DNA from: Sneathiella sp. HT1-7
GTDB taxonomy: Bacteria; Pseudomonadota; Alphaproteobacteria; Sneathiellales; Sneathiellaceae
Assembly: GCF_020731145.1 (NCBI RefSeq)
Contig: NZ_JAJFZN010000005.1
Location: 62,001-126,000 of the forward strand
DNA length: 64,000 bases
Reading direction: 5' to 3'
Below, piece after piece: positions 1 through 64,000 of the stretch. The notes beneath the pieces are model-generated. The model had not been told where the DNA came from and ran no database searches. It saw only the letters and a program-made list of their open reading frames with translations. The stretch's first letter is position 1. Every line of letters starts with the position of its first letter. The position numbers and the translations under genes are program-made.

Positions 1-356
1 GCGAGGGCGCCGATCGTTACCCCTATCACAATAGTTAGCAATGCGGCCGACGCGCCGATGGCGATTGTTATCCGCCCGCCATTGATAAGACCGGCCAGAA
101 TATCACGCCCGAGATAGTCCGTGCCCAGCAGATATTCCGATTCAAGCGGCGGGGTGAGCGGCATCCAGACCATTTCTGTTGGGGCAACTTGATAGACAAG
201 AGGTCCAACCAAAGAAAAGATCAGCACAATGGCAAGCAGGATCAGACCGGCGACGGCCGATTGGTTGCTGCTGAACATCTTCCATGTCTGGCGCGCGGGA
301 GATGCCGGTTTTTCCATCGGTTCCGTATTAAAATTATCAAGGGAGCTATCAATCAT
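1..356 (-). CDS. ABC transporter permease, DppC type (partial, cut by window edge)
   Basis: This is the N-terminal 118 residues of an inner-membrane permease of the dipeptide/oligopeptide/nickel ABC importer family; the remainder lies beyond position 1. Visible are a cytoplasmic leader, a first membrane helix (about residues 34-54), the family signature LGTDYLGRDILAGLINGGR before the second helix, and the start of that helix. The ATG (354-356) overlaps the TGA of the upstream permease gene as ATGA, so the two are translationally coupled. It pairs with the DppB-type permease and the binding protein at 1397-2995. The ATPase genes are presumably outside the window. The substrate cannot be read from the sequence. 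Confidence 0.9.
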   Translation of the reverse strand, partial: MIDSSLDNFNTEPMEKPASPARQTWKMFSSNQSAVAGLILLAIVLIFSLVGPLVYQVAPTEMVWMPLTPPLESEYLLGTDYLGRDILAGLINGGRITIAIGASAALLTIVIGVTIGAL

Positions 357-1321
357 TTTGCGCTAATCCTTGGGTCGATAATCCGGTAGGCAATATCAAC
401 GACGATATTGACGACCAGAACGAGCACTGCAGAGAAAAACAGAATCCCGAGCAGGGTGGGGGAATCCCGTCTCAAAATGGATTCGAACGCCAAAGTTCCC
501 AGGCCGGGCCAGGCAAATACAGTTTCCACCAAAACCGCACCGGAGATAACTTGTGCGAACTGAAGGCCTGCAAAAGTGACGACCGGCAAGACGGCGTTAC
601 GGAGGGCATGCTTATAGACAACAAGAAAGCGACTCAGCCCTTTTGCCCGCGCCGTCCGTATATAATCGGATTCCAAGACTTCCAGCATGCTGGCACGGGA
701 CAGACGACTGTAAAAGGCGAGATAGATGGAAGCAAGCGTCAGAGCAGGGAGAACGAGATGCCAGACGACATCAAGGATATAGGCAAAGTTACCTTCCGGT
801 TCATCCGCTGTGGCCATGCCAGCAATGGGGAAAATTGGGAGAGCGACGGAAAGCAGCAGAATCAGCATGATCCCGATCCAGAACACCGGCGCAGAAAACC
901 CTGCGAGCGATAATAAGGTAACAACATTGCTCAGCAAAGAGTTGCGCTTTTGGGCGGATGCGATGCCGAGCGCTGTTCCGACGAATAATGCAAATAGAAG
1001 GGCGGTGATGACGAGCAGAAGCGTGGCGCCTATGCGATCAAATATGAGTTCTGTTACGGGCTTGTCATAGTAAAAGCTATAACCAAGGTTGCCCTGCAGG
1101 ACATTCCCAAGGTAGGTGAAAAGCTGTACATGAAAGGGTTGATCAAGGCCGAAATCGGCGCGAAGCTCTGCGAGAAGTTCTGGTGTGGCGCCACCCATTT
1201 CTCCGGCAAGAACTTCAACCGGATCGCCGGGGGCAATATGGATCAATGTAAAATTAAGGACCAGTACCGCGAGTAGCAGTATGACTGCATTGCCTATTCT
1301 TTTGGACAATGATTTTACCAT
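353..1321 (-). CDS. ABC transporter permease, DppB type
   Basis: This 322-residue inner-membrane permease is of the normal DppB/OppB length. It has about six membrane helices (near 10-30, 98-122, 133-158, 185-206, 245-265 and 290-312). The BPD_transp_1 coupling loop around residues 220-246 contains the EAA-type segment YIRTARAKGLSR, which contacts the ATPases. The N-terminal hydrophobic segment ending in HIAPGDPVE is typical of the family. It follows the substrate-binding protein gene by 75 nt and overlaps the DppC-type gene by 4 nt, so it belongs to one leftward operon. The importer family handles peptides, opines, nickel or glutathione; which of these applies here is not determined. Confidence 0.93.
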   Translation of the reverse strand: MVKSLSKRIGNAVILLLAVLVLNFTLIHIAPGDPVEVLAGEMGGATPELLAELRADFGLDQPFHVQLFTYLGNVLQGNLGYSFYYDKPVTELIFDRIGATLLLVITALLFALFVGTALGIASAQKRNSLLSNVVTLLSLAGFSAPVFWIGIMLILLLSVALPIFPIAGMATADEPEGNFAYILDVVWHLVLPALTLASIYLAFYSRLSRASMLEVLESDYIRTARAKGLSRFLVVYKHALRNAVLPVVTFAGLQFAQVISGAVLVETVFAWPGLGTLAFESILRRDSPTLLGILFFSAVLVLVVNIVVDIAYRIIDPRISAK

Positions 1322-1396
1322 TTAATGCCTCATGCATACCGCGAATGGAGACCGGGGCGAGGGTCTCTGTATAGGCCGCCGCCCCGGATATTCGTT

Positions 1397-2995
1397 TTAG
1401 TCTTTCAGATACACGTCATGCCATGGCGCCAGCGGGCCGAAGACACTTGACGGAGGATTGCCGACCTTATCGGAATAGACGGTCGCGGTGAAATCCTGCG
1501 GCATATAGATAAAGACAAGATCTTCTACTGCTTTACGCTGAATTTCAGCATAGGTAGCTTTACGTTTGTCGAGGTCTGTTTCAACGGCGGCAGCATCGAG
1601 AAGCGCATCCATAGCCGGATCGCAATACCCTTGTGTATTTGACCAGATCACATTGCGGATATTGTCGCAATCGAAATGCCGGTGAACGCCGATGACGGGA
1701 TCCGGATAGTTGAAGGAACCATTCATTGTCGCCTGATAGTCAAAGCTGGAGATGCGTTTAACCCAGGTACCAAAGTCAGGTGCCTGACGGAGTTCAACTT
1801 TTATGCCAATCTTGCCGAGCTGAGACTGAATATATTCCCCCATCGGACCATGAGCTTGTTTCGCCCAGCTCGGAATATCGAGGGTGAAGGAAAAACGCTC
1901 GTCATTTGCGCCGACCGGGTATCCTGCTTCATCAAGCAGAGCCGCTGCTTTCTCGAGATCGGCTTCAAAACTCGGCACATCACCAGAATAGAACACGCTC
2001 CCCGTATGAAGTGGACCGGTGCCGGCATTGACACGGCCACCAAACAGAATTTTAGCGATAAAGGAGGTATCAATCGCATGTGCCAAAGCCTCGCGTACCT
2101 TGAGATCACTGAAAGGTTTGTCGCGAAGGTTCAGTTCCAGATAATGAATATAGCCAACCGCGCCATATCCCTCCGTTGTCACCGTAAGGCGACCCGTTTT
2201 TTCCAGGCGTCCGGCGTCAGTTGCGCGAATACCGGAAAATCCGACATAATCAATTTCACCCTTTTCCATCATAAGAACGCGTGTCAGGCTGTCTTTTACG
2301 ATTGAAAAAACCAGCTTGTCGAGGTAGGGGCGGCCTTCAATAAAGAAATCTTCATTCTTCACAAGAACCAGCCTTTCCGCAGGAGTGTTCTCTGCGACCT
2401 TGAAGGGGCCGGAACCAATAACATTCTCCATGTTGCGCGGATGCTTCTTAAGTTCTTGCCCGTCGCCATAAACATGTTTTGGAATGATAGGCAGTAACAA
2501 TGGCTCCATGGAAAGGAGCAAGCCCGGAATGGGAGCTGAGAGACGGAAGACAGCGGTGCTCGCGTCCGGTGTTTCAACGGCTTCAACATTGCTGAACATC
2601 GCCTTGCCGAAGGGGTGGTTGGCTTTCACTGTTTCCAGTGAAAAAGCAACATCTTCCGAGGTAATCGGCTGCCCATCGTGAAACTTCGCACCTTCGACCA
2701 GCTTGAAACTATAGGTCAGGTTATCGTCGGACACAGTCCAGCTTTCGGCAAGATAGGGTGTTGCCTTGTAATCTTCATCAATCAGGACAAGTCCGGCGAA
2801 AATCTGCGAACCGGGAACACCTGTCGCAGCGCCTGATTGCACTGCCGGGTTTAATGTACGGTAGCCGGTGGATGTTGTGTTCAGCGTGCCGCCTGCCTTC
2901 GGCTCAGCTGCGGAAATTGTTGTCGCGCTCAGCAAGGCAGTTATCGCCAAAGGCGCAATAATTGAAAGCTTACGCATTATTCTTGTATGAAACAT
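1397..2995 (-). CDS. ABC transporter substrate-binding protein, SBP_bac_5 family
   Basis: This is the periplasmic binding protein of a DppA/OppA-like importer, 532 residues, normal for the family. A signal peptide is evident: basic residues, a hydrophobic stretch (about 9-25) and a probable cleavage after SAA near residue 30. The mature part begins with AGGTLNT and carries the family features FKLVEGAKFHDGQPITSEDV and IGSGPF. Met7 is an alternative start and would give a more standard signal peptide. It is the first gene of the leftward operon and is divergent from the XRE-cupin regulator at 3124. An inverted repeat lies between them. The adjacent amidohydrolase and oxidase suggest an amide- or N-methyl-containing solute, which is inference. 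Confidence 0.93.
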   Translation of the reverse strand: MFHTRIMRKLSIIAPLAITALLSATTISAAEPKAGGTLNTTSTGYRTLNPAVQSGAATGVPGSQIFAGLVLIDEDYKATPYLAESWTVSDDNLTYSFKLVEGAKFHDGQPITSEDVAFSLETVKANHPFGKAMFSNVEAVETPDASTAVFRLSAPIPGLLLSMEPLLLPIIPKHVYGDGQELKKHPRNMENVIGSGPFKVAENTPAERLVLVKNEDFFIEGRPYLDKLVFSIVKDSLTRVLMMEKGEIDYVGFSGIRATDAGRLEKTGRLTVTTEGYGAVGYIHYLELNLRDKPFSDLKVREALAHAIDTSFIAKILFGGRVNAGTGPLHTGSVFYSGDVPSFEADLEKAAALLDEAGYPVGANDERFSFTLDIPSWAKQAHGPMGEYIQSQLGKIGIKVELRQAPDFGTWVKRISSFDYQATMNGSFNYPDPVIGVHRHFDCDNIRNVIWSNTQGYCDPAMDALLDAAAVETDLDKRKATYAEIQRKAVEDLVFIYMPQDFTATVYSDKVGNPPSSVFGPLAPWHDVYLKD

Positions 2996-3063
2996 ATCCA
3001 GATATTCTCCCCACTAAAAATCGAGATTGCTAATTTCTTCGAGATGAAAAGGGTTGCATCATA

Positions 3064-3091
3064 ACTGAAAAATTGCAACATTATTTTCAGT
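3064..3091. promoter_or_regulatory. Inverted repeat between divergent ABC operon and XRE-cupin gene; probable operator
   Basis: ACTGAAAA (3064-3071) and TTTTCAGT (3084-3091) are perfect 8-bp arms separated by 12 bp. A second overlapping pair, GTTGCA (3053-3058) and TGCAAC (3074-3079), is also present. Both lie in the 128-bp space between the starts of the two divergent transcription units. The natural reader would be the adjacent XRE-cupin protein, but this is inferred from position only. Confidence 0.5.
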
Positions 3092-3123
3092 AACACGAAA
3101 TTTGTTGTGAAAGTTTCCATATT

Positions 3124-3732
3124 ATGTCGGGTAAAGGTAATAAAATTTCAGCGCAGGGTGTGAGCCCTGAAGCGCAGGTTCCCGTTGGGCTGCAAATCCG
3201 TGAATTGCGCCGTGCGCGCGGGCTGACGTTAACGGATATGAAGGAAATTACAGGCCGCTCTGTTGGCAACCTCAGTGAAATGGAGCGTGGTGTCAGCCCC
3301 ATTACCATTGAGGCACTGGATATCATCGCCCGGGCGCTCGATGTGTCCATCAACTGGTTTTTCAGTGGAACCGCCGTTGCAGCGGCAGCGGAACGCGACG
3401 TTATTGTGCGCCGTTCTGCTCGTCGGGAGATTAACCTGAGTCAAGCCGGGACACGCGAAGAGTTATTGTCTCCCAACCTGAAGGGCCAACTGGAATTGAT
3501 CCTGACAACTTTCTCCCCCGGCGCCGGAACGGGAGAGGCGGGTCGCGCCCGCAAGGGTGAAGAAGGCGGCCTGGTGCTATCCGGAAAATTAGAGTTGAGC
3601 GTAAATGGAAACACGCATGTTCTGGAAGAAGGAGACAGTTTTCAGATGCGCGGCGTCGGCAAGCATTGGTGCCATAATCCGGGCGAGGTGGATACGGTCG
3701 TTGTTTGGGCGATCAGTCCGGCATCCTACTAA
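3124..3732 (+). CDS. XRE-family transcriptional regulator with C-terminal cupin domain
   Basis: A 202-residue regulator. An HTH_3 domain spans about residues 22-80 (LRRARGLTLTDMKEITG, then NLSEMERGVSPITIEALDIIARAL). A small cupin domain follows at about 120-195 (GKLELSVNGNTHVLEEGDSF, then HWCHNPG). HTH-cupin proteins such as PuuR and relatives sense small metabolites and usually control adjacent transport and catabolic genes. Here it lies between the divergent ABC importer and the amidohydrolase gene, 12 nt upstream of the latter. It probably controls both directions as well as itself. The ligand is unknown; cupin ligation by His/Glu is weakly conserved by eye. Confidence 0.9.
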   Translation: MSGKGNKISAQGVSPEAQVPVGLQIRELRRARGLTLTDMKEITGRSVGNLSEMERGVSPITIEALDIIARALDVSINWFFSGTAVAAAAERDVIVRRSARREINLSQAGTREELLSPNLKGQLELILTTFSPGAGTGEAGRARKGEEGGLVLSGKLELSVNGNTHVLEEGDSFQMRGVGKHWCHNPGEVDTVVVWAISPASY

Positions 3733-3744
3733 CCAGAACTGGGA

Positions 3745-5409
3745 ATGACAGGGAAAGATATGAGCGAAATAACCGTCTTTACCGCGCGGAAAATCCGCAC
3801 AATGAATCCGTCCATGCCAGAAGCGAGTGCGGTTGCCGTTCGTGACGGACAGATCATTGAGGTCGGAACATTGCAGACTATGAAGCCTTGGCTTGATGCG
3901 CATCCCCACCGCATTGACGAAAGTTTTGTAGATCATGTCCTGATGCCGGGGTTTATTGACCCGCATCTTCATCCGTCGCTTGGCGCGGTCCTTTTGTCCT
4001 GCCATTTCATTACGGCCATGGAATGGAAGCTACCGGACCGGACTTGCGCGCCGGTTCGCAGTCACGAGGCCTATCTTGCAAGGCTTAAGGAAATTGACGA
4101 AGGCATTGAGGATCCGGCAGAACCGTTGATTACTTGGGGATATCATAAAATTTGGCATGGTGCGGTAGATCGTGAGGCGATTAATGCGGTCTCCTCAACA
4201 CGCCCCATCTTTGTCTGGCAGCGGTCCTTTCATGAAATTATTGCCAATGATGCGGCAATCGATTGGATGGGGCTAGACCGCGCAGAACTTGAGCGTCATC
4301 CTCAGATTGAACTCGACTCCGGGCGCTTTTTTGAAACGGGACTCTCCATCGCGGTGAAGGCCATGAACCTGTATTTGTTTGAGCCGGATCGGTTTAAGAA
4401 CGGGTTGGAGCTGGTCAAGAAAGCCGTTCATTATGGTGGCCACACGACAATCGGGGAGATGGCCTATCCGCTTCTTGATGATTCGGCGGAGTGGAATTTC
4501 TTAGGTGAGGCGATTGAAAGGGACGATGTGCCCTTCCGCATGCAGATCATTCCACGTGGCGCTCTACGCGGTGTTTGGGATGGCGAGATCGAGGATGAGG
4601 TTGCACGTGTAGAAAGCTATGCGTCTCGTGGAAGTCATCGTCTGATCTTTGGTAATGGTGTAAAGCTCTTCACTGATGGTGGCTTCTTTGCAGAGCTGAT
4701 GCAGATGCAGGAACCGGGTTTTATCGATGGTCATCATGGTGAATGGCTTATGGCGCCGGAGATGTTTGAGGCGCTTGCGCGTGCTTTCTGGAATGCCGGA
4801 AAACGTATTCATGTACATTGTACTGGCGATTTGGGGGTGGAACTTGCGCTCGATACGCTGGAAATGCTGCAGTTTGAGCGGCCGCGGGTAAATCACCGCT
4901 TTACGATTGAGCATTTTGGCGTCTCCACACCGGAGCAGGTTCGGCGGATTGCGGACCTCGGCGCGTTGGTATCGGCGAATGTCTATTATGTTCATGAACT
5001 GGGGGAGGCGTACTGGCAGCATTCGATCGGCTATGAACGGGCCTCCCAGATGGCGCGGCTTGGTACCCTTGCCCGTCATAATGTGACCACCGCGCTTCAT
5101 TCCGATTTCACCATGGCACCGGCCTTGCCGCTTAATTCCGCCTGGGTTGCCGTGAACCGTATTGCCGAATCCGGAGCCGTGATCGGCCCGGAAGAACGGA
5201 TAGACCTTGATGCGGCTATGCGGGCAATCACCATTGATGCCGCCTATGTGATCGGTATGGAACATGAGGTTGGGTCCATTCGCGCAGGCAAGAAAGCCGA
5301 TTTCACGGTCCTTGAGGCCGATCCATGGGAAACGCCGGTCGAAAATCTGAAGGATATTCCGATTTGGGGCACCGTTTTTGAGGGCCAGCCCTTTCCGATC
5401 GCCAAATGA
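3745..5409 (+). CDS. Amidohydrolase family protein, YtcJ type
   Basis: A 554-residue metal-dependent hydrolase of the YtcJ/N-substituted-formamide-deformylase branch (amidohydro_3). Metal-binding features are seen in order: HLH (His74, His76) in FIDPHLHPSLG, a conserved GNGVKLFTDGGF segment, HVHCTGD, IEHFG and HSDFTMAP. The C-terminal AGKKADFTVLEADPWE is the usual composite-domain ending. Enzymes of this branch cleave amide or formamide bonds in the cytoplasm; the substrate is not predictable. Met6 is a second possible start, with GGAAA just ahead of it. The stop overlaps the start of the COG0523 GTPase (ATGA), suggesting that the two proteins work together. The following flavoprotein gene continues the same operon. 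Confidence 0.92.
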   Translation: MTGKDMSEITVFTARKIRTMNPSMPEASAVAVRDGQIIEVGTLQTMKPWLDAHPHRIDESFVDHVLMPGFIDPHLHPSLGAVLLSCHFITAMEWKLPDRTCAPVRSHEAYLARLKEIDEGIEDPAEPLITWGYHKIWHGAVDREAINAVSSTRPIFVWQRSFHEIIANDAAIDWMGLDRAELERHPQIELDSGRFFETGLSIAVKAMNLYLFEPDRFKNGLELVKKAVHYGGHTTIGEMAYPLLDDSAEWNFLGEAIERDDVPFRMQIIPRGALRGVWDGEIEDEVARVESYASRGSHRLIFGNGVKLFTDGGFFAELMQMQEPGFIDGHHGEWLMAPEMFEALARAFWNAGKRIHVHCTGDLGVELALDTLEMLQFERPRVNHRFTIEHFGVSTPEQVRRIADLGALVSANVYYVHELGEAYWQHSIGYERASQMARLGTLARHNVTTALHSDFTMAPALPLNSAWVAVNRIAESGAVIGPEERIDLDAAMRAITIDAAYVIGMEHEVGSIRAGKKADFTVLEADPWETPVENLKDIPIWGTVFEGQPFPIAK

Positions 5410-6356
5410 ACGGGCGTATTCCGATCATCCTGATATCGGGGTATCTTGGCGCGGGCAAGACCACGCTTATAAATCATCTGCTCGCGGCGGATCATGGTCG
5501 CCGGATTGCCGTTCTGGTCAATGATTTTGGGGCGATTAATATTGATGCTGCCCTGATAAGCGATCAGACAGAAAACACCATCAGCCTGACTAATGGCTGC
5601 GTTTGCTGTTCAATTACGGATGATTTGGGCACCGCATTGGATGCCCTAACCCTTCGGGAGGAACTCCCGGATCTAGTTGTTTTGGAAGCAAGCGGCGTGG
5701 CAGAGCCTTCCCGCCTTGCCCGACATGCCGGCAATTGGCCAGGCTTCGAACTCGATGCCATCATCACTTTGCTGGATGCCGAGACAGTACAGCTAAGGGC
5801 CGTAAATAAATTCGTTGGGCAGCTTGTGAAAAGCCAGATAGAGGCCGCCGATTTATTGGTCCTGACCAAGGCCGACCTTGTTTCAAATGAAACATGTGAG
5901 AAATTGGCCGGGTGGATAGAAACTCTGGCGCCGGGTGTTTCTGTCATCATGGCCGAGGCAGGCAAAGTTGCACCGGAATTGATTGTTGGTCTGCCTGCCC
6001 GATCAAATTTATCCCAGACTATGAAAGAAGAGCCGCATGAGGACAATTTTTCCACATCCCACTGGACACCTCCGGGCCCAATACGCAAGGATAACTTGAT
6101 CCGCAAGCTTGAGGAACTACCGTCATCGATCCATCGTGTAAAAGGTTTTTTTGTCGATGCGGACACAGGTGAGGCGGTTCTGCTGCAAAGAGTTGGATCC
6201 CGTTTTTCGTTTGAAGATGCGCCAACAAAAGCTGAGGTAGGTTTTGTGATGATTTCCGCCGGATCGCCGGATGAGTTGGAGAGAGGTATGAAAATCCTTT
6301 CAAGTATTGTGGATGTTTCTCCTCTCCACGGGCCGTCTGTCGTTCATTTCAATTAG
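5406..6356 (+). CDS. CobW/COG0523-family GTPase (putative metallochaperone)
   Basis: A 316-residue G3E-family P-loop GTPase. It has Walker A GYLGAGKTT (residues 12-20), the metal-binding CxCC motif GCVCC (Cys65, Cys67, Cys68), the base-recognition motif LTKAD, and a C-terminal CobW_C-like region (about 225-315) containing HRVKGFFVDADTG. Family members insert or store Zn, Co or Fe for partner enzymes (CobW, HypB-like, nitrile hydratase P47K, ZNG1). The ATGA overlap with the metal-dependent amidohydrolase makes that enzyme the likely client. I see no Zur-type site, but I did not search systematically. It is not enough to call a specific subgroup. Confidence 0.92.
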   Translation: MNGRIPIILISGYLGAGKTTLINHLLAADHGRRIAVLVNDFGAINIDAALISDQTENTISLTNGCVCCSITDDLGTALDALTLREELPDLVVLEASGVAEPSRLARHAGNWPGFELDAIITLLDAETVQLRAVNKFVGQLVKSQIEAADLLVLTKADLVSNETCEKLAGWIETLAPGVSVIMAEAGKVAPELIVGLPARSNLSQTMKEEPHEDNFSTSHWTPPGPIRKDNLIRKLEELPSSIHRVKGFFVDADTGEAVLLQRVGSRFSFEDAPTKAEVGFVMISAGSPDELERGMKILSSIVDVSPLHGPSVVHFN

Positions 6357-6385
6357 TAACCCTTCGTTATATCAAGGAATAGATC

Positions 6386-8836
6386 ATGAGTGAGTTGCCC
6401 AGCAAGGCCCGCGTTGTCATCATTGGCGGAGGCGTGATCGGATGCTCGGTTGCCTATCATCTAGCGAAACTTGGCTGGAAGGATGTAGTCCTTCTGGAGC
6501 GAAAGCAGCTCACGTCGGGAACCACCTGGCATGCGGCAGGGCTTATCGCGCAGCTCCGGGCTTCAAAGAATATGACGCGGTTGGCGAAGTACAGTCAGGA
6601 ACTTTACGGCACACTGGAGGCGGAGACTGGCGTGTCCACCGGTGTCCGCGAAACAGGGTCAATTACTGTTGCCCTCACGGACGAACGGAAGGAGGAGATT
6701 CTCCGACAGGCATCAATGGCACGTGCTTTTGATGTTGAGATCGAAGAAATCAGCGCGGCAGAGGTTAAGGCGCGGTACGACTACCTCAATCTCGATGGCA
6801 TAAAAGGGGCCGTCTGGCTTCCCCGCGATGGTCAGGGGGATCCGGGAAATATCGCGTTGGCCATGGCGAAGGGCGCACGCCAGCGGGGTGCGCAAATCTT
6901 TGAACGTGTGGCGGTGACGGATATCCGCCACGCCGGGCGACGGGTGACGGGCGTTGATTGGCAGCGGGAAGAGGGTGAAGCTGGGCATATCGAGGCCGAT
7001 ATGGTGGTGAACTGTGCTGGAATGTGGGCTCATCAGGTTGGCCGACTGGCCGGCGCCAATGTGCCCCTTCATGCATGCGAACATTTTTATATCGTCACTG
7101 AGAGCATAAAAGACCTCCCGCAGCTCCCCGTTCTTCGTGTGCCTGACGAATGTGCCTATTACAAGGAAGACGCAGGGAAAATCCTGCTTGGCGCGTTTGA
7201 GCCGGTTGCGAAGCCTTGGGGCATGAAAGGCATTCCGGAAAATTTCGAATTTGATCAGCTGCCGGATGACTTCGATCATTTTGAACCGATCCTGAGCGAT
7301 GCCGTCAATAGAATGCCGATCCTGGCGGAGGCGGGCATTCATACCTTCTTCAATGGACCAGAGAGCTTTACGCCCGACGATGCCTATCACCTTGGCCTCG
7401 CGCCGGAGCTGGATAATTTCTGGGTTGCGGCCGGGTTTAACTCCATCGGCATTCAGTCCGCAGGCGGCGCAGGCATGGCGCTCGCCCAATGGATGGAGGA
7501 TGGTATGAAGCCGTTTGATCTGGGGGATGTGGATATTGCCCGGATGCAGCCATTTCAGGGGAATCGCCATTATCTGTTTGAGCGGTCAAAGGAAACGCTC
7601 GGCCTTCTATATGCGGATCATTTCCCGTTCCGTCAAAAAGCAACGGCACGCGGTATTCGCCGCTCCCCCTTCCATCACGACATGCTTGAGCGCGGCGCGG
7701 TGATGGGGGAAGTCGCTGGGTGGGAGAGACCGAACTGGTTCGCCAATCCAGAGCAGGAGCGCAGCTATCAGTATAGCTGGAAACGCCAAAACTGGTTTGA
7801 AAATGCGGCGGCGGAACATAAGGCCATCCGAGAGAATGTCGGGATGTACGACATGACTTCTTTTGGCAAGATCCGTGTTGAGGGGCCGGATGCGGAAAAA
7901 TTCATGAACTATGTGGGCGGTGGGGATTACGCTGTTCCTAATGGCAAGATCGTCTACACACAGTTTTTGAATGAAAGAGGGGGGATTGAAGCAGACGTCA
8001 CAGTAACCCGACTCACGGAAACCGCCTATTTAGTGGTGACGCCGGCTGCAACCCGGCTTGCGGATCAACGCTGGCTGGAGCGTCATCGTGGTGACTTCAG
8101 GGTCGAGATCACTGATGTAACGGCGGGAGAAGCAATTCTGGCGGTGATGGGTCCGAATTCCCGCAGGTTACTTGAGCTGGTCAGCCCGAATGATTTTTCC
8201 AATGATCATAATCCTTTTGGAACAGCCCAGAATATAGAGATCGGAATGGGCCTCGCGCGTGTGCATCGTGTCACCTATGTCGGGGAACTTGGCTGGGAAG
8301 TCTACATTTCAACGGATATGGCGAGCCATGTATTCGAGACATTGATTGACGCCGGAGAAGAAATCGACCTGAAGCTCTGCGGAATGCATATGATGGATAG
8401 CTGCCGTATGGAAAAGGCGTTCCGTCACTTCGGACATGACATCACATCGGAAGATCATGTTATCGACGCCGGGCTTGGCTTTGCTGTGAAGGCGACCAAA
8501 CCTGATTTTATTGGCCGCGATGCAGTGCTTGCGCGCAAAGAAAGCGGCCCGCATAGCCGCCTAGTCCAGTTTCTTCTGAACGATCCTGAACCGCTCCTGT
8601 TCCATCACGAACCAATTATTCGCGACGGAGAAGTGGTTGGGTACCTTAGCTCAGGGAACTATGGACATACGCTTGGCGGTGCTGTCGGACTTGGGTATGT
8701 TCCGAGCAAAGGCGAAAAACCTGCCGATGTTCTCGCCTCGGACTATGAGATTGAGGTAGCTGGTCACCGTATAAAAGCGACGGCATCTTTGAAGCCAATG
8801 TATGATCCGACCTCAAAACGGGTGAAGGATATGTAG
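6386..8836 (+). CDS. FAD-dependent oxidoreductase with GcvT domain, dimethylglycine/sarcosine dehydrogenase-like
   Basis: An 816-residue two-part flavoprotein. The N-terminal DAO domain (1-370) has the Rossmann motif VIIGGGVIGCSVAYHLAKLG and TTWHAAGL. His49 in that motif aligns with the histidine that binds FAD covalently in dimethylglycine and sarcosine dehydrogenases. A short FAO_M segment follows, then GcvT aminomethyltransferase and GcvT_C domains (about 430-810), which in DMGDH pass the released one-carbon unit to tetrahydrofolate. It lies 29 nt after the COG0523 gene, in the same direction. The expected reaction is oxidative N-demethylation of a small methylated amine or amino acid; the precise substrate is inferred only from family. 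Confidence 0.9.
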   Translation: MSELPSKARVVIIGGGVIGCSVAYHLAKLGWKDVVLLERKQLTSGTTWHAAGLIAQLRASKNMTRLAKYSQELYGTLEAETGVSTGVRETGSITVALTDERKEEILRQASMARAFDVEIEEISAAEVKARYDYLNLDGIKGAVWLPRDGQGDPGNIALAMAKGARQRGAQIFERVAVTDIRHAGRRVTGVDWQREEGEAGHIEADMVVNCAGMWAHQVGRLAGANVPLHACEHFYIVTESIKDLPQLPVLRVPDECAYYKEDAGKILLGAFEPVAKPWGMKGIPENFEFDQLPDDFDHFEPILSDAVNRMPILAEAGIHTFFNGPESFTPDDAYHLGLAPELDNFWVAAGFNSIGIQSAGGAGMALAQWMEDGMKPFDLGDVDIARMQPFQGNRHYLFERSKETLGLLYADHFPFRQKATARGIRRSPFHHDMLERGAVMGEVAGWERPNWFANPEQERSYQYSWKRQNWFENAAAEHKAIRENVGMYDMTSFGKIRVEGPDAEKFMNYVGGGDYAVPNGKIVYTQFLNERGGIEADVTVTRLTETAYLVVTPAATRLADQRWLERHRGDFRVEITDVTAGEAILAVMGPNSRRLLELVSPNDFSNDHNPFGTAQNIEIGMGLARVHRVTYVGELGWEVYISTDMASHVFETLIDAGEEIDLKLCGMHMMDSCRMEKAFRHFGHDITSEDHVIDAGLGFAVKATKPDFIGRDAVLARKESGPHSRLVQFLLNDPEPLLFHHEPIIRDGEVVGYLSSGNYGHTLGGAVGLGYVPSKGEKPADVLASDYEIEVAGHRIKATASLKPMYDPTSKRVKDM

Positions 8837-8909
8837 GCTGTGTTATTCTCTATGATGTTTGGACCGATAAAAGTATATCCGAGGTCTTTTGATATTATGG
8901 GGAAATGAC

Positions 8910-9827
8910 TTGTCTTTCGATCTGAAAACTCTGGAGCTGTTCGTTCGTGTCGCTATGCTTGGCGCGATTGGCCGCGCGGGTGCAGAGTTTAAGTTATCTC
9001 CGACGAACGCGACGCAAAGAATACAGGCTCTAGAGACGGGCCTTGGTGTAAAATTGCTCAACCGAACGACGCGGGCTATTTCGCTGACTCCGGACGGGGA
9101 AATATTCCTGGAGCACGCCAAGCGCATACTCGACGATGTAGAAGAAGCAAAAACAGCATTGTCGGATACGTCGACATCAATATCGGGATTGCTTCGGGTG
9201 ACCGCTTCCGCGTCTTTTGGGCGGTCACATATCGTGCCGTTCGTCCCGGAATTTATGCAGCTTTATCCTGACGTGACGCTGGAGCTGAACCTATCGGATA
9301 CCATCGTGGATATTGTTGAAATGGCTTATGATCTCGCGTTTCGCATAGGGGATCTTGCGCCTTCTACCCTGCTTGCCCAAAAGATTGATGATAATCCGAG
9401 AATGCTGGTGGCGTCCCCGGACTATCTGGCCCGTGCGGGAGCACCGCAAACGCCGGAAGATTTAGCGGACCACGCCTGTTTGCTGCTCGGGGCAACACGG
9501 ACATGGGAACTTATCGGCCCCGATGGTGCGGTACATAAAATCCCCGTGAAGGCGCCCGTGACAGTCAACCTAGGCGACGCTGTCGGTGCCTGGGCCTTGG
9601 CCGGTATGGGCATTGCGCAGACTTCTTTATGGCATGCGGGGCCAGATTTGCGTGCAGGCCGTCTCGTGCATGTACTGGCCGGGTTTCGGGTTTGGCCCGA
9701 AATGAAAATCTGGGCTGTTCGCCCTCCCGGACGTCTGATGCCTGCGCGCGTTAAGGCATTCCTTGAGTTTATGCAGGAAAGAATTCTCGCCACGAATGAG
9801 CATATGTATGGCGGACTGATTGATTAA
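8910..9827 (+). CDS. LysR-family transcriptional regulator
   Basis: A 305-residue regulator with an N-terminal winged HTH (FDLKTLELFVRVAMLGAIGR, then AEFKLSPTNATQRIQALE) and a C-terminal LysR_substrate domain beginning near residue 90 (ISGLLRVTASASFGR). I chose the TTG at 8910 because GGGGA precedes it by 6 nt and the protein then begins right before the HTH, as in relatives. An in-frame TTG at 8889 would add seven residues without a clear ribosome site. It lies 73 nt after the flavoprotein gene and 112 nt before the CoA-transferase gene, and could regulate either. It belongs to the DsdC/CrgA-like subgroup with the RxGxLAPSTLLAQK region. Confidence 0.9.
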   Translation: MSFDLKTLELFVRVAMLGAIGRAGAEFKLSPTNATQRIQALETGLGVKLLNRTTRAISLTPDGEIFLEHAKRILDDVEEAKTALSDTSTSISGLLRVTASASFGRSHIVPFVPEFMQLYPDVTLELNLSDTIVDIVEMAYDLAFRIGDLAPSTLLAQKIDDNPRMLVASPDYLARAGAPQTPEDLADHACLLLGATRTWELIGPDGAVHKIPVKAPVTVNLGDAVGAWALAGMGIAQTSLWHAGPDLRAGRLVHVLAGFRVWPEMKIWAVRPPGRLMPARVKAFLEFMQERILATNEHMYGGLID

Positions 9828-9939
9828 ATTCCGCGAAATTATGTCGTCAGCATTTTGCATTAATTAAAGTTATGTCTTCCAACTGTTTTGGCCTTGCATT
9901 ACTTTGCTCGCTCCTCACATCGAGAAAGAATAAAGGGAT

Positions 9940-11088
9940 ATGTGGATGAGCGGTGCGTTGCCTCTAACTGGAATTCGGGTCATTGAAATGAGCCATATGG
10001 TGATGGGCCCGACCTGCGGCATGATCCTCGCCCAGCTTGGTGCGGAAGTAATCAAGGTGGAACCTCCCAAAGGCGATAAGACCCGAAGCCTGAAAGGTAT
10101 GGGGACAGCATTTTTCCCGCTTTTCAACCGGGGAAAGCGTAGCATGGTATTGGACCTGTCTCTGGAGAAGGATCAGCAAACCTTGCATGCGCTTCTCGAT
10201 ACGGCCGATGTTTTTCTTGAAAACTTCAAGGATGGCCATCTTGAACACCAAGGGCTGGGGCATGAAGAAATGCTCAAAAGACATCCATCCTTGATTGTCG
10301 CCGGCCATAAAGGTTTTCTATCCGGTCCCTATCAACATCGCCCTGCGCTAGACGAAGTGGTGCAGATGATGTCTGGCCTTGCCATGATGACAGGCACTAA
10401 AGAGAAACCACTTCGCGTTGGCTCTTCCGTTAATGACATCATGGGCGGGATGTTTGGCGTTATTGGTATTCTGGCCGCCTTGCGTGAACGGGACAAAACC
10501 GCACGCGGCAAGAATATTCGTATCGGGCTTTTTGAGAACAGCCTATTTTCCGTCGCGCAACATATGGTGCAGTATGAAATGACGGGCGTTCCCTCTGTGC
10601 CGATGCCTGAGCGAACGCATGCTTGGCCGGTTTATGATATTTTTGAGACGAATGATGGGCAGAAAATCTTTATTGCCGTTGTCACCGATGGTCATTGGAA
10701 CGCTTTTTGCGAGACCTATGACTTGGATGAATTTCTGAAGGATGAGCATCTCAAGACGGCGACGGACAGGATTGAAGCGCGGTCCTGGACGATCCCGAAG
10801 GTAGCAGAAAAGGTCAAACATTATTCCATGGAGGCGTTGAGTATGAAACTTGATAGTCTCAGTATTCCGTTTGCACCAATTAACAGCCCGGAAGATTTGT
10901 TCGACGATCCGCATGTTCTGCGCGAAGGAGGTCTCGTGCATTTTGAAGATAGCGATGGGCAGATTTATCGCGCCCCGACAATGCCGCTGGAGTTGGATGG
11001 TGAATCGCTCGGGGAGGGGCTGCATGTACCGGCGTTGGGAGCGGATACTGATGACATCCTGAAAGAACTTGGTGTGACCCGAAAGTAA
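9940..11088 (+). CDS. CaiB/BaiF family III CoA-transferase
   Basis: A 382-residue CoA-transferase of the formyl-CoA/carnitine type, usual length about 380-410. Visible are the CoA-binding N-terminus (ALPLTGIRVIEMSHMVMGP, then QLGAEVIKVEPP), GDKTR, FFPLFNRGKRS, and the catalytic-region segment VNDIMGG. Asp166 of that segment sits where the aspartyl-CoA thioester forms in this family. The enzyme moves CoA between two carboxylic acids in the cytoplasm. The next genes encode a TRAP importer, so the acid activated here is probably the imported solute. The ATG at 9946 is an alternative start. The acid pair is unknown. Confidence 0.92.
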   Translation: MWMSGALPLTGIRVIEMSHMVMGPTCGMILAQLGAEVIKVEPPKGDKTRSLKGMGTAFFPLFNRGKRSMVLDLSLEKDQQTLHALLDTADVFLENFKDGHLEHQGLGHEEMLKRHPSLIVAGHKGFLSGPYQHRPALDEVVQMMSGLAMMTGTKEKPLRVGSSVNDIMGGMFGVIGILAALRERDKTARGKNIRIGLFENSLFSVAQHMVQYEMTGVPSVPMPERTHAWPVYDIFETNDGQKIFIAVVTDGHWNAFCETYDLDEFLKDEHLKTATDRIEARSWTIPKVAEKVKHYSMEALSMKLDSLSIPFAPINSPEDLFDDPHVLREGGLVHFEDSDGQIYRAPTMPLELDGESLGEGLHVPALGADTDDILKELGVTRK

Positions 11089-11165
11089 AATCAGGTTGTA
11101 TTTTTGGTTACTAATTGCGTAATAATAATCTTAGAAATAAAACAATAACCCTGAGGGAGGGAGTT

Positions 11166-12158
11166 ATGAGAAAACTATTCACAATGGCCGTTGGCCTTTC
11201 AGCCGTGCTTGGCACATTTGGTGCGACGGGCGTGGCTTCAGCCGCAACCGAAATGCGGTGCAGCCATCAGTTGCCGCCGGCGCATCATATTGCAAAAGTT
11301 ATTGATCAGTGGGCAGCGGAAATCGAAACCCTGTCGGACGGTGAAATTGATGTACAGGTTTTCGGGGCAAACAGCCTGACCGGCGCAAAGGAAAATGCGA
11401 CGGCAGTCGCCAAAGGCGATATTGACTGCGCCTTTTCGATTAATCCACAGTGGGGCAAGACATTACCACTGATGAATGTGACGCTTGGACCGTTCGCGGT
11501 CAGCAGCCTGGAAGCACTTCAAAAATGGGACGGCTCTGAAGCAGCGGGTTTTCTGGAAGAAAAATTGATGACCAAGGGCGTGAAGAATGTCGTCTGGCTA
11601 TTCACCACACGCAGCACCGCCATCACCTCCAGCGGGAAGCCGTTAATCAAGCCAGCGGATTTTGAAGGTGTCAAGATCCGTGGGCTGGGACCTGTTCCCG
11701 ATGCCGGGTTTGTCGCGATGGGTGCGGCTCCCTCTGCAATGTCGGGAAGCAAGGTCTATCAGGCGCTGTCGACCGGCGTGATTGATGCGGGCCTGACAGA
11801 TGTTTCTGCGGCCGTCTCTCGTAAATATTATGAGGTGCAGGATCACGTGACTGTTCTGCCGCTTTTCAGCATTTACTTCCACGGCTATGTGAATCCGGCC
11901 TGGTACGATGGCCTTTCCGACAAGGGAAAGATGGCTGTTGATGAAGCTGGCAAAAAGGCCGCTGTTTGGGCGATTGAAGCCTCGGAAGCATCCGCAGCTG
12001 ATGCACCGGAGCAGTTGGCGGCAAAGGGAATGAAGGTTCATATTGCGACGGATGAGGATATCAAGGCTTTGAACGCAGTAATGGCTCCGGCATTTTATAA
12101 GGCATTTAGCGATGCTTCAGGCGAGGATGGCAAGAAGCTTCTTGATTTGTTGAACTAG
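11166..12158 (+). CDS. TRAP transporter substrate-binding protein, DctP type
   Basis: A 330-residue periplasmic solute receptor of a TRAP (tripartite, ATP-independent) carboxylate importer. I place the start at ATG 11166, directly after the strong site GAGGGAGGGAG; the open frame extends 17 codons further upstream, but those codons are not signal-like. A 26-residue signal peptide (MRKLFTMAVGLSAVLG, ending VASA) precedes the mature ATEMRCSHQLPPAHH. The DctP core includes GVKIRGLGPVPDAGFVAMGAAP, where the conserved Arg normally clamps a carboxylate. It heads a receptor, small permease, large permease operon and follows a CoA-transferase gene, consistent with uptake and CoA activation of an organic acid. 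Confidence 0.93.
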   Translation: MRKLFTMAVGLSAVLGTFGATGVASAATEMRCSHQLPPAHHIAKVIDQWAAEIETLSDGEIDVQVFGANSLTGAKENATAVAKGDIDCAFSINPQWGKTLPLMNVTLGPFAVSSLEALQKWDGSEAAGFLEEKLMTKGVKNVVWLFTTRSTAITSSGKPLIKPADFEGVKIRGLGPVPDAGFVAMGAAPSAMSGSKVYQALSTGVIDAGLTDVSAAVSRKYYEVQDHVTVLPLFSIYFHGYVNPAWYDGLSDKGKMAVDEAGKKAAVWAIEASEASAADAPEQLAAKGMKVHIATDEDIKALNAVMAPAFYKAFSDASGEDGKKLLDLLN

Positions 12159-12179
12159 TCTGAGTTTGCCAATTCCATT

Positions 12180-12713
12180 ATGGATATAAATGATAAATCG
12201 GCGGAAGAAGGAGCCTTCTCCTCTTCCGTTTTTATCCGTGTAATTGAGTATTTTTCTTTTGCCGCCGCAGTCATCAGTGCGGCCTTGGTCGTGTTTACAC
12301 TTTTCATGACCGGTTACAGCGTTTTTCAACGATATATTCTTGGAACGCCGCTTACCTGGACGGATGAAATGTCCGGTTTTCTCGTGGTCGCTATCGTTAT
12401 GCTCGGTGCGGCAGAAACTCTTCGGCGCGGGGAGCATATAAGCGTTGATCTTCTTTCTTCAAAAGTGACGGGTAGATCAGAAAAGCTGCTCGGTATCTGG
12501 AGCTATCTGGCGACCGCATTTCTCGCGGCTGTAATCTTCATTAGTGCATGGGAGGCAGTGCAGTTCTCCTACGCTATTGGTGTGTATTCCAGCGGCTATC
12601 TTGAGGCGCCGCTCTGGATACCCCAATCCTTTTTACTTGTTGGCGCGGGCCTCCTGTTTCTGATTTCCATCGCACGTGCCTTGGAAGAAATGTTGAAGCG
12701 GAGGGGGAATTAG
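12180..12713 (+). CDS. TRAP transporter small permease, DctQ type
   Basis: A 177-residue inner-membrane protein with four hydrophobic segments (about 19-43, 56-76, 98-118 and 143-163). The DctQ signature is RYILGTPLTWTDEMSGFLVV, followed by LRRGEHISVDL. It couples the periplasmic receptor to the large permease. It starts 21 nt after the receptor gene, and its TAG stop overlaps the GTG of the large permease by one base, so translation is coupled. The charged N-terminal extension (DINDKSAEEG) is short and unremarkable. Confidence 0.92.
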   Translation: MDINDKSAEEGAFSSSVFIRVIEYFSFAAAVISAALVVFTLFMTGYSVFQRYILGTPLTWTDEMSGFLVVAIVMLGAAETLRRGEHISVDLLSSKVTGRSEKLLGIWSYLATAFLAAVIFISAWEAVQFSYAIGVYSSGYLEAPLWIPQSFLLVGAGLLFLISIARALEEMLKRRGN

Positions 12714-13999
12714 TGGCCACGTTCCTTGTCCTGTTATTGCTGGTTCTTTTGCTCCTGACCGGCATCCCGATTTTTGTCGGCTTGGGTGTTGCATCCGTCA
12801 TTATTATGCTGCTGACGGAAGGAAGTATTTCCAGTGTCGCGGATACTGTTTTTGCGAAGCTTGATAATGGCCTTCTGACGGCAATTCCCATGTTCGCCTT
12901 TATGGCGCATGTGATGATCAAGTCGAGGGTGGTGGACGATCTCTATGATGCGGCGAATGCCATGGTCGGGCATTTTAAAGGAGGGCTGGGGGTTGCCACA
13001 GTTCTCTCCTGCACGATTTTTGCGGCGATCTCGGGGTCTTCTGTGGCGACGGCGCTGACAATTGGATCCAGCGCCATTCCCCAGATGCAGCGTTTTGGAT
13101 ACCGCGCCCGGGATGCCTATGGTGTTATTGTCGCGGGGGGCACGCTTGGCATCCTGATCCCACCGTCCGGGCCTTTGATCCTTTACGCCATTGTCTCTGA
13201 GACGTCGATTGGCGCTCTTTTTATGGCCGGATTTATTCCGGGAATTTTGATGGCGCTGATTTTCGCCTGTTTTTGTATTTCGCAGGCCTATATCCGGGGA
13301 GATGCCAGAGGCAGCGATTGGGTTGGTTGGCGCGCGGGTCTTAAGGCGATCCGCAAATCGTTCTGGTCGCTTTCGATGCCACCGTTGGTTCTTGGCGGAA
13401 TATATCTTGGCATTTTCACAGCCTCGGAAGCGGCGTCCATTGGGTGCATTTATGCTCTTCTTGTTGGTGCGCTGGTGTATCGAAATTTCGGACTAAAAGA
13501 ACTTGCGGAAACGGCGTTTGAAACGGTCCGGACGACAACAATGCTGTTCATGATCCTGGGGGCTGCGGCATTATTCAGCCGGGCAGTCACGATTATTCGC
13601 CTCCCCATTGAGTTGATGGAAGGTGTGGTTACGCTCGGCCTCTCGCCGCTAGGCTTTATTCTCGTCGTCATGTTCGTCATTCTCATTTTGGGTATGTTTT
13701 TGGAGACGATCTCCATTATCCTGATCACAACGCCGATAGTCTTGCCGATCCTGATGCAGCTTGATGTTAACCTGATCTGGTACGGCATTCTTCTCATGAT
13801 CAATTTGGAACTCGCGCTGATTACGCCACCAGTTGGTATGAACCTGTTTGTAATCAAGGGAATAGCCAATGCGCCGCTGGTTGAGGTGATTCTCGGCGCC
13901 ATCCCTTATGTGCTCCTGCTCCTTGGGGGGCTTGCATTGGTAATTATATTCCCCGATCTTGCTCTCTGGCTTCCTGACCTTGCAGGCTTCGGCCGATAA
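12713..13999 (+). CDS. TRAP transporter large permease, DctM type
   Basis: A 428-residue inner-membrane transporter of the normal DctM length with about 12 helices. Family hallmarks are seen in order: IPIFVGLGVAS, a GHFKGGLGVATVLSCTIFAAISGSS-type segment, GTLGILIPPSGPLILYAI, and near the C-terminus ELALITPPVGMNLFVIKG. The start is GTG at 12713, sharing a base with the TAG of the small permease. It performs sodium- or proton-driven import of the solute bound by the DctP protein. This closes the operon; no clear terminator hairpin follows in the 130 nt before cbpA. Confidence 0.93.
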   Translation: MATFLVLLLLVLLLLTGIPIFVGLGVASVIIMLLTEGSISSVADTVFAKLDNGLLTAIPMFAFMAHVMIKSRVVDDLYDAANAMVGHFKGGLGVATVLSCTIFAAISGSSVATALTIGSSAIPQMQRFGYRARDAYGVIVAGGTLGILIPPSGPLILYAIVSETSIGALFMAGFIPGILMALIFACFCISQAYIRGDARGSDWVGWRAGLKAIRKSFWSLSMPPLVLGGIYLGIFTASEAASIGCIYALLVGALVYRNFGLKELAETAFETVRTTTMLFMILGAAALFSRAVTIIRLPIELMEGVVTLGLSPLGFILVVMFVILILGMFLETISIILITTPIVLPILMQLDVNLIWYGILLMINLELALITPPVGMNLFVIKGIANAPLVEVILGAIPYVLLLLGGLALVIIFPDLALWLPDLAGFGR

Positions 14000-14129
14000 A
14001 ACCATATCTATTCGAGGAGGGACTGGCCCTGATATGCCGTTTGAGGCAAATCAATACGCCGCGCTTGCAATGTGATACTATGGCGACTTGCCGGTTCTAT
14101 TACGTCAAGTGTAAAGGTGAAATTATAAG

Positions 14130-15074
14130 GTGAATGACAATCCATATGATTTGCTCGGCGTGAAGCCGACTGCTTCGGATAAGGAGATCAAGTCAGCTTA
14201 TCGCAAGCTGGCGAAAAAATTGCATCCGGATTTGAACCCGGGAGATGTGTCCGCCGAAGAAAAGTTCAAGGCGATATCCAGTGCATATGCAATTCTGGGC
14301 GACAAGGACCAACGCGCTCGCTTTGATAAAGGCGAGATTGATGAGACTGGCAAGGAAAAACCGGACCCGCAATATTACCGCTCTTATGCCGATGCCGGGC
14401 CTGAGAATCATTACTATACCTCAGAGGGTTTCGGCGACTTCGGCGATGAGAGTGATTTATTCTCGGAGCTTTTCCGTCGATCGCGCGCTGGTGGTGGATC
14501 GGACGGCCGTCGAGCCCATGGGCCGATCCGCGGACAGGATGTTCAATATCAACTGAAGATCAGCTTTATGGATGCTGTGCTTGGCGCGAAAAAGCGGATA
14601 ACGATGCCAGAAGGTTCTACATTGGATGTGTCAGTGCCTGCAGGAATACGCGACGGTCAGAGTATTCGTCTCAAGGGTAAAGGAACGCCGGGATTTAACG
14701 GAGGGCCCAACGGCGATGCTTATGTGAAGATTGAGGTTTCTTCCCATCGCCACTTCCGTCGGGAGGGGAAAGATATCCTGCTTGACCTTCCGATATCTCT
14801 AGATGAGGCTGTCCTTGGCGCAAAAATCGCTGTTCCGACAATTCATGGAAAGGTGAATATGACTGTTCCCTCCGGTGCGAGCAGTGGCCAGACATTGCGT
14901 CTTAAGGGAAAAGGAATTGCCGCCGGAAAAAATGCGGCCGCGGGAGACCAGCGGGTTCGTTTGAAGGTTATTTTGCCAAAGAAGATCGACCCAGAGCTAA
15001 AGGAGTTTATGGAGCAATGGCAGAAAGATAACGCTTACTCCGTGCGGGATGAACTGGAAGGAGCAGCGAAATGA
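14130..15074 (+). CDS. cbpA: DnaJ-class co-chaperone, CbpA type
   Basis: A 314-residue Hsp40 protein. The J domain (about 3-68) contains the DnaK-activating HPD (residues 32-34) in [10 protein letters not shown] linker with a [16 protein letters not shown] segment follows, then two DnaJ_C beta-domains (about 128-295) with [21 protein letters not shown] and [19 protein letters not shown]. The Cys-rich zinc fingers of true DnaJ are absent, which is the CbpA/DjlA-like architecture. The start is GTG at 14130, with AAGG close upstream. It overlaps the cbpM-like gene by 4 nt and precedes an ftsH gene, so this is a protein-quality-control operon. No CIRCE element or clear RpoH promoter was recognised upstream. 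Confidence 0.93.
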
Positions 15075-15412
15075 TCAGTGAACAGGACGTTGTTGAGCAA
15101 CTGCAAGGTGTCAGCCCGACAAGACTGCGGGTTTGGATAAAGCGCGGCTGGGTTAGCCCGACTAAAACCGGCACGGTATATTATTTCCGTGAAATTGATG
15201 TTGCCCGCCTGGACCTTATTCGCCAGCTTCAGATGGATATGGCAATCAATAACGAGGCGGTCCCTGTTGTTCTGTCGCTTATCGATCAAATCCACGGGTT
15301 GCGATATGAGCTGAAAACTCTGGCCCGCGCAGTAGAGGCCCAGCATGAGGATGTTCAAAGTGCGATCCTTGATGTCTGCACTTCCATGCGGCCCGAGAAG
15401 GATGATAGTTGA
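15071..15412 (+). CDS. cbpM: CbpM-like chaperone modulator (MerR-HTH fold)
   Basis: A 113-residue protein with an N-terminal MerR-like winged helix ([20 protein letters not shown], then [20 protein letters not shown]) and a helical C-terminus. This matches CbpM, which binds the J domain of CbpA and inhibits it. The ATGA overlap with cbpA and the one-to-one pairing support the call over a free-standing MerR regulator. The C-terminal helix (residues 68-105) would form the J-domain contact. The gene symbol is given by context and family; sequence similarity to E. coli CbpM is expected to be low. Confidence 0.8.
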
Positions 15413-15449
15413 TGCGGGCGCTCCAAATTTGTAGAGACGGGAATTGGCG

Positions 15450-17300
15450 ATGAAGCAGGTACCAGGCTGGACGTGGATAGCTATTGCGGGAATTTTTATT
15501 TTCTCGGTCCTGATGATGAGCCAGGTTGCGCGTGCGCCGGTCGATCCCGCGATATCCTTCAGCGAATTTAAGAAGATGGTATCCGACGGAGACGTTGCCG
15601 AGGTTACCTTGACAGGAGAGAATGCAGCGGTTGTCTTAAAGTCTCCTATAACATTGGGTGGTCAAAAAGTCGCCACAAAGGATTTGCAAACGGTCCTCCC
15701 GAGTAATGGCGATCCGGATCTGTTGCGCCTGTTCGAAGAGCAGGGAGTCATCGTCTGGAATCATCCTGTTGAGACCGGAAGTAATTGGTTTCTCTCTTTG
15801 TTGCCCTGGATTATATTCATTGGAATATATTTATACATCATGCGCCGTATGCAGGGTAATATGATGGATCGGTTTGGAGGACGGAGCAGTAGTGACTTTT
15901 TGACGGGGTCGGCCGCTAAAGAAGAAAAATCTGGCCGGCGTGTGACATTTGATGATGTGGCAGGGCAGGAACAAGCCAAAAAAGAAGTCGCCGAACTGGT
16001 CGAATTTCTAAAACACCCTGAAGGCTTCAAAAAGCTGGGAGCAGAACCACCGCGTGGAGTGTTGTTGGTTGGTCCTCCCGGAACAGGTAAAACATTGCTG
16101 GCGAAAGCACTTGCAGGAGAGGCAGGTGTCAATTTCTTTAACATTTCGGCGTCGGAATTTATCGAAATGTTCGTCGGGGTCGGCGCATCGCGCGTTCGGA
16201 AAATGTTTGACGAAGCCAAAAAACGAGCGCCCAGCATAATCTTTATCGACGAGCTGGATGCTGTCGGGCGGGTGCGTGGCACAGGACTTGGTGGTGGAAA
16301 TGATGAACGGGAACAGACGCTCAACCAGATCCTTTCGGAAATGGATGGGTTTTCGGGTCGGGAAACCGTGATCGTTCTTGCGGCCACGAACCGCCCCGAT
16401 GTCCTGGATCCGGCTTTGCTCCGTCCGGGTCGGTTTGACCGGCATGTGACGCTGGAGCTCCCCGACAAGAAAGCGCGAAAAGCCATCCTGCAGGTTCATA
16501 CGCGCAAAGTACCGCTCGCAAAGGATGTGGACCTTGATCTTGTATCGGCGGGATGCCCGGGATTCTCCGGAGCTGATCTCAAAAATCTTGTGAACGAAGC
16601 GGCGATCGCGGCGGCGCGTGAAGGGGTTGAAGAAGTCAACATGCATCACTTTGATGAAATGCGTGACAGAATCATGATGGGTACCGTTCGTACGCTCGCA
16701 ATTCAGCCGGAGGAGCATCACCGTCTGGCGGTTCATGAGGCAGGTCACACCGCTGTCGCATATTTTTTGCCCCATGCTGACCCGCTCTATAAGGTGACAA
16801 TTATTCCTCGTGGACGTGCATTGGGTGGTACGCATCTCCTGCCAACGGAAGAGCGCCATACTCTGGATGAAGACTATTTACGGGATCGCCTTGCAGTGTC
16901 TCTCGCGGGACGTGGGGCGGAGGATTTTTTCATCGGGAATGTCAGCTCCGGTGCGGATGATGATATCAAGAACGCCACCAAACTTGCCCGTGCGATGGTG
17001 TCGCAATGGGGTATGTCCGATGACGTGGGTCCCATTGATTTACGTCAGAGTGAGGAGCATCCGTTTTTGGGACGGGAAATTGCACAACCGCGCCGATTCA
17101 GTGAGGAGATGTCGAGCCGTGTAGATGATGCTGTCCTCAAATTAATCCGCGAAGCGGAGGCACGAGGTCTCGATATTCTCAAAACGCATAGACCTCAAAT
17201 CGAACTGTTGATTGAAAAACTTGAAAAAGAAGAAACAGTCAACTGGCCGGAAATCGACGCGACCCTCGGCCCAAAAGCTGCAAAGCAGGAAACAGCGTAG
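15450..17300 (+). CDS. ftsH: ATP-dependent zinc metalloprotease FtsH
   Basis: A membrane AAA protease of 616 residues from ATG 15450, which I prefer over the TTG six bases upstream. Features: helix 1 (about 7-24), a periplasmic FtsH_ext domain, helix 2 (about 113-131), Walker A GPPGTGKT (208-215), Walker B IIFIDE (263-268), a second-region-of-homology RPGRFDR, and the zinc site HEAGH (429-433) with the later SGADDDI acid ligand region. It degrades membrane and unfolded cytosolic proteins. Housekeeping ftsH usually sits next to tilS; here it follows cbpA-cbpM, so this may be a second, stress-linked copy. It starts 37 nt after cbpM in the same direction. Confidence 0.94.
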
Positions 17301-17319
17301 CCTGTCACTCAATGACCGG

Positions 17320-17333
17320 TTGATCAGGATCAA
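17320..17333. promoter_or_regulatory. FNR/Anr-type box upstream of the sulfide-oxidation pair
   Basis: TTGATCAGGATCAA is a perfect match to the TTGAT-N4-ATCAA consensus of FNR/Anr/FixK-family oxygen-responsive activators. A perfect TATAAT lies at 17353-17358, with the box centre about 26 bp upstream of it. That puts the box near -39 relative to a start about 7 nt after the hexamer, the class II activator position. The downstream gene begins at 17408. The same 14-mer occurs at 38518-38531. Confidence 0.75.
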
Positions 17334-17407
17334 TGACGGGCATGGGGTTTCTTATAATAATTCCAAACTAACGGTACCAAAATCAGTTAGGGGAATGCGA
17401 GAAAACC

Positions 17408-18292
17408 ATGAGCAACTATCCCGTAAATATGAGCATCAAACCTGAGATTAAGGCTTTCTTTGATCAGGATACATTTACCTTCAGCTATGTTGTAAAAGAC
17501 CCGGGGAGCAAGATATGCGCGATAATTGATCCGGTTATGGATATTGATTATGCCGCTGGGAGAATTTCATACGGCGGCGCAGATCGTATATTGGACTATG
17601 TCACGGAAAACGGTTTGACGGTTGATTGGATTATAGAAACTCATGTTCATGCCGATCATATGACGGCCGCGCACTATATCAAGGACAAGATTGGTGGGAA
17701 AATTGGAATTGGCGAGAAAGTCCGGATCGTTCAGGAGACATTCGGTAAAATTTATAATGAAGACAACCGTTTCAAACGGGATGGCTCGCAATTTGATCGG
17801 CTGTTCAAGGACGGTGATACGTATGAGATCGGTTCAATGCCGGCATTTGTTATTCACACCCCGGGGCACACTCCGGCTTGTATGGTCCATGTGATCGGGA
17901 ATGCCACCTTTGTCGGAGATACCCTGTTCATGCCTGATGGCGGTTCTGCAAGAGTTGACTTTCCGGGTGGTGATGCGGCTACACTCTATGACTCCATACA
18001 GAAAGTTCTTTCTTTACCCGATGAGATGCGCCTTTTCATGTGCCATGACTATGGGCCGGATGGCCGGGACTACGAGTGGGAAACGACCGTCGGAGATGAA
18101 AAGCGGGACAATATTCATTTCGGTGAAGGAAAGACAAAAGAAGATTTTGTCAAACTCCGAAGTGAGCGGGACCCAACACTTGGGATGCCTCGTCTGATCC
18201 TGCCATCACTACAGGTCAATATGCGTGCAGGTGAAGTGCCAACGGATCGTGATGGGAACCAGATGTTGAAAATTCCGGTCAACGTGCTTTGA
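17408..18292 (+). CDS. MBL-fold metallo-hydrolase, persulfide dioxygenase (ETHE1/Blh)-like
   Basis: A 294-residue metallo-beta-lactamase-fold protein. The metal site is THVHADHMTAAH (His79, His81, Asp83, His84), with HTPGHTP (His154), GDTLF (Asp171) and CHDYGPDGR. This set matches ETHE1/Blh-type persulfide dioxygenases, which use one Fe(II) to oxidise glutathione persulfide to sulfite. The length and the C-terminal DPTLGMPRLILPSLQVNMRAG segment fit the Blh branch. No rhodanese domain is attached. The next gene, 38 nt away, encodes a DUF442-sulfide:quinone-oxidoreductase fusion, so the pair should convert sulfide to persulfide and then sulfite. An FNR-type box lies upstream. A glyoxalase II function is less likely given this neighbour. 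Confidence 0.88.
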   Translation: MSNYPVNMSIKPEIKAFFDQDTFTFSYVVKDPGSKICAIIDPVMDIDYAAGRISYGGADRILDYVTENGLTVDWIIETHVHADHMTAAHYIKDKIGGKIGIGEKVRIVQETFGKIYNEDNRFKRDGSQFDRLFKDGDTYEIGSMPAFVIHTPGHTPACMVHVIGNATFVGDTLFMPDGGSARVDFPGGDAATLYDSIQKVLSLPDEMRLFMCHDYGPDGRDYEWETTVGDEKRDNIHFGEGKTKEDFVKLRSERDPTLGMPRLILPSLQVNMRAGEVPTDRDGNQMLKIPVNVL

Positions 18293-18330
18293 CATAGGCT
18301 GACGTATGCGGTGACACCCAAGAGAAGGAT

Positions 18331-20007
18331 ATGAAGATGGACGTTAAGAGAATTAGCGAAACACTGTCCGTAAGCCCACAGATTCTACCTGATAATATTT
18401 CGGAACTCGCAAAACTGGGCTTTAAGGCGATTATATGTAACCGTCCGGATGGGGAAGGGGCGGATCAGCCGACCTTCGCCGAAATTCAGGAAGCTGCGCA
18501 TAAAGCCGGTATGGAGGCGGCCTATATCCCGATCATCGCAGGTAAGGTACAGGACAGTGATACGACGACTTTTGGCGATACCTTGGCTTCACTTCCACAT
18601 CCCGTGCTGGCTTATTGCCGGACGGGTACCCGTTCTGCGACTCTCTGGTCATTGAATGAAGGGGCGAAGGGCCGCCCGCTTCCAGAAATTCTGCAGACGA
18701 CAAAAACTGCTGGCTATGACATGTCCGGTGTGGTCCGACGTATTGCAAATGGCGGCCGAACGCCCACGGATGTTGCCGATGCGACCCATGATATTGTGAT
18801 TATCGGCGGCGGGGCCGCCGGAATTTCCGTCGCGGCAAGCCTGCTGCACCGTAAAAAAGGTCTTGATATCGCGATTATTGATCCCGCCGATGTGCATTAC
18901 TACCAACCCGGATGGACAATGGTTGGTGGCGGCATATTCGATGCGGAGGATACGGTCCGGACGATGGGGTCTCTCATTCCGGAGGGAGTTCATTGGATCA
19001 AGGCAGCGGTATCGGCGTTTGAGCCGGAAAAGAACGCTGTTATTCTGGATGGTTGCCGCGTCGTTAAATATAACCGGCTTGTCGTTGCCCCAGGCTTAAA
19101 GCTCAATTGGAACGGCATTGAAGGGTTGGTTGAAACGCTTGGCCGGAATGGGGTTACTTCTAACTACCGGTATGACCTCGCACCCTATACTTGGGAGTTG
19201 GTGAACAGCTTGAAGGAAGGACGGGCGCTTTTCACCCAGCCTCCTATGCCGATTAAATGTGCAGGCGCCCCCCAGAAATCGCTCTATCTGTCCGCCGATC
19301 ATTGGTATCGTAACGGCGTCATTAACGACATTGACATTGAATTCTATAATGCAGGCGGCGTTCTGTTCGGCGTGAAGGAATATGTTCCGGCACTTATGGA
19401 ATATGTCAAAAAATACAATGCGGATCTGAAGTTCTCGCATAATCTTGTGCGTATTGATGGGCCAAAGAAGACGGCATGGTTCAATAAGACAGATGCGGAC
19501 GGCAATAGCGAAGTTATTGAAACACGCTTTGATATGATCCATGTGGTACCCCCTCAATGTGCGCCGGATTTCATTCAGGTCAGTCCGCTTGCCGATGCGG
19601 CGGGATGGGTGGATGTTGATCAAACGACGCTCCGGCATAAGACCTATGAGAATATTTGGTCGCTCGGTGATGTCATGAATGCGCCAAATGCAAAAACGGC
19701 CGCTGCGGCTCGTAAGCAGGCGCCGGTCGTCGCGAATAATTTACTAAGTGATATGGGCGTTACTTCTGGCGTTGCACATTATGATGGGTATGGTTCCTGC
19801 CCTCTTACCGTAGAGCGGGGGAAAATTGTACTGGCGGAGTTTGGTTATGGAGGGAAGTTGCTTCCCAGCTTTCCGAGCTGGTTGATAAACGGGCAAAAGC
19901 CGAGCCGGCTTGCTTGGCTAATGAAGGAAAAAATTCTGCCGCCTATTTATTGGCAAGCCATGCTTCGGGGACGTGAATGGCTCGCTCAGCCGGAGATTAC
20001 GGATTAA
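18331..20007 (+). CDS. DUF442 (PTP/rhodanese-like) - sulfide:quinone oxidoreductase fusion
   Basis: A 558-residue fusion. Residues 1-115 form a DUF442/TIGR01244 domain (VKRISETLSVSPQILPDNI) ending in the phosphatase/rhodanese-like loop YCRTGTRS with Cys96. From about 148 onward it is a FAD-dependent sulfide:quinone oxidoreductase: Rossmann motif IVIIGGGAAGISVAASLLHR, the SQR segment IKCAGAPQKSLYLS with a redox Cys, and the second nucleotide region NIWSLGDVMNAPNAKTAAAARKQAP. The SQR part oxidises sulfide and feeds quinone. The DUF442 part probably handles the sulfane sulfur product. In Blh proteins DUF442 is fused to the dioxygenase; here it is on the SQR instead. Only 4 nt separate its stop from the convergent lysE-like gene. 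Met3 is an alternative start. Confidence 0.9.
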   Translation: MKMDVKRISETLSVSPQILPDNISELAKLGFKAIICNRPDGEGADQPTFAEIQEAAHKAGMEAAYIPIIAGKVQDSDTTTFGDTLASLPHPVLAYCRTGTRSATLWSLNEGAKGRPLPEILQTTKTAGYDMSGVVRRIANGGRTPTDVADATHDIVIIGGGAAGISVAASLLHRKKGLDIAIIDPADVHYYQPGWTMVGGGIFDAEDTVRTMGSLIPEGVHWIKAAVSAFEPEKNAVILDGCRVVKYNRLVVAPGLKLNWNGIEGLVETLGRNGVTSNYRYDLAPYTWELVNSLKEGRALFTQPPMPIKCAGAPQKSLYLSADHWYRNGVINDIDIEFYNAGGVLFGVKEYVPALMEYVKKYNADLKFSHNLVRIDGPKKTAWFNKTDADGNSEVIETRFDMIHVVPPQCAPDFIQVSPLADAAGWVDVDQTTLRHKTYENIWSLGDVMNAPNAKTAAAARKQAPVVANNLLSDMGVTSGVAHYDGYGSCPLTVERGKIVLAEFGYGGKLLPSFPSWLINGQKPSRLAWLMKEKILPPIYWQAMLRGREWLAQPEITD

Positions 20008-20011
20008 CTTC

Positions 20012-20602
20012 CTAGAAATTGGCGAAAAGGGCGAGGGCAACGACGGCAAGCATTGCCAGCGCCATGAGAAGATTGATCCGAAATTGAATATGTGGAGCAA
20101 GCTCAAGCCGTTTGACCATGATACCTGCGGCGAGCCACAAGAAGTGGACTGGTACCCAAATTGCGTTCAGAAGTGCGAATTTGAGTAATGTCTCCCAGAC
20201 AAGCGTATCGGCGAAGAAGGGAAACCCGGTAAAAAGTGTTGTGTTGACGGCGTAGGCTTTGGGGTTGATCATTTGCAGGGTGATGCCTGCAAAAATGCCG
20301 GGCTGTCTGGCGGATTCGATAAAAGCGATTTTCGCGCCTGCCGTGGCAATTCTGAACGCGAGATAAAGAAGATATGCTAGGGATAACACCAGCAGCATAT
20401 TGCGTACTATCGGCACCGCGAAGACAATTGCTGCTAACCCCGAAACAACAGCAAGTGCCACAAGATTATTACCGATAAAAAGCCCGATCACATAGCGAGT
20501 TCCGGCTGCGCGGCCAAAAGCAGAGCCAACCCCGGCCGTTGAAAGAACGCCGGGCCCGGGAGTAATCACCAAGAAAAAAACCGCCAGGAAAAATGCAATC
20601 AT
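20012..20602 (-). CDS. LysE-family amino acid/metabolite exporter
   Basis: A 196-residue inner-membrane protein of the LysE/RhtB type. The N-terminal helix runs into ITPGPGVLST, the usual PGP motif of the family, and about five or six helices follow. Relatives export basic or neutral amino acids. It lies 57 nt downstream of the MATE gene on the same strand, so co-transcription from the MarR-controlled region is possible. The substrate is unknown. The gene converges on the SQR fusion gene with almost no spacer. Confidence 0.88.
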   Translation of the reverse strand: MIAFFLAVFFLVITPGPGVLSTAGVGSAFGRAAGTRYVIGLFIGNNLVALAVVSGLAAIVFAVPIVRNMLLVLSLAYLLYLAFRIATAGAKIAFIESARQPGIFAGITLQMINPKAYAVNTTLFTGFPFFADTLVWETLLKFALLNAIWVPVHFLWLAAGIMVKRLELAPHIQFRINLLMALAMLAVVALALFANF

Positions 20603-20659
20603 CCTTATTACCCCGCAACGTCGGCGGGATCAGCCTGACGTGTTATCTGTTCTTTTTTC

Positions 20660-22021
20660 TTACCAGCGGACAACATATACAGCGAGCGCTGTCGTCGCAC
20701 CATAAATTACCATGGCGGCCCCAATCAGCGCGAAAATCGTCCATTCCGGAGTATTGTTTGTGGCCAGAATCCAGCCTCCCAGTGCAACGATAACAAGGCG
20801 AAGGGTGCCAGCGATAACAGGCCCGAGTACTTTGCCTGCGCCTTGCGAGGAAAAATAGAGGCATAAAGCGAGCCCGAAGAGGCCATAGAAAGGGCCAACC
20901 CATGCAAAGTAGAGCCCTGCGGACCTCATCACAGGGAGGTCATCCGTAAACATCCCCGTCCAGACATTAGGAAAGAGGGCAACGAACAGCCCGATGGCTC
21001 CGATGAGTATTCCTGCACTGATGGCACCGGTCCAGGCCACCTGACGAGCGCGGGCGATATTTCCTGCGCCAATGGCCATGCCGACCATCGGGACACAGGC
21101 GACGCCAATGGCAAACGCGATGGGTACCAGCAGGAATTCCAGTCGTGCACCGATCCCGTATCCTGCGAGAACCTCGACCCCGAACTCCGAGGTTAGCCGC
21201 GTCAGAATAAGGACCGTGAAGACGGTTTGTAATGGCGATATACAAGAAACCGCGCCAACTTTGAGAATATCTCGAAACATCTCCGCTTTTAGCTGGACGC
21301 CTCTCAAGGTCAGCTTAACGCGGCCCTTTCCAGAGACCAGATACCAAAGAAGAAATATTGCCGAAGTACTAAAGGCAACGACTAAGCCAAGACCAATGCC
21401 CGCCATCCCGAGCGCTGGAAACGGCCCCCAGCCAAGGCTGAATGCCCCAGCTAGCAAAAACTGTGATAAGGCAACCGCAAGCAGGGTAATCGATGGGACT
21501 TTCATGTCGCCACCGCCCCGAATGACAGATGCAAAAGTATTGGTCAGCCAAAGACCGACTGTGCCGAGAAAGACGATATTGGAATAGGCCAAAGCCTCTG
21601 TGATTACTGTACCAAAACCACCGAGTAGCCGATAAATATACTCACCAAATATCAGAAAAAAGATGCCGAATACAATTCCTGCCATAGCGCCAATAACAAC
21701 TGCATGGAAAGCAAGTTGTTCTGCGCGGTGAGTGTCATTTGCCCCGAGGGCCCTACTGATAGCGGATGATACGCCGCCGCCCATCGCTCCGCCCGACAAC
21801 ATTTGTTGCAGCATGACCATTGGAAACACAAGGGCAAGCCCGGCCAGCGCTGAAATACCAAGTTGCCCCGCATAGGCAGTTTCAGCAATGGCGACGATGG
21901 CCGCGGCGGACATCGCAAGCACATTTGGGATGCTGAGGCGCGCCAGTGTGCCAAGGATTGGAGCTGTCAGAAGGGGATTGACGTTCGCTGCAACTGCAGG
22001 AGAGTGGCTTTCAGCCGTCAT
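20660..22021 (-). CDS. MATE-family efflux transporter
   Basis: A 453-residue multidrug and toxin extrusion transporter with about 12 membrane helices in two homologous halves. Recognisable family segments include LSIPNVLAMSAAAIVAIAET, LQQMLSGGAMGGGVSSAISRALG, and in the second half GYGIGARLEFLLVPIAFAIG. It exchanges cations for drugs or metabolites across the inner membrane. It begins 51 nt after the MarR gene; a perfect 12-bp palindrome in that gap (22043-22054) resembles one upstream of marR itself. Regulation by the adjacent MarR protein is therefore likely. Confidence 0.92.
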   Translation of the reverse strand: MTAESHSPAVAANVNPLLTAPILGTLARLSIPNVLAMSAAAIVAIAETAYAGQLGISALAGLALVFPMVMLQQMLSGGAMGGGVSSAISRALGANDTHRAEQLAFHAVVIGAMAGIVFGIFFLIFGEYIYRLLGGFGTVITEALAYSNIVFLGTVGLWLTNTFASVIRGGGDMKVPSITLLAVALSQFLLAGAFSLGWGPFPALGMAGIGLGLVVAFSTSAIFLLWYLVSGKGRVKLTLRGVQLKAEMFRDILKVGAVSCISPLQTVFTVLILTRLTSEFGVEVLAGYGIGARLEFLLVPIAFAIGVACVPMVGMAIGAGNIARARQVAWTGAISAGILIGAIGLFVALFPNVWTGMFTDDLPVMRSAGLYFAWVGPFYGLFGLALCLYFSSQGAGKVLGPVIAGTLRLVIVALGGWILATNNTPEWTIFALIGAAMVIYGATTALAVYVVRW

Positions 22022-22042
22022 TGGAGTTTCTTTCTATAATGA

Positions 22043-22054
22043 CTGTATATACAG
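22043..22054. promoter_or_regulatory. 12-bp palindrome between marR and MATE genes; probable MarR operator
   Basis: CTGTATATACAG is a perfect palindrome 22-33 bp ahead of the MATE start codon. It differs from the palindrome upstream of the marR gene (CTGCATATGCAG, 22530-22541) only at the symmetric pair of positions 4 and 9. Two matching sites flanking a MarR gene point to one regulator binding both. Confidence 0.6.
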
Positions 22055-22072
22055 ATATGTAACCAAAAAAAT

Positions 22073-22516
22073 TCACTCCCTAAGGTCTTCTATCATCTGG
22101 TCAATTTTTGAAGATAGCAAACGGCCGTCTTCGGGTCCCAGAACATTTGCAATCCTCTCCTGCGCGGCTTGCCATCCTGGACGAGCGGCCTTGTATTTCT
22201 CAAGTCCAGTTTTTGTCAGGCTAAGCTTGCGGCTGCGACGGTCCTTGTCATCCTGGGTCAGGGACACAAAGCCTTGTCTTTCAAGGGGACGCAGGTTCCG
22301 GGTCAAGGTGGTTGGGTCCATTACCAGTTTTTCGGCAAGGCTGCCGACACTGATGCCATCGAAATATTTTAAGTGACCAAGCAATCCATATTGTGTGATT
22401 GTCAATCCGTAAGGCTCTAGCAATTGATCATAGATCTGCGTAATTCGGCGCGCGGCCTTACGAAAGCGCGACGCGCTACAGGTGGACTTGAACTCTCGAT
22501 TTGCGTTTGCGGTCAT
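22073..22516 (-). CDS. MarR-family transcriptional regulator
   Basis: A 147-residue winged-HTH regulator. I place the start at ATG 22516 (MTANANREF). The frame stays open for 56 further codons upstream, but that stretch runs into the desaturase gene and is not MarR-like. The wHTH is seen as LTITQYGLLGHLKYFDGISV, then LAEKLVMDPTTLTRNLRPLE and the wing DDKDRRSRKLSLT. It is the likely repressor of the downstream MATE (and perhaps LysE) genes, using the matching palindromes on either side of its gene. The ligand is unknown. Confidence 0.9.
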   Translation of the reverse strand: MTANANREFKSTCSASRFRKAARRITQIYDQLLEPYGLTITQYGLLGHLKYFDGISVGSLAEKLVMDPTTLTRNLRPLERQGFVSLTQDDKDRRSRKLSLTKTGLEKYKAARPGWQAAQERIANVLGPEDGRLLSSKIDQMIEDLRE

Positions 22517-22529
22517 ACAGACTATATAT

Positions 22530-22541
22530 CTGCATATGCAG
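22530..22541. promoter_or_regulatory. 12-bp palindrome upstream of marR; probable autoregulatory operator
   Basis: CTGCATATGCAG is a perfect palindrome 14-25 bp ahead of the marR start codon. It abuts an imperfect dyad, CAGACTATATATCTG (22518-22532). With the site at 22043-22054 it defines the shared pattern CTGYATATRCAG. Confidence 0.6.
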
Positions 22542-22595
22542 GTAATTTCAATCGAAATTACTTTATCGCTTTGAAGCGCTGTTCTTAGCGGCCGA

Positions 22596-23708
22596 TTATG
22601 TTGCGGGGGACAGCTTTCGGGCGGATTTGAAAGAGACGAGTCGTTGAGAGTTTTCATCCCACAGTGCGAGCCGTAAACAGGCAAAGCTTTCCCACAGACT
22701 GATTCGGTTCAGGGATTTGAGCGCCGGCAGTTCTGCAAGGCATGCCCCGAGGCGATAATTTGGGATACGGCAGGAAAGATGATGAATATGGTGAATACCA
22801 ATATTTCCGGATAACCAACGGAGCGGCTGAGGAAGGTCATAATAGCTGCTTGCCATCACCGACGCTTCATGAATGTTCCAGTCTTTTTTGTTACGCCAAT
22901 ATGTATCTTCAAATTGATGCTGTACGTAAAAAAGCCAGACACCTGCCGTGGAAGATAACAGAATGACTGGAATCTGCACCATCAAGATGTCCATGAAGCC
23001 AAAACTAAACCCTAAGGCCAGGGTGATCGCAACAATCCCAAGATTGGTGCCCATAACCCCGATCAGCAGTGCTGGCCGTTGACGTATAAGATCAAGAGGC
23101 AATCTGTATTTAACTACAAATAGATACAAAGGGCCAATGCCAAACATCACGGCTGGCGTCCTGTAAATGCGATAAAGAAAACGCTGCCAACGGCTTAACG
23201 CCTGGTACTCGGCAACAGTGATCACATTGATATCGCCAATGCCGCGCTTTTCAAGATGTCCGCAGGTTGCATGATGGGTGTTATGAGAACGACGCCAATA
23301 TTCATGCGGTGTAAGAGTGACAACGCCAATTAGCCGCCCCACCAGATCATTGAGGCGCGGTGACCGGAAAAAGGAATGATGTCCGCAATCATGTTGGATG
23401 ATGAATAGACGAACCGTAAATGCTGCCGCCGGGATGGAGAGCAATAGCGCCAACCAGTACACATCGTCTACAACGATGATCATGCTTGCCCATAGGATCA
23501 CCAGTGGAACAATCGTGGTCAACAGCTGCAGAACACTGCGCTTCGCATCCGGAGCGGCAAATCTCCGGGCAACTTCCGCCCATTTTTTGTCAAATGTTCT
23601 CGGAGAAGCGCTCGGCGCTTGTAATTCGCCGGATAACGGTGCGGCCTTTAGCGGCCCTGATAAACTGGAAATAGTCGTTCTACCCTGATAAAAAAGTCGA
23701 CCAGACAA
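22596..23708 (-). CDS. Membrane fatty acid desaturase (DesA/omega-6 type)
   Basis: A 370-residue di-iron membrane desaturase. The three histidine boxes are complete: HDCGHH (106-111), HNTHH (142-146) and HHIHH (306-310). An extra QHQFEDTYW segment near 264, typical of acyl-lipid desaturases, is present between two hydrophobic helix pairs. It introduces a double bond into membrane acyl chains, using a ferredoxin-type electron donor. The N-terminal 40 residues are low-complexity and the true start may be internal. It is followed by marR on the same strand, with an 79-bp gap. The regiospecificity cannot be read from the sequence. Confidence 0.92.
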   Translation of the reverse strand: MSGRLFYQGRTTISSLSGPLKAAPLSGELQAPSASPRTFDKKWAEVARRFAAPDAKRSVLQLLTTIVPLVILWASMIIVVDDVYWLALLLSIPAAAFTVRLFIIQHDCGHHSFFRSPRLNDLVGRLIGVVTLTPHEYWRRSHNTHHATCGHLEKRGIGDINVITVAEYQALSRWQRFLYRIYRTPAVMFGIGPLYLFVVKYRLPLDLIRQRPALLIGVMGTNLGIVAITLALGFSFGFMDILMVQIPVILLSSTAGVWLFYVQHQFEDTYWRNKKDWNIHEASVMASSYYDLPQPLRWLSGNIGIHHIHHLSCRIPNYRLGACLAELPALKSLNRISLWESFACLRLALWDENSQRLVSFKSARKLSPAT

Positions 23709-23914
23709 TACCCGTCAATGCCTCAAAATACAAGTTGAAACGTGTTTCGCCACAACACTTCTGCGTTATATGGGCTCAGCAGCTTGCAGCGGCATGCCGA
23801 AAAGTTCTCGTAGATCTCGGAAAATTCGGACGATCCGTTCGACAAATGGTCGTTGGGACCTTATCGTTGAATTCGGCGCAGAACCCGTGACCTGTAAAAA
23901 AATGGTGGAACTCT

Positions 23915-24907
23915 ATGACTCAACTGTCCGTGCTGGATCTGGCCCCGATCATCGAGGGGAGCAATGCTGCGCAATCATTCAAGAATTCTGTGGAAATAGC
24001 GCAACTTGCAGAGAAATTGGGATACAAGCGCTATTGGCTAGCAGAGCATCATAACATCCCCGGCATTGCGAGTGCGGCAACTGCTGTTCTGCTGTCCCAT
24101 GTCGGCGCCCACACCAAAACAATCCGCATCGGTTCGGGTGGCGTCATGCTGCCAAATCATGCGCCGCTGATCATAGCGGAACAGTTTGGAACGCTCGCCT
24201 CCCTTTATCCGGACAGGATCGACCTTGGTCTGGGCCGGGCGCCGGGAACGGACGGTTTGACAGCGCAGGCGCTTCGCCGCGCAATGAACGCAAATGTGGA
24301 CAGCTTCCCCCGGGATGTGCTTGAGCTGCAGCAGTATTTCGCGGATCTGGAGCCGGGCCAGAAAATTCAGGCGGTACCGGGTGCGGGACTTCACGTGCCG
24401 CTCTGGATACTCGGCTCCAGCCTTTATGGCGCAGAGCTGGCGGCACATTTCGGATTGCCCTACGCGTTTGCCTCACATTTCGCGCCGACAGATTTGCGTC
24501 AGGCGCTCCATATTTACCGGCAGAATTTCAAACCCTCCGTGCAGCTTGATAAACCCTATGTCATGGCGGCGATGAACCTGCAGGCTGCCGATACACGAGA
24601 CCATGCAGAGCTTATCACGACTTCCCTGATGCAAGGAGTTCTGGGTCTTGCACGGGGAATGCCGATCCGGTTACCTCCGCCGGTAGAAGGATTCGCCGAA
24701 AGGCTCGGGCCACAGGAAATGGCAGCCATATCCCGATTCATGACCTATACAGCGCTTGGAGATGCAAATGACGTGTCAGAACGGCTGCAGGAATTCAAGG
24801 CGGAGACAAATGCGGATGAAATTATCCTGACGGCGCAGATTTTTGACCACCAGGCGCGCTTGCGGGCCTTTGAGATTGCGGCGAAGGCAATGGCAGCAAT
24901 CGCCTGA
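23915..24907 (+). CDS. LLM-class flavin-dependent oxidoreductase, MsnO8 type
   Basis: A 330-residue luciferase-like monooxygenase-fold protein. The N-terminus LSVLDLAPI and the segments [36 protein letters not shown] and [20 protein letters not shown] identify the MsnO8/YhbW-like group. Members bind FMN or F420-like flavin and act on unknown small substrates. It is divergent from the desaturase gene across a 206-bp gap and stands alone. The function beyond the family is not determinable. Confidence 0.9.
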
Positions 24908-24916
24908 TTCAGGCGA
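24900..24916 (+). terminator. Short hairpin at end of LLM oxidoreductase gene
   Basis: TCGCCTGA and TCAGGCGA form an 8-bp inverted repeat with one base between the arms, overlapping the stop codon. An A/T-rich stretch without a clean T run follows. It is a weak terminator candidate. Confidence 0.3.
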
Positions 24917-25214
24917 AATTCAATTTATTCAGCTTTTGGCGGACTAAGTTCGGGTGTGTGAAATGCCGTTATATTGTGCAATATTGCTTAAATTTAAAGC
25001 ATTGAAATTATTATTATAAATCTAATTTTTTGCACCGCAAAATAAAATCCATTTTGTTCGACAAATATACTTTTAAATACTGTATTTTCGGCTATCATGA
25101 CATCCGGAAAAGCTGATTGCACGACACCCGCTGCAGTCCATTTGTAATAAAAGCGTCGCTAAACCCGTTCATTTACTAAAGATCTCGAAGCTATAAAATT
25201 CAAGGGAGTATAGA
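24908..25214 (+). promoter_or_regulatory. AT-rich leader of the polyamine-type ABC operon
   Basis: A 307-bp gene-free stretch, much richer in A/T than its flanks. It holds two short dyads, ATATTG-TG-CAATAT (24971-24984) and TTTTGC-ACC-GCAAAA (25028-25042), and several TATAAT-like hexamers. A clear ribosome site (AAGGGAG) precedes the ATG at 25215. It must carry the promoter of the potD-like operon; I cannot assign a specific regulator. Confidence 0.45.
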
Positions 25215-26384
25215 ATGACCGTTAAATCTCAAAAACCCACACAGGCAGATGGAAAATCAACATCAGTCGTCAGTCGCCGGAATGTATTGAAAACGGCGAC
25301 AGCTGTTGGTGCTTTTACTGTAGCTGGACCCGCGATTGTTAAAAACGCGTTCTCCTCTTCAGGGGAACTTAACATCTTGATGTGGTCGGATTACCTGCCG
25401 GAACCTTTCATTGCAGATTTTGCAAAAGAAACAGGCATCAAAATCAACTACACAGGTATTGGCTCGAATGAAGAGATCATCAACAAGATGAAGGCAAACA
25501 AGGGTCAGGGCTTTGACATTGTTTCGCCGACAAATAACCAGGGCTTGGAATGGGGGCCGCTCGAACTCTTACAGCCGTGGGATATGAGCCGTGTTCCTGT
25601 TGATAAAGTGAGCCCGACAATGGCGGCCATTGGAACAAAAGATTGGGATTTTGAAGGTAAGGGATCTCATTGGCTTCCACATATCTGGGGAACGGAAGGT
25701 ATCGCCTGGCGGACCGATAAATGGGCGCCGGCTGGTGCTGCACCAAGCTACGGGGATGTCTGGGCTGAAGAGAACGCCGGCAAGACTATGGGACGCCCGC
25801 ATTCCATGATGCTCTGTGCTGGCCTGTATATGGAAACAATCGGCGCACTTAACCCCGGCGATATGTGGAAAGCATATGAGTCTGAAGAGACGATGCGTCC
25901 GATCTGGGAAAAAGTGACAGACTGGTGCATCGCCCGCAAAAAGAATATCAAGCTTCTTTGGAATGATGCGGATACGCAGAAAAATGGACTGTTGAACGAG
26001 GGTGTCGTCGTTGGCCAGACTTGGGACGGTCCGCCAATGTCACTAAAAACTGCTGGTGATCCAATCATGTATCAGGCGCCGGTTGAAGGGGCGATGGCCT
26101 GGGTTGACGGCATGTCGTTGCCTATCGGGGCGAAGAATATGGATCAGGTTTATGAATTCATCAAATTCTCCTATGACGCCAAAAATGCCGGTAAGGCCAT
26201 TGATTCTCATGGTTATAATTCGCCGGTTCTAGGGGCTGATCAATATGCGGGCGATGCCTATAAGAAGAACTTTGCGGATGCGTATCCAGGCGATTCACTC
26301 GATAACTTGAATCCTTGGCCACCTCAGGCACCTTGGTATGCTGCCGTACGTACTGAGTATGTGAACAAGTTCAAGAGCTCTTAA
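25215..26384 (+). CDS. Polyamine-type ABC transporter substrate-binding protein (Tat-exported)
   Basis: A 389-residue periplasmic binding protein of the PotD/spermidine-putrescine family. It has a twin-arginine signal: SRRNVLK at residues 20-26, then the hydrophobic stretch TATAVGAFTVAGPAIV. The mature start LNILMWSDYLPEPFIADFAKETG is the standard PotD opening, and GTEGIAWRTDKW follows. Use of Tat instead of Sec suggests folding before export. It heads a four-gene operon with ATPase and two permeases. The solute may be a polyamine or another cationic compound; the family also handles opines and choline-like compounds. Confidence 0.92.
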   Translation: MTVKSQKPTQADGKSTSVVSRRNVLKTATAVGAFTVAGPAIVKNAFSSSGELNILMWSDYLPEPFIADFAKETGIKINYTGIGSNEEIINKMKANKGQGFDIVSPTNNQGLEWGPLELLQPWDMSRVPVDKVSPTMAAIGTKDWDFEGKGSHWLPHIWGTEGIAWRTDKWAPAGAAPSYGDVWAEENAGKTMGRPHSMMLCAGLYMETIGALNPGDMWKAYESEETMRPIWEKVTDWCIARKKNIKLLWNDADTQKNGLLNEGVVVGQTWDGPPMSLKTAGDPIMYQAPVEGAMAWVDGMSLPIGAKNMDQVYEFIKFSYDAKNAGKAIDSHGYNSPVLGADQYAGDAYKKNFADAYPGDSLDNLNPWPPQAPWYAAVRTEYVNKFKSS

Positions 26385-26399
26385 ATCTTGATAAGATAT

Positions 26400-26425
26400 G
26401 CCGGATCCGCTCTCGCGGGTCCGGC
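26400..26425 (+). terminator. Stable hairpin between the potD-like and potA-like genes
   Basis: GCCGGATCCGC and GCGGGTCCGGC pair over 11 bp with one G-U wobble around a TCTC loop, 16 nt after the binding-protein stop. A loose T-rich stretch follows. In binding-protein-dependent operons such hairpins often limit read-through or protect the upstream message, so the binding protein is made in excess. Confidence 0.5.
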
Positions 26426-26495
26426 GCAATTCCCGTTTGTTTTCTTTGGGCCGAGGGGGTTTCGATGGAAAAGGGTGTCAATTGGGGAATGATCC

Positions 26496-27608
26496 ATGAC
26501 CAAAGGGGTTGATGTCGATCTGGAAAATGTCTGGATCAGGTTTGGTGATTTCGTTGCTGTACGTGAAGCGAATGTGAATATTAAGGGAGGAGAGTTCTTC
26601 TCGTTTCTTGGGCCGTCTGGGTGCGGTAAGACAACAATCCTGCGCTCCGTGTCGGGCTTTCTGGAGCCTAGCGAAGGCACAGTTCGAATTGGCGGCAGGG
26701 ATATGACCGGGATCGGGCCGAACAAACGTCCGACGGCTCTTATTTTCCAAAATCTCGCCCTCTTTCCTTTAATGAAAATATGGGAAAATATTACCTTTTC
26801 TATGGAAGTGAAGGGTGCCAGTAAGGCGGAACGACGCAAGCGGGCCGACGAGCTCCTTGAAATGATTGCGTTGCCGGATCAGGGTGAAAAACTTCCATCC
26901 GAATTGTCCGGCGGGCAGAAGCAGCGCGTTGCAATTGCCCGTGCGCTCTGTGCGGAACCAGACGTTCTATTGCTTGATGAGCCGCTTTCTGCGCTGGACT
27001 TGAAACTTCGGCAGCATATGCGCACAGAACTTCGTGAAATTCAGCAGCGCGTTGGTATCACCTTCATTTATATCACGCATGATCAGGGCGAGGCATTGAC
27101 GATGTCCGACAATGTTGCCGTCATGCGGGCCGGGGTCGTCGATCAGATCGGTTCGGGGCATACGGTTTACAATGATCCGGCAACACCTTTTGTGGCGTCA
27201 TTCGTCGGGGAAAATAATGTTTTCCGGGGTAAGGTGAAATCCATCGATGGTGATATGGCCCTAATCAGCACCAATCGGACGGGAGAGTTGCTTGCCCGCA
27301 TCGCAACGACTGCGCAGGGTACCTTGAAAGTTGGCGATCCCGCGATGTTGTTTGTTCGCCCCGAGGCGCTCAATATCGCGCCGGATATCACACCCGCGCC
27401 GAACCGTTTTGCGGCTATGGTCAAGCATGAGGAATTTGAGGGACAGATATATAATGTTTTCCTTGAAGGTTCCGAGGGCAAGGAAATCAAGATGTCTCTC
27501 GTGAATATCGGAACAGAACGGCAATCGGCGGAAGGTATGAACCTGACACTTGAGTATGTGCCTGAGCAGGCGGTCGTCTTGCCCGCCGGTGAGCTTGCCA
27601 GCGAATAG
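26496..27608 (+). CDS. Polyamine-type ABC transporter ATP-binding protein (PotA-like)
   Basis: A 370-residue ATPase of an importer. It has Walker A GPSGCGKT (39-46), ABC signature LSGGQ (137-141), Walker B VLLLDE (157-162) and the switch His in ITHDQGEA. A C-terminal TOBE-type domain (about 285-365) follows. It energises the two permeases from the cytoplasmic face. It starts 111 nt after the binding-protein gene, behind a hairpin, and lies 9 nt before the first permease. Confidence 0.93.
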   Translation: MTKGVDVDLENVWIRFGDFVAVREANVNIKGGEFFSFLGPSGCGKTTILRSVSGFLEPSEGTVRIGGRDMTGIGPNKRPTALIFQNLALFPLMKIWENITFSMEVKGASKAERRKRADELLEMIALPDQGEKLPSELSGGQKQRVAIARALCAEPDVLLLDEPLSALDLKLRQHMRTELREIQQRVGITFIYITHDQGEALTMSDNVAVMRAGVVDQIGSGHTVYNDPATPFVASFVGENNVFRGKVKSIDGDMALISTNRTGELLARIATTAQGTLKVGDPAMLFVRPEALNIAPDITPAPNRFAAMVKHEEFEGQIYNVFLEGSEGKEIKMSLVNIGTERQSAEGMNLTLEYVPEQAVVLPAGELASE

Positions 27609-27617
27609 GATGGAACG

Positions 27618-28547
27618 ATGAAAGTTGCACAGCTGTTCCGGGACTATTTTGCTAAAAACGGTATCGGGCTCGGTAGTTTCCTATTGGTCGCGGTGTTGTT
27701 CTGGGTTGTTATCCTGATTGTCCTGCCGCAGCTTTCCATGCTCGACTTTTCGTTCCGGCATCATCTTCCCCCTCCGGAGATGGGAGGGCCGAAAGACACC
27801 TATACGATTGAGCATTATAAATATCTGGTTCTCGGGGCACCGGGCGCGGATACGACTTATAATGTTGTGGATCTCGGCGTATTTGGCCGGACGCTTCTGG
27901 CCGCGTTATTTGTGACCATCCTCGACCTCGTGCTATGCTATCCGCTTGCGTATTACCTTGGTCAGTCGAGGGGCGGCGGGGCAATTCGCATTCTGGTACT
28001 GCTGCTGATTATTCCATACTGGATTAATGAAATTCTGCGCGCCTTCGCTTTTCGCATTATTTTCGGCGAAAGCGGCCTGATCAATGAAATGATGTTGGCT
28101 ATGGGGTTGATCAGCGACCCCGTTGACTTTATCCGGGCAAATGTGGCGCTCTATGCAGGGCTTGGGTATGCCTATATCTTGTTGATGATCTTCCCGATAT
28201 ACAATGTGATCGAAAGCCTTGACCGTAACCAGATCGAGGCGGCGCGCGATATGGGCGCGCCTTGGTGGCGTATTCATTGGCGGGTGGTTATCCCTTACGC
28301 CAAGCCGGGCATTTCGTCGGGCTGTACAATGGTGTTCATGCTTTCGGCGGGCGCGCTGGCGGCCCCGCAAATTCTGGGTGGCCCCTCCAGTCTCTGGTTT
28401 ACGCAGATTATCTATCAGTGGTTTAACACAGGCGGTAACTGGCCCCGCGGTGCGGCCTTTGCCATCGTCCTGCTTGTCACCTGTATTATCATCGTTCTTA
28501 GTATGATGCGGCTGTTCAAAGTGAAGATAGGAGATATTGGTAAATGA
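27618..28547 (+). CDS. Polyamine-type ABC transporter permease (PotB-like)
   Basis: A 309-residue inner-membrane permease with six helices (first at about 20-41). The coupling loop segment NQIEAARDMGAPWWRIHWRV contains the EAA motif. It pairs with the PotC-like permease, whose ATG overlaps its TGA (ATGA). The large periplasmic loop between helices 1 and 2 (about 45-95) is usual for PotB relatives. Confidence 0.92.
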   Translation: MKVAQLFRDYFAKNGIGLGSFLLVAVLFWVVILIVLPQLSMLDFSFRHHLPPPEMGGPKDTYTIEHYKYLVLGAPGADTTYNVVDLGVFGRTLLAALFVTILDLVLCYPLAYYLGQSRGGGAIRILVLLLIIPYWINEILRAFAFRIIFGESGLINEMMLAMGLISDPVDFIRANVALYAGLGYAYILLMIFPIYNVIESLDRNQIEAARDMGAPWWRIHWRVVIPYAKPGISSGCTMVFMLSAGALAAPQILGGPSSLWFTQIIYQWFNTGGNWPRGAAFAIVLLVTCIIIVLSMMRLFKVKIGDIGK

Positions 28548-29830
28548 AGACCAACAATATTCTCCTCAAATTTATTCTAGGTGCCTATCTCGTCGTCTTT
28601 TTTGGATATTTGCTGGGCCCGCTTGTCGTTATGAGCATTACGGCTTTCAACTCTCCATCTTTTCCGAAACTGACGCCTTGGGAATGCCTAACGTTCGAAT
28701 GGTTCGATGTCCTTGCCCATGATGAGCGGATATTGAACGGCATCGAGAACAGCTTCGTTATCGGTATTGGCACTGTCATTCTCTCCGTGATTATGGGACT
28801 TGCGGGCGCCCTGCTGCTAACCCAGATATGGCCGAAGCTTCGGGCAACCTATTACACCATCGTGATCGCGCCGATCCTTATTCCCGGGGTGGTGCTCGGT
28901 ATTTCCACGCTCGTATTCTGGGATCGGATGAGCATTATGCTCGGTATGAGTAGCGGGGGCATTCTGCATAACGGCATATTTCTCACTATTCTGGGCCAAT
29001 CGACCTTTATTGCCTCTTACTGCATGCTCGTCTTTATTGCCCGGTTGCAGCGTTTCGATACCGGCCTGACAGAGGCTGCGCTGGATCTCGGGGCGACGCA
29101 GGTACAGGCTTTCCGAAAGATCTTGCTGCCCTTCATGAAGCCCGCCATTGGCTCGGCCGCAGTTCTTGCATTTCTGGCGTCCTTCGAGAATTACAATACG
29201 ACTACCTTCACCTTCGGCAAGTACCCAACGCTGACTATTGAACTTGCGCAAAAGGTTAGATATGGGATCAACCCATCCATTTCTGCACTTGCCTTCATTA
29301 TTATAGCGCTGACTATTCTAGGCGCGCTCGCGCATGAAATCTATCGTCGGAGGCAGCAACTGGCGCTCGCAAACGGCGCCCCCGTTGCAGCGGTCTCGGG
29401 TGGGTTTCAGCTACCGAAATTCTTTCGGGGTAATCCGGCTGCTATTATCCTTGTCCTGTTGGCGTTGGGTGGTGCCTCCACGATATGGTTTGCCCAGAGT
29501 TACAGCCCGAATGCTTGCAAAATGGATGTTCGAGAGCAAAAGCAACTTCTGCAGCAGGAGCGGATTAAGGCCATTCGTGAAAAACGCCAATTGGAACAGC
29601 AGCAGAAGCAGCATCAAGGACCTGATGTGTTTAGTGGCAGTAAGTCAGGCTCACCGGCAACGCAAAGCCCGGGGAAAGGTGCTTTTGGCAATGTGTTTGC
29701 TCCGGGCAATCTTGATAAGAGTGGGCCAGCTGCAAAACCCGATGAGCCCGCCAAGAGTCCCGGGAAAGGGGCATTTGGGGATGTGTTCTCTCCGAAAAAC
29801 CTGGATCAAGCGGCACCGAAGGAAGACTAG
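28544..29830 (+). CDS. Polyamine-type ABC transporter permease (PotC-like) with long repeat-bearing C-terminal extension
   Basis: A 428-residue protein. Residues 1-270 are a normal PotC-like permease (helices; coupling loop EAALDLGATQVQAFRKILLP). About 150 additional residues follow. They contain an extra hydrophobic helix (about 299-318), a Gln/Lys/Arg-rich probable coiled coil (328-357), and a Pro/Gly-rich tail with two 17-residue repeats, SPGKGAFGNVFAPGNLD (375-391) and SPGKGAFGDVFSPKNLD (405-421). PotC proteins usually end near 260-280 residues. The extension is in frame, without a break, and the operon ends here. It may anchor or oligomerise the transporter; its function is unknown. Confidence 0.9.
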   Translation: MKTNNILLKFILGAYLVVFFGYLLGPLVVMSITAFNSPSFPKLTPWECLTFEWFDVLAHDERILNGIENSFVIGIGTVILSVIMGLAGALLLTQIWPKLRATYYTIVIAPILIPGVVLGISTLVFWDRMSIMLGMSSGGILHNGIFLTILGQSTFIASYCMLVFIARLQRFDTGLTEAALDLGATQVQAFRKILLPFMKPAIGSAAVLAFLASFENYNTTTFTFGKYPTLTIELAQKVRYGINPSISALAFIIIALTILGALAHEIYRRRQQLALANGAPVAAVSGGFQLPKFFRGNPAAIILVLLALGGASTIWFAQSYSPNACKMDVREQKQLLQQERIKAIREKRQLEQQQKQHQGPDVFSGSKSGSPATQSPGKGAFGNVFAPGNLDKSGPAAKPDEPAKSPGKGAFGDVFSPKNLDQAAPKED

Positions 29831-29836
29831 GGCAAG

Positions 29837-31402
29837 TCAGTCAATATCGGATAACTTGGGAAAGTCAAGAACTTGTCGAAGGCTGTCAAACTGGCTACCG
29901 CTCGCATCAATGCGATGCCATGTCAGGCCGGAAATGCCGCGCTTTACCTGTTGATGCACGACCGCCGGGGTCGCATCGGATGCGTCGCCCTTTCGTGCCT
30001 CCACGCGTGCGGAGATAACTTTTTCATCCGCCTCTAGCCAGATACCGATGAAAGGAACGTCCAGCTCTTCCGCGAGAGTCTCAAATTCCGCCCGTTCACT
30101 CTCCTTGGAGAAGACAGCATCGATAATAACTTTCTGTCCAGACTTCAGGCCGATGCGGGTTTTATGCAGCAATCTGGCATAAACCTTATCGTTCACTTCC
30201 TGAGTATAACTGGATGGGTCCAGCCGTTCTGTCTCGGATACGTTGAAAAGTGCTTTTCGTTCAAGATCCGTGCGGAAATGCAGGAAACCCGGCGCATGTT
30301 CCAGCGTGCCAGCGAGCAATGACGCGAGGGTGGTTTTCCCCGTCCCCGAGTATCCACCAATTGCCACCAGCGCGGGCTTCTTTGGCGATAGATATTGCAT
30401 GGCGGTGGAAAAATATTTCCGTGCCGCCATTCTTTCTTCTTCTGCAGCCTTGCCGGAAAGCTGCCGCGCGTGATCATTGGCGACCATGGCTCTAATCCCT
30501 GCGCGGATCGCAAGGAAGAGCGGCATGGCCTTCATCCCGTAAATATCCTCAAGTGCGCCGGAAAGATAAAGATATCGGTTAAGAAGCTGATTTGCGCTTG
30601 GGCTCATTTGCTGCTGATCAAGATCCATGAGAAGGAACGCGAGATCATAGAGAGTATCAATAGTCGCCAGTTCCTCATCAAACTCCAACGCATCGAAAAG
30701 AACGGGTTTATCGTCGATAAGGACAATATTGCGAAGATGAAGGTCACCATGGCATCGGCGGATAAATCCATGGCGCCCCCGAAATCGCAAGCAAGAGTAG
30801 GCGAAGGATAGATGCTCTTCTGCCAGCTGTTGGAAACGTAATACATCTTCTTTTTGAAAAAGCTTTGGCGCGCCCTGAAAGCTATCTCTTAGTTCGTCAA
30901 TTAATAGCTGAATACGCTTAGGGCCATCTGAGGCTCTCTCGATTGGAGCCTTTTGATGATAGTCGAAAACTGACTTGGCCAGCTTCTCGATCAGTGCCTT
31001 TTCAGTAACTCTGCTGTGCGGAAGCTGGTCAAGCATCATCTCCTGCTCAAAGCGTTTCATCTTTACCGCCCATTCAACAGTTTGGCCGGCTCCGTCAAAT
31101 GTCAGGCTTCCATCAGATTCCTTTGTGATGGCCGTTAGGCCCAGATAAATCTCCGGCGCACCGGGCTGATTGATCGATATTTCCCGCTTACAAAAATGTC
31201 GCCGCTTTGCAAGTGTTGAAAAATCCATATAGGGAAATTTGACCGCCTTCTTTATTTTGTAGGCGAAATCACCCGCAAGAAAAATCATCGCGCCGTGGGT
31301 TTCATGCACGTCAACCATTTCAATCTCAGTTGGATAATTTGCGGGGTTCTTTAGAAAGGAGATTATCTCCTGTTGTGGTATGTCCGGATATTCTTGAGCC
31401 AT
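29837..31402 (-). CDS. APH-like / P-loop kinase two-domain ATPase
   Basis: A 521-residue cytoplasmic protein with two nucleotide-binding halves (COG2187 + COG0645). The N-terminal aminoglycoside-phosphotransferase-like half carries the Brenner motif HGDLHLRN (218-225) and FDALEFDEE. The C-terminal half is an AAA_33/gluconate-kinase-like P-loop domain with GGYSGTGKT (349-357). The substrate is unknown; the pattern suggests a small-molecule or protein kinase. I start it at ATG 31402 because this overlaps the sulP stop as TGATG. It is the last gene of the phaC-fabI-pta-ack-sulP run, and so may act on a product of that pathway or be a stress kinase of the low-oxygen regulon. Confidence 0.87.
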   Translation of the reverse strand: MAQEYPDIPQQEIISFLKNPANYPTEIEMVDVHETHGAMIFLAGDFAYKIKKAVKFPYMDFSTLAKRRHFCKREISINQPGAPEIYLGLTAITKESDGSLTFDGAGQTVEWAVKMKRFEQEMMLDQLPHSRVTEKALIEKLAKSVFDYHQKAPIERASDGPKRIQLLIDELRDSFQGAPKLFQKEDVLRFQQLAEEHLSFAYSCLRFRGRHGFIRRCHGDLHLRNIVLIDDKPVLFDALEFDEELATIDTLYDLAFLLMDLDQQQMSPSANQLLNRYLYLSGALEDIYGMKAMPLFLAIRAGIRAMVANDHARQLSGKAAEEERMAARKYFSTAMQYLSPKKPALVAIGGYSGTGKTTLASLLAGTLEHAPGFLHFRTDLERKALFNVSETERLDPSSYTQEVNDKVYARLLHKTRIGLKSGQKVIIDAVFSKESERAEFETLAEELDVPFIGIWLEADEKVISARVEARKGDASDATPAVVHQQVKRGISGLTWHRIDASGSQFDSLRQVLDFPKLSDID

Positions 31403-33141
31403 CAGGCGCAATCAAGGTCTTTGAAGGCATCGTGGGTGCTGAGGTAAACTTTACCGGGCTTGAGATGCTCAAGGAAATGAGTTCGTTCCAATCGATCCAT
31501 CACCGGCCCCTTCACTTCGGCCAGATGAAAAGTGACACCCGCATTTTTCAAGTCTGAAATGAGAGTCTCCAAAGACTCGAGCGCGCTGCCGTCGATCGCG
31601 TTGATGGCACTGCATATAAAGACAACATGTTTTACTTCTGGCTGGTCGACAATCGCTGAAAGGACATAATTTTCAAAATATCGGGTGTTGGCGAAGAACA
31701 GGCTTTCATCCACCCTCATCGCCAGAACATGCGCGCAGGTCCGGACCGTGTGACGCTTGATGTTGCGAAAATGTTCGCTGCTTCCAACGCGGCCAACGAT
31801 GGCGATATGCGGTTTACTGCTGCGCCAGAGGAAGAGGATAAGCGAAACCACAATTCCCGCGATAATACCCAATTCGATACCTTCCGCCATGACAACGGCG
31901 AAGGTAACAAGCCAGGCGGCGGCGTCACTCTTGCTATAGGTCCAGTTTACTTTAAGGGCCTTTAGATCGACTAGTCCCAAGACCGCAATGATTATAATGG
32001 CCGCGAGTACGGCCTGCGGTAGGTAATAAAAAAGTGGTGTGAAGAAAAGCACGGAAAGTGCAATTAATGCGGCGGTTATAATGGCCGCTAACTGTGTATT
32101 CGCACCCGCATCAAAATTTACCACAGAACGACTAAAGCCGCCGCAAACCGGACTGCCACCAGTAAAAGCGGCACCGATATTGGCGACGCCAAGACCAACA
32201 AGCTCCTGATTGACATCTATCTTCTGGCGGCGCTTGCTGGCCAGAACCCGCGCGATGGCAACGCTCTCAACAAAACTGACAAGGGCGATCAGGGCCGCCG
32301 AAACCGCCAATTCACGCCAAAGGGTAAAATCGAAACTCGGCACGGTGAGCGGCGGTAGGCCTGCGGGGATACTTCCCACAACGACAAGCCCGTTAGTTTC
32401 ATTCCACAGCATTTTCGCCGACAAAAGGGTCATCAACAGAACTACAAACATAGGCCCTGCTTTTACAAGCGTCTTGGCAATTTTTTCCGATAATCCAAAG
32501 CGAATGAGTAGGGGGCTAAGATACTGCCGCAAACTATACAAAAGTATGAGGCTTATCCCACTGATAATCACGGTTAAACCGTTAATGTCGGAAACATGAT
32601 TGAAGATATAACTAAGCGATTGGTCTATGCGGCTACCGCGTGGAATTTCGATGCCCAATAGATGTTTTAGCTGGCTAAAGGCAATGACAATTGCCGCCGC
32701 GCTGGTAAAGCCAGACATTACAGGGTGGCTCAGGAAATTGGCGAGAAAACCAAGTTTTGCAATTCCCATGATCAGGAGAAACAAACCGATTAGGGCGGAA
32801 AGAACTAGCGCAGCATAGATATAATCAGCCGACCCCGGAATGGCAATGGTACCAAGTGCTGCCGCGACCATAAGTGAAGCAACGGCGACGGGACCAACAG
32901 CGAGAGTGCGGCTACTTCCGAAAAATGCGTAAAGAATGGGCGGCAGGATGCTTGCGTACAAACCTACTTCCGGCGGAAGTCCGGCAAGGATAGAATAAGC
33001 CATCGCCTGCGGAACCAGCAGGATAGCGGTGATAATTCCCGCAGTGAGGTCTCCCGGCAGGTCGTTGGATGAATAAGATTTAAGCCATCCAACAGCAGGT
33101 ATAACTTTCTCAATTCCCTGAGTGGCCATTTGAACCCTCAC
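31402..33141 (-). CDS. SulP-family anion transporter with STAS domain
   Basis: A 579-residue SLC26/SulP transporter. The N-terminal membrane domain opens with LPGDLTAGIITAILLVPQAMAY, the sulfate-transporter signature, followed by SHPVMSGFTSAAAIVI and, near 340, GSPVCGGFSRSVVNFDAGANTQ. A C-terminal STAS domain (about 450-560) carries HVVFICSAINAIDGSALESLE. SulP proteins carry sulfate, bicarbonate or carboxylates such as succinate. Position between ackA and the kinase gene, with 4-nt and 1-nt overlaps, suggests that this one may move the carboxylate product of the acyl-phosphate pathway. That is inference. Confidence 0.92.
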   Translation of the reverse strand: MRVQMATQGIEKVIPAVGWLKSYSSNDLPGDLTAGIITAILLVPQAMAYSILAGLPPEVGLYASILPPILYAFFGSSRTLAVGPVAVASLMVAAALGTIAIPGSADYIYAALVLSALIGLFLLIMGIAKLGFLANFLSHPVMSGFTSAAAIVIAFSQLKHLLGIEIPRGSRIDQSLSYIFNHVSDINGLTVIISGISLILLYSLRQYLSPLLIRFGLSEKIAKTLVKAGPMFVVLLMTLLSAKMLWNETNGLVVVGSIPAGLPPLTVPSFDFTLWRELAVSAALIALVSFVESVAIARVLASKRRQKIDVNQELVGLGVANIGAAFTGGSPVCGGFSRSVVNFDAGANTQLAAIITAALIALSVLFFTPLFYYLPQAVLAAIIIIAVLGLVDLKALKVNWTYSKSDAAAWLVTFAVVMAEGIELGIIAGIVVSLILFLWRSSKPHIAIVGRVGSSEHFRNIKRHTVRTCAHVLAMRVDESLFFANTRYFENYVLSAIVDQPEVKHVVFICSAINAIDGSALESLETLISDLKNAGVTFHLAEVKGPVMDRLERTHFLEHLKPGKVYLSTHDAFKDLDCA

Positions 33142-34331
33142 TCATTGCCGTGTTGGAGGATATTAAAAGTCGCATCGGCAATCACACTTTCTTCATCGGT
33201 GGGAATAACTGAGACAACAATTTCAGAGTTTGCACCACTGATTATATGAGCGTTTGACTGATTTGCTTCACTGTCGAGGTTAACCCCGAGCCATTCCAGA
33301 TTTGCACAAATTTGTGCACGAATGGGTGCGGAGTTCTCGCCTATGCCGGCCGTAAAAACGATGCCTTCCAGCCCTTTAAGCGGGACCATCAGGGACGCAA
33401 TCTCGCAGGCCGCTCGATAACAGAAAAGATCAATGGCTTCCTTGGCGTGGGCATGATCGCTTTCAAGTAGTACCTGCATATTATTGCTTATCCCGGAAAC
33501 GCCAAGCAGACCGGAATCATTGTATAAGAGACGCTGGATTTCCTCCTCATTCATGCCACGCTCCTGCATGAAATAAAGAACGACGCCCGGATCAAGGGTG
33601 CCACATCTAGTTCCCATCACCAACCCGTCAAGTGCCGTAAAGCCCATACTTGTGGCAACACTTTTCCGGTTTTGCATGGCGCAAAGGCTTGCGCCGTTTC
33701 CAAGATGTGCAACAACAATACGCCCCTCCGCTTTTTCTCCGAGGGTTTTGGGCAAAATACTTGAAATATACTGATAGGAAAGGCCATGGAAGCCGTATCG
33801 GATGATGCCCTCATCAGTAAGGTGACGGGGAAGTGCAAAAAGCTCTGCCAGATGTAACTGAGTTCGGTGAAATGCCGTATCGAAACAAGCGACCTGCAAG
33901 AGATCTCTGTTGCGTTTGATAAGTGCGTCTATCGGAGCCAGATTGTGGGGCTGATGGAGCGGCGCAAGCGACACAAATTGTCTTAGTTCTTGCAGGATTT
34001 CGATACTGATTTTAACTGGCGTGGCATACTCGCGTCCGCCATGCACAACACGGTGTCCAATGGCAACGACGTTATTATCCTGGTCATGAACATCCAACCA
34101 ATCGAGTAATAGACTGGTTAGGTGTTGATGGTCGCTTGTGACTTCTATCGCAGCAAGCGGCCCTTTATCTATATTGCGGCCGGAAATATCTACCGCATTA
34201 AATTCCGGGGCGCGGCCTATTCCTTTTATTTTGCCACGGATCAACGGGCTGCTCGGTGTCTGCGCAGCTGGGTACAAGGCGAATTTGATACTCGACGATC
34301 CGGCGTTCAGAACTAATATTGTTTCTGTCAT
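33138..34331 (-). CDS. ackA: Acetate/propionate-family kinase
   Basis: A 397-residue member of the ASKHA fold. It opens with ETILVLNAGSSSIKFALY, and has GHRVVHGG, ACFDTAFHR, RYGFHGLSYQYI, HLGNGASLCAM and TAGIGENSAPIR, all acetate-kinase signatures, at normal length. It makes ATP from acyl phosphate. It overlaps both the upstream MaoC-Pta gene and the downstream sulP gene by 4 nt (ATGA in each case). Specificity between acetyl-, propionyl- and butyryl-phosphate cannot be told from these motifs. Confidence 0.94.
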   Translation of the reverse strand: MTETILVLNAGSSSIKFALYPAAQTPSSPLIRGKIKGIGRAPEFNAVDISGRNIDKGPLAAIEVTSDHQHLTSLLLDWLDVHDQDNNVVAIGHRVVHGGREYATPVKISIEILQELRQFVSLAPLHQPHNLAPIDALIKRNRDLLQVACFDTAFHRTQLHLAELFALPRHLTDEGIIRYGFHGLSYQYISSILPKTLGEKAEGRIVVAHLGNGASLCAMQNRKSVATSMGFTALDGLVMGTRCGTLDPGVVLYFMQERGMNEEEIQRLLYNDSGLLGVSGISNNMQVLLESDHAHAKEAIDLFCYRAACEIASLMVPLKGLEGIVFTAGIGENSAPIRAQICANLEWLGVNLDSEANQSNAHIISGANSEIVVSVIPTDEESVIADATFNILQHGNE

Positions 34332-35722
34332 GGCGTTTGTTGCTGGACATAATTTGCGAAAAGGAGAGCAAGGGCGGAAGAGGCGAGGCGGGACAATGTG
34401 CCATCCGCTCGGCTTGTCAGAATAATGGGGACACGAGCGCCCAGGACAATTCCGGCAGATTCCGCGCCGGCAAGATAAATAAGCTGCTTGGCGATCATAT
34501 TGCCGGCCTCAAGATCGGGTGCAATCAGGATATCCGCCTCTCCTGCAACGGCAGAGGTAATGCCCTTTGCTTCCGCCGCTGTTTTGGAAATGGCATTGTC
34601 AAAGGCGAGTGGCCCATCAAGCAGGCCACCGGTTATCTGTCCCCTGTCGGCCATTTTACAGAGGGCCGCGGCATCAATGGTTGAGGCAATCTTTGGATAA
34701 ACTGTTTCCACGGCTGATAAAACAGCGACTTTCGGCACATCAATGCCAAGCGCGTGGGCAAGGTCGATAGAGTTTTGAATAATATCCCGTTTATCGTCCA
34801 GATCAGGATAGATATTGATTGCCGCATCGGTAATGAAAAGGGGCTTTGGATAATGCGGTACATCAAGCACGAAAACATGGCTGATGCGCCGTTCAGTTGT
34901 CAGGCCGTTTGCGCGATCAACAACCGCCTCCATAATTTCGTCTGTATGCAGTTTGCCCTTCATCAAAGCGGAGACAGTGCCTTGTCGGACCATTTCGACT
35001 GCTTTTTGGGCAGCTGCGTGACTGTGGGGCACATCAATAATGTCAATAGCGTTGATGTCGTAATTCGCTTCCTCTGCGGCGGCCTGTATTTTTTTCTTCG
35101 GCCCGATCAATACAGGGACAATTAGGTCATTTTTTGCGGCCTCCAGTGCACCGATCAGGGATATCGTATCGCAAGGGTGAACAACAGCCGTACGGATAGG
35201 GTCCAAGTCTCGAGTTGCGGCAATCAATCGCTGATACTGGGCGCCCGTCTCGTGTAAATGTACTTCGGGCAGGAGAACCCGGGGGCGACGGACCTTTTTG
35301 GTCGGGGCTATAACGGTCGCGTCGCCATCGATAACGATCTCGCCATTTTGATTGATACATTCACAGGCGAGTGTAACGCGGTAGCCTTTATCGTGTTTTT
35401 CTTTCACTGTAACCCGAACGGTGATCATGTCACCCAGTCCGACAGGTTTATGAAAATTAAGAGACTGATTTAGATAGATTGTGCCCGGACCAGGCAATTC
35501 AGTCCCCAGAACGGCAGAGATCAGGGATCCACCCCACATGCCGTGGGCAATCACCTTGTGAAACATATCTGACTTTGCATACTCTACATCTAAATGGGCA
35601 GGGTTGACGTCTCCGGACATAACCGCAAAAAGCTCAATATCCTTCGTGCTAAGCTTCCGTGCCAAGTCTGCGCTGTCGCCAACCTCTATTTCGTCAAATG
35701 TCTTGTTTTCGATATATTGCAT
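34328..35722 (-). CDS. Bifunctional MaoC-like enoyl-CoA hydratase / phosphate acyltransferase
   Basis: A 464-residue fusion. Residues 1-140 are a MaoC hotdog domain: FDEIEVGDSADLARKLS, then MSGDVNPAHLDVEYA, where the Asp/His pair is the hydratase dyad. Residues 150-464 are a PTA_PTB phosphotransacylase domain containing SLIGALEAAKNDLIVPVLIG, LMKGKLHTDEIM and VAGEADILIAPDLEAGN. The hydratase would form (R)-3-hydroxyacyl-CoA, a PHA precursor. The acyltransferase would convert acyl-CoA to acyl phosphate for the kinase encoded next. It overlaps ackA by 4 nt and follows fabI by 12 nt. Confidence 0.92.
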   Translation of the reverse strand: MQYIENKTFDEIEVGDSADLARKLSTKDIELFAVMSGDVNPAHLDVEYAKSDMFHKVIAHGMWGGSLISAVLGTELPGPGTIYLNQSLNFHKPVGLGDMITVRVTVKEKHDKGYRVTLACECINQNGEIVIDGDATVIAPTKKVRRPRVLLPEVHLHETGAQYQRLIAATRDLDPIRTAVVHPCDTISLIGALEAAKNDLIVPVLIGPKKKIQAAAEEANYDINAIDIIDVPHSHAAAQKAVEMVRQGTVSALMKGKLHTDEIMEAVVDRANGLTTERRISHVFVLDVPHYPKPLFITDAAINIYPDLDDKRDIIQNSIDLAHALGIDVPKVAVLSAVETVYPKIASTIDAAALCKMADRGQITGGLLDGPLAFDNAISKTAAEAKGITSAVAGEADILIAPDLEAGNMIAKQLIYLAGAESAGIVLGARVPIILTSRADGTLSRLASSALALLFANYVQQQTP

Positions 35723-35734
35723 GTTCCGCCCTGT

Positions 35735-36511
35735 TTACGACATTACGTGATAGCCCGCGTCGACATATGAAATGTTGCCAGTAACATTCTTTGCAGCATC
35801 GCTGACTAGGCCAACAGCCATGTTACCGACATCTTCAATAGTTACCAGACGATGTTGCGGCGCTCGTGCGCACGCCTCGTCGATCAATTCATCAAAATGC
35901 GCTATGCCGGAGGCCGCACGCGTCTTCAACGGGCCGGGTGACAGAGCATTTACGCGAATGCCTTTGGGGCCGAGTTCCGCCGCCAGATAATGCATGGAGG
36001 CTTCAAGCGCTGCCTTGACCGGACCCATAATATTGTAGTGGTCAACAACCTTCTCTGCGCCATAATAGCTTACGGTTAGCAAGCTCCCGCCATCTTTCAT
36101 TAGCGGTTCAGCGTGTCGTGCCAGCCGGATAAAGGAATGACAGGAGATGTCCATCGCTTGGGCAAATCCAGCGCGAGAGCAGTCTATGACGCGTCCTTGT
36201 AGATCCTCTGCGGGGCAGTAGGCGATGGAATGCAATAAAAAATCAAGGCCACCCCATTCCTTTGTAATTCTTTCAAATACGGCCTCCATCTGCGAATCGT
36301 CCTCGACATCTAGTGGCAGCAGCATCTCGGCATTAACGCTAGTTGCGACCTTCTCAACATAAGGTCGCGCCTTTTCATTCAGATAGGTGAGCGCGAGTCG
36401 TCCTCCGGAGCCATGAAAGGCGCGCGCACAGCCAGCGGCAATTGAATGATCATTGGCAATGCCGACGACCAACCCCCGTTTGCCACTGATTAAATTCGGA
36501 ATCATATGCAA
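35735..36511 (-). CDS. fabI: Enoyl-[ACP] reductase, FabI type (short-chain dehydrogenase)
   Basis: A 258-residue SDR protein with the divergent FabI glycine pattern (GLVVGIANDHSIAAGCARAF), the SIAY segment, and the FabI catalytic Tyr159-x6-Lys166 in YNIMGPVK. It reduces trans-2-enoyl thioesters with NADH. It lies between phaC and the MaoC-Pta gene, not in a fatty-acid operon, so it is probably a specialised copy. One possibility is an enoyl-CoA reductase serving as an electron sink. Tyr150 (SYYGAEK) matches the second conserved FabI tyrosine region. Confidence 0.9.
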   Translation of the reverse strand: MHMIPNLISGKRGLVVGIANDHSIAAGCARAFHGSGGRLALTYLNEKARPYVEKVATSVNAEMLLPLDVEDDSQMEAVFERITKEWGGLDFLLHSIAYCPAEDLQGRVIDCSRAGFAQAMDISCHSFIRLARHAEPLMKDGGSLLTVSYYGAEKVVDHYNIMGPVKAALEASMHYLAAELGPKGIRVNALSPGPLKTRAASGIAHFDELIDEACARAPQHRLVTIEDVGNMAVGLVSDAAKNVTGNISYVDAGYHVMS

Positions 36512-36517
36512 ATCATC

Positions 36518-38440
36518 CTATTCCTGAAAAACGTATGTACCGGGAGCATTTCCCAAAATTTCATAGCCTTGGTCGGTCAATCCCATAGCTGGCGGGGAGG
36601 TCTGCTGACCTGAACGGGCTTTTAGCCAAGCACTAAACTCCGGCCACCAAGATCCTTCCTGCTCCGTCGTGTCTTCATACCATTGCTCTGGATCCTTATA
36701 GCGATCATCCAATTTATGGAGGGCAAGACGATAGTGGCGCCGTGGATGTCCCGGCTCAGAGACAATCCCTGCGTTATGGCCGCCATTGGTTAGCAGGAAT
36801 GTAATTTCGGTGTCGGACAGGATATGGAACTTATATACGGATTGCCACGGTGCAACGTGATCCCATTCGGTTCCGACCGCAAATATGGGCACAGTTATGT
36901 CTGAAACAGCGACTGGTCGCCCTTCGACGAGAAAGCGGCCTTCGGCAAGATCGTTGTTCAGGAATAAATGCCGTAGATATTCGGAATGCATACGGTATGG
37001 CATGCGCGTGGCATCCGCATTCCAGGTCATTAGATCATTGAGGTCTGGCTCTTCGCCCATCAGGTAATTTCGGACTGAGCGGGACCATATAAGATCGTTG
37101 GAACGTAGTAATTGGAATGCACCCGCCATCTGTTTTGTATCCAGAAACCCTTGTTCCCACATCATGTCTTCCAGGAAGGTGACCTGACTTTCATTGATGA
37201 ACAGCATCAACTCCCCAGCCTCGGTAAAGTCGGCTTGGGCTGCGAAAAGCGAGAGTGATTTAAGTCGATCATCATTATCTCGACACATGGCTGCTGCGGC
37301 AATCGTTAGCAAGGTGCCGCCAAGGCAATAACCAACGCCATGCACTTTCTCATTCGGTATGATATTTTCTATAACATCAAGTGCTGCCATCACCCCGAGG
37401 CGTCGATAATCATCCATCGATAGGTCGCGATCATCAGGGTCCGGGTTTTTCCAAGAAACCATGAAAACTGTATACCCCTGCTCTGTTAGGAATTTAACGA
37501 GAGAGTTTTCGGGAGAAAGATCAAGGATATAGTATTTCATGATCCAAGCAGGCACGATGAGGATCGGTTCCGGATGAACCTTTTCCGTAGCGGGCTCATA
37601 TTGGATTAGCTCTATCAGCCGATTTCGGTAGATTACTTTTCCGGGCGTAACCGCAATATTTCTGCCAACTTGATATTTCTGATTATCCGTCCGTTTTCGG
37701 CCGCTGACGGCTGCCTCAAAATCTTTGACGAAATTCTGATAGCCGCGAACAAGGTTTTGTCCGCTTTCATCGACGGTTTTTTGAAGAACTTCCGGATTTG
37801 TCAAAAAATAATTGGACGGCGAGAAAACATCAAGAACTTGCCGAGTTGCAAACTCCACGACATTTTCATGTTGTTGGGTAACTCCGCGCACCCCGGTCGT
37901 AGCGTTATGACACCATTGCTGTGTCATCAAAAAGGATTGATGAAGTAGGTTATATGGGAATGTTTGCCAAGCCGGATCGCTAAAGCGTTTATCTTGCGGC
38001 AAGGGCTCAATGCATCGTGGCGAAGCATCATCGTCATTTTTATTCTGCGCACACTGGGTCGCGTAGTTGGCAAGACGCAGGCTCTTCTTCACAGCCTTCT
38101 CAACAAGCTGAAGCCGCTTGCCCGGCGAGGTAGCCAGATGAACGACCCAATCGGCATAGGCTCCAGCAAGGGCGCTGGGAGAAAGTCCGCCTGTAAAACG
38201 AGCGGCCATTGCATGTGTGGAACGGTCCAGTATTTCCTGCATTGATGTTGAGAAATAGGAGTCGCGTTCAAATGGCGAATGCCCCATATCAGGGTTTCCC
38301 ATGATTTTCTGATAGGGATATGCAATAGCAGAAGGTGGCGTCTTACCCTTGGTTGTTGTCACAGCGGGTAAATTTGTTTTGGTGGCGACCATTTTTGCGG
38401 GTCTCTTTCTCGTTTTGTGGGAAGCTTGTTTTTGTGCCAT
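36518..38440 (-). CDS. phaC: Poly(R)-hydroxyalkanoic acid synthase, class I type
   Basis: A PHA synthase of 640 residues from ATG 38440. The catalytic triad is visible: Cys372 in the lipase-like box GYCLGG, Asp527 in GTEWDHVAPW, and His555 in TNGGHNAGIV. The PhaC N-terminal domain (about 70-240) precedes the alpha/beta-hydrolase domain. It polymerises (R)-3-hydroxyacyl-CoA on granules. The frame opens at ATG 38464, eight codons earlier, but no ribosome site precedes that codon; TGGAAAT precedes 38440. The start choice also leaves room for a leader after the predicted promoter. It is the first gene of the leftward six-gene run and has a perfect FNR-type box about 80-90 bp upstream. Confidence 0.9.
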   Translation of the reverse strand: MAQKQASHKTRKRPAKMVATKTNLPAVTTTKGKTPPSAIAYPYQKIMGNPDMGHSPFERDSYFSTSMQEILDRSTHAMAARFTGGLSPSALAGAYADWVVHLATSPGKRLQLVEKAVKKSLRLANYATQCAQNKNDDDASPRCIEPLPQDKRFSDPAWQTFPYNLLHQSFLMTQQWCHNATTGVRGVTQQHENVVEFATRQVLDVFSPSNYFLTNPEVLQKTVDESGQNLVRGYQNFVKDFEAAVSGRKRTDNQKYQVGRNIAVTPGKVIYRNRLIELIQYEPATEKVHPEPILIVPAWIMKYYILDLSPENSLVKFLTEQGYTVFMVSWKNPDPDDRDLSMDDYRRLGVMAALDVIENIIPNEKVHGVGYCLGGTLLTIAAAAMCRDNDDRLKSLSLFAAQADFTEAGELMLFINESQVTFLEDMMWEQGFLDTKQMAGAFQLLRSNDLIWSRSVRNYLMGEEPDLNDLMTWNADATRMPYRMHSEYLRHLFLNNDLAEGRFLVEGRPVAVSDITVPIFAVGTEWDHVAPWQSVYKFHILSDTEITFLLTNGGHNAGIVSEPGHPRRHYRLALHKLDDRYKDPEQWYEDTTEQEGSWWPEFSAWLKARSGQQTSPPAMGLTDQGYEILGNAPGTYVFQE

Positions 38441-38517
38441 GATATTTCCATTCACGCCCATCATTGGGGAAGCCGGGGAAACTTAGCTATACTATCAGTG
38501 ATTTGTGCGCCGCAGCA

Positions 38518-38531
38518 TTGATCAGGATCAA
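38518..38531. promoter_or_regulatory. FNR/Anr-type box upstream of phaC
   Basis: TTGATCAGGATCAA is identical over all 14 bases to the box at 17320. On the minus strand a TAGTAT hexamer at 38494-38489 begins about 30 bp from the box centre. This places the box close to -42 for transcription toward phaC. It lies in the 294-bp divergent region shared with the Lon-family gene, whose own start is about 200 bp away. Confidence 0.72.
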
Positions 38532-38665
38532 TCTCGAAAGCCTTTGCAGGCAATGTTTTTCTAAGTTCAGACCTCTGTACACAAGCAAGCTTTCAAATAT
38601 ATGCCGGATTTTAGACGTTTCGCCAGATAGCGGTTTAATCAAAGCAGTGAATTCCACGCTTCGAA

Positions 38666-38679
38666 TTGATTTGGCTCAT
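38666..38679 (+). promoter_or_regulatory. Degenerate FNR-type half-conserved box upstream of the Lon-family gene
   Basis: TTGATTTGGCTCAT keeps TTGA-N6-TCA of the FNR/FixK pattern but misses the final base and the inner symmetric A. TAGAAT at 38701-38706 is a good -10 element, and its spacing puts the box centre near -40. The Lon-family start is at 38735. The match is weaker than the two perfect boxes, so it could be chance. Confidence 0.4.
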
Positions 38680-38734
38680 ATTGGGCGACAAATAATATGC
38701 TAGAATCGCGAGATACTAAAAAAAGGATTTCCTG

Positions 38735-41179
38735 ATGGTGGATACTAAGGCACTGCCCGCTTCACAATTATGCCGCAGATATGATCTTGAAGCACTTGGG
38801 TTTAAGGATACAACCGAATTGGAGGATTTGCGCGAGCCGTTAGGTCAGGATCGTGCGGTAGAGGCCATTCGCTTTGGTATTGGTGTGCGTCATCATGGCT
38901 TTAATTTGTTTGCATTTGGCCCTTCAGGATCTGGTAAAACAGAAATTATCCGTCGTTATCTTGAACCCGAAGCTGCGGCAAAGCCAGTCCCGGATGACTG
39001 GTGTTATATAAATAATTTTAAGGTACCGGATCACCCAAAATTGTTACGCTTGCCCGCAGGGCGCGCGAATGATCTCGCGCAGCAGATGGAGGCACTTACC
39101 GAAGAAGTTCGCGCCGTTATTTCCGCCGCCTATGAAAGTGAGGATTACCGCACACGGCTTGATGTTATTGTGGAGCAGTTCAAGCTAAAGCAGGAAGAAG
39201 CATTCGAGGATCTGCAGAAGAAGGCAGACGAGAAAAACGTCTCCATTGTCCGGACGCCGATGGGTCTCGCTTTGGCACCATCGCAAGATGGAAAGGTGCT
39301 AAATCCGGAGGCTTTTTCCAAGCTGTCCTCAGAGAGCCAAGAGAAATTCAAGAAAGACATCGGCGAACTGGAAGGTGATTTGCAGGCTGTTGTTCGTATG
39401 CTTCCGGAAGTGGAGCGCGAGCAGCGCCGGGAAATCACTAAGCTTAACCGGGAGGTCACAAGCTTTGCGGTCGATCACCTCATAGATGAAATTCGGGAAA
39501 AGTGGCGGGATTGTACGGCAGTGCTCGTCTTTTTTGATGAAGTTCAGGACTATATCATCAACCATAGTGATGTGTTCCGTTTAACCAAGGACGAGGCGGT
39601 GGAGACAGTTCCGGCCCGTATCGCCGCGGATTTTGTGATGCAGCAGGAACGTGTCATCGGGAACTGCCAGATTAATGTTCTGATCAGCCATGACGCCAAT
39701 GGCGGTGCGCCGGTTGTCTATGAAGATAATCCTACGGTTGAGAACCTGATCGGTCGGATAGAGCATCGCTCGGAATTTGGCTCCTTGGTGACAGATTTTC
39801 GGTTGATTAAACCCGGTGCGCTTCATCGGGCGAATGGCGGTTATCTAATCCTTGATGCCCGCCGATTGGTATTTCAACCCTATGCCTGGGAAACTCTCAA
39901 GCGCGAACTCCGCAGCCAGGAAGTAAGAATAGAATCGCTCACCCAAATGATGTCACTTGGCAGTATGGTAAGCCTGCAACCAGAAACGATGCCATTAGAT
40001 ATTAAGGTGATCCTGATAGGTGACCCGCTTCTTTACTATCTACTCAGCCAGAATGATCCGGATTTTCAAAACCTTTTCAAGGTGCCGGTTGATTTTGACG
40101 ATCGTCTACCGGTGACGGATGACGCCGTTGCGTTATATGCGAAATTTATTGCGACAGAAGCGAGAAAAAAACGGCTAATGCCGCTGGAGCGGGGTGCTGT
40201 TGAAAAAGTAATGGAAAGGATGACCCGCCTTACTTCAGATACGGAAAGGTTGTCTAGTCATACCCGCTCTTTGTCCGACTTAATGTCAGAGGCGGATTAC
40301 TGGGCTGCGTCCCGGAAGGCATCACATATCGCCGCAGAGGATGTGACGCACGCGATAAAAGCCCATATTCATCGATCGGACCGGATGCGTGAACGCACTC
40401 AGGAACAGTTCCAGCGCGGTACAATGATGCTCGACACCTCGGGTGCCAAGGTCGGCCAGATCAATGGCTTATCTGTAATGCAGTTAGGTGATTTTGCCTT
40501 TGGTCGGCCGAGCAGGATTACAGCAAGGGTGCATCTCGGGCGTGGTCGCGTCATCGATATTGAACGTGAAGTGGAACTTGGCGGCCCGCTTCATTCAAAA
40601 GGCGTGCTGATCCTCTCTAATTTTCTGGCGGCACGTTATACCGAAAATAAGCCGTTGTCCTTGAATGCGAGCCTGGTGTTTGAGCAATCTTACGGCGGCG
40701 TAGATGGAGATAGTGCGTCTTCGACAGAGCTTTATGCACTTTTATCCGCGCTGGCAGATGTTCCAATAAAGCAGTCCCTGGCTGTTACGGGGTCGGTAAA
40801 TCAATTCGGTGAAGTGCAAGCTATCGGGGGCGTAAATGAAAAGATTGAGGGATTCTTCGATCTTTGTAACTTCCGCGGACTTAGTGGTACTCAGGGTGTG
40901 CTTATTCCGGAGTCAAACGTCAAACATCTTATGTTGAAGGATGAGGTTGTGGAAGCGGCAGAAAAAGGCAAGTTCCATATTTTTTCAGTTGCCAGCATTG
41001 ACGAGGGGATCGAGATTTTGACAGGCATGCCTGCCGGAGAGCTGGATGCGGCTGGAAATTATCCTAAAGATACGATCAATGGCCGGGTTAAATTACGGCT
41101 TGAGGCTTTTGCTGAATCAGCACGGCGATATGTAAAGTCTGGCGGCGAAGAGAAAATGTCGGAGGTAAATGATGACTGA
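38735..41179 (+). CDS. Lon-family ATP-dependent protease (AAA_32/LonB-like, stand-alone)
   Basis: An 814-residue protein. An N-terminal AAA_32-type ATPase region has Walker A GPSGSGKT (62-69) and a long helical insertion (about 110-270). A C-terminal Lon proteolytic domain has the Ser-Lys dyad: Ser660 in DGDSAS and Lys703 in VNEKIEGF. There is no Lon N-terminal substrate domain, so this is not housekeeping Lon. It probably degrades a specific set of cytosolic proteins. It overlaps the USP-like gene by 11 nt. It is divergent from phaC and shares the intergenic region containing the FNR-type boxes. Confidence 0.9.
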   Translation: MVDTKALPASQLCRRYDLEALGFKDTTELEDLREPLGQDRAVEAIRFGIGVRHHGFNLFAFGPSGSGKTEIIRRYLEPEAAAKPVPDDWCYINNFKVPDHPKLLRLPAGRANDLAQQMEALTEEVRAVISAAYESEDYRTRLDVIVEQFKLKQEEAFEDLQKKADEKNVSIVRTPMGLALAPSQDGKVLNPEAFSKLSSESQEKFKKDIGELEGDLQAVVRMLPEVEREQRREITKLNREVTSFAVDHLIDEIREKWRDCTAVLVFFDEVQDYIINHSDVFRLTKDEAVETVPARIAADFVMQQERVIGNCQINVLISHDANGGAPVVYEDNPTVENLIGRIEHRSEFGSLVTDFRLIKPGALHRANGGYLILDARRLVFQPYAWETLKRELRSQEVRIESLTQMMSLGSMVSLQPETMPLDIKVILIGDPLLYYLLSQNDPDFQNLFKVPVDFDDRLPVTDDAVALYAKFIATEARKKRLMPLERGAVEKVMERMTRLTSDTERLSSHTRSLSDLMSEADYWAASRKASHIAAEDVTHAIKAHIHRSDRMRERTQEQFQRGTMMLDTSGAKVGQINGLSVMQLGDFAFGRPSRITARVHLGRGRVIDIEREVELGGPLHSKGVLILSNFLAARYTENKPLSLNASLVFEQSYGGVDGDSASSTELYALLSALADVPIKQSLAVTGSVNQFGEVQAIGGVNEKIEGFFDLCNFRGLSGTQGVLIPESNVKHLMLKDEVVEAAEKGKFHIFSVASIDEGIEILTGMPAGELDAAGNYPKDTINGRVKLRLEAFAESARRYVKSGGEEKMSEVNDD

Positions 41180-42029
41180 GCCCTCGCCCCCGAAATATCA
41201 CAGGGTATTGCTCCAGATTGATGCGGCGACGCATTGTCAGGAAACGGTTGGAGCAGCCATTGATATCACGGCGCGGCTTGGAGGGGAGTTGCATGGCATT
41301 TTTATAGAGGACGCGGACCTTATCACCGTCGGAGAGTTTGATTTTATCCGTGAGTTCCGCCTGTCCTCACCAACCGCACATCAACTGGATCGACTTACTT
41401 TGAAAGGTCAGTTGCGCGCAATGGCAAGAAGCGTTCAGCGACAGCTTGAGCGCGCGGGGAGCCGCCGTAAGGTTACTGTAGGCTTCCGGTCGGTTCGCGA
41501 GGATGTTTGGCGGAACGAGGGAGAAACACTTGTCGACGCTGATCTGATCATCATCGAAAGCACAAATAGACTGAAAAGCCGGGGTTACCGCGGTCAGCGT
41601 TCAAACCGACGTGCTCTTGCAACGATGCGTCCGACATTACTGCTGAAAGGCGGCGGGCGGCTGGTGCCTTATGTTACGGTCATCTGTGACTCCGTTGACG
41701 CGGCGGATCATGGCATGCGCGTGGCGCGGGCTCTTTTGGGAGCGTCTCTCAAAAACATAACGCTTCTTCCTTATCGTGTGACCGAGCGGGTGTATGGCGA
41801 GATACTTAATTTTGAACAGGAATTTTCTAAAAGCGCGGATCAGGCGACCGAAGGAAGCGGCCGAGTGCATGTTGCGCCTCTGGCTGCCGAAAGTGACAAC
41901 TCAATCATGAGTATGCTTGCGCCTGAAAACGGTGTCGTTGTTTTGAAAACAGGAGGAGCACTCATGAACAATCCAACAGAACTGGAATCACTCATCATAA
42001 GTCAGCATCCCTTGCTGTTTGTTCAGTGA
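41169..42029 (+). CDS. Universal-stress-protein-like protein (two tandem half-domains)
   Basis: A 286-residue soluble protein. Its first half (RVLLQIDAATHCQETVGAAI, then GGELHGIFIEDADLITVGEF) looks like a USP fold. A second alpha/beta segment starts near 160 (YVTVICDSVDAADHGMRVAR). The usual ATP-binding G-x2-G-x9-GS motif is not evident. A strong GGAGGT lies 5 nt ahead of the ATG, inside the end of the Lon-family gene; a second ATG immediately follows. The 11-nt overlap argues that it is made together with the protease, perhaps as an adaptor or stress sensor. The function is unknown. Confidence 0.7.
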   Translation: MMTEPSPPKYHRVLLQIDAATHCQETVGAAIDITARLGGELHGIFIEDADLITVGEFDFIREFRLSSPTAHQLDRLTLKGQLRAMARSVQRQLERAGSRRKVTVGFRSVREDVWRNEGETLVDADLIIIESTNRLKSRGYRGQRSNRRALATMRPTLLLKGGGRLVPYVTVICDSVDAADHGMRVARALLGASLKNITLLPYRVTERVYGEILNFEQEFSKSADQATEGSGRVHVAPLAAESDNSIMSMLAPENGVVVLKTGGALMNNPTELESLIISQHPLLFVQ

Positions 42030-42080
42030 CATTCGAAACTGAGTGTTTGAAATTCAAGTTTGCAATCATGAAGGTTTAAT

Positions 42081-43325
42081 ATGCAAGACGAGAACGTGAA
42101 AGATGCGGAGACAAGGCCTGCGGAACTTAAGCGACGGCTTACACTCCCTCTTCTCACCCTTTATGGCCTTGGTGTGACGATTGGCGCAGGAATATACGTA
42201 CTCGTCGGAACAACGGCGGCGCGGGCCGGTATCTATGCACCGATTTCATTTCTGGTGGCGGCTTCTGTTGTTGCTTTTACCGGCTTCACTTATGCTGAAT
42301 TGTCGACCCGCCATCCTGTCAGCGCAGGGGAGGCCGCCTATGTAAGGGCAGGGTTTAATTCCAATCTTCTGACGTTGATTGTCGGATTATTGGTCGCGTC
42401 ATCGGGCATTGTTTCTTCTGCTGCCGTTTCAATTGGGGCGGCAGCCTATGTTGGCGAGATCATCCCACTTTCTCCGACGTTACTGACGATTGCAATAATA
42501 TTGATAGTTGGTGTCATTGCTGCATGGGGGATACTGGAATCAGTTTTTGTCGCGGCCATCTTCACAGTAATTGAGATTGCGGGGTTGGGCCTTGTTATTT
42601 ACTTCGGTGTGAGCGCCGAACCAGAGGTTCTGTTAAACATAGATACCTTGCTCCCGCCACTCGATGGCGTTATCTGGGGCGGCATAATTTCAGCGAGCTT
42701 GCTTGCGTTTTTCGCCTTTGTGGGCTTTGAAGATATTGCGAATGTCGCAGAGGAAGTAATTGAACCTCACAGAAACATGCCGCGAGGCATTATACTTACG
42801 CTCCTGATCGCGACGGTCCTTTACTTTCTGGTGGTTTCTGTTGTTGTTCTTGTGGTGCCTATTGCGGATCTTGCCGGATCTGCCGCTCCTCTTGCTCTTG
42901 TCTTTGAGTCGGCGGGAAGCACCGCATCGGGGATATTTCGCCTAATCGCTATTGTTGCAACGACCAACGGAGTACTGATCCAGATCATCATGGCCTCCCG
43001 GGTGATATATGGATTGTCAGTGCAGAAAAGCCTGCCGTCTTTTCTGTCGGCTGTTAACCCAGTCACCGGAACGCCGCTTACTGCGACCGCTGTGATTGTA
43101 GTGTTGGTCTTAATATTCGCGACCCTCCTGCCGATCGCACAGCTGGCGGAGGCGACATCGACGATTGTCCTGATCGTTTTCTCGCTGGTTAATCTTGCTT
43201 TGATCCGTCTTAAATTAACGGGTGAGCAACCAACGGAGGGCGTCTTTATTGTACCGCTCTGGGTGCCGATAATGGGGTTTCTGACCAGCATTTCACTGCT
43301 GCTGTCAGGGCTGTTGCCGATTTAG
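42081..43325 (+). CDS. APC-superfamily permease
   Basis: A 414-residue transporter with about 12 helices. It opens with LPLLTLYGLGVTIGAGIYVL, the classical APC helix-1 motif (GxG between half-helices), then FTYAELSTRHPVSAGEAAYV. Helix 6 region FFAFVGFEDIANVAEEVIEPHRNMPRGI is also standard. It probably imports an amino acid or polyamine. It follows the USP-like gene by 51 nt and ends at a strong terminator hairpin. It is shorter than typical 450-residue relatives but looks intact. Confidence 0.9.
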   Translation: MQDENVKDAETRPAELKRRLTLPLLTLYGLGVTIGAGIYVLVGTTAARAGIYAPISFLVAASVVAFTGFTYAELSTRHPVSAGEAAYVRAGFNSNLLTLIVGLLVASSGIVSSAAVSIGAAAYVGEIIPLSPTLLTIAIILIVGVIAAWGILESVFVAAIFTVIEIAGLGLVIYFGVSAEPEVLLNIDTLLPPLDGVIWGGIISASLLAFFAFVGFEDIANVAEEVIEPHRNMPRGIILTLLIATVLYFLVVSVVVLVVPIADLAGSAAPLALVFESAGSTASGIFRLIAIVATTNGVLIQIIMASRVIYGLSVQKSLPSFLSAVNPVTGTPLTATAVIVVLVLIFATLLPIAQLAEATSTIVLIVFSLVNLALIRLKLTGEQPTEGVFIVPLWVPIMGFLTSISLLLSGLLPI

Positions 43326-43354
43326 GGCGTCAGTATGACTTTGAAAAATAGCTA

Positions 43355-43380
43355 ATGAGGCGGCAAAAAAGCCGCCTCAT
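43355..43380. terminator. Rho-independent-type hairpin between convergent APC and MCP genes
   Basis: ATGAGGCGGC and GCCGCCTCAT form a perfect 10-bp stem around a six-A loop. It lies 30 nt after the APC stop and 26 nt after the convergent MCP gene's stop. The minus-strand copy is followed by a T-rich run (TAGCTATTTTTC). It can serve both convergent genes. Confidence 0.65.
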
Positions 43381-43405
43381 CCTGTGGGGTGAATTGAAAT
43401 AAACG

Positions 43406-44533
43406 CTATTTACTGTTCAAGACTTCCGTCAGAAGTTCCGCTTGGCTCGTAAGTTCACTTGCGACGCTCGCCAACTGTTCAGAGCTGGCGCTGACTTCTT
43501 TGACATTCTCATTTACGACGCCAACATTGGTCGTGACATCCTGAACACCTGAAGCTGCTTCCTGTACATTTCGGGAAATCTCTTGTGTTGCGGCACCTTG
43601 TTCTTCAACGGCGGACGCAATTGCAGAAGACACTTCATTAATATTGGAAATGGATTTGCTGATTTCAGAGATAGAGCTGACAGCGGTTGTCGCCGCTTTC
43701 TGAATGGCTTCGACCTGTAGTCTGATCCCTTCAGTCGCTTTTTCCGTCTCTGCTGACAAGCTCTTGACCTCGCTAGCGACAACCGCGAAACCTTTACCGG
43801 CCTCTCCGGCGCGGGCGGCCTCGATTGTGGCATTCAGCGCAAGCAGTTTGGTTTGTCCGGCGATATTATTGATCAGTTTGACCACATTCCCGATTTCTTC
43901 AGATGCAGCGGAGAGGCTGGCAACCATATCGTTGACTTCTTTGGATTGAGTTACAGCTTCACTGGACATGTTCGCTGAACTATTGACCTGGCGGTTGATC
44001 TCTTGAATGGAGGAATTGAGCTCCTCTGCGGCTGAAGCAACCGTTTGGGTGTTCCGGCCAGCCTCTTCCGCCGCGGCGGCAACGGCAGCTGTTTTCTCGC
44101 TGGTGCTTTTGACCGTGTCGCCCATGAACTGGGCGCTGGTGTTCAATTGGCCTGCTGCAGTTGTAATCGCGGTAACGGCATCGTGGAATTTCGATATTTT
44201 TGCTTCAACACCATCTGCGGCGCTGTTTATCTTTTCGACAGCCACGCCATAGGAGCCCATAAGCCCTTCCGGTGCGATACGACGGAAATATTGATTTTCC
44301 GCAATAAAGCCAAGACACGCCGTGGATTCACGCAAGTAAGCATCGGCCCGGTCGATCATTTCATTTACCTTGGTGCAGAGCGCGCGTTCTATTCCCTCTT
44401 CAGCGGGAATATTTTTTATCCGACTTTCAAAATTGCCGCGACAGATGTTGTCGGCCACTTCCATAATTTCCTGAAGGCGCTCAGGACCAATACTCAATGT
44501 ATCTTTTGCATCTATTTTCAGTTCCATGTTCAT
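43406..44533 (-). CDS. Cytoplasmic methyl-accepting chemotaxis protein
   Basis: A 375-residue chemoreceptor without any membrane helix. The N-terminal 110 residues resemble a pair of HAMP-like helices ([16 protein letters not shown], then [12 protein letters not shown]). The long coiled-coil signalling domain follows, with the conserved hairpin tip ([20 protein letters not shown], then [15 protein letters not shown]). The tip binds CheA/CheW. Its ATG comes one base after the stop of the PAS-domain gene, so sensor and signaller are separate polypeptides. Together they resemble a split Aer. No other chemotaxis genes are in the window. Confidence 0.92.
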
Positions 44534-44534
44534 C

Positions 44535-45056
44535 TTATTGCTCCCTCATCAAGGAGGCTGCGAACTCGCCGTAGCTCAATCCTTTTTCCGTCAAAATTTC
44601 CTCAAGACGTGCAGCAGATTTCTGAGTGCCTTCCTTGCGGTTGGTAGAAGCAGCTTCGATATTGTTTAGCTCCGTGTAAAGCGGTTCAATCACTTCTTTG
44701 ATTGTTCGAGGATTGGGCACCCGGCGCGTGGAATGGTAACCGGATACACTACCATTTTCGTAGCTTGGAGTTACATGGGCGATAACCCAGTAGTGGTCTC
44801 CGTTCTTTGTCGAGTTTACCACATAAGCGAAAATCTCTTCTCCTTTTGCGATGGTGCTCCAGAAAAGGTCAAAAACGCCGCGCGGCATATTGTCATGCCG
44901 GATAACATTATGCGGTTTTCCAATAACTTCACTATCATCATAACCAGCTATTTCAAGGAAGGTATGATTTGCGTAAGTAATATGCCCTTTTAGGTCAGTT
45001 TTACTTACAATCAGGTCATTTTTATCGAAATAGACCTCTTGTCCTGGATAGTTCAC
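44535..45056 (-). CDS. Aer-like PAS-domain sensor protein
   Basis: A 173-residue protein with one PAS domain (about 10-115) of the aerotaxis type. It contains [40 protein letters not shown], and [16 protein letters not shown]. The Arg-His-Asp of RHDNMP matches residues needed for FAD binding in Aer. A C-terminal helical segment follows (about 125-170). I set the start at GTG 45056 because TGGAGGA lies 5-6 nt upstream; an in-frame TTG at 45080 would place that site inside the gene. It is followed at once by the soluble chemoreceptor gene. It probably reports redox state or oxygen to that receptor. Confidence 0.85.
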
Positions 45057-45080
45057 TTTATTCCTCCAAATTAGTGACAA

Positions 45081-45441
45081 CTTACTAGAAATAAAACTCT
45101 TTTATACAGTACAAAGAGATGTATTTCTAAATTATACATATTGTTATACTTTATTATAGTTACTTATTAGTTAAGTAAATTTTTTGAATTATTTAAAAAT
45201 AAAGTTTTTACTTGAATTAATATTCAATAATAGTAAAATTCTAAATTAGAAAATAGGTATATTAATTAACTATAATTAAACATGCCAAGGCAGAACTTAT
45301 TCTACGCAATACTTTTGTATATATTTAAGGGGAGGCTTATTAGTTGCGGGAGTTTTTTATGAGTCCCATCAATCGCAAGAAAAATAATTTCTATACTTGT
45401 AATTTACATATTCGAATATTTTATACTACGGGGAGCATTGA
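45081..45441. other. Extremely AT-rich intergenic region
   Basis: About 360 bp with no credible gene, far richer in A/T than the rest of the window, with many TATA-, ATTATA- and TTAATT-like stretches. It contains the promoter of the PAS-MCP pair on the minus strand. No FNR-type box, tRNA or clear repeat was found. Curved or nucleoid-protein-bound DNA is possible. Confidence 0.6.
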
Positions 45442-46248
45442 TCAGTTCGATAGATGGTTTCGATCCCGAAACCAGGCCATAAGATAGAGGATTCGCTTTC
45501 CTGCGCCATTACTGAGTTTGTACCAGAACCGATAGAATGGATGTAGTAGCTTCGTGAGCCCCCGGATTTGCTTTGCCTTGTCGAAACGTTCTTCACCAAT
45601 GGTAGAGGGGCCTTCTAGGTCGGGTTTGACCGGCGACGGGTGAATCAGCAGGGTTTCCAGACGAGTCTGCCAGGCGCGACTGTGGATAATATCGACGGGC
45701 ACCCAGTTCCGCTGCATAAAATGAAGAAGCCGTGTCGCGGCCTTCAGTGTCAGCAAATAGGCGTAGGCACCGCTGGGAGACGTTGGTACACGCGTAATGC
45801 TGTAGCCGTGGCTTAGCGGGGCGAGGGTGCGATAGCCAATATCAAAAACCTTGCCATGCCCTATAAACCGGATCAAATCCCAATGTATTGTGGTCTTTTG
45901 AATATCCTGCAGGACGTTTTTAAAATCATCGGCGAGGAAAGTATCGTCCTCCAGCACGAGAGCCTGTGGTATATTTTCGGCGACCATTTTCTCGTAAATG
46001 GCACGGTGGGAGAGAAGGCAGCCAATTTCCCCGGCCTTTAGGTCTTTGCCGAAATAGCGGCGACGCTTCTCACCGTCATAATCCGCGAGATTTGGAATAT
46101 CAAGCTTGTAACCGTCAATGGCGTCGAAATAAATCGGCGTCAACCCTACTTTGGCAAGTCGCCCCGTCATATCCGCCCGGCGGTGGGTGTCTTTCGGTCG
46201 GTTGATGACAAAAATCGGCGGCAGATCGCTGGAAGGATTGGTGGTCAA
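45442..46248 (-). CDS. Glycosyltransferase family 25 protein
   Basis: A 268-residue enzyme of the LPS beta-galactosyltransferase (LpsA/LgtB-like) GT25 group. It has FVINRPKDTHRRADM, YFDAIDGYKLD, GEIGCLLSHRAIYEKMV and ALVLEDDTFLADDF, the last containing the acidic metal/nucleotide motif. GT25 enzymes add sugars to lipooligosaccharide or other surface glycans in the cytoplasm. It stands alone on the minus strand, with no other surface-polysaccharide gene nearby. Confidence 0.88.
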   Translation of the reverse strand: MTTNPSSDLPPIFVINRPKDTHRRADMTGRLAKVGLTPIYFDAIDGYKLDIPNLADYDGEKRRRYFGKDLKAGEIGCLLSHRAIYEKMVAENIPQALVLEDDTFLADDFKNVLQDIQKTTIHWDLIRFIGHGKVFDIGYRTLAPLSHGYSITRVPTSPSGAYAYLLTLKAATRLLHFMQRNWVPVDIIHSRAWQTRLETLLIHPSPVKPDLEGPSTIGEERFDKAKQIRGLTKLLHPFYRFWYKLSNGAGKRILYLMAWFRDRNHLSN

Positions 46249-46287
46249 AGCTTATCACTCACGCAATATAAAACAGGCGGCGAATTG

Positions 46288-46965
46288 TTAAGTGATGTCG
46301 GCGCGATGATCAAGCTCCTTCATTTTTTGTTGAATCGCATGAAGATATCGATCCTTCACATCCATTTCATCAAGATGCGCGACTGTGTTGTTGAGGTAAT
46401 CACGACAGGAGCCAAGACGCCCCTCCCCGGTAGCAAGCAGGCGCGCTGTTTCTTCCATGCTGATTTCAGCAATATAACGCGGATGGGACCGGTTAATAAC
46501 AAAGGTCAGTCCTTTCACGGTTCGGTCCCGCAGCCGAATATGGACGTGACGGGCATCGTAAGAGCCAGAAATCATTTCCCGCATCCAGAGGATATCTGTT
46601 TCAGTCTCAATCTTTTCCGGGGCGATATGAAAGGCACGTCCGTTACAGGAACCGCCATGATCAAGGGCGAGCATTAGTCCCGGCTTTTCCGGGCTTCCAC
46701 GTCCGATTGACGCCTGAAGGCAGAAACGACGGCGAAAACCATGGAGGCGGGCGGGCTGCCATTCGGTGAAATGAAATGCCGGGTTCCAGAGGAGAGAGCC
46801 GTACCCGAATACCCAAAGGCCTTCTTCTTTTGGGATCCTGGATAAAAACTCATGGCGGGTTGCGTCCCGTTCTTCATGGGTCAGGGCGTGAAAAGGCCCG
46901 TGACGTTTTGCTTCCCGAATAAGCTCTTCTACCCGTTCGCGGCTGAATTCTTCTCGCACCAACAT
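46288..46965 (-). CDS. chaC: Gamma-glutamylcyclotransferase, ChaC type
   Basis: A 225-residue protein with the ChaC substrate-loop motif VFGYGSLLWNPAF (residues 52-64), LHGFRRRFCLQASIGRG, PGLMLALDHGGSCNGRAF and RYIAEISMEETARLLATG. ChaC enzymes cleave glutathione into 5-oxoproline and Cys-Gly in the cytoplasm. It is 39 nt upstream of the GT25 gene on the same strand, but no functional link is apparent. The length is normal for bacterial ChaC. Confidence 0.9.
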   Translation of the reverse strand: MLVREEFSRERVEELIREAKRHGPFHALTHEERDATRHEFLSRIPKEEGLWVFGYGSLLWNPAFHFTEWQPARLHGFRRRFCLQASIGRGSPEKPGLMLALDHGGSCNGRAFHIAPEKIETETDILWMREMISGSYDARHVHIRLRDRTVKGLTFVINRSHPRYIAEISMEETARLLATGEGRLGSCRDYLNNTVAHLDEMDVKDRYLHAIQQKMKELDHRADIT

Positions 46966-47052
46966 ATTATTTGTTTGAACTTTCTGATCATATTTCGTTA
47001 ATCTGGTCTTTCCCTGGATGATTACAGGTTTTTTACAAAGCGAGCCTCATCA

Positions 47053-47502
47053 ATGTTGAAGAATCTTTTGAAAAAAGTCCAGAGACCAGAGCTGGATTTT
47101 TCGTCGCTTAAAAAACCCCGTAAGCCAAATACCTATCTTATGTCTCCGCCGGACTATTGTCAGTATCCGCCAAAAACGATCAGCCCTATATACGAAATCA
47201 GTACGTTGAATCTTGCCGGGTTGTTTGAGACGGTTGCTCTTGCGGAACCGAGAACTGAAAAGCTTGGCAGCCGGGAAATAGGTAAAGATCTGCAGGTCGA
47301 CTATGTTCAATATTCGAAACTGATCGGATATCCGGATACGGTTACCGTTAGATTTATAGACCTTGGGGAAGGGCGATCAACTCTTGCAGTCTTCAGCAGA
47401 GCACATTATGGCTACCGTGATTTCGGCGTGAATGAGGCACGGGTCAAGGACTGGATGCGAAAGCTTGATCTAGCTGTCAAAAAAGGAGCGGGAGCCGGTT
47501 AA
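47053..47502 (+). CDS. DUF1499 family protein
   Basis: A 149-residue protein. The DUF1499 features are PPDYCQYPPKTISPIYEIS near the N-terminus, VDYVQYSKLIGYPDTVTVRFIDLGEG in the middle, and AVFSRAHYGYRDFGVNEARVKDWMRKLD at the end. No signal peptide or membrane helix is apparent in this version. The function of the family is unknown. It converges on the sulfotransferase-like gene, with a 4-nt overlap of stop regions. The intergenic region before it is only 87 nt and divergent from chaC. Confidence 0.82.
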   Translation: MLKNLLKKVQRPELDFSSLKKPRKPNTYLMSPPDYCQYPPKTISPIYEISTLNLAGLFETVALAEPRTEKLGSREIGKDLQVDYVQYSKLIGYPDTVTVRFIDLGEGRSTLAVFSRAHYGYRDFGVNEARVKDWMRKLDLAVKKGAGAG

Positions 47503-48245
47503 ATCTTGCGGGCGCGCAACTCATCATAAAAGGGCATTTGCTCCGCTAGCAAGTCCATCAAACCTGGCTTAAGCTCAACTTCCCGCTCTTCATAGGGGGC
47601 AAAGCCTGTCGTTTCTTCAACAGACGCATACCAGTGGGCAGCCCAGACGCCATCTTCAGGGTGGCGACCTTTTTGCCAACTGAGCATTTCTTTTTCCCAT
47701 GGGATTCCCAATGCCGCGCAAAGATTTTTCAGCATCGATTCCGGATGTTTTAAGATATCTTCCGCTTCGATAACGACAGGCGTTTGACCCGTCAGTTTTT
47801 CAAGAGTTCTGAATATCTCAAGCTGCCGCTTGATGCCGATATCCTCCGTTGTGATCCGGTCCCATTTGGCGGCATAAGAGGCAATCACTCTTTTCGGGTC
47901 CCGTATCAGGAAGCAGTTGCGATGGTCTTGGAATGAGCTGAGATCGACATCCGGTGTCATGTGATGGGTCATGTGCTTGATGTATAACATACTGCCCGGC
48001 ACAAGGGGCGCGTTCAGATTGTTCGCAACGGTCCGCCAGTCGGCCGGCTGGCTGGCGATGACTTCCTGATACATCGGATGGTGGAGGCCTGTCTTGGCGA
48101 GGTAGTGGGCGTAAAAAGGCTCATCCACCGCATGACACCCCGGTCGGCTTCCGAAGGACCGCATCATTGCGGTCGAAATATTGCGCGGGCCGGACCACAT
48201 CGAAATTCGGATGGCGTCATCCGTATTCGTCATGATCTGATCCAC
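47499..48245 (-). CDS. Sulfotransferase-like P-loop protein
   Basis: A 248-residue protein with the N-terminal phosphosulfate-type loop MWSGPRNISTAMMRSFGSRP, then VDEPFYAHYL, FLIRDPKRVIASYAAKW and VIEAEDILKHPESMLKNLC. These match the bacterial sulfotransferase-like family, often annotated next to branched-chain or acyl-CoA genes. The true substrate is unknown, and a PAPS-dependent reaction has not been shown for this group. Met5 is an alternative start. It lies 41 nt downstream of the acyl-CoA dehydrogenase gene and is probably co-transcribed. Confidence 0.8.
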   Translation of the reverse strand: MDQIMTNTDDAIRISMWSGPRNISTAMMRSFGSRPGCHAVDEPFYAHYLAKTGLHHPMYQEVIASQPADWRTVANNLNAPLVPGSMLYIKHMTHHMTPDVDLSSFQDHRNCFLIRDPKRVIASYAAKWDRITTEDIGIKRQLEIFRTLEKLTGQTPVVIEAEDILKHPESMLKNLCAALGIPWEKEMLSWQKGRHPEDGVWAAHWYASVEETTGFAPYEEREVELKPGLMDLLAEQMPFYDELRARKI

Positions 48246-48286
48246 ATAGGGTAGCTGCCTTTAGACAAGAGAGATGCGCTCGCCAC

Positions 48287-49492
48287 TTAGAGGCCGAGGA
48301 TGAGCTTTGCCATGATATTGCGCTGGATCTCGTTTGATCCGCCATATATGGAGACCTTACGAGCATTAAAGTAACGAGGAGCAACACCACTTGCGTAGTC
48401 CGCGCCGATCGGTTCCTCGTTCTGGCCGGGGTACAGAGGTGTAAAGGGCATTGAATAGGTGCCCACCGCCTCAAGCGCCAGTTGGACAACTTCCTGATAA
48501 AGGTCGGTGCCCCGACATTTCATGAGGGACGATTCCGGTCCCATATTCTGCCCGGAACTTAGTTTGCTCAAGATTCGAAGTTCCGTCATCTCAAGTGCCT
48601 GCACCGCAACCTCCAGCCGCGCAAGTTTTGCGTTGAAGGCGGCGTTTTTGATCACAGGCTCTTGCCCGTCCACTTCCGACGCGGCAATGGTGCGTATTTT
48701 TTCAACACCGCGTTTGAGGCGTCCTGCATAGGCATTGCCGCGCTCAAATTCGAGAAGATACTTTGCGTAGGTCCAACCTTTGTTGACCTCACCAATCAGA
48801 TTTTCCTTTGGCACTTTCACGTCATTAAAAAAGACCTGATTGACTTCCTGTGCGCCCTTAATTGGCAAGTCGATAGTTTGAATAGGATCGACCGTCACGC
48901 CCTCTGATTTCATATCGATCAGCAGGAATGATATGCCTTCCTGACGTTTACCTTCAGTAGAGGTTCTGACAAGGCAGAATATCCAATCGGCATATTGTGC
49001 GAGCGTTGTCCAGATTTTTGAGCCATTGCAAAGGAAATGATCGCCCTTATCTTCCGCTTTCATCTGCAGGCTGGCCAGGTCGGAACCAGATCCTGGTTCC
49101 GAATAACCCTGACACCACCATACTTTGTTGTCGCGAATGTCTGGAAGGAAGCGCTGTTTTTGTTCCTCACTCCCAAACTTCATGATGACCGGCGCGCACA
49201 TGCTAATGCCGAACGGAACAATGCCGGGTGCATTGGCGTTCGCCATTTCAGTCTGGAAAATATACTTCTGTGTTGTGTTCCAACCTGGACCGCCATGTTC
49301 TACTGGCCAATCCGGCGTCAACCAGCCTTTCTTTGCCAAAGCATCCTGCCAGCGGACATGATCATCTTTCGGAAGATAGCTGTTCCTGTTCTCTGCCATT
49401 TTCTGTTTGAGATCTTCATCAAATTCGTCTGCCAGAAACTGGCGCACTTCGTCGCGAAAGGCATTGTCCTGCTTGGTAAATGAAAGGTCCAT
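48287..49492 (-). CDS. Acyl-CoA dehydrogenase family protein
   Basis: A flavoprotein of 401 residues from ATG 49492 (MDLSFTKQDNAFRDEVRQFL); GAGAGA lies at a good distance upstream. The frame is open 16 codons further, but that region is not family-like. It has the acyl-CoA dehydrogenase segment WWCQGYSEPGSGSDLASLQ, GSKIWTTLAQYADW, and the C-terminal SIYGGSNEIQRNIMAKLIL. It oxidises an acyl-CoA to the trans-2-enoyl-CoA and passes electrons to ETF. The PgdA/FadE-like subfamily also includes steroid and pimeloyl-CoA enzymes, so chain specificity is open. Confidence 0.92.
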   Translation of the reverse strand: MDLSFTKQDNAFRDEVRQFLADEFDEDLKQKMAENRNSYLPKDDHVRWQDALAKKGWLTPDWPVEHGGPGWNTTQKYIFQTEMANANAPGIVPFGISMCAPVIMKFGSEEQKQRFLPDIRDNKVWWCQGYSEPGSGSDLASLQMKAEDKGDHFLCNGSKIWTTLAQYADWIFCLVRTSTEGKRQEGISFLLIDMKSEGVTVDPIQTIDLPIKGAQEVNQVFFNDVKVPKENLIGEVNKGWTYAKYLLEFERGNAYAGRLKRGVEKIRTIAASEVDGQEPVIKNAAFNAKLARLEVAVQALEMTELRILSKLSSGQNMGPESSLMKCRGTDLYQEVVQLALEAVGTYSMPFTPLYPGQNEEPIGADYASGVAPRYFNARKVSIYGGSNEIQRNIMAKLILGL

Positions 49493-49620
49493 TCTCATTC
49501 TCTCTTTATTTTTTATCTCGACGTACGCTACCGGCGTCATGTAAGGGTAAATAGTAACATCATATATAGGGCAGAAGACAAGATTGTTTTCGCAATTTGA
49601 GGCGAGAAGGAGCGATAATA

Positions 49621-50019
49621 ATGAAAAAAGGTGTTAAACAGCTCGTTGAAGAGGCGAACAACGAAATCGAAACAGTATCGATTGAAGAGGCATTCACACT
49701 CCTTGGTCAGGACAATGTAACCTTTGTTGACATCCGCGATATTCGGGAACTGGAGCGGGACGGTCAAATATCCGGCGCCGTTCATGCGCCGCGCGGCATG
49801 TTGGAATTCTGGGTTGACCCCGATAGCCCCTATCACCGGGACCTGTTCGCTAATGGCAATCGTTTTGTTTTCTATTGTGCGTCAGCCTGGCGGTCGGCGC
49901 TTGCAACGAAGGCTGTCCAGGACATGGGCTTGCCGAACGTGTGCCATCTTGAGGGCGGATTTAGTGCATGGAAGAAAGCCGACGGCTCTATAGAAGAACG
50001 CAAGCCGCGGGGAAGCTAA
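49621..50019 (+). CDS. Rhodanese-like domain protein
   Basis: A 132-residue single-domain rhodanese from ATG 49621, preceded by AAGGAGCG; the frame is open for 8 more codons upstream. Motifs: VTFVDIRDIRELERDGQISG, HAPRGMLEFWVDP, and the active-site loop FYCASAWRSALA with its Cys. It moves sulfane sulfur or acts as a thiol-based redox protein. It is divergent from the acyl-CoA dehydrogenase gene and converges with asmA. Confidence 0.9.
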   Translation: MKKGVKQLVEEANNEIETVSIEEAFTLLGQDNVTFVDIRDIRELERDGQISGAVHAPRGMLEFWVDPDSPYHRDLFANGNRFVFYCASAWRSALATKAVQDMGLPNVCHLEGGFSAWKKADGSIEERKPRGS

Positions 50020-50059
50020 CTTCACCCACGGCTTACTTTTTGGTTACTAGCTCTGTGTG

Positions 50060-52072
50060 TTAATCCTTTTTGCCACCAAGAAGACCTCCCGCAGAATCAA
50101 GCAGGTTCTTTATGGCTGCGGGATCCTTTTCCTTGACGCCTTTAAGAGCATCCTTGACACCATCGCCTGACCCCTTGGCTCCTTCAAGGAGTTTCTTCAC
50201 GCCTTCAGGGTTAGCCGCGTTCTTGAGGACCCCGGCGAGGTCGGGGGCAAAACTCAGATTGTCCCAGGGACCGGTCACTATAATCGGGACGGCAACCCCG
50301 GTGGCTTCTCCGCCACCCTGTCCTTCTGTTGTAGCCACCAGTTTCGGTTCAATCCGATAATTCATGGTTTGCGGCGGAAGTTCAACTGTTCCCGAACCAG
50401 AAAGGCGGAGGAACGGGTTCAGCATTTTAAGGTCATTATTCGTGAGAATACCGTTTGTGATCTGATAGGTTCCCGAAATTTCGGCAAAATCTGTCTTTTG
50501 CTCTTCTCCCTTATTCGTGAAAGCAGTTGTAACGTTCCGGGCCATTGATGCCAGATTGACACCAGAGATTGAGCCGTCTTCGAAGAGGATCTGGCCGGTT
50601 CCGTTCAGGGCGCTGACCATATCGGCCTGCGATTTGCCACTGGTGGATAAGTCTGTCTGGAACATCCCTTTACCTTGCAGCTTCTCGAAATCCGCTGCGT
50701 CAGTCAGCAATGGCTTCAACTGGATATTCTCAATAGCCATCGCATTGGTAATCTTCAATGTCGGCTGCTGGGCGTTCACTCGAACAGTGGCTGTGCCGGT
50801 TCCGTCATACAGGTTCATTTCACTCAGCTCGAGGTCAAGAATTCCGTTCTTGATCGTGGTTGCAAGAGCGCTGGCGCCAATCTTGATTTTTTGGAATAGA
50901 ATTTGTTGAACTGACAGGTCGAATTTGGCGTTGACCGATTTCAGTGCGGAAAGATCAATTGGGGTCGTATCCCATTTCTCTGTCGATGTTTTTTGTGCCG
51001 GAGCAGCAGGTGCCGAGCTTTCTGCGCCCTGCTCAGCCGGGAGGTAGGGGTTAAGGTCGAGTGTCTCAAGTGCCAGCTTGCCGACGATATCCGGAACCTT
51101 GCCGCCCAGTTCAATACTGAAATCACCAGCCCCGACAATTTCATCAAAACTGATAGTAGCCTCTGAGAAACTGTATTTAGTATCGTTTGCGCCAAGTTTA
51201 CCGCTGATCTTGAGCGGGCCGAAGCCGGTTTCCGACACGCCCTCCAGAGGGGAGCCTGCCCAGGCCGCGAGATCCTTTACCGATGGAACATCAAGAGTTG
51301 TCGTGCCGCCAAGGTTTAGAGGTTGAGTGCTTTTTACCAGACCATCAAAATTGAGATTAATATTCTTGGAGGCAACATTGAGGGTCGTCGTTGTCTCGAT
51401 ATTTTCAAGAATGCTGCGAAGAGCACCGACATTGACATCAAGTTCGACCTTTTCGCTGTTCCAGACGGCGCTGCCTTTTGCTTCGAACGGTTGATCAAGA
51501 CCAAGAAGCACAAGCTCAAGATTGATATCGCTTAGGTTTATATCTGTGCCGCCTTTCTGATCGACAAAATTGACTACACCTTCGACGATACGTACATCCC
51601 CGAGGTTAAGGTCAGATATACCGAGATCAGGCGTCCCGCCGTCAGAGCTAGTGGCTTCCGTTTCTTTTGGAGCTTCTGCTTTAGCGGCATCAAACTCCCA
51701 GTTTGCCTTCCCGCTTTTATCGACTTCAAGGTTGATGACCGGTTTCGTCAGGACAAATTCATCGACTTGTACATTTCCGGTTATCAGGGGCAATAAGCTA
51801 AGCTTGACCGTAAGGCTGTCGATAGCCGCCATATCGGCATTTTGGGCACCTTCAGCATTGGAGAAGGTGACCGACTCTGCGGTTACGCCCAATGTTGGAA
51901 AGACAGTAAAGTTAAAATCGCCCTCAATCGCCAGTTCCCGGCCTGTGGCGTCATTGGCCGCCTGGATCAGTTCCTGTTTGATCCTGTCGGTCGGCACAAT
52001 GAAAGGAAGTGCTACCGCCAATCCGACGATTACAACCAAAATCACAACAATTGCGATGACGATTTTTTTCAT
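50060..52072 (-). CDS. AsmA-family protein
   Basis: A 670-residue envelope protein. An N-terminal membrane helix (about 4-26) leads into the AsmA domain, FIVPTDRIKQELIQAANDATGRELAIEGDF. A long beta-rich repeat region follows. The C-terminal AsmA_2-like portion contains GTGQILFEDGSISGVNLASMAR, and a Lys/Gly-rich tail (EGAKGSGDGVKDALKGVKEK) closes the protein. AsmA-like proteins are implicated in phospholipid transport between the membranes and outer-membrane biogenesis. It is a single gene, divergent from the DUF1194 gene across 153 bp. Confidence 0.9.
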   Translation of the reverse strand: MKKIVIAIVVILVVIVGLAVALPFIVPTDRIKQELIQAANDATGRELAIEGDFNFTVFPTLGVTAESVTFSNAEGAQNADMAAIDSLTVKLSLLPLITGNVQVDEFVLTKPVINLEVDKSGKANWEFDAAKAEAPKETEATSSDGGTPDLGISDLNLGDVRIVEGVVNFVDQKGGTDINLSDINLELVLLGLDQPFEAKGSAVWNSEKVELDVNVGALRSILENIETTTTLNVASKNINLNFDGLVKSTQPLNLGGTTTLDVPSVKDLAAWAGSPLEGVSETGFGPLKISGKLGANDTKYSFSEATISFDEIVGAGDFSIELGGKVPDIVGKLALETLDLNPYLPAEQGAESSAPAAPAQKTSTEKWDTTPIDLSALKSVNAKFDLSVQQILFQKIKIGASALATTIKNGILDLELSEMNLYDGTGTATVRVNAQQPTLKITNAMAIENIQLKPLLTDAADFEKLQGKGMFQTDLSTSGKSQADMVSALNGTGQILFEDGSISGVNLASMARNVTTAFTNKGEEQKTDFAEISGTYQITNGILTNNDLKMLNPFLRLSGSGTVELPPQTMNYRIEPKLVATTEGQGGGEATGVAVPIIVTGPWDNLSFAPDLAGVLKNAANPEGVKKLLEGAKGSGDGVKDALKGVKEKDPAAIKNLLDSAGGLLGGKKD

Positions 52073-52225
52073 GATCTACTCTCTGTTAAATTCTCAAACT
52101 CTCTGGATGATGACATAAAAGACGGCCCGGGTCATGACCCTTTGGTTAAATGGTCATACTTTTGCCGTGAAATACGATAAACTTGGCTTGATCTTCCTTA
52201 ACTGGGGCACGAGAACGTAATTGCA

Positions 52226-52912
52226 ATGAAATGGCCATATTTGATCGCGGCACTGGTACTTGTGCTTGCCCCAAGATTAGATGTCGTTGCAGACGAGGTG
52301 GATATGCAGCTTGTCCTCGCAATCGATGTCTCCTCCAGCGTGAATTACGATGAGTATAATCTGCAAATGCGCGGTTTCGCCGAGGCATTTCGCAGCGATC
52401 TGGTGATAGAAGCAATCGCGGCGGGGCCACGGGGGCAGATCAGTCTTGCCGCCACTCATTGGGCCGGGCTTGGTGAGCAGCAGGTAATTCTTAATTGGCG
52501 CACCATTGCGACTCAGGAAGACGCTCATGAATTTGCCCGCCAGCTTGATAACGTACCGCGGACCTTCCCTTATGGGGGCACCGCGATTGCGGGGGCATTG
52601 GATCACGCCTTCTCTCTTTTTTCGCGCGATCGCAACACGTCACTGCGCAAAGTGATTGACATTTCGGGCGACGGCGTAGTTTCCATAGGGCGCCCGCCCG
52701 AGGCGGCGCGGGACCGGATTATTGCTGCAGGTGTTATCATCAACGGCCTACCGATCCTCAATGATGAGCCTGCGCTGGAGAGCTATTACCAGGAAAGAGT
52801 AATTGGCGGCATTGGGGCCTTTACTGAACCGGCAAAAGGGTATGAAGACTTCGCCCGCGCCATCGCTGAAAAGCTGGCACGGGAAATTCGGGGAACCTGG
52901 CAGGGTGTTTAG
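52226..52912 (+). CDS. DUF1194 family, von Willebrand A-like secreted protein
   Basis: A 228-residue protein with an N-terminal signal peptide (MKWPYLIAALVLVLAPRLDVVADE). A vWA-like fold follows with the MIDAS-type motif AIDVSSSVNYDEYNLQ, a FPYGGTAIAGALDHAF segment and DISGDGVVSIG. The DUF1194 family is common in alphaproteobacteria and its role is not established. It probably acts in the periplasm. It has no operon partner. Confidence 0.85.
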   Translation: MKWPYLIAALVLVLAPRLDVVADEVDMQLVLAIDVSSSVNYDEYNLQMRGFAEAFRSDLVIEAIAAGPRGQISLAATHWAGLGEQQVILNWRTIATQEDAHEFARQLDNVPRTFPYGGTAIAGALDHAFSLFSRDRNTSLRKVIDISGDGVVSIGRPPEAARDRIIAAGVIINGLPILNDEPALESYYQERVIGGIGAFTEPAKGYEDFARAIAEKLAREIRGTWQGV

Positions 52913-52927
52913 CTCCCCGCTGATCAG

Positions 52928-53542
52928 TTAGACAATTGGTCGGTCCATAGAGAAGATATCGTCAACATGGCAGTAGTCCATATATCCAAGGCGCGCGAGC
53001 GGCTGATATTTTTTCATATCGATCATGCCATCGACGATAATTTCATCGCTGATATGGATGCCGACGACTTCTCCCAGAACCATGCTATTTACCACCTTCG
53101 GGTTATCAGAAGGTAAGATAATTGTCTTGTAATGCACACATTCCAAATGAGCGAGGCTTTCCTTGACGCGCGGAGGCTTGACAAGCGTTGAGGTTTCCTT
53201 TGTCACTCCCGCATAGTCGAATTCATCAACGGAGCGGGGTAACATGGCTGAACTTAAATTCATTTTCTCCCGTTGATTATAGGAAACCATGTTGCAGACA
53301 AATTCCTTCGTCGCCTCAATATTATCAAGTGAATCTTTCGCACCGCCTTCGCTGTGGCTACCATTGATACCCATCGCGACGATCGGCGGATTTTCGGACA
53401 TTGCATTGAAAAAGCTGAACGGTGCCAGATTGACGGTACCATCAGTAGCAAGGCTACTTATCCAGCCTATAGGGCGAGGCGCAACAATGGCCTTGAAGGG
53501 GCCATGTTTCAGGCCATGTGGTTCGGATGGTTTGTAAAACAT
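52928..53542 (-). CDS. Flavin reductase family protein
   Basis: A 204-residue FMN-binding split-barrel protein. Typical segments are ALAPRPIGWISSLATDGTVNLAPFSFFNAMS-like (starting near residue 22), ATKEFVCNMVSY, and a C-terminal VGIHISDEIIVDGMIDMKKYQPLARLG. Members reduce flavin for oxygenases or bind FMN with other roles. It converges with the DUF1194 gene with only 15 nt between stops. A partner enzyme is not obvious. Confidence 0.88.
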   Translation of the reverse strand: MFYKPSEPHGLKHGPFKAIVAPRPIGWISSLATDGTVNLAPFSFFNAMSENPPIVAMGINGSHSEGGAKDSLDNIEATKEFVCNMVSYNQREKMNLSSAMLPRSVDEFDYAGVTKETSTLVKPPRVKESLAHLECVHYKTIILPSDNPKVVNSMVLGEVVGIHISDEIIVDGMIDMKKYQPLARLGYMDYCHVDDIFSMDRPIV

Positions 53543-53837
53543 TCGGAAAGTCTCCGGCTAAATGCGAGGGTTGCGCGCCCGTTCTGTTATAAAGTTGGAG
53601 GCTAACCTTTGAATCTAGCGCAGGCAAGGCATGATTTATTTCTTTCCTTAATACCGTCCCTATGATATTTGCGCTTTATGAACAAACAGATGACCAAACT
53701 TCGACGACGACAGGCTGCTGCCCTTATTTGTGCTGCCGCTTAAATAGCCTGTGCGTTGGTTATCCAAGATTTCATGACGGTTCGGGGCTCCTTTTGAGAG
53801 GCATATTGTCTACCCCGTAATTTATTGGAATTCCGTC
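53543..53837. other. Intergenic region between divergent flavin reductase and GNAT genes
   Basis: A 295-bp gene-free region carrying both divergent promoters. The only small frame (53678-53743, 21 codons) lacks a ribosome site. No strong inverted repeat or FNR-type box was found. Confidence 0.5.
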
Positions 53838-54422
53838 ATGCCCCAGATTATTCACGAGCAGCCAGAACATGTAGAGCAGATCGAGCCTCTGCTTGATCGT
53901 TGTTTCGGTCCGGACAGATTCAAGAAGACAGCTTATAAAGTTCGTGAAAACACAACACCCTTGCCAGAATTGAGTTTTGTCACGGTAGAGGGCGACAAGC
54001 TCCTCGCTACAATTCGTTACTGGCCGATCATGATTGGCAATAGTACGTCAGCCCTGCTCCTTGGGCCAATCGCTGTTGAGCCGGATTTGCAAGGCAAGGG
54101 CATTGGTGTCGGTCTCATGCGGGAGACAATAAAGGTTGCCATTGAACTCGGTCATCATCTGATTGTTCTTGTCGGAGATCCGGAATATTATAGTCAGTTC
54201 GGGTTTCAAAACGCCGCCGTCCTTGGGTTCGAAATGCCTGGCCCTGTGGAGGAGCGCAGGCTACTTGTGAAAGAATGCGCGGCGGGTGCGTTGGGAAATG
54301 TCTCCGGTATGATATCAGGCGTATCAGATACTCTATCTCTACCGGGCCGGATTGCCTCTAAGGTGGAAACTGATGAGATGATTGCAGGGCTAGCGGCCTT
54401 CGCGCCACCATCCGATGCATAA
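53838..54422 (+). CDS. GNAT-family N-acetyltransferase
   Basis: A 194-residue acetyltransferase of the YhbS-like type. The acetyl-CoA loop is LLGPIAVEPDLQGKGIGVGLM, with QGKGIG fitting the Q/R-x-x-G-x-G/A motif, followed by ELGHHLIVLVGDPEYYSQFGF. The acceptor is unknown. Its 3' end overlaps the convergent gene at 54390 by 33 bp. Confidence 0.9.
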   Translation: MPQIIHEQPEHVEQIEPLLDRCFGPDRFKKTAYKVRENTTPLPELSFVTVEGDKLLATIRYWPIMIGNSTSALLLGPIAVEPDLQGKGIGVGLMRETIKVAIELGHHLIVLVGDPEYYSQFGFQNAAVLGFEMPGPVEERRLLVKECAAGALGNVSGMISGVSDTLSLPGRIASKVETDEMIAGLAAFAPPSDA

Positions 54423-56480
54423 AAACGCAAGCGCGAGAATGAGGGCGACTAGCGGTGGTAACAAGGCTTGGCGATTGTAGCCTGTAATCTGATAATTTTG
54501 GTTAGCACGCAGGCCGAACCAGTAGTCCGCTGACTGGCGATTGTCCGGCTTCGTACGCCTGAAATCCGGAAGGCCGTCAGTCTCCAGCCAACGGATGCCG
54601 CCTCCGGTTACCTTGGCTATGTCCGCAATTTTGTCTTTACTTGCGCGGATATCGTGAAGTTCCTTCGGATTGAGCGCCCCGACGGCAACTAATGATTTCT
54701 GCAGGCCATCTTCCAGAATATGCAGGCCGCTGGTCTGAAGTGGAATGCTCCCAATCTGTTCCCCTTTTTCCCCTTCGGATAATGAAAGCTGCGTCACTTT
54801 CCCGTCTGGATCCGTTACAGTGACAGTCACTGGCGCAGAATCAAGTGAGCGGCGCTGAATTTGGAGATTATCCCCCGCGACAACGGCTTTCAGCTGTTCT
54901 TCCTCGAGCTCGGGTTCCTTCATCAACCAGTGAGAAATACGCCGAAGAAGTTCAGACTGTGGACCGCCACCTTCAAACCCTCGTCCCCACAGCCAGGCAT
55001 GATCCGAGAGAAGCTGTGCTACTCGCCCATCACCGCTACGTTCCAATATAAGGAGCGGTTGGTCCGACGGGCCGGTCATCAAGGTTTCCCCGCCAAGCGG
55101 CTCTGCCTCGATCATCCGGAACCAGCGACCCCAGCTTTCGCTCCCTTGCGTATTTGTTTTTAGTAGGCCCGTAACCGGATGTCGCTTGCCTGTCTCACTA
55201 ACAGTCGGGACATAGCCTTCAGTAAAAATATACCCAGTGGGCTTTCCGGGCAGTACTTCTGCCAAAGGAGTCTGGTAGAGGCTCAGCGGTGTCGCAAAGG
55301 CGGGGCCGGCCGCCTCAAGCAGCGCGCCTCCAGCTTTCACATAACGAGAGATATTATGAAGGTAACTGGATGGAAGGACGCCGCGCCGCCGGTAACGATC
55401 AAAAATAATCAGGTCGAAATCGTTGAGCTTTTTCTCAAAAAGATCGCGGATCGGAAAGGGAATCAGCGAAAGCTCCGTGATTGGCGTGCCATCTTGCTTC
55501 TCTGGTGGACGCAGGATCGTAAAATGTACGAGATCGACGGACGGGTCGGATTTAAGAATGTTGCGCCAGCCCCGTTCGCCCATATGGGGCTCCCCCGAAA
55601 CAAGGAGGACCTGTAACCTGTCTCGGATGCCATTGACTGTAACATAGGCGCTGTTGTTTTTCTCGGTCAATTCCCCGTCTAGCGGATCGACAGAGATTTC
55701 AAAAAAGTTGGCACCGCCATGCGTCAATGTCAGATCAAGGATGAGTTCCGATCCGATTTGTGCAAGATCTGCGGCTACTTCTTCCCCATCCTGCGAAATC
55801 GTCACGCGCGCCGCCTGAACAGGTTCAGTGAGGCCAAAATCCTCAATTTTGATGATGAATTGCAATGGCTGATTGACAATGCCGAATGTCGGGGCTTTTA
55901 CCACCCGGAGCACTCGGTCTTTTTCATTATCTGCACCCGTCAGGAGAAAATGAACAGGTCCTGCTTCTTTAGCTTCGGTTTCATTCTCCGGCACATCATG
56001 TATTTGGCCGTCCGTAATAAAAATTGTGGCGGCAATCCGGTCAGGGGGGATGTTTTTTAGCGCCTCTTCTCGGCTCTCAAAGGCATGTGTTCCGTTCTCG
56101 TCTCCCAGAAGCGATGTCGTCTTGTTCTTAACCGTGACAGTTTCGACATTCAGGTTTTCGATTGTCGCAAGTCGGGACTTAAGGTCTCCAAAGGCGGCAC
56201 TGGCAGTTTCACCGCGGCGGCCGATTTTCTGGCTGTTGGTCTCATCCAGAACTATTACGGCGATGTCATCGAGAAATTTTCGCTTCTCCGTCAATAGAAC
56301 CGGATTGGCGAGTACCAGTAACAGAAGCGCCATAAGCGCACTCCGCAACAAGGTGCCGCGCCCGCGCCGCCACAGAGCGAAGATAGAAATACCCGAACAG
56401 ATCAACGCAAGGACGATCAGCCAGTCAAGCGACACATAGGGGCTGAAATCGAGGGATGAGACAAAGCTTTCCTCTCTCAT
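54390..56480 (-). CDS. Membrane protein with glutamine-amidotransferase/vWA-like region (MoxR-module component)
   Basis: A 696-residue protein with two N-terminal helices (about 17-37 and 45-65) and one C-terminal helix (about 670-690). Between them lies a large periplasmic or cytoplasmic part with a vWA-like opening (DIAVIVLDETNSQKIG) and an amidotransferase-like segment (LLVSGEPHMGERGWRNIL, LIIFDRYRRRGVLP, GGALLEAAGP). It overlaps the DUF4159 gene by 4 nt (ATGA) and is the last gene of the MoxR-DUF58-DUF4159 operon. Such modules are linked to envelope stress or complex maturation. The exact role is unknown. Confidence 0.82.
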   Translation of the reverse strand: MREESFVSSLDFSPYVSLDWLIVLALICSGISIFALWRRGRGTLLRSALMALLLLVLANPVLLTEKRKFLDDIAVIVLDETNSQKIGRRGETASAAFGDLKSRLATIENLNVETVTVKNKTTSLLGDENGTHAFESREEALKNIPPDRIAATIFITDGQIHDVPENETEAKEAGPVHFLLTGADNEKDRVLRVVKAPTFGIVNQPLQFIIKIEDFGLTEPVQAARVTISQDGEEVAADLAQIGSELILDLTLTHGGANFFEISVDPLDGELTEKNNSAYVTVNGIRDRLQVLLVSGEPHMGERGWRNILKSDPSVDLVHFTILRPPEKQDGTPITELSLIPFPIRDLFEKKLNDFDLIIFDRYRRRGVLPSSYLHNISRYVKAGGALLEAAGPAFATPLSLYQTPLAEVLPGKPTGYIFTEGYVPTVSETGKRHPVTGLLKTNTQGSESWGRWFRMIEAEPLGGETLMTGPSDQPLLILERSGDGRVAQLLSDHAWLWGRGFEGGGPQSELLRRISHWLMKEPELEEEQLKAVVAGDNLQIQRRSLDSAPVTVTVTDPDGKVTQLSLSEGEKGEQIGSIPLQTSGLHILEDGLQKSLVAVGALNPKELHDIRASKDKIADIAKVTGGGIRWLETDGLPDFRRTKPDNRQSADYWFGLRANQNYQITGYNRQALLPPLVALILALAFLCIGWWREGR

Positions 56481-59245
56481 TGCCCAAGTCTCTCGAGTAT
56501 GGCGGGGATGTGGACCTGATCGGCTTTATAGTTTCCGGTTAGCGTATACATTACCAAATTAATACCGAAACGATATGCCAGTTCCCGTTGCCGTTCGTTC
56601 CCAGGGAGCGTTGCCGCCTGATAGCGACCATCGGCATCAATCGCCCAGGCTGCGGCCCAGTCATTACTGCCGATAACGACCGATGCGACGCCGTCGTTCC
56701 CTTGGATGCCTGTGGTATCTTCAATCCAAACCTCGCCGCCATCATACCGGCCGGGGAAAGTCTGCATCAGGTAAAAAGACCGGGTAACCACATGATCAGT
56801 CGGCACCTGATGCACTCTTGGAATATCCAGCCTTGCGGTCAGTTGGCGTAAACGGGCGTTCTCTGGGCTGTTGTACAGATCGGGACCAAACTGTCCGACG
56901 TTATTCTGGTTGCGGGTGTCAAACAGGATGGTGCCACCGCCACTGAAATAGTTATTCAGCTTGAGAATCGCTTGATCGGAAAGGGCGGGAAAATCCGGGG
57001 TGATGGGCCAGTAAATCAAGGGGTAGAAAACAAGTTCGTCTTGCTCGATATCCACTGGGAGCGGGTCTTTGGCTTCAACGGCAGTCCTGTTTCTCAATTG
57101 CCGGCTGAGACCGGCAAGCCCATTGTGGCTCATCCTGTCAACCGCTGTATCGCGGGTGCGTATGTAGCCGAGCCGGGTGTCGAGCGTCGCAGCAAGCGCC
57201 TTGGCGTCACCGTCGAATTCCGTTTCCTGTGCCAATGTTCCGGTTGGCATGATGAACACGCTAAGCCCGATAGCAATGAGTATCACGGAGGCGCGAGAAA
57301 TCGTTTTGAACGCAGGAAGCTTCCCCTGCAAATGAAGTGAAGTAATCTGATCGATCAGGACAAGAAGAAGCGCCGCAAGAATTATCGGCATAACGAGATC
57401 AATAACGGTCGATTTGTCAAAATATCGGATAGTCGCTGGAAATTGGCCCATATCAATCAGGGAATAGCTTGTGTCAAACTGGCCGATATTGATCGCTATG
57501 TTGAAGTTTTCGTCCCCGTAATAGCCAGGCGGATGACTTGCATCCAGAAGCAGTGTTTCCATCTCGGCTGTATTTACCGGTTCGGCTATACCAATTTCAC
57601 TCTGAATGCCACCAAAGCCATCCATAAGACGAAATGGCGGCAGACTCCGCTGATCAGAAAAGTTCTGGTTTGAAATTTGACTAAGGTTGCCGATTTCACG
57701 CAGCATTTCAACGAAGAGGCCGGAAATAGCAAGATTTGACCATTCTGGCGTGGCTGTCGTGTGGAACAAAACCAGCCATCCAGCGTTTTGACGGTCAGCC
57801 GTGACCAATGGCGTGCCATCTTCCAGCTGCGCCCAGGTTTTGTCGAGAAGTTCGGGCGATGGATTGGCGAGAACCTGCTTTTTTACGGTCACATCCGTGG
57901 GAATGTTGAGGCCAAAAAACGGACTGGATTGCGGAATGGGGCCGAGGTGCGTCGGCTGGTTCCAGGACATTGCGCCTTGAAGGCTGCGGTTGCCCGAACG
58001 AAGATTGACCGGCACAAGTGTACCACTGGAATTCGCGATCTTCGGCCCGGAAAATCGCACCAGCACGCCACCCTTTGCAATCCAGTCGAGGAGCTTTCTT
58101 TCAATACCTTCGGATAAATTGGCGGCATCCCCAAGAACGATGAGTGAGCGATCCTCTGTTAAAAGTTCTTCAATCTGCCCGCGCGTGATGTCAAAGAAGG
58201 GGGTCAGTGCCTGGCTCAAATAGTGGATTTCATCCAGAAGCGGCTGATCAACCTGCTCGGAAACAGTCGTCACCAGACCAACCTGCCGCCGTTGCCAGCG
58301 ATGGTCGAGCAGAAAGACAGAACCAGTGTTCCGGCTGCTCGCGATTTCCAGACGTCGGATATCATTTCTGACCTTGTTGGGGATTTTCAGACTAACATTC
58401 GTCGAGATGCCGTTCTCTGAAAAGGTAAAAGGAACCGATGTGATGATTTTCCCGCCATCTGCTTTTGCGGTTAAGACGCCATTGTCTATGGCGGCGCCCT
58501 CCGGAAGAAAGAGCGGTACGCTCAGCTCTTCACTATTCAGATTGGGCAAGCCGATGATAGGCGCAGCGGTGATGCTTTCTTCACGATAAATGGTAAGCGG
58601 GCCTATGTTCGAAAGCTGATGTATTAAATCGTTCAGATCAGGGAGGTGGGCGCTTTGCAAAATACCGCTTGAAAGCCAGATGAATTCGGGATTGTCGAGA
58701 AATTCAAGACGAGGCAGAAGATGGACTAGGCTTCCATAATGCGCTGGCCATGATTTAGGTTCCAACGAAGCGGCAACCCCATATGCTTCTTGATCTGCAA
58801 GTGGTTTTAAGATTACCTGTCGTCCTTCGCCCTGCCGGGCTGCCGTGATAATATATAGCTGTCTTTCCTGTCGGGTTGTCTCTTCAACCAGCTTATTCAA
58901 AGTGGCTTTCAGGCTGTCCCAAGATTCAGCAGCGGTCCAGCCATCATCAACGATTATGACAACTTCGCCTTTGCTGTCACGTTGCTCCGGGAGATTAAGG
59001 ATCGGTCTGGCAATGGCCAGGATGATGAGGGCCGCGATCACCAGCCTTAACAGCAAAAGCCACCAAGGTGTTGTGGCTGCCGACTGTTCATCTTTCTTCA
59101 GGCGATAAAGAAATCGGATCGCCGGGAAAATGACTGATTTGGGGCGCGGCGGAACAATACGCAGGAGCCACCAAATCAATGGTAGCGTCAACAGAGCAGC
59201 GAGTACCCATGGGAAAAGGAAAGAAATCGAACTGATTGCCACCAT
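56477..59245 (-). CDS. BatA-like / DUF4159 membrane protein
   Basis: A 922-residue protein. An N-terminal BatA-type membrane region has helices at about 8-28 and 58-77 and the segment FLFPWVLAALLTLPLIWWLL. A vWA-like part contains VVIIVDDGWTAAESW. Another helix pair lies near 620-690, and a C-terminal DUF4159 domain starts at about 705 (DGDAKALAATLDTRLGYIRT, then FYPLIYWPITPDFP). It overlaps its neighbours by 1 and 4 nt. It should form an inner-membrane complex with the DUF58 and amidotransferase-like proteins, energised or remodelled by the MoxR ATPase. Confidence 0.87.
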   Translation of the reverse strand: MVAISSISFLFPWVLAALLTLPLIWWLLRIVPPRPKSVIFPAIRFLYRLKKDEQSAATTPWWLLLLRLVIAALIILAIARPILNLPEQRDSKGEVVIIVDDGWTAAESWDSLKATLNKLVEETTRQERQLYIITAARQGEGRQVILKPLADQEAYGVAASLEPKSWPAHYGSLVHLLPRLEFLDNPEFIWLSSGILQSAHLPDLNDLIHQLSNIGPLTIYREESITAAPIIGLPNLNSEELSVPLFLPEGAAIDNGVLTAKADGGKIITSVPFTFSENGISTNVSLKIPNKVRNDIRRLEIASSRNTGSVFLLDHRWQRRQVGLVTTVSEQVDQPLLDEIHYLSQALTPFFDITRGQIEELLTEDRSLIVLGDAANLSEGIERKLLDWIAKGGVLVRFSGPKIANSSGTLVPVNLRSGNRSLQGAMSWNQPTHLGPIPQSSPFFGLNIPTDVTVKKQVLANPSPELLDKTWAQLEDGTPLVTADRQNAGWLVLFHTTATPEWSNLAISGLFVEMLREIGNLSQISNQNFSDQRSLPPFRLMDGFGGIQSEIGIAEPVNTAEMETLLLDASHPPGYYGDENFNIAINIGQFDTSYSLIDMGQFPATIRYFDKSTVIDLVMPIILAALLLVLIDQITSLHLQGKLPAFKTISRASVILIAIGLSVFIMPTGTLAQETEFDGDAKALAATLDTRLGYIRTRDTAVDRMSHNGLAGLSRQLRNRTAVEAKDPLPVDIEQDELVFYPLIYWPITPDFPALSDQAILKLNNYFSGGGTILFDTRNQNNVGQFGPDLYNSPENARLRQLTARLDIPRVHQVPTDHVVTRSFYLMQTFPGRYDGGEVWIEDTTGIQGNDGVASVVIGSNDWAAAWAIDADGRYQAATLPGNERQRELAYRFGINLVMYTLTGNYKADQVHIPAILERLGQ

Positions 59246-60150
59246 TATGCCTTCGCCCCGCGAATATTGAGAGCGGTATAGAGGGCGGCAAAGGCCTCAC
59301 TTGCCGGGGCGTCTGTCCGGTGAAAGCAGTAATCCCAGGAAACATTTTTCGCTATCTTGAGCAATTCCTGTTGATGTGCATTAAAGAGAGACTGATAATC
59401 CTCGCGAACAATCTCAACCCGGCCCAAGGTTATGTCGTCTTCTTCAGTCAACGAGACAAACCGGGTGCGCCCGTTGAAAGGAAGATCTACTTCCACCGGA
59501 TCGGCGATATGCATTAGGAAACCGCGACAGCCGAGACTGACGACATGACGTATGACTTCAATGATTTCTGACGGTTCGACGAGAAAATCACTGATCAGGA
59601 CAACAGTTGACTTGCTGGACAGCTGATCGGCAAACGTCAGATCAGTTATGGATGGACTCTGAACTTCCGCAGTGCGGTCAACAAATCGATTAAAGGAGGC
59701 AGGGCCAGTCGATGCTTTCTCGGTCTGGCCGACCAAGCCGAATTTTTCGCCGCTTTTTGAAAGAGAGAGTGCCAGTGCCAAGCTAAGCAATGTGGCACGA
59801 TCCAGTTTGGACTGTTCCGTCTGACCAGAGCCATAGTCCATGGTTTGCGAGGTATCCCGCCAGATCCATACAGTTTCCGCCGTTTCCTGCTCTTTTTGCC
59901 TGATATATATATGCTCACGTTTCGCGCTTTGCCGCCAGTCGATACTGGACACTGGATCGCCGGGGCCGTATTGCTTGAACTGCCAGAAATCCTCTCCGGT
60001 TCCGGCGCGGCGCCTACCGTGGACACCCATATCATGCGCGTTCACCAGATTTTCCGCGGCAAGTATCAGGGGCGGTAACGTCTGCGCAAGTCTCTCGGCT
60101 TTAAACCGTTCATCCAGTTTTGGAGCGTTCACGCGACGCGGCTTGAACAT
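59245..60150 (-). CDS. DUF58 domain protein
   Basis: A 301-residue protein. Its DUF58 core is DFWQFKQYGPGDPVSSIDWR, then SAKREHIYIRQKEQE, followed by a vWA-like part (VWIWRDTSQTMDYGSG, VVLISDFLVEPSE). It shares one base of stop/start with the DUF4159 gene (TAATG) and begins 3 nt after the MoxR gene's stop. DUF58 proteins partner with MoxR ATPases. No membrane helix is seen. Confidence 0.9.
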   Translation of the reverse strand: MFKPRRVNAPKLDERFKAERLAQTLPPLILAAENLVNAHDMGVHGRRRAGTGEDFWQFKQYGPGDPVSSIDWRQSAKREHIYIRQKEQETAETVWIWRDTSQTMDYGSGQTEQSKLDRATLLSLALALSLSKSGEKFGLVGQTEKASTGPASFNRFVDRTAEVQSPSITDLTFADQLSSKSTVVLISDFLVEPSEIIEVIRHVVSLGCRGFLMHIADPVEVDLPFNGRTRFVSLTEEDDITLGRVEIVREDYQSLFNAHQQELLKIAKNVSWDYCFHRTDAPASEAFAALYTALNIRGAKA

Positions 60151-60153
60151 ATT

Positions 60154-61152
60154 TTACTCCAGCGGAACAGTAAGCGAGTTGATGATATCCTCCATCGTTA
60201 TATTCTCTGCCCGGGCCGCATAGGAAAGGGCCATCCGGTGACGCATCACTGGTTTGGCAAGCGCGACTACATCATCGATCGACGGGCTCATTCTTCTTTC
60301 AAGCAAGGCCCGCGCGCGTACCGCTAATATAAGCGCCTGGCTCGCCCGTGGACCGGGGCCCCAAGAGACATATTTATTGACAAGCTCGTTTTCGCTCTCG
60401 CCGGGGCGGCCTTCTCGCACCAACTTCAATATAGCATCGATGACGGCATCGCTCACAGGCATTTCGCGAACCAGATGCTGCGCTTCCATCAGTTCTTCGG
60501 GAGAAATAATCTGCGCCGGCACGGCCTCCTCATTGACGGTGGTTTCAAGCAGGATACGCCGTTCAGTGTCACGGTCCGGATAGCCGACGTCTATCTGCAT
60601 CAGAAAGCGGTCAAGCTGTGCTTCGGGCAGAGGGTAGGTTCCCTCCTGCTCAATGGGGTTTTGCGTGGCGAGAACATGAAACGGTTTTGGCAGGGGATAG
60701 GTTTGTCCCGCGACAGTGACCATTTCCTCCTGCATTGCCTGAAGCAGAGCAGACTGGGTACGTGGGCTGGCGCGGTTGATTTCGTCCGCCATCAATATTT
60801 GCCCGAAAATAGGCCCTTTGAGAAACTTGAAGTGGCGGCTGCCGTCGTCGGCTGTTTCAAGAATTTCTGATCCCAGTATGTCGGCGGGCATCAAGTCGGG
60901 AGTGAACTGGACGCGCTTATCGTCGAGGCCAAGCACGCCGCCCAGGGTTTCGACGAGCCGGGTTTTCGCTAGGCCCGGCACGCCGATCAACAGGGCATGC
61001 CCGCGTGCAAGTAAAGTAATTAAGGTGAGTTCAACAACCTGATCCTGGCCGAAAATAAACTCTCCAATACCGGATTTCAGATCGGAAAACTTTTCAGACA
61101 GGCTGTCGACTCTTTCAACTATTTCCTGTTCAGTATTGCCAGTTGTGTTCAT
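60154..61152 (-). CDS. MoxR-family AAA ATPase
   Basis: A 332-residue AAA_3 ATPase with Walker A GVPGLAKT (57-64), Walker B ILMADEINRASPRTQSALLQ, sensor-1 region VLATQNPIEQEGTYPLPEAQ and a C-terminal lid with GPGPRASQALILAVRARALL. MoxR proteins act as chaperones assembling metal or envelope complexes, working with vWA proteins. It is the first gene of the four-gene operon and is divergent from the DUF1285 gene across 110 bp. Confidence 0.93.
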   Translation of the reverse strand: MNTTGNTEQEIVERVDSLSEKFSDLKSGIGEFIFGQDQVVELTLITLLARGHALLIGVPGLAKTRLVETLGGVLGLDDKRVQFTPDLMPADILGSEILETADDGSRHFKFLKGPIFGQILMADEINRASPRTQSALLQAMQEEMVTVAGQTYPLPKPFHVLATQNPIEQEGTYPLPEAQLDRFLMQIDVGYPDRDTERRILLETTVNEEAVPAQIISPEELMEAQHLVREMPVSDAVIDAILKLVREGRPGESENELVNKYVSWGPGPRASQALILAVRARALLERRMSPSIDDVVALAKPVMRHRMALSYAARAENITMEDIINSLTVPLE

Positions 61153-61262
61153 GTGAGCCTGTCATCATCTGTGAAAAATGAGTAATCTGAACTGGCGACT
61201 TGGTAGCCAGCAACGACTAACCTAAATATAGTATCAAAAAATGAGCATTTAAGGCCAAAATT

Positions 61263-61847
61263 ATGACAACTCCGGACACGAATGACGGCCTCGGGGCCAT
61301 CATCAAGCAGATCGAAGGGCAGAAGCATCCGCCAGTTCATCTGTGGAACCCTGAATTTTGTGGCGACCTAGATATGCGCATTGCCCGTGATGGTACCTGG
61401 TTCTATCTTGGTTCGCCCATCGGTCGAAAGCCGCTAGTAAAGCTGTTTTCCGGGGTTATCCGGTTCGATGATGACGGTAGATATTATCTTGTGACACCGG
61501 TCGAAAAGATCGGAATTAAAGTCGATGACGCGCCGTTTGTCGCCGTAGAAATGTTTGTCGAGGGGGAGGGGACGGAGAGAATTATCAGCTTCCGTACGAA
61601 TGTTGACGATTTCGTGATCATGGATAAGGATCATCCGTTTCGTCTGGAAATCGATCCGGAGACCAAGGAGCCGTCTCCTTATGTGCGTGTTCGTGCAAAT
61701 TTGGAGGCGCTGATCAACCGCCCGGTATTCTATGATCTTGTAAATCTTGCCGGAGAGGAAAATATAAATGGTGAGGACCGCTTCGGGTTCTGGAGTAGCG
61801 GACAGTTTTTTGAACTCGGATTAGTGAATGACATTTTTGATACATAA
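61263..61847 (+). CDS. DUF1285 family protein
   Basis: A 194-residue protein with the family's opening PPVHLWNPEFCGDLDMRIAR, then DGTWFYLGSPIGRKPLVKLFSGVI-like and YLVTPVEKIGIKVDDAPFVA. DUF1285 proteins form two small beta domains; a signalling role is suspected but unproven. It overlaps the Nudix gene by 20 nt. This DUF1285-Nudix-DUF6111-CCA order is common in alphaproteobacteria. Confidence 0.88.
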   Translation: MTTPDTNDGLGAIIKQIEGQKHPPVHLWNPEFCGDLDMRIARDGTWFYLGSPIGRKPLVKLFSGVIRFDDDGRYYLVTPVEKIGIKVDDAPFVAVEMFVEGEGTERIISFRTNVDDFVIMDKDHPFRLEIDPETKEPSPYVRVRANLEALINRPVFYDLVNLAGEENINGEDRFGFWSSGQFFELGLVNDIFDT

Positions 61848-62481
61848 GAAACAAGAACTGACGAAAAAGTTACAGCAGTCATTGGGACCAGTGCCGACGA
61901 CATTATCGCCCGCATTGAACCTGTCCGGGAGTATGCGGGGAGATCATGATTTGAACCCCGCGAGCGCTCCTGATCGAAATTTACCCTTCACCCCTGCGGC
62001 GGTTCTCGTCCCCATCGTTCTCCGGCGGGAAGGCCCGACCGTCATTCTAACCCGCCGTGCGACACATCTTTCAAAGCATGCAGGGCAGATAAGCTTCCCG
62101 GGCGGACGAGCAGATGAAGGCGACGAAAATGCCGTTGCGACGGCCCTTCGTGAGTCGCAGGAAGAAATTTCGCTTGATCCGAAACTGGTGGAAGTCGTCG
62201 GGACCCTGACAACTTATGTCACCGTAACCCAATATTCAGTAACGCCGGTTGTCGGGCTTGTCGAACCCACATTCGATTTGCGGCCGGAAGCCGGTGAGGT
62301 GTCAGAGATTTTTGAGGTGCCACTCGACTTCCTCCTTGATCAGGCGAACCGCAAAAAACATAGCGGTTTTCGCGATGGCGTGGAAAGGTTCTGGTATGCG
62401 ATCCCGTTCGGTGACTATTATATATGGGGTGCCACAGCCGGCATGATTAAAGATTTATCGGAACGGATAATGCTGAAATGA
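61828..62481 (+). CDS. CoA pyrophosphatase (Nudix hydrolase)
   Basis: A 217-residue Nudix protein. The CoA-specific signature LSKHAGQISFPGGRAD (about 81-96) precedes the Nudix box ending TALRESQEEISL, and FEVPLDFLLD follows. These match the NudL/NUDT7 type, which cleaves CoA to 4'-phosphopantetheine and 3',5'-ADP. The first 50 residues are less conserved and the start could lie downstream. It overlaps DUF1285 by 20 nt and DUF6111 by 4 nt. Confidence 0.9.
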   Translation: MTFLIHKKQELTKKLQQSLGPVPTTLSPALNLSGSMRGDHDLNPASAPDRNLPFTPAAVLVPIVLRREGPTVILTRRATHLSKHAGQISFPGGRADEGDENAVATALRESQEEISLDPKLVEVVGTLTTYVTVTQYSVTPVVGLVEPTFDLRPEAGEVSEIFEVPLDFLLDQANRKKHSGFRDGVERFWYAIPFGDYYIWGATAGMIKDLSERIMLK

Positions 62482-62759
62482 TCAGATCAATACTTTTCCA
62501 TATTATCCCGCTCATTCTTCCATTCGTCGTTTATGGCGTTTACCTGTATTTCAATGGACGTGCAGGCGGAGATAAAACATGGGGTAAAGCATCCCTTGCC
62601 ATTGCAACGATAAGCGGACTGCTGTTGATGGCGGCCAGCCTGATTGCGCTGGGACTGATAAGCGGAGAACCAAGCGAGGGAACTGTCTATGTGCCACCCA
62701 GATTTGAAGATGGCCGGATAATAGACTCGCAAGTATTGCCCTCTGAACAGAAAGAGTGA
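62478..62759 (+). CDS. DUF6111 small membrane protein
   Basis: A 93-residue protein with two hydrophobic helices (about 5-26 and 41-63) and a short tail ending PPRFEDGRIIDSQV. It matches the small DUF6111 proteins that sit between the Nudix and CCA genes in alphaproteobacteria. The function is unknown. It overlaps the Nudix gene by 4 nt. Confidence 0.82.
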   Translation: MIRSILFHIIPLILPFVVYGVYLYFNGRAGGDKTWGKASLAIATISGLLLMAASLIALGLISGEPSEGTVYVPPRFEDGRIIDSQVLPSEQKE

Positions 62760-62766
62760 TGGCGCA

Positions 62767-63987
62767 ATGCCAATCGGAGAGAAGCTCGCTGATATTTTCA
62801 CGCATCCTCCTCTCTGGCGAAGTTGGCCGGAAACGCAAGCGATAATCGACGCCCTGAAAAATGAAGGCGGTGTGGCTCGTTTCGTCGGTGGCTGCGTTCG
62901 TGATGCGCTTTTGGGACTCGAGACTGAGGATATTGACATTGCAACGGATTTGCTTCCCGGCGCGGTAATACAAGGGCTTGAGCGAGCGGGCATCACGGCG
63001 CTTCCCACGGGGCTTGATCATGGCACCATCACGGCGGTCCTGAACAAACGGCATTTTGAAATTACAACCCTGCGGGTCGATGTTGTCGCCCATGGTCGGC
63101 ATGCGGATATTGCCTTCACTCAAGACTGGGAACGTGATGCGGAACGGCGGGATTTCACCTTTAATGCGCTGTATCTTGATCCTGAAGGTGAACTCGTTGA
63201 CCCGGTAGGAGGGCTTGCAGACCTTGCATCAGCACATGTCCGCTTTATAGGAAATGCAGCGGACCGCATCCGCGAAGACTATTTGCGTGTTTTGCGCTAT
63301 TTCCGTTTCTACGCCCGATTTGGCGACGAAAATCCCGATGAACACGCGTTGCGTGCCTGCGCGAACGCGGCGAGTCAACTTGATCAGTTGTCGGCAGAAC
63401 GAGTGCAGAAAGAACTGTTGCTGCTGCTCGGCACCAATAACCCGGTTCCTGCTATAACCCTTATGGAGGAAACAGGCGTATTGACCGCGGTCCTCAATGG
63501 CCCCGCAGATGTGTCACGACTGAATGGAATGCTGTCTCTGAGTAGACCAAGCGACGCGATTTTGCGGTTTTCGGCGCTTCTGCAGGGTAAAAAGGAGAGG
63601 GTCTTAAAGGTTGCAGAAAAGCTCCGCTTCTCCAATAAGCAAAAAGAGCGACTTTCAATGATGTGCGGAAACGAAGTAGAGATTGATATGCCCCCGTCCG
63701 CCTGTCGAGAGCTTCTTTATAAAATCGGTAAGACAGGCTTTGTGGATCAGACATTGCTGCTTTGGTCAACGCTTGGGACGGACGCTAAGCTCGAAGCTTA
63801 CCTGAAAGAAGCAGACCAATGGAGCGCCCCCCAGTTTCCCGTCACGGGCCGTGATCTGCTGAACCTTGGTGTCGAAGAGGGGGCGATGCTGGGAAAGTTA
63901 TTGAAAAAGATGGAAGAGAGCTGGATCGCCTCCGGGTTTACGCGTACCAAAGCTGATCTCATTCAAGAGTTTTTACCGGACGCCTAA
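62767..63987 (+). CDS. cca: CCA tRNA nucleotidyltransferase
   Basis: A 406-residue class II polymerase-beta-like enzyme. It has the nucleotide-binding motif GGCVRDALLG (41-50), the catalytic DID pair (Asp55, Asp57), RRDFTFNALYLDPEGELVDPVGG, and DYLRVLRYFRFYARFG. It adds or repairs CCA at tRNA 3' ends. It is the last gene of the block starting at 61263; the stop lies 13 nt before the window end. The gene is complete. Confidence 0.93.
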   Translation: MPIGEKLADIFTHPPLWRSWPETQAIIDALKNEGGVARFVGGCVRDALLGLETEDIDIATDLLPGAVIQGLERAGITALPTGLDHGTITAVLNKRHFEITTLRVDVVAHGRHADIAFTQDWERDAERRDFTFNALYLDPEGELVDPVGGLADLASAHVRFIGNAADRIREDYLRVLRYFRFYARFGDENPDEHALRACANAASQLDQLSAERVQKELLLLLGTNNPVPAITLMEETGVLTAVLNGPADVSRLNGMLSLSRPSDAILRFSALLQGKKERVLKVAEKLRFSNKQKERLSMMCGNEVEIDMPPSACRELLYKIGKTGFVDQTLLLWSTLGTDAKLEAYLKEADQWSAPQFPVTGRDLLNLGVEEGAMLGKLLKKMEESWIASGFTRTKADLIQEFLPDA

Positions 63988-64000
63988 AATCCAGCCTTCC

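Follow-up and report, generated by a model that had tools for sequence, protein, structure and literature searches.

Two identical 14-nt palindromes in the window, by which we mean the whole 64-kb stretch of Sneathiella DNA analysed here (G000:C7:62001-126000), are in our view likely to be sites for an FNR-type sensor, which would drive an operon for persulfide dioxygenase (PDO) and sulfide:quinone oxidoreductase (SQR), as well as a phaC operon, at low oxygen, the latter with a second input from PhaR. From sequence we infer binding, whether it activates or represses, the part played by PhaR and the physiological role; the sites themselves recur in related species, at a constant distance from the gene. 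The preliminary description of this DNA had envisaged a low-oxygen regulon joining sulfide and PHA/acyl-phosphate operons, and within Sneathiella this idea is supported, with the phaC-pta arm being far broader (29 of 51 clusters) than PDO-SQR (5 of 30 operons, one of them hand-added).

The sulfide-operon box, TTGATCAGGATCAA, occupies 17320..17333 on the + strand, and the phaC box, which reads TTGATCCTGATCAA on this strand, occupies 38518..38531 on the - strand. Both had been described as identical, perfect FNR-type 14-mers, and the coordinates are right, each being an exact match with 0 mismatches. A pattern scan of the 64-kb window for TTGAT-N4-ATCAA returns only these two sites at 0 mismatches, and five more at one mismatch. 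The number of perfect sites expected in 64 kb ranges from 0.05 (order-0) to 0.24 (order-4 Markov), the latter figure being an overestimate as the training stretches were partly picked for boxes. From the centre of box 1 it is 81.5 nt to the PDO start codon, and from that of box 2 it is 60.5 nt to the phaC start codon. The two share the spacer CAGG, which has a third genomic occurrence at C5:14982; since the spacer varies among phaC orthologues, it is not essential, and the identity between the two boxes is probably incidental. We also considered CAGG (at PDO, phaC and the sll1863-like gene, versus TTAG at ccoN, narK and ubiT) as the mark of a stress sub-regulon, and rejected this in view of the spacer changes seen among the phaC boxes of the genus.

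Both boxes are followed by the -10-like hexamers that had been claimed for them: TATAAT at 17353-17358 (+ strand), the likely -10 element of the sulfide operon, and TAGTAT at 38494-38489 on the - strand, the likely -10 element of phaC. The former sits at the same offset in G001, and as TAAAAT 2 nt further in G015; the latter stands at +24 after the box in four of the five promoters examined (TAGTAT in G000, TATATT in G001, TAGAAT in G002 and TATAAT in G013), with a weaker hexamer at +23 in G007. With a transcription start assumed 7 nt past the -10, the 23 nt from box end to -10 at phaC predict a box centre at about -42.5, and the 19 nt at the sulfide promoter a centre at about -38.5, or about -41.5 if AATAAT, 3 nt past TATAAT, is the element used. 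The proposal that both boxes are centred near -41 thus agrees well with the start predicted for phaC, and only roughly with that predicted for the sulfide operon, where the box-to-(-10) distance is 3-4 nt less.

The sign of regulation at the sulfide operon has to be weighed on this geometry. Could its box be a repressor site, at which the FNR-type regulator (FnrL), bound at about -38, would cover the -35 region and shut PDO-SQR under anoxia, when the oxygen co-substrate is gone, whilst phaC is activated? The perfect TATAAT and the box lying 3-4 nt closer than at phaC would both suit such a reading, as would the biochemistry: PDO consumes O2, and an oxygen-requiring dioxygenase is an odd target for an activator that works in anaerobiosis. 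However, neither promoter contains a -35-like hexamer 16-18 nt before the -10, the sulfide promoter offering just 1-2 of 6 matches to TTGACA, as for an activator-dependent promoter; ccoN, which also encodes an oxygen-using enzyme, has the same kind of box; and AATAAT, 3 nt further, would restore class II spacing in G000 and G001, and G015 has TAAAAT at +22. We consider repression unlikely, and favour the inferred activation of the sulfide operon, on account of the box at ccoN and the lack of a -35-like hexamer at 16-18 nt in either promoter.

Behind box 1, PDO (17408..18292, + strand) is a stand-alone protein of the MBL fold that matches the dioxygenase half of the Blh model NF040641 (385 of 625 bits) and Pfam Lactamase_B; its matches in the PDB include the ETHE1 persulfide dioxygenase. 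The following gene (18331..20007, + strand) encodes a sulfurtransferase/BLH-phosphatase-like domain (residues 4-137, TIGR01244 over cut-off; PF04273) fused to SQR, whose residues 153-548 match mitochondrial SQOR (E 2.4e-96), the closest solved relative of the SQR part. The BLH-phosphatase/sulfurtransferase domain is fused to the dioxygenase in Blh, whereas it is fused to SQR here and the dioxygenase is separate. Near-full-length relatives of this fusion occur in 24 of 385 genomes of the class, plus 12 more genomes of the phylum sample.

The box ahead of these genes has a narrow distribution. It is perfect, and 79.5-81.5 nt before the start, in the three closest PDO orthologues with upstream DNA (G000, G001 and G015; 81-100% identity), whose spacers are CAGG, CAGG and CAGA and whose half-sites are unchanged. 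The other 26 PDO upstream regions, which include those of the common class of 54-60% identity and of the closest PDOs from other genera, contain no perfect box and a single one-mismatch box, at 65.5 nt in L049 (PDO 59%); one further PDO locus, L046, came without upstream DNA. Those closest PDOs beyond Sneathiella, at 61-68% identity (G039, G052 and G059), have no box at ≤1 mismatch. A survey of PDO loci (52 given, 47 with at least 120 nt upstream) included 30 PDO-SQR operons, five of which have a box at ≤1 mismatch: three perfect, all in Sneathiella, and two with one mismatch, that of L181 lying at 78 nt. One of these operons (L118) was added by hand with its box known, so that the unselected figure is 4 of 29 (two perfect, one of them in the window). 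Other spacings give 0-1 of 30, one operon having a perfect N8 site, and the remaining 25 of 30 operons have no box at ≤1 mismatch. On these comparisons the sulfide-operon box is lineage-specific, kept in three Sneathiella species only. A Sphingomonadaceae MAG (L215) again has PDO-SQR adjoining phaC-pta-ackA, and the region upstream of its PDO has no box at ≤2 mismatches.

Some sulfide operons elsewhere are under BigR/SqrR control, and no BigR-type repressor gene is found beside the PDO-SQR genes of the window, whose neighbours are FtsH-like, MerR_2, DnaJ, LysE-like and MATE-like genes. The second PDO of the genome (C4:521107) does adjoin a BigR-like gene (92 of 155 bits), and a scan of that region finds no box at ≤2 mismatches. 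This second locus (L122, G000:C4:520700-525100) also holds a TsuA-like partial match, and a phasin gene preceded by two PhaR-type sites lies a few kb away.

The stretch at 14130-17300, immediately before the sulfide operon, carries DnaJ/CbpA-like, MerR_2 (CbpM-like) and FtsH-like genes, an arrangement also present in G001 and G015. A one-mismatch box, TTGAGGCAAATCAA, precedes them at 14041..14054 (+ strand), its centre 82.5 nt before the GTG start. The G001 box, TTGACGCAAATCAA, likewise has one mismatch and lies 82.5 nt from the start, and a TANNAT hexamer follows at +22 in both genomes (TACTAT in G000, TAAGAT in G001); in G015 the dnaJ upstream region has no box at ≤1 mismatch. These dnaJ-ftsH genes may be part of the same regulon, and a dnaJ operon is also listed as a FixK2 target in B. 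diazoefficiens (PMC9104804).

Box 2 heads a longer series of genes on the - strand. The first is phaC (36518..38464), a PHA synthase that is class I-like (PF07167, PF12551; TIGR01838 at 569.7 bits, below the cut-off of 622.65), followed by a fabI-type enoyl-ACP reductase (35735..36511; NF005717 over cut-off), a fused MaoC-type hydratase/phosphate acyltransferase, Pta (34328..35722; NF006045 over cut-off; PF01515, PF01575), and an acetate/propionate kinase, AckA (33138..34331; TIGR00016 over cut-off). A SulP-family anion permease (31402..33141; TIGR00815 over cut-off) probably belongs to the same operon, of which an AAA_33 P-loop kinase-like gene (29837..31411; PF13671) is probably the last; for both, gene order is maintained in G001, G002, G013 and G015. 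On the other side of the box, a divergent gene (38735..41179, + strand) encodes a LonB/LonC-like protease (PF13654, PF20436), starting 210 nt from the centre of box 2. Together with the FtsH-like gene, two quality-control proteases border the two boxed operons.

Within the genus, the phaC box is present in all seven orthologues with upstream DNA (five perfect, two with one mismatch), in six of them at 58.5-60.5 nt; in the seventh, G002, the start codon was estimated differently. The spacers of the perfect boxes are CCTG (twice), CTTG, CGTG and CATG, the half-sites being kept while the spacer drifts. Upstream regions of the phaC1 type have no box at ≤1 mismatch in any of 18 cases. Among further loci, L078 (phaC 57%), which reappears as L224 in the cluster survey described below, carries at 140.5 nt a site with one mismatch, and L079 offers only ~115 nt of DNA upstream of phaC. 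In G015 no phaC match improves on E 6e-16, and a perfect box still lies ~270 nt before maoC-pta; in this genome the sulfide and maoC-pta operons are direct convergent neighbours.

Does box 2 serve the divergent protease instead of phaC, or along with it? The intergenic region is common to G000, G002 and G013, and 210 nt separate the box centre from the protease start. Against this, it is the distance of ~60 nt to phaC that is conserved, and the -10 lies on the phaC side. Moreover, the protease is not adjacent in the other four of the seven boxed Sneathiella loci (it is ~11 kb off in G001 and is not seen in G017 and G019, and the G007 contig is short), and of the 66 named loci just two, L202 and L264, were found to have it. 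A role at the protease is therefore rather improbable, and phaC is taken as the target in what follows.

Beyond the genus, 66 named loci encode MaoC-Pta, 51 of them with a phaC of >45% identity and 15 without, and this set spans Alpha- and Betaproteobacteria. A box at ≤1 mismatch lies upstream of phaC in 29 of the 51 clusters, from many genera (11 perfect), and is lacking at that threshold in the other 22. "Upstream" here takes in 250 nt ahead of the estimated start and continues as far as the first codon in the alignment (428 nt on average), and so includes some N-terminal coding sequence, and three of the clusters (L201, L202 and L264) are G001, G002 and G013, which are also in the genus count. 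Each of ten other spacings gives 0-2, and shuffled sequence 0.3 on average per set. Before other genes of these loci, boxes at ≤1 mismatch number 3 of 66 for maoC-pta, 0 of 48 for ackA, 1 of 35 for fabI and 2 of 9 for dnaJ-like genes. Considering that 29 of 51 clusters are boxed, versus 0-2 for other spacings, the PHA/acyl-phosphate operon is, on this comparison, a widespread predicted FNR/FixK-type target.

The count of boxes in the genome as a whole (3.83 Mb, 11 contigs) is less telling. There are 17 perfect N4 boxes, versus a mean of 11.4 for ten other spacings between N0 and N10 (114 sites in total; Poisson P 0.07). This count alone is weak evidence, barely above the spacing controls (1.5 times), and was dropped as proof on its own in view of so mild an excess. 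Markov expectations of orders 1-4 run from 8.5 to 14.6 per genome, figures that overstate chance as the stretches used were partly box-selected; a permuted half-site comparison over those stretches is biased likewise and was not used. Placement is another matter. Of the 17 perfect boxes 11 lie outside long ORFs, compared with 3 among 46 controls of other spacing (Fisher P 5e-6), these controls being part of the 48 non-N4 sites listed out of 114. ORFs were defined by length only, with the phaC box, inside a 79-codon ORF, treated as non-coding; without such short ORFs, the figures are 10 of 17 and 2 of 46. Whether boxes might be equally common in coding DNA was a question raised at the outset, and relative to the spacing controls the perfect ones concentrate outside it; their placement is strong evidence of something beyond chance. 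That the two boxes are chance palindromes in intergenic DNA, devoid of function, would fit a genome-wide count just 1.5 times that of other spacings. However, this is contradicted by conservation at a fixed distance with a changing spacer, and by the 29 of 51 clusters that are boxed, where other spacings reach 0-2 of 51 and shuffled sets average 0.3, such that we find it barely credible.

The remaining boxes help to define what else the regulator may control. Six of the 17 perfect boxes are in coding sequence, with one of these 46 nt ahead of the following gene; for two of the non-coding boxes (L027 and L029), no long ORF begins within 250 nt. The genes that have a perfect box centred 26-94 nt upstream are ccoN, a narK fusion, ubiT, a DksA-like gene, an sll1863-like gene, PDO and phaC, and together they make up a low-oxygen set. 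The ubiT box precedes ubiT-ubiU-ubiV, and the narK-fusion box has an ftrB-like gene on its opposite side. The boxed sll1863-family gene is followed by one for an N-ATPase-like beta subunit (732 of 752 bits); it is present in 4 of 60 genomes searched, and all four keep the box (one perfect, three with one mismatch), the relatives' boxes having the same spacer and a change in a half-site. At this locus (L030, G000:C5:10953-17088), the two genes come directly after thymidine/AMP phosphorylase-, PRPP synthetase- and beta-CASP nuclease-like genes. The same 14-mer is also present in one paper (PMC4689864).

The phaC promoter has a further candidate element, which the preliminary description did not mention. 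A PhaR-box core, TGCGGCGCA, at 38506..38514 (- strand) fits YGCRNYGCR and begins at +4 after the FNR-type box. YGCRNYGCR is the core of the S. meliloti PhaR motif (PMC12542648), with which the B. diazoefficiens motif agrees (PMC10888616). The core is at exactly +4 in all seven Sneathiella phaC promoters, at that position after none of the other 16 boxes of the genome itself, and not at that position in the phaC-less operon of G015 either. Ten of the 29 box-bearing clusters have it at +3..+5 (eight at +4), three of the ten being Sneathiella and one more belonging to the same family; the other 19 have no core in this register. Only four other occurrences lie within 100 nt either side of the box in the 29 clusters, and 0.06 would be expected by chance in the +3..+5 register if the loci, though related, are taken as independent. 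The core is common by itself (16 palindromic sites, or 32 strand hits, in the 64-kb window), so it is the fixed register that makes the composite stand out. The 21-mer around the phaC core has 2 of 21 mismatches to the S. meliloti consensus, which has AT-rich arms, and the two PhaR-type sites upstream of one phasin gene have one each. PhaR itself is encoded (PF07879, E 6.8e-31), as are phasins.

As the site lies between the FNR-type box and the -10, PhaR bound at 38506-38514 should block polymerase, and phaC probably responds to oxygen and polymer jointly. More broadly, we lean, if with modest confidence, towards the view that a fixed-register operator, TTGATN4ATCAA-NNN-YGCRNYGCR, has formed or been kept in the phaC-pta-ackA promoters of several alphaproteobacterial lineages, where transcription would need both low oxygen and storage polymer, with PhaR at the -35 contact region, and that some Sneathiella also put the oxygen switch on PDO-SQR and, with one mismatch, on dnaJ-ftsH.

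Which protein would read these boxes? An FNR homologue had been called for, and the genome has one with a Cys cluster and an E-SR helix beside hemN/ccoNO. This 265-aa protein (G000:C8:37230-38024) is encoded directly before hemN and ccoNO, and has an N-terminal cluster of Cys40, Cys43 and Cys51, a central Cys134 and the recognition helix ETVSR (E-x-x-S-R). Its best solved relatives are FixK2, which lacks Fe-S cysteines, and an FNR-type regulator, their helices aligning as ETVSR and ETISR. As its scores are below the NCBIfam cut-offs of the named models (FixK 147 of 300 bits, FnrL 139 of 300, Fnr 126 of 228), we classify it as an FNR-type relative outside the named FNR, FnrL and FixK equivalogs. 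Of 24 same-genus genomes, 22 encode a homologue at E ≤ 1e-30; the completeness of the remaining two is 66% and 56%. The placement of FNR beside hemN/ccoNO has been noted in many Alphaproteobacteria (PMC2908626).

The genome encodes four CRP/FNR-family members well over the Pfam cut-off and one marginal match, and the three other regulators, with the marginal one, could read similar sites. One of these lies 24 kb upstream of the window (L040, G000:C7:37972-42401), has no N-terminal Cys cluster and is separated by one gene from a nosR-like gene, which places a denitrification gene on the contig of the window. If the boxes were read mainly by another family member such as this one (C7:38002-38220, which we take to be an NnrR/DNR-like sensor), the signal would be nitric oxide or denitrification rather than oxygen. 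The number of family members leaves room for this, as does the C7 protein itself, with its helix HTVSR, its lack of an N-terminal Cys cluster, its place next but one to the nosR-like gene and its distance of 41 kb from box 1. On the other hand, the E of the E-SR motif, generally taken to recognise the G in TTGAT, is found in the C8 protein and absent from the C7 protein, and a box of the same class lies before ccoN, a textbook FNR/FixK target, beside the C8 gene. We regard a different reader as quite improbable, and prefer the C8 protein.

With the C8 regulator as FnrL, the following mechanism can be proposed. When oxygen drops, FnrL would keep its iron-sulfur cluster, and its dimer would bind TTGAT-N4-ATCAA some 40 nt upstream of the transcription start and recruit RNA polymerase. 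From the box at 17320, it would drive PDO and the sulfurtransferase-SQR fusion; at the oxic-anoxic boundary, electrons from sulfide would pass to quinone, with some oxygen left for the dioxygenase and the cbb3 oxidase. From the box at 38518, it would drive phaC-fabI-maoC/pta-ackA(-sulP-kinase), an operon that may store or ferment acyl-CoA under limited respiration. PhaR, free when there is no polymer, would hold the phaC promoter down until granules draw it away.

Much of this resembles known systems. The FNR/FnrL-FixK regulon of Alphaproteobacteria likewise features the same box, ccoNO/hemN by the regulator gene and FNR-type cysteines; to this, Sneathiella adds PDO-SQR and perhaps the sll1863/N-ATPase-like locus. 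The word "sulfide" is absent from the main text available of two FNR/FixK regulon papers (PMC2908626, PMC4999443), and our searches of the open PMC literature gave no account of SQR or persulfide dioxygenase being controlled by FNR, FixK or Anr. BigR/SqrR sulfide operons likewise use PDO/Blh and SQR for sulfide oxidation, whereas the PDO-SQR of the window has an FNR-type box and no BigR-like neighbour, the BigR-like gene being beside the second PDO. A BigR-controlled Blh-type dioxygenase has been reported as necessary for hypoxic growth (PMC5823870).

Precedents for the phaC arm are closer. phaC2 of B. diazoefficiens (bll6073) is likewise a phaC paralogue under an FNR-family activator and PhaR, activated by FixK2, as validated by in vitro transcription (PMC9104804), and repressed by PhaR (PMC10888616). 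The motif listed for the divergent gene is the reverse complement of the same box (PMC9104804). There, however, the activator is FixK2 and the box, TTGATGCAGCTCAA, is imperfect, and the text available describes no fused FNR-PhaR site (PMC9104804, PMC10888616). Pseudomonas extremaustralis and Herbaspirillum seropedicae likewise place phaC under a low-oxygen activator (Anr/Fnr), although no pta-ackA operon or PhaR composite is mentioned in the accessible part of the source (PMC7204398). Control of phbC by FnrN/FixK has been predicted in some Rhizobiales (PMC4999443). Control of phaC by FNR/FixK and control by PhaR are thus each already known, and the composite phaC operator is the stronger new point, a fixed FNR-PhaR composite site being one for which we found no report in the open PMC literature.

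The overlap between FixK2 and PhaR responses reported in Bradyrhizobium has been discussed as an effect of PhaR on fixK2 or on oxygen in the cell (PMC10888616, PMC6201568); perhaps the composite operator might give a DNA-level reason for it. If our reading is true, a single sensor would tie together oxygen limitation, sulfide oxidation and carbon storage, and phaC promoters would be a natural two-input gate, responding to oxygen and polymer in a fixed geometry.
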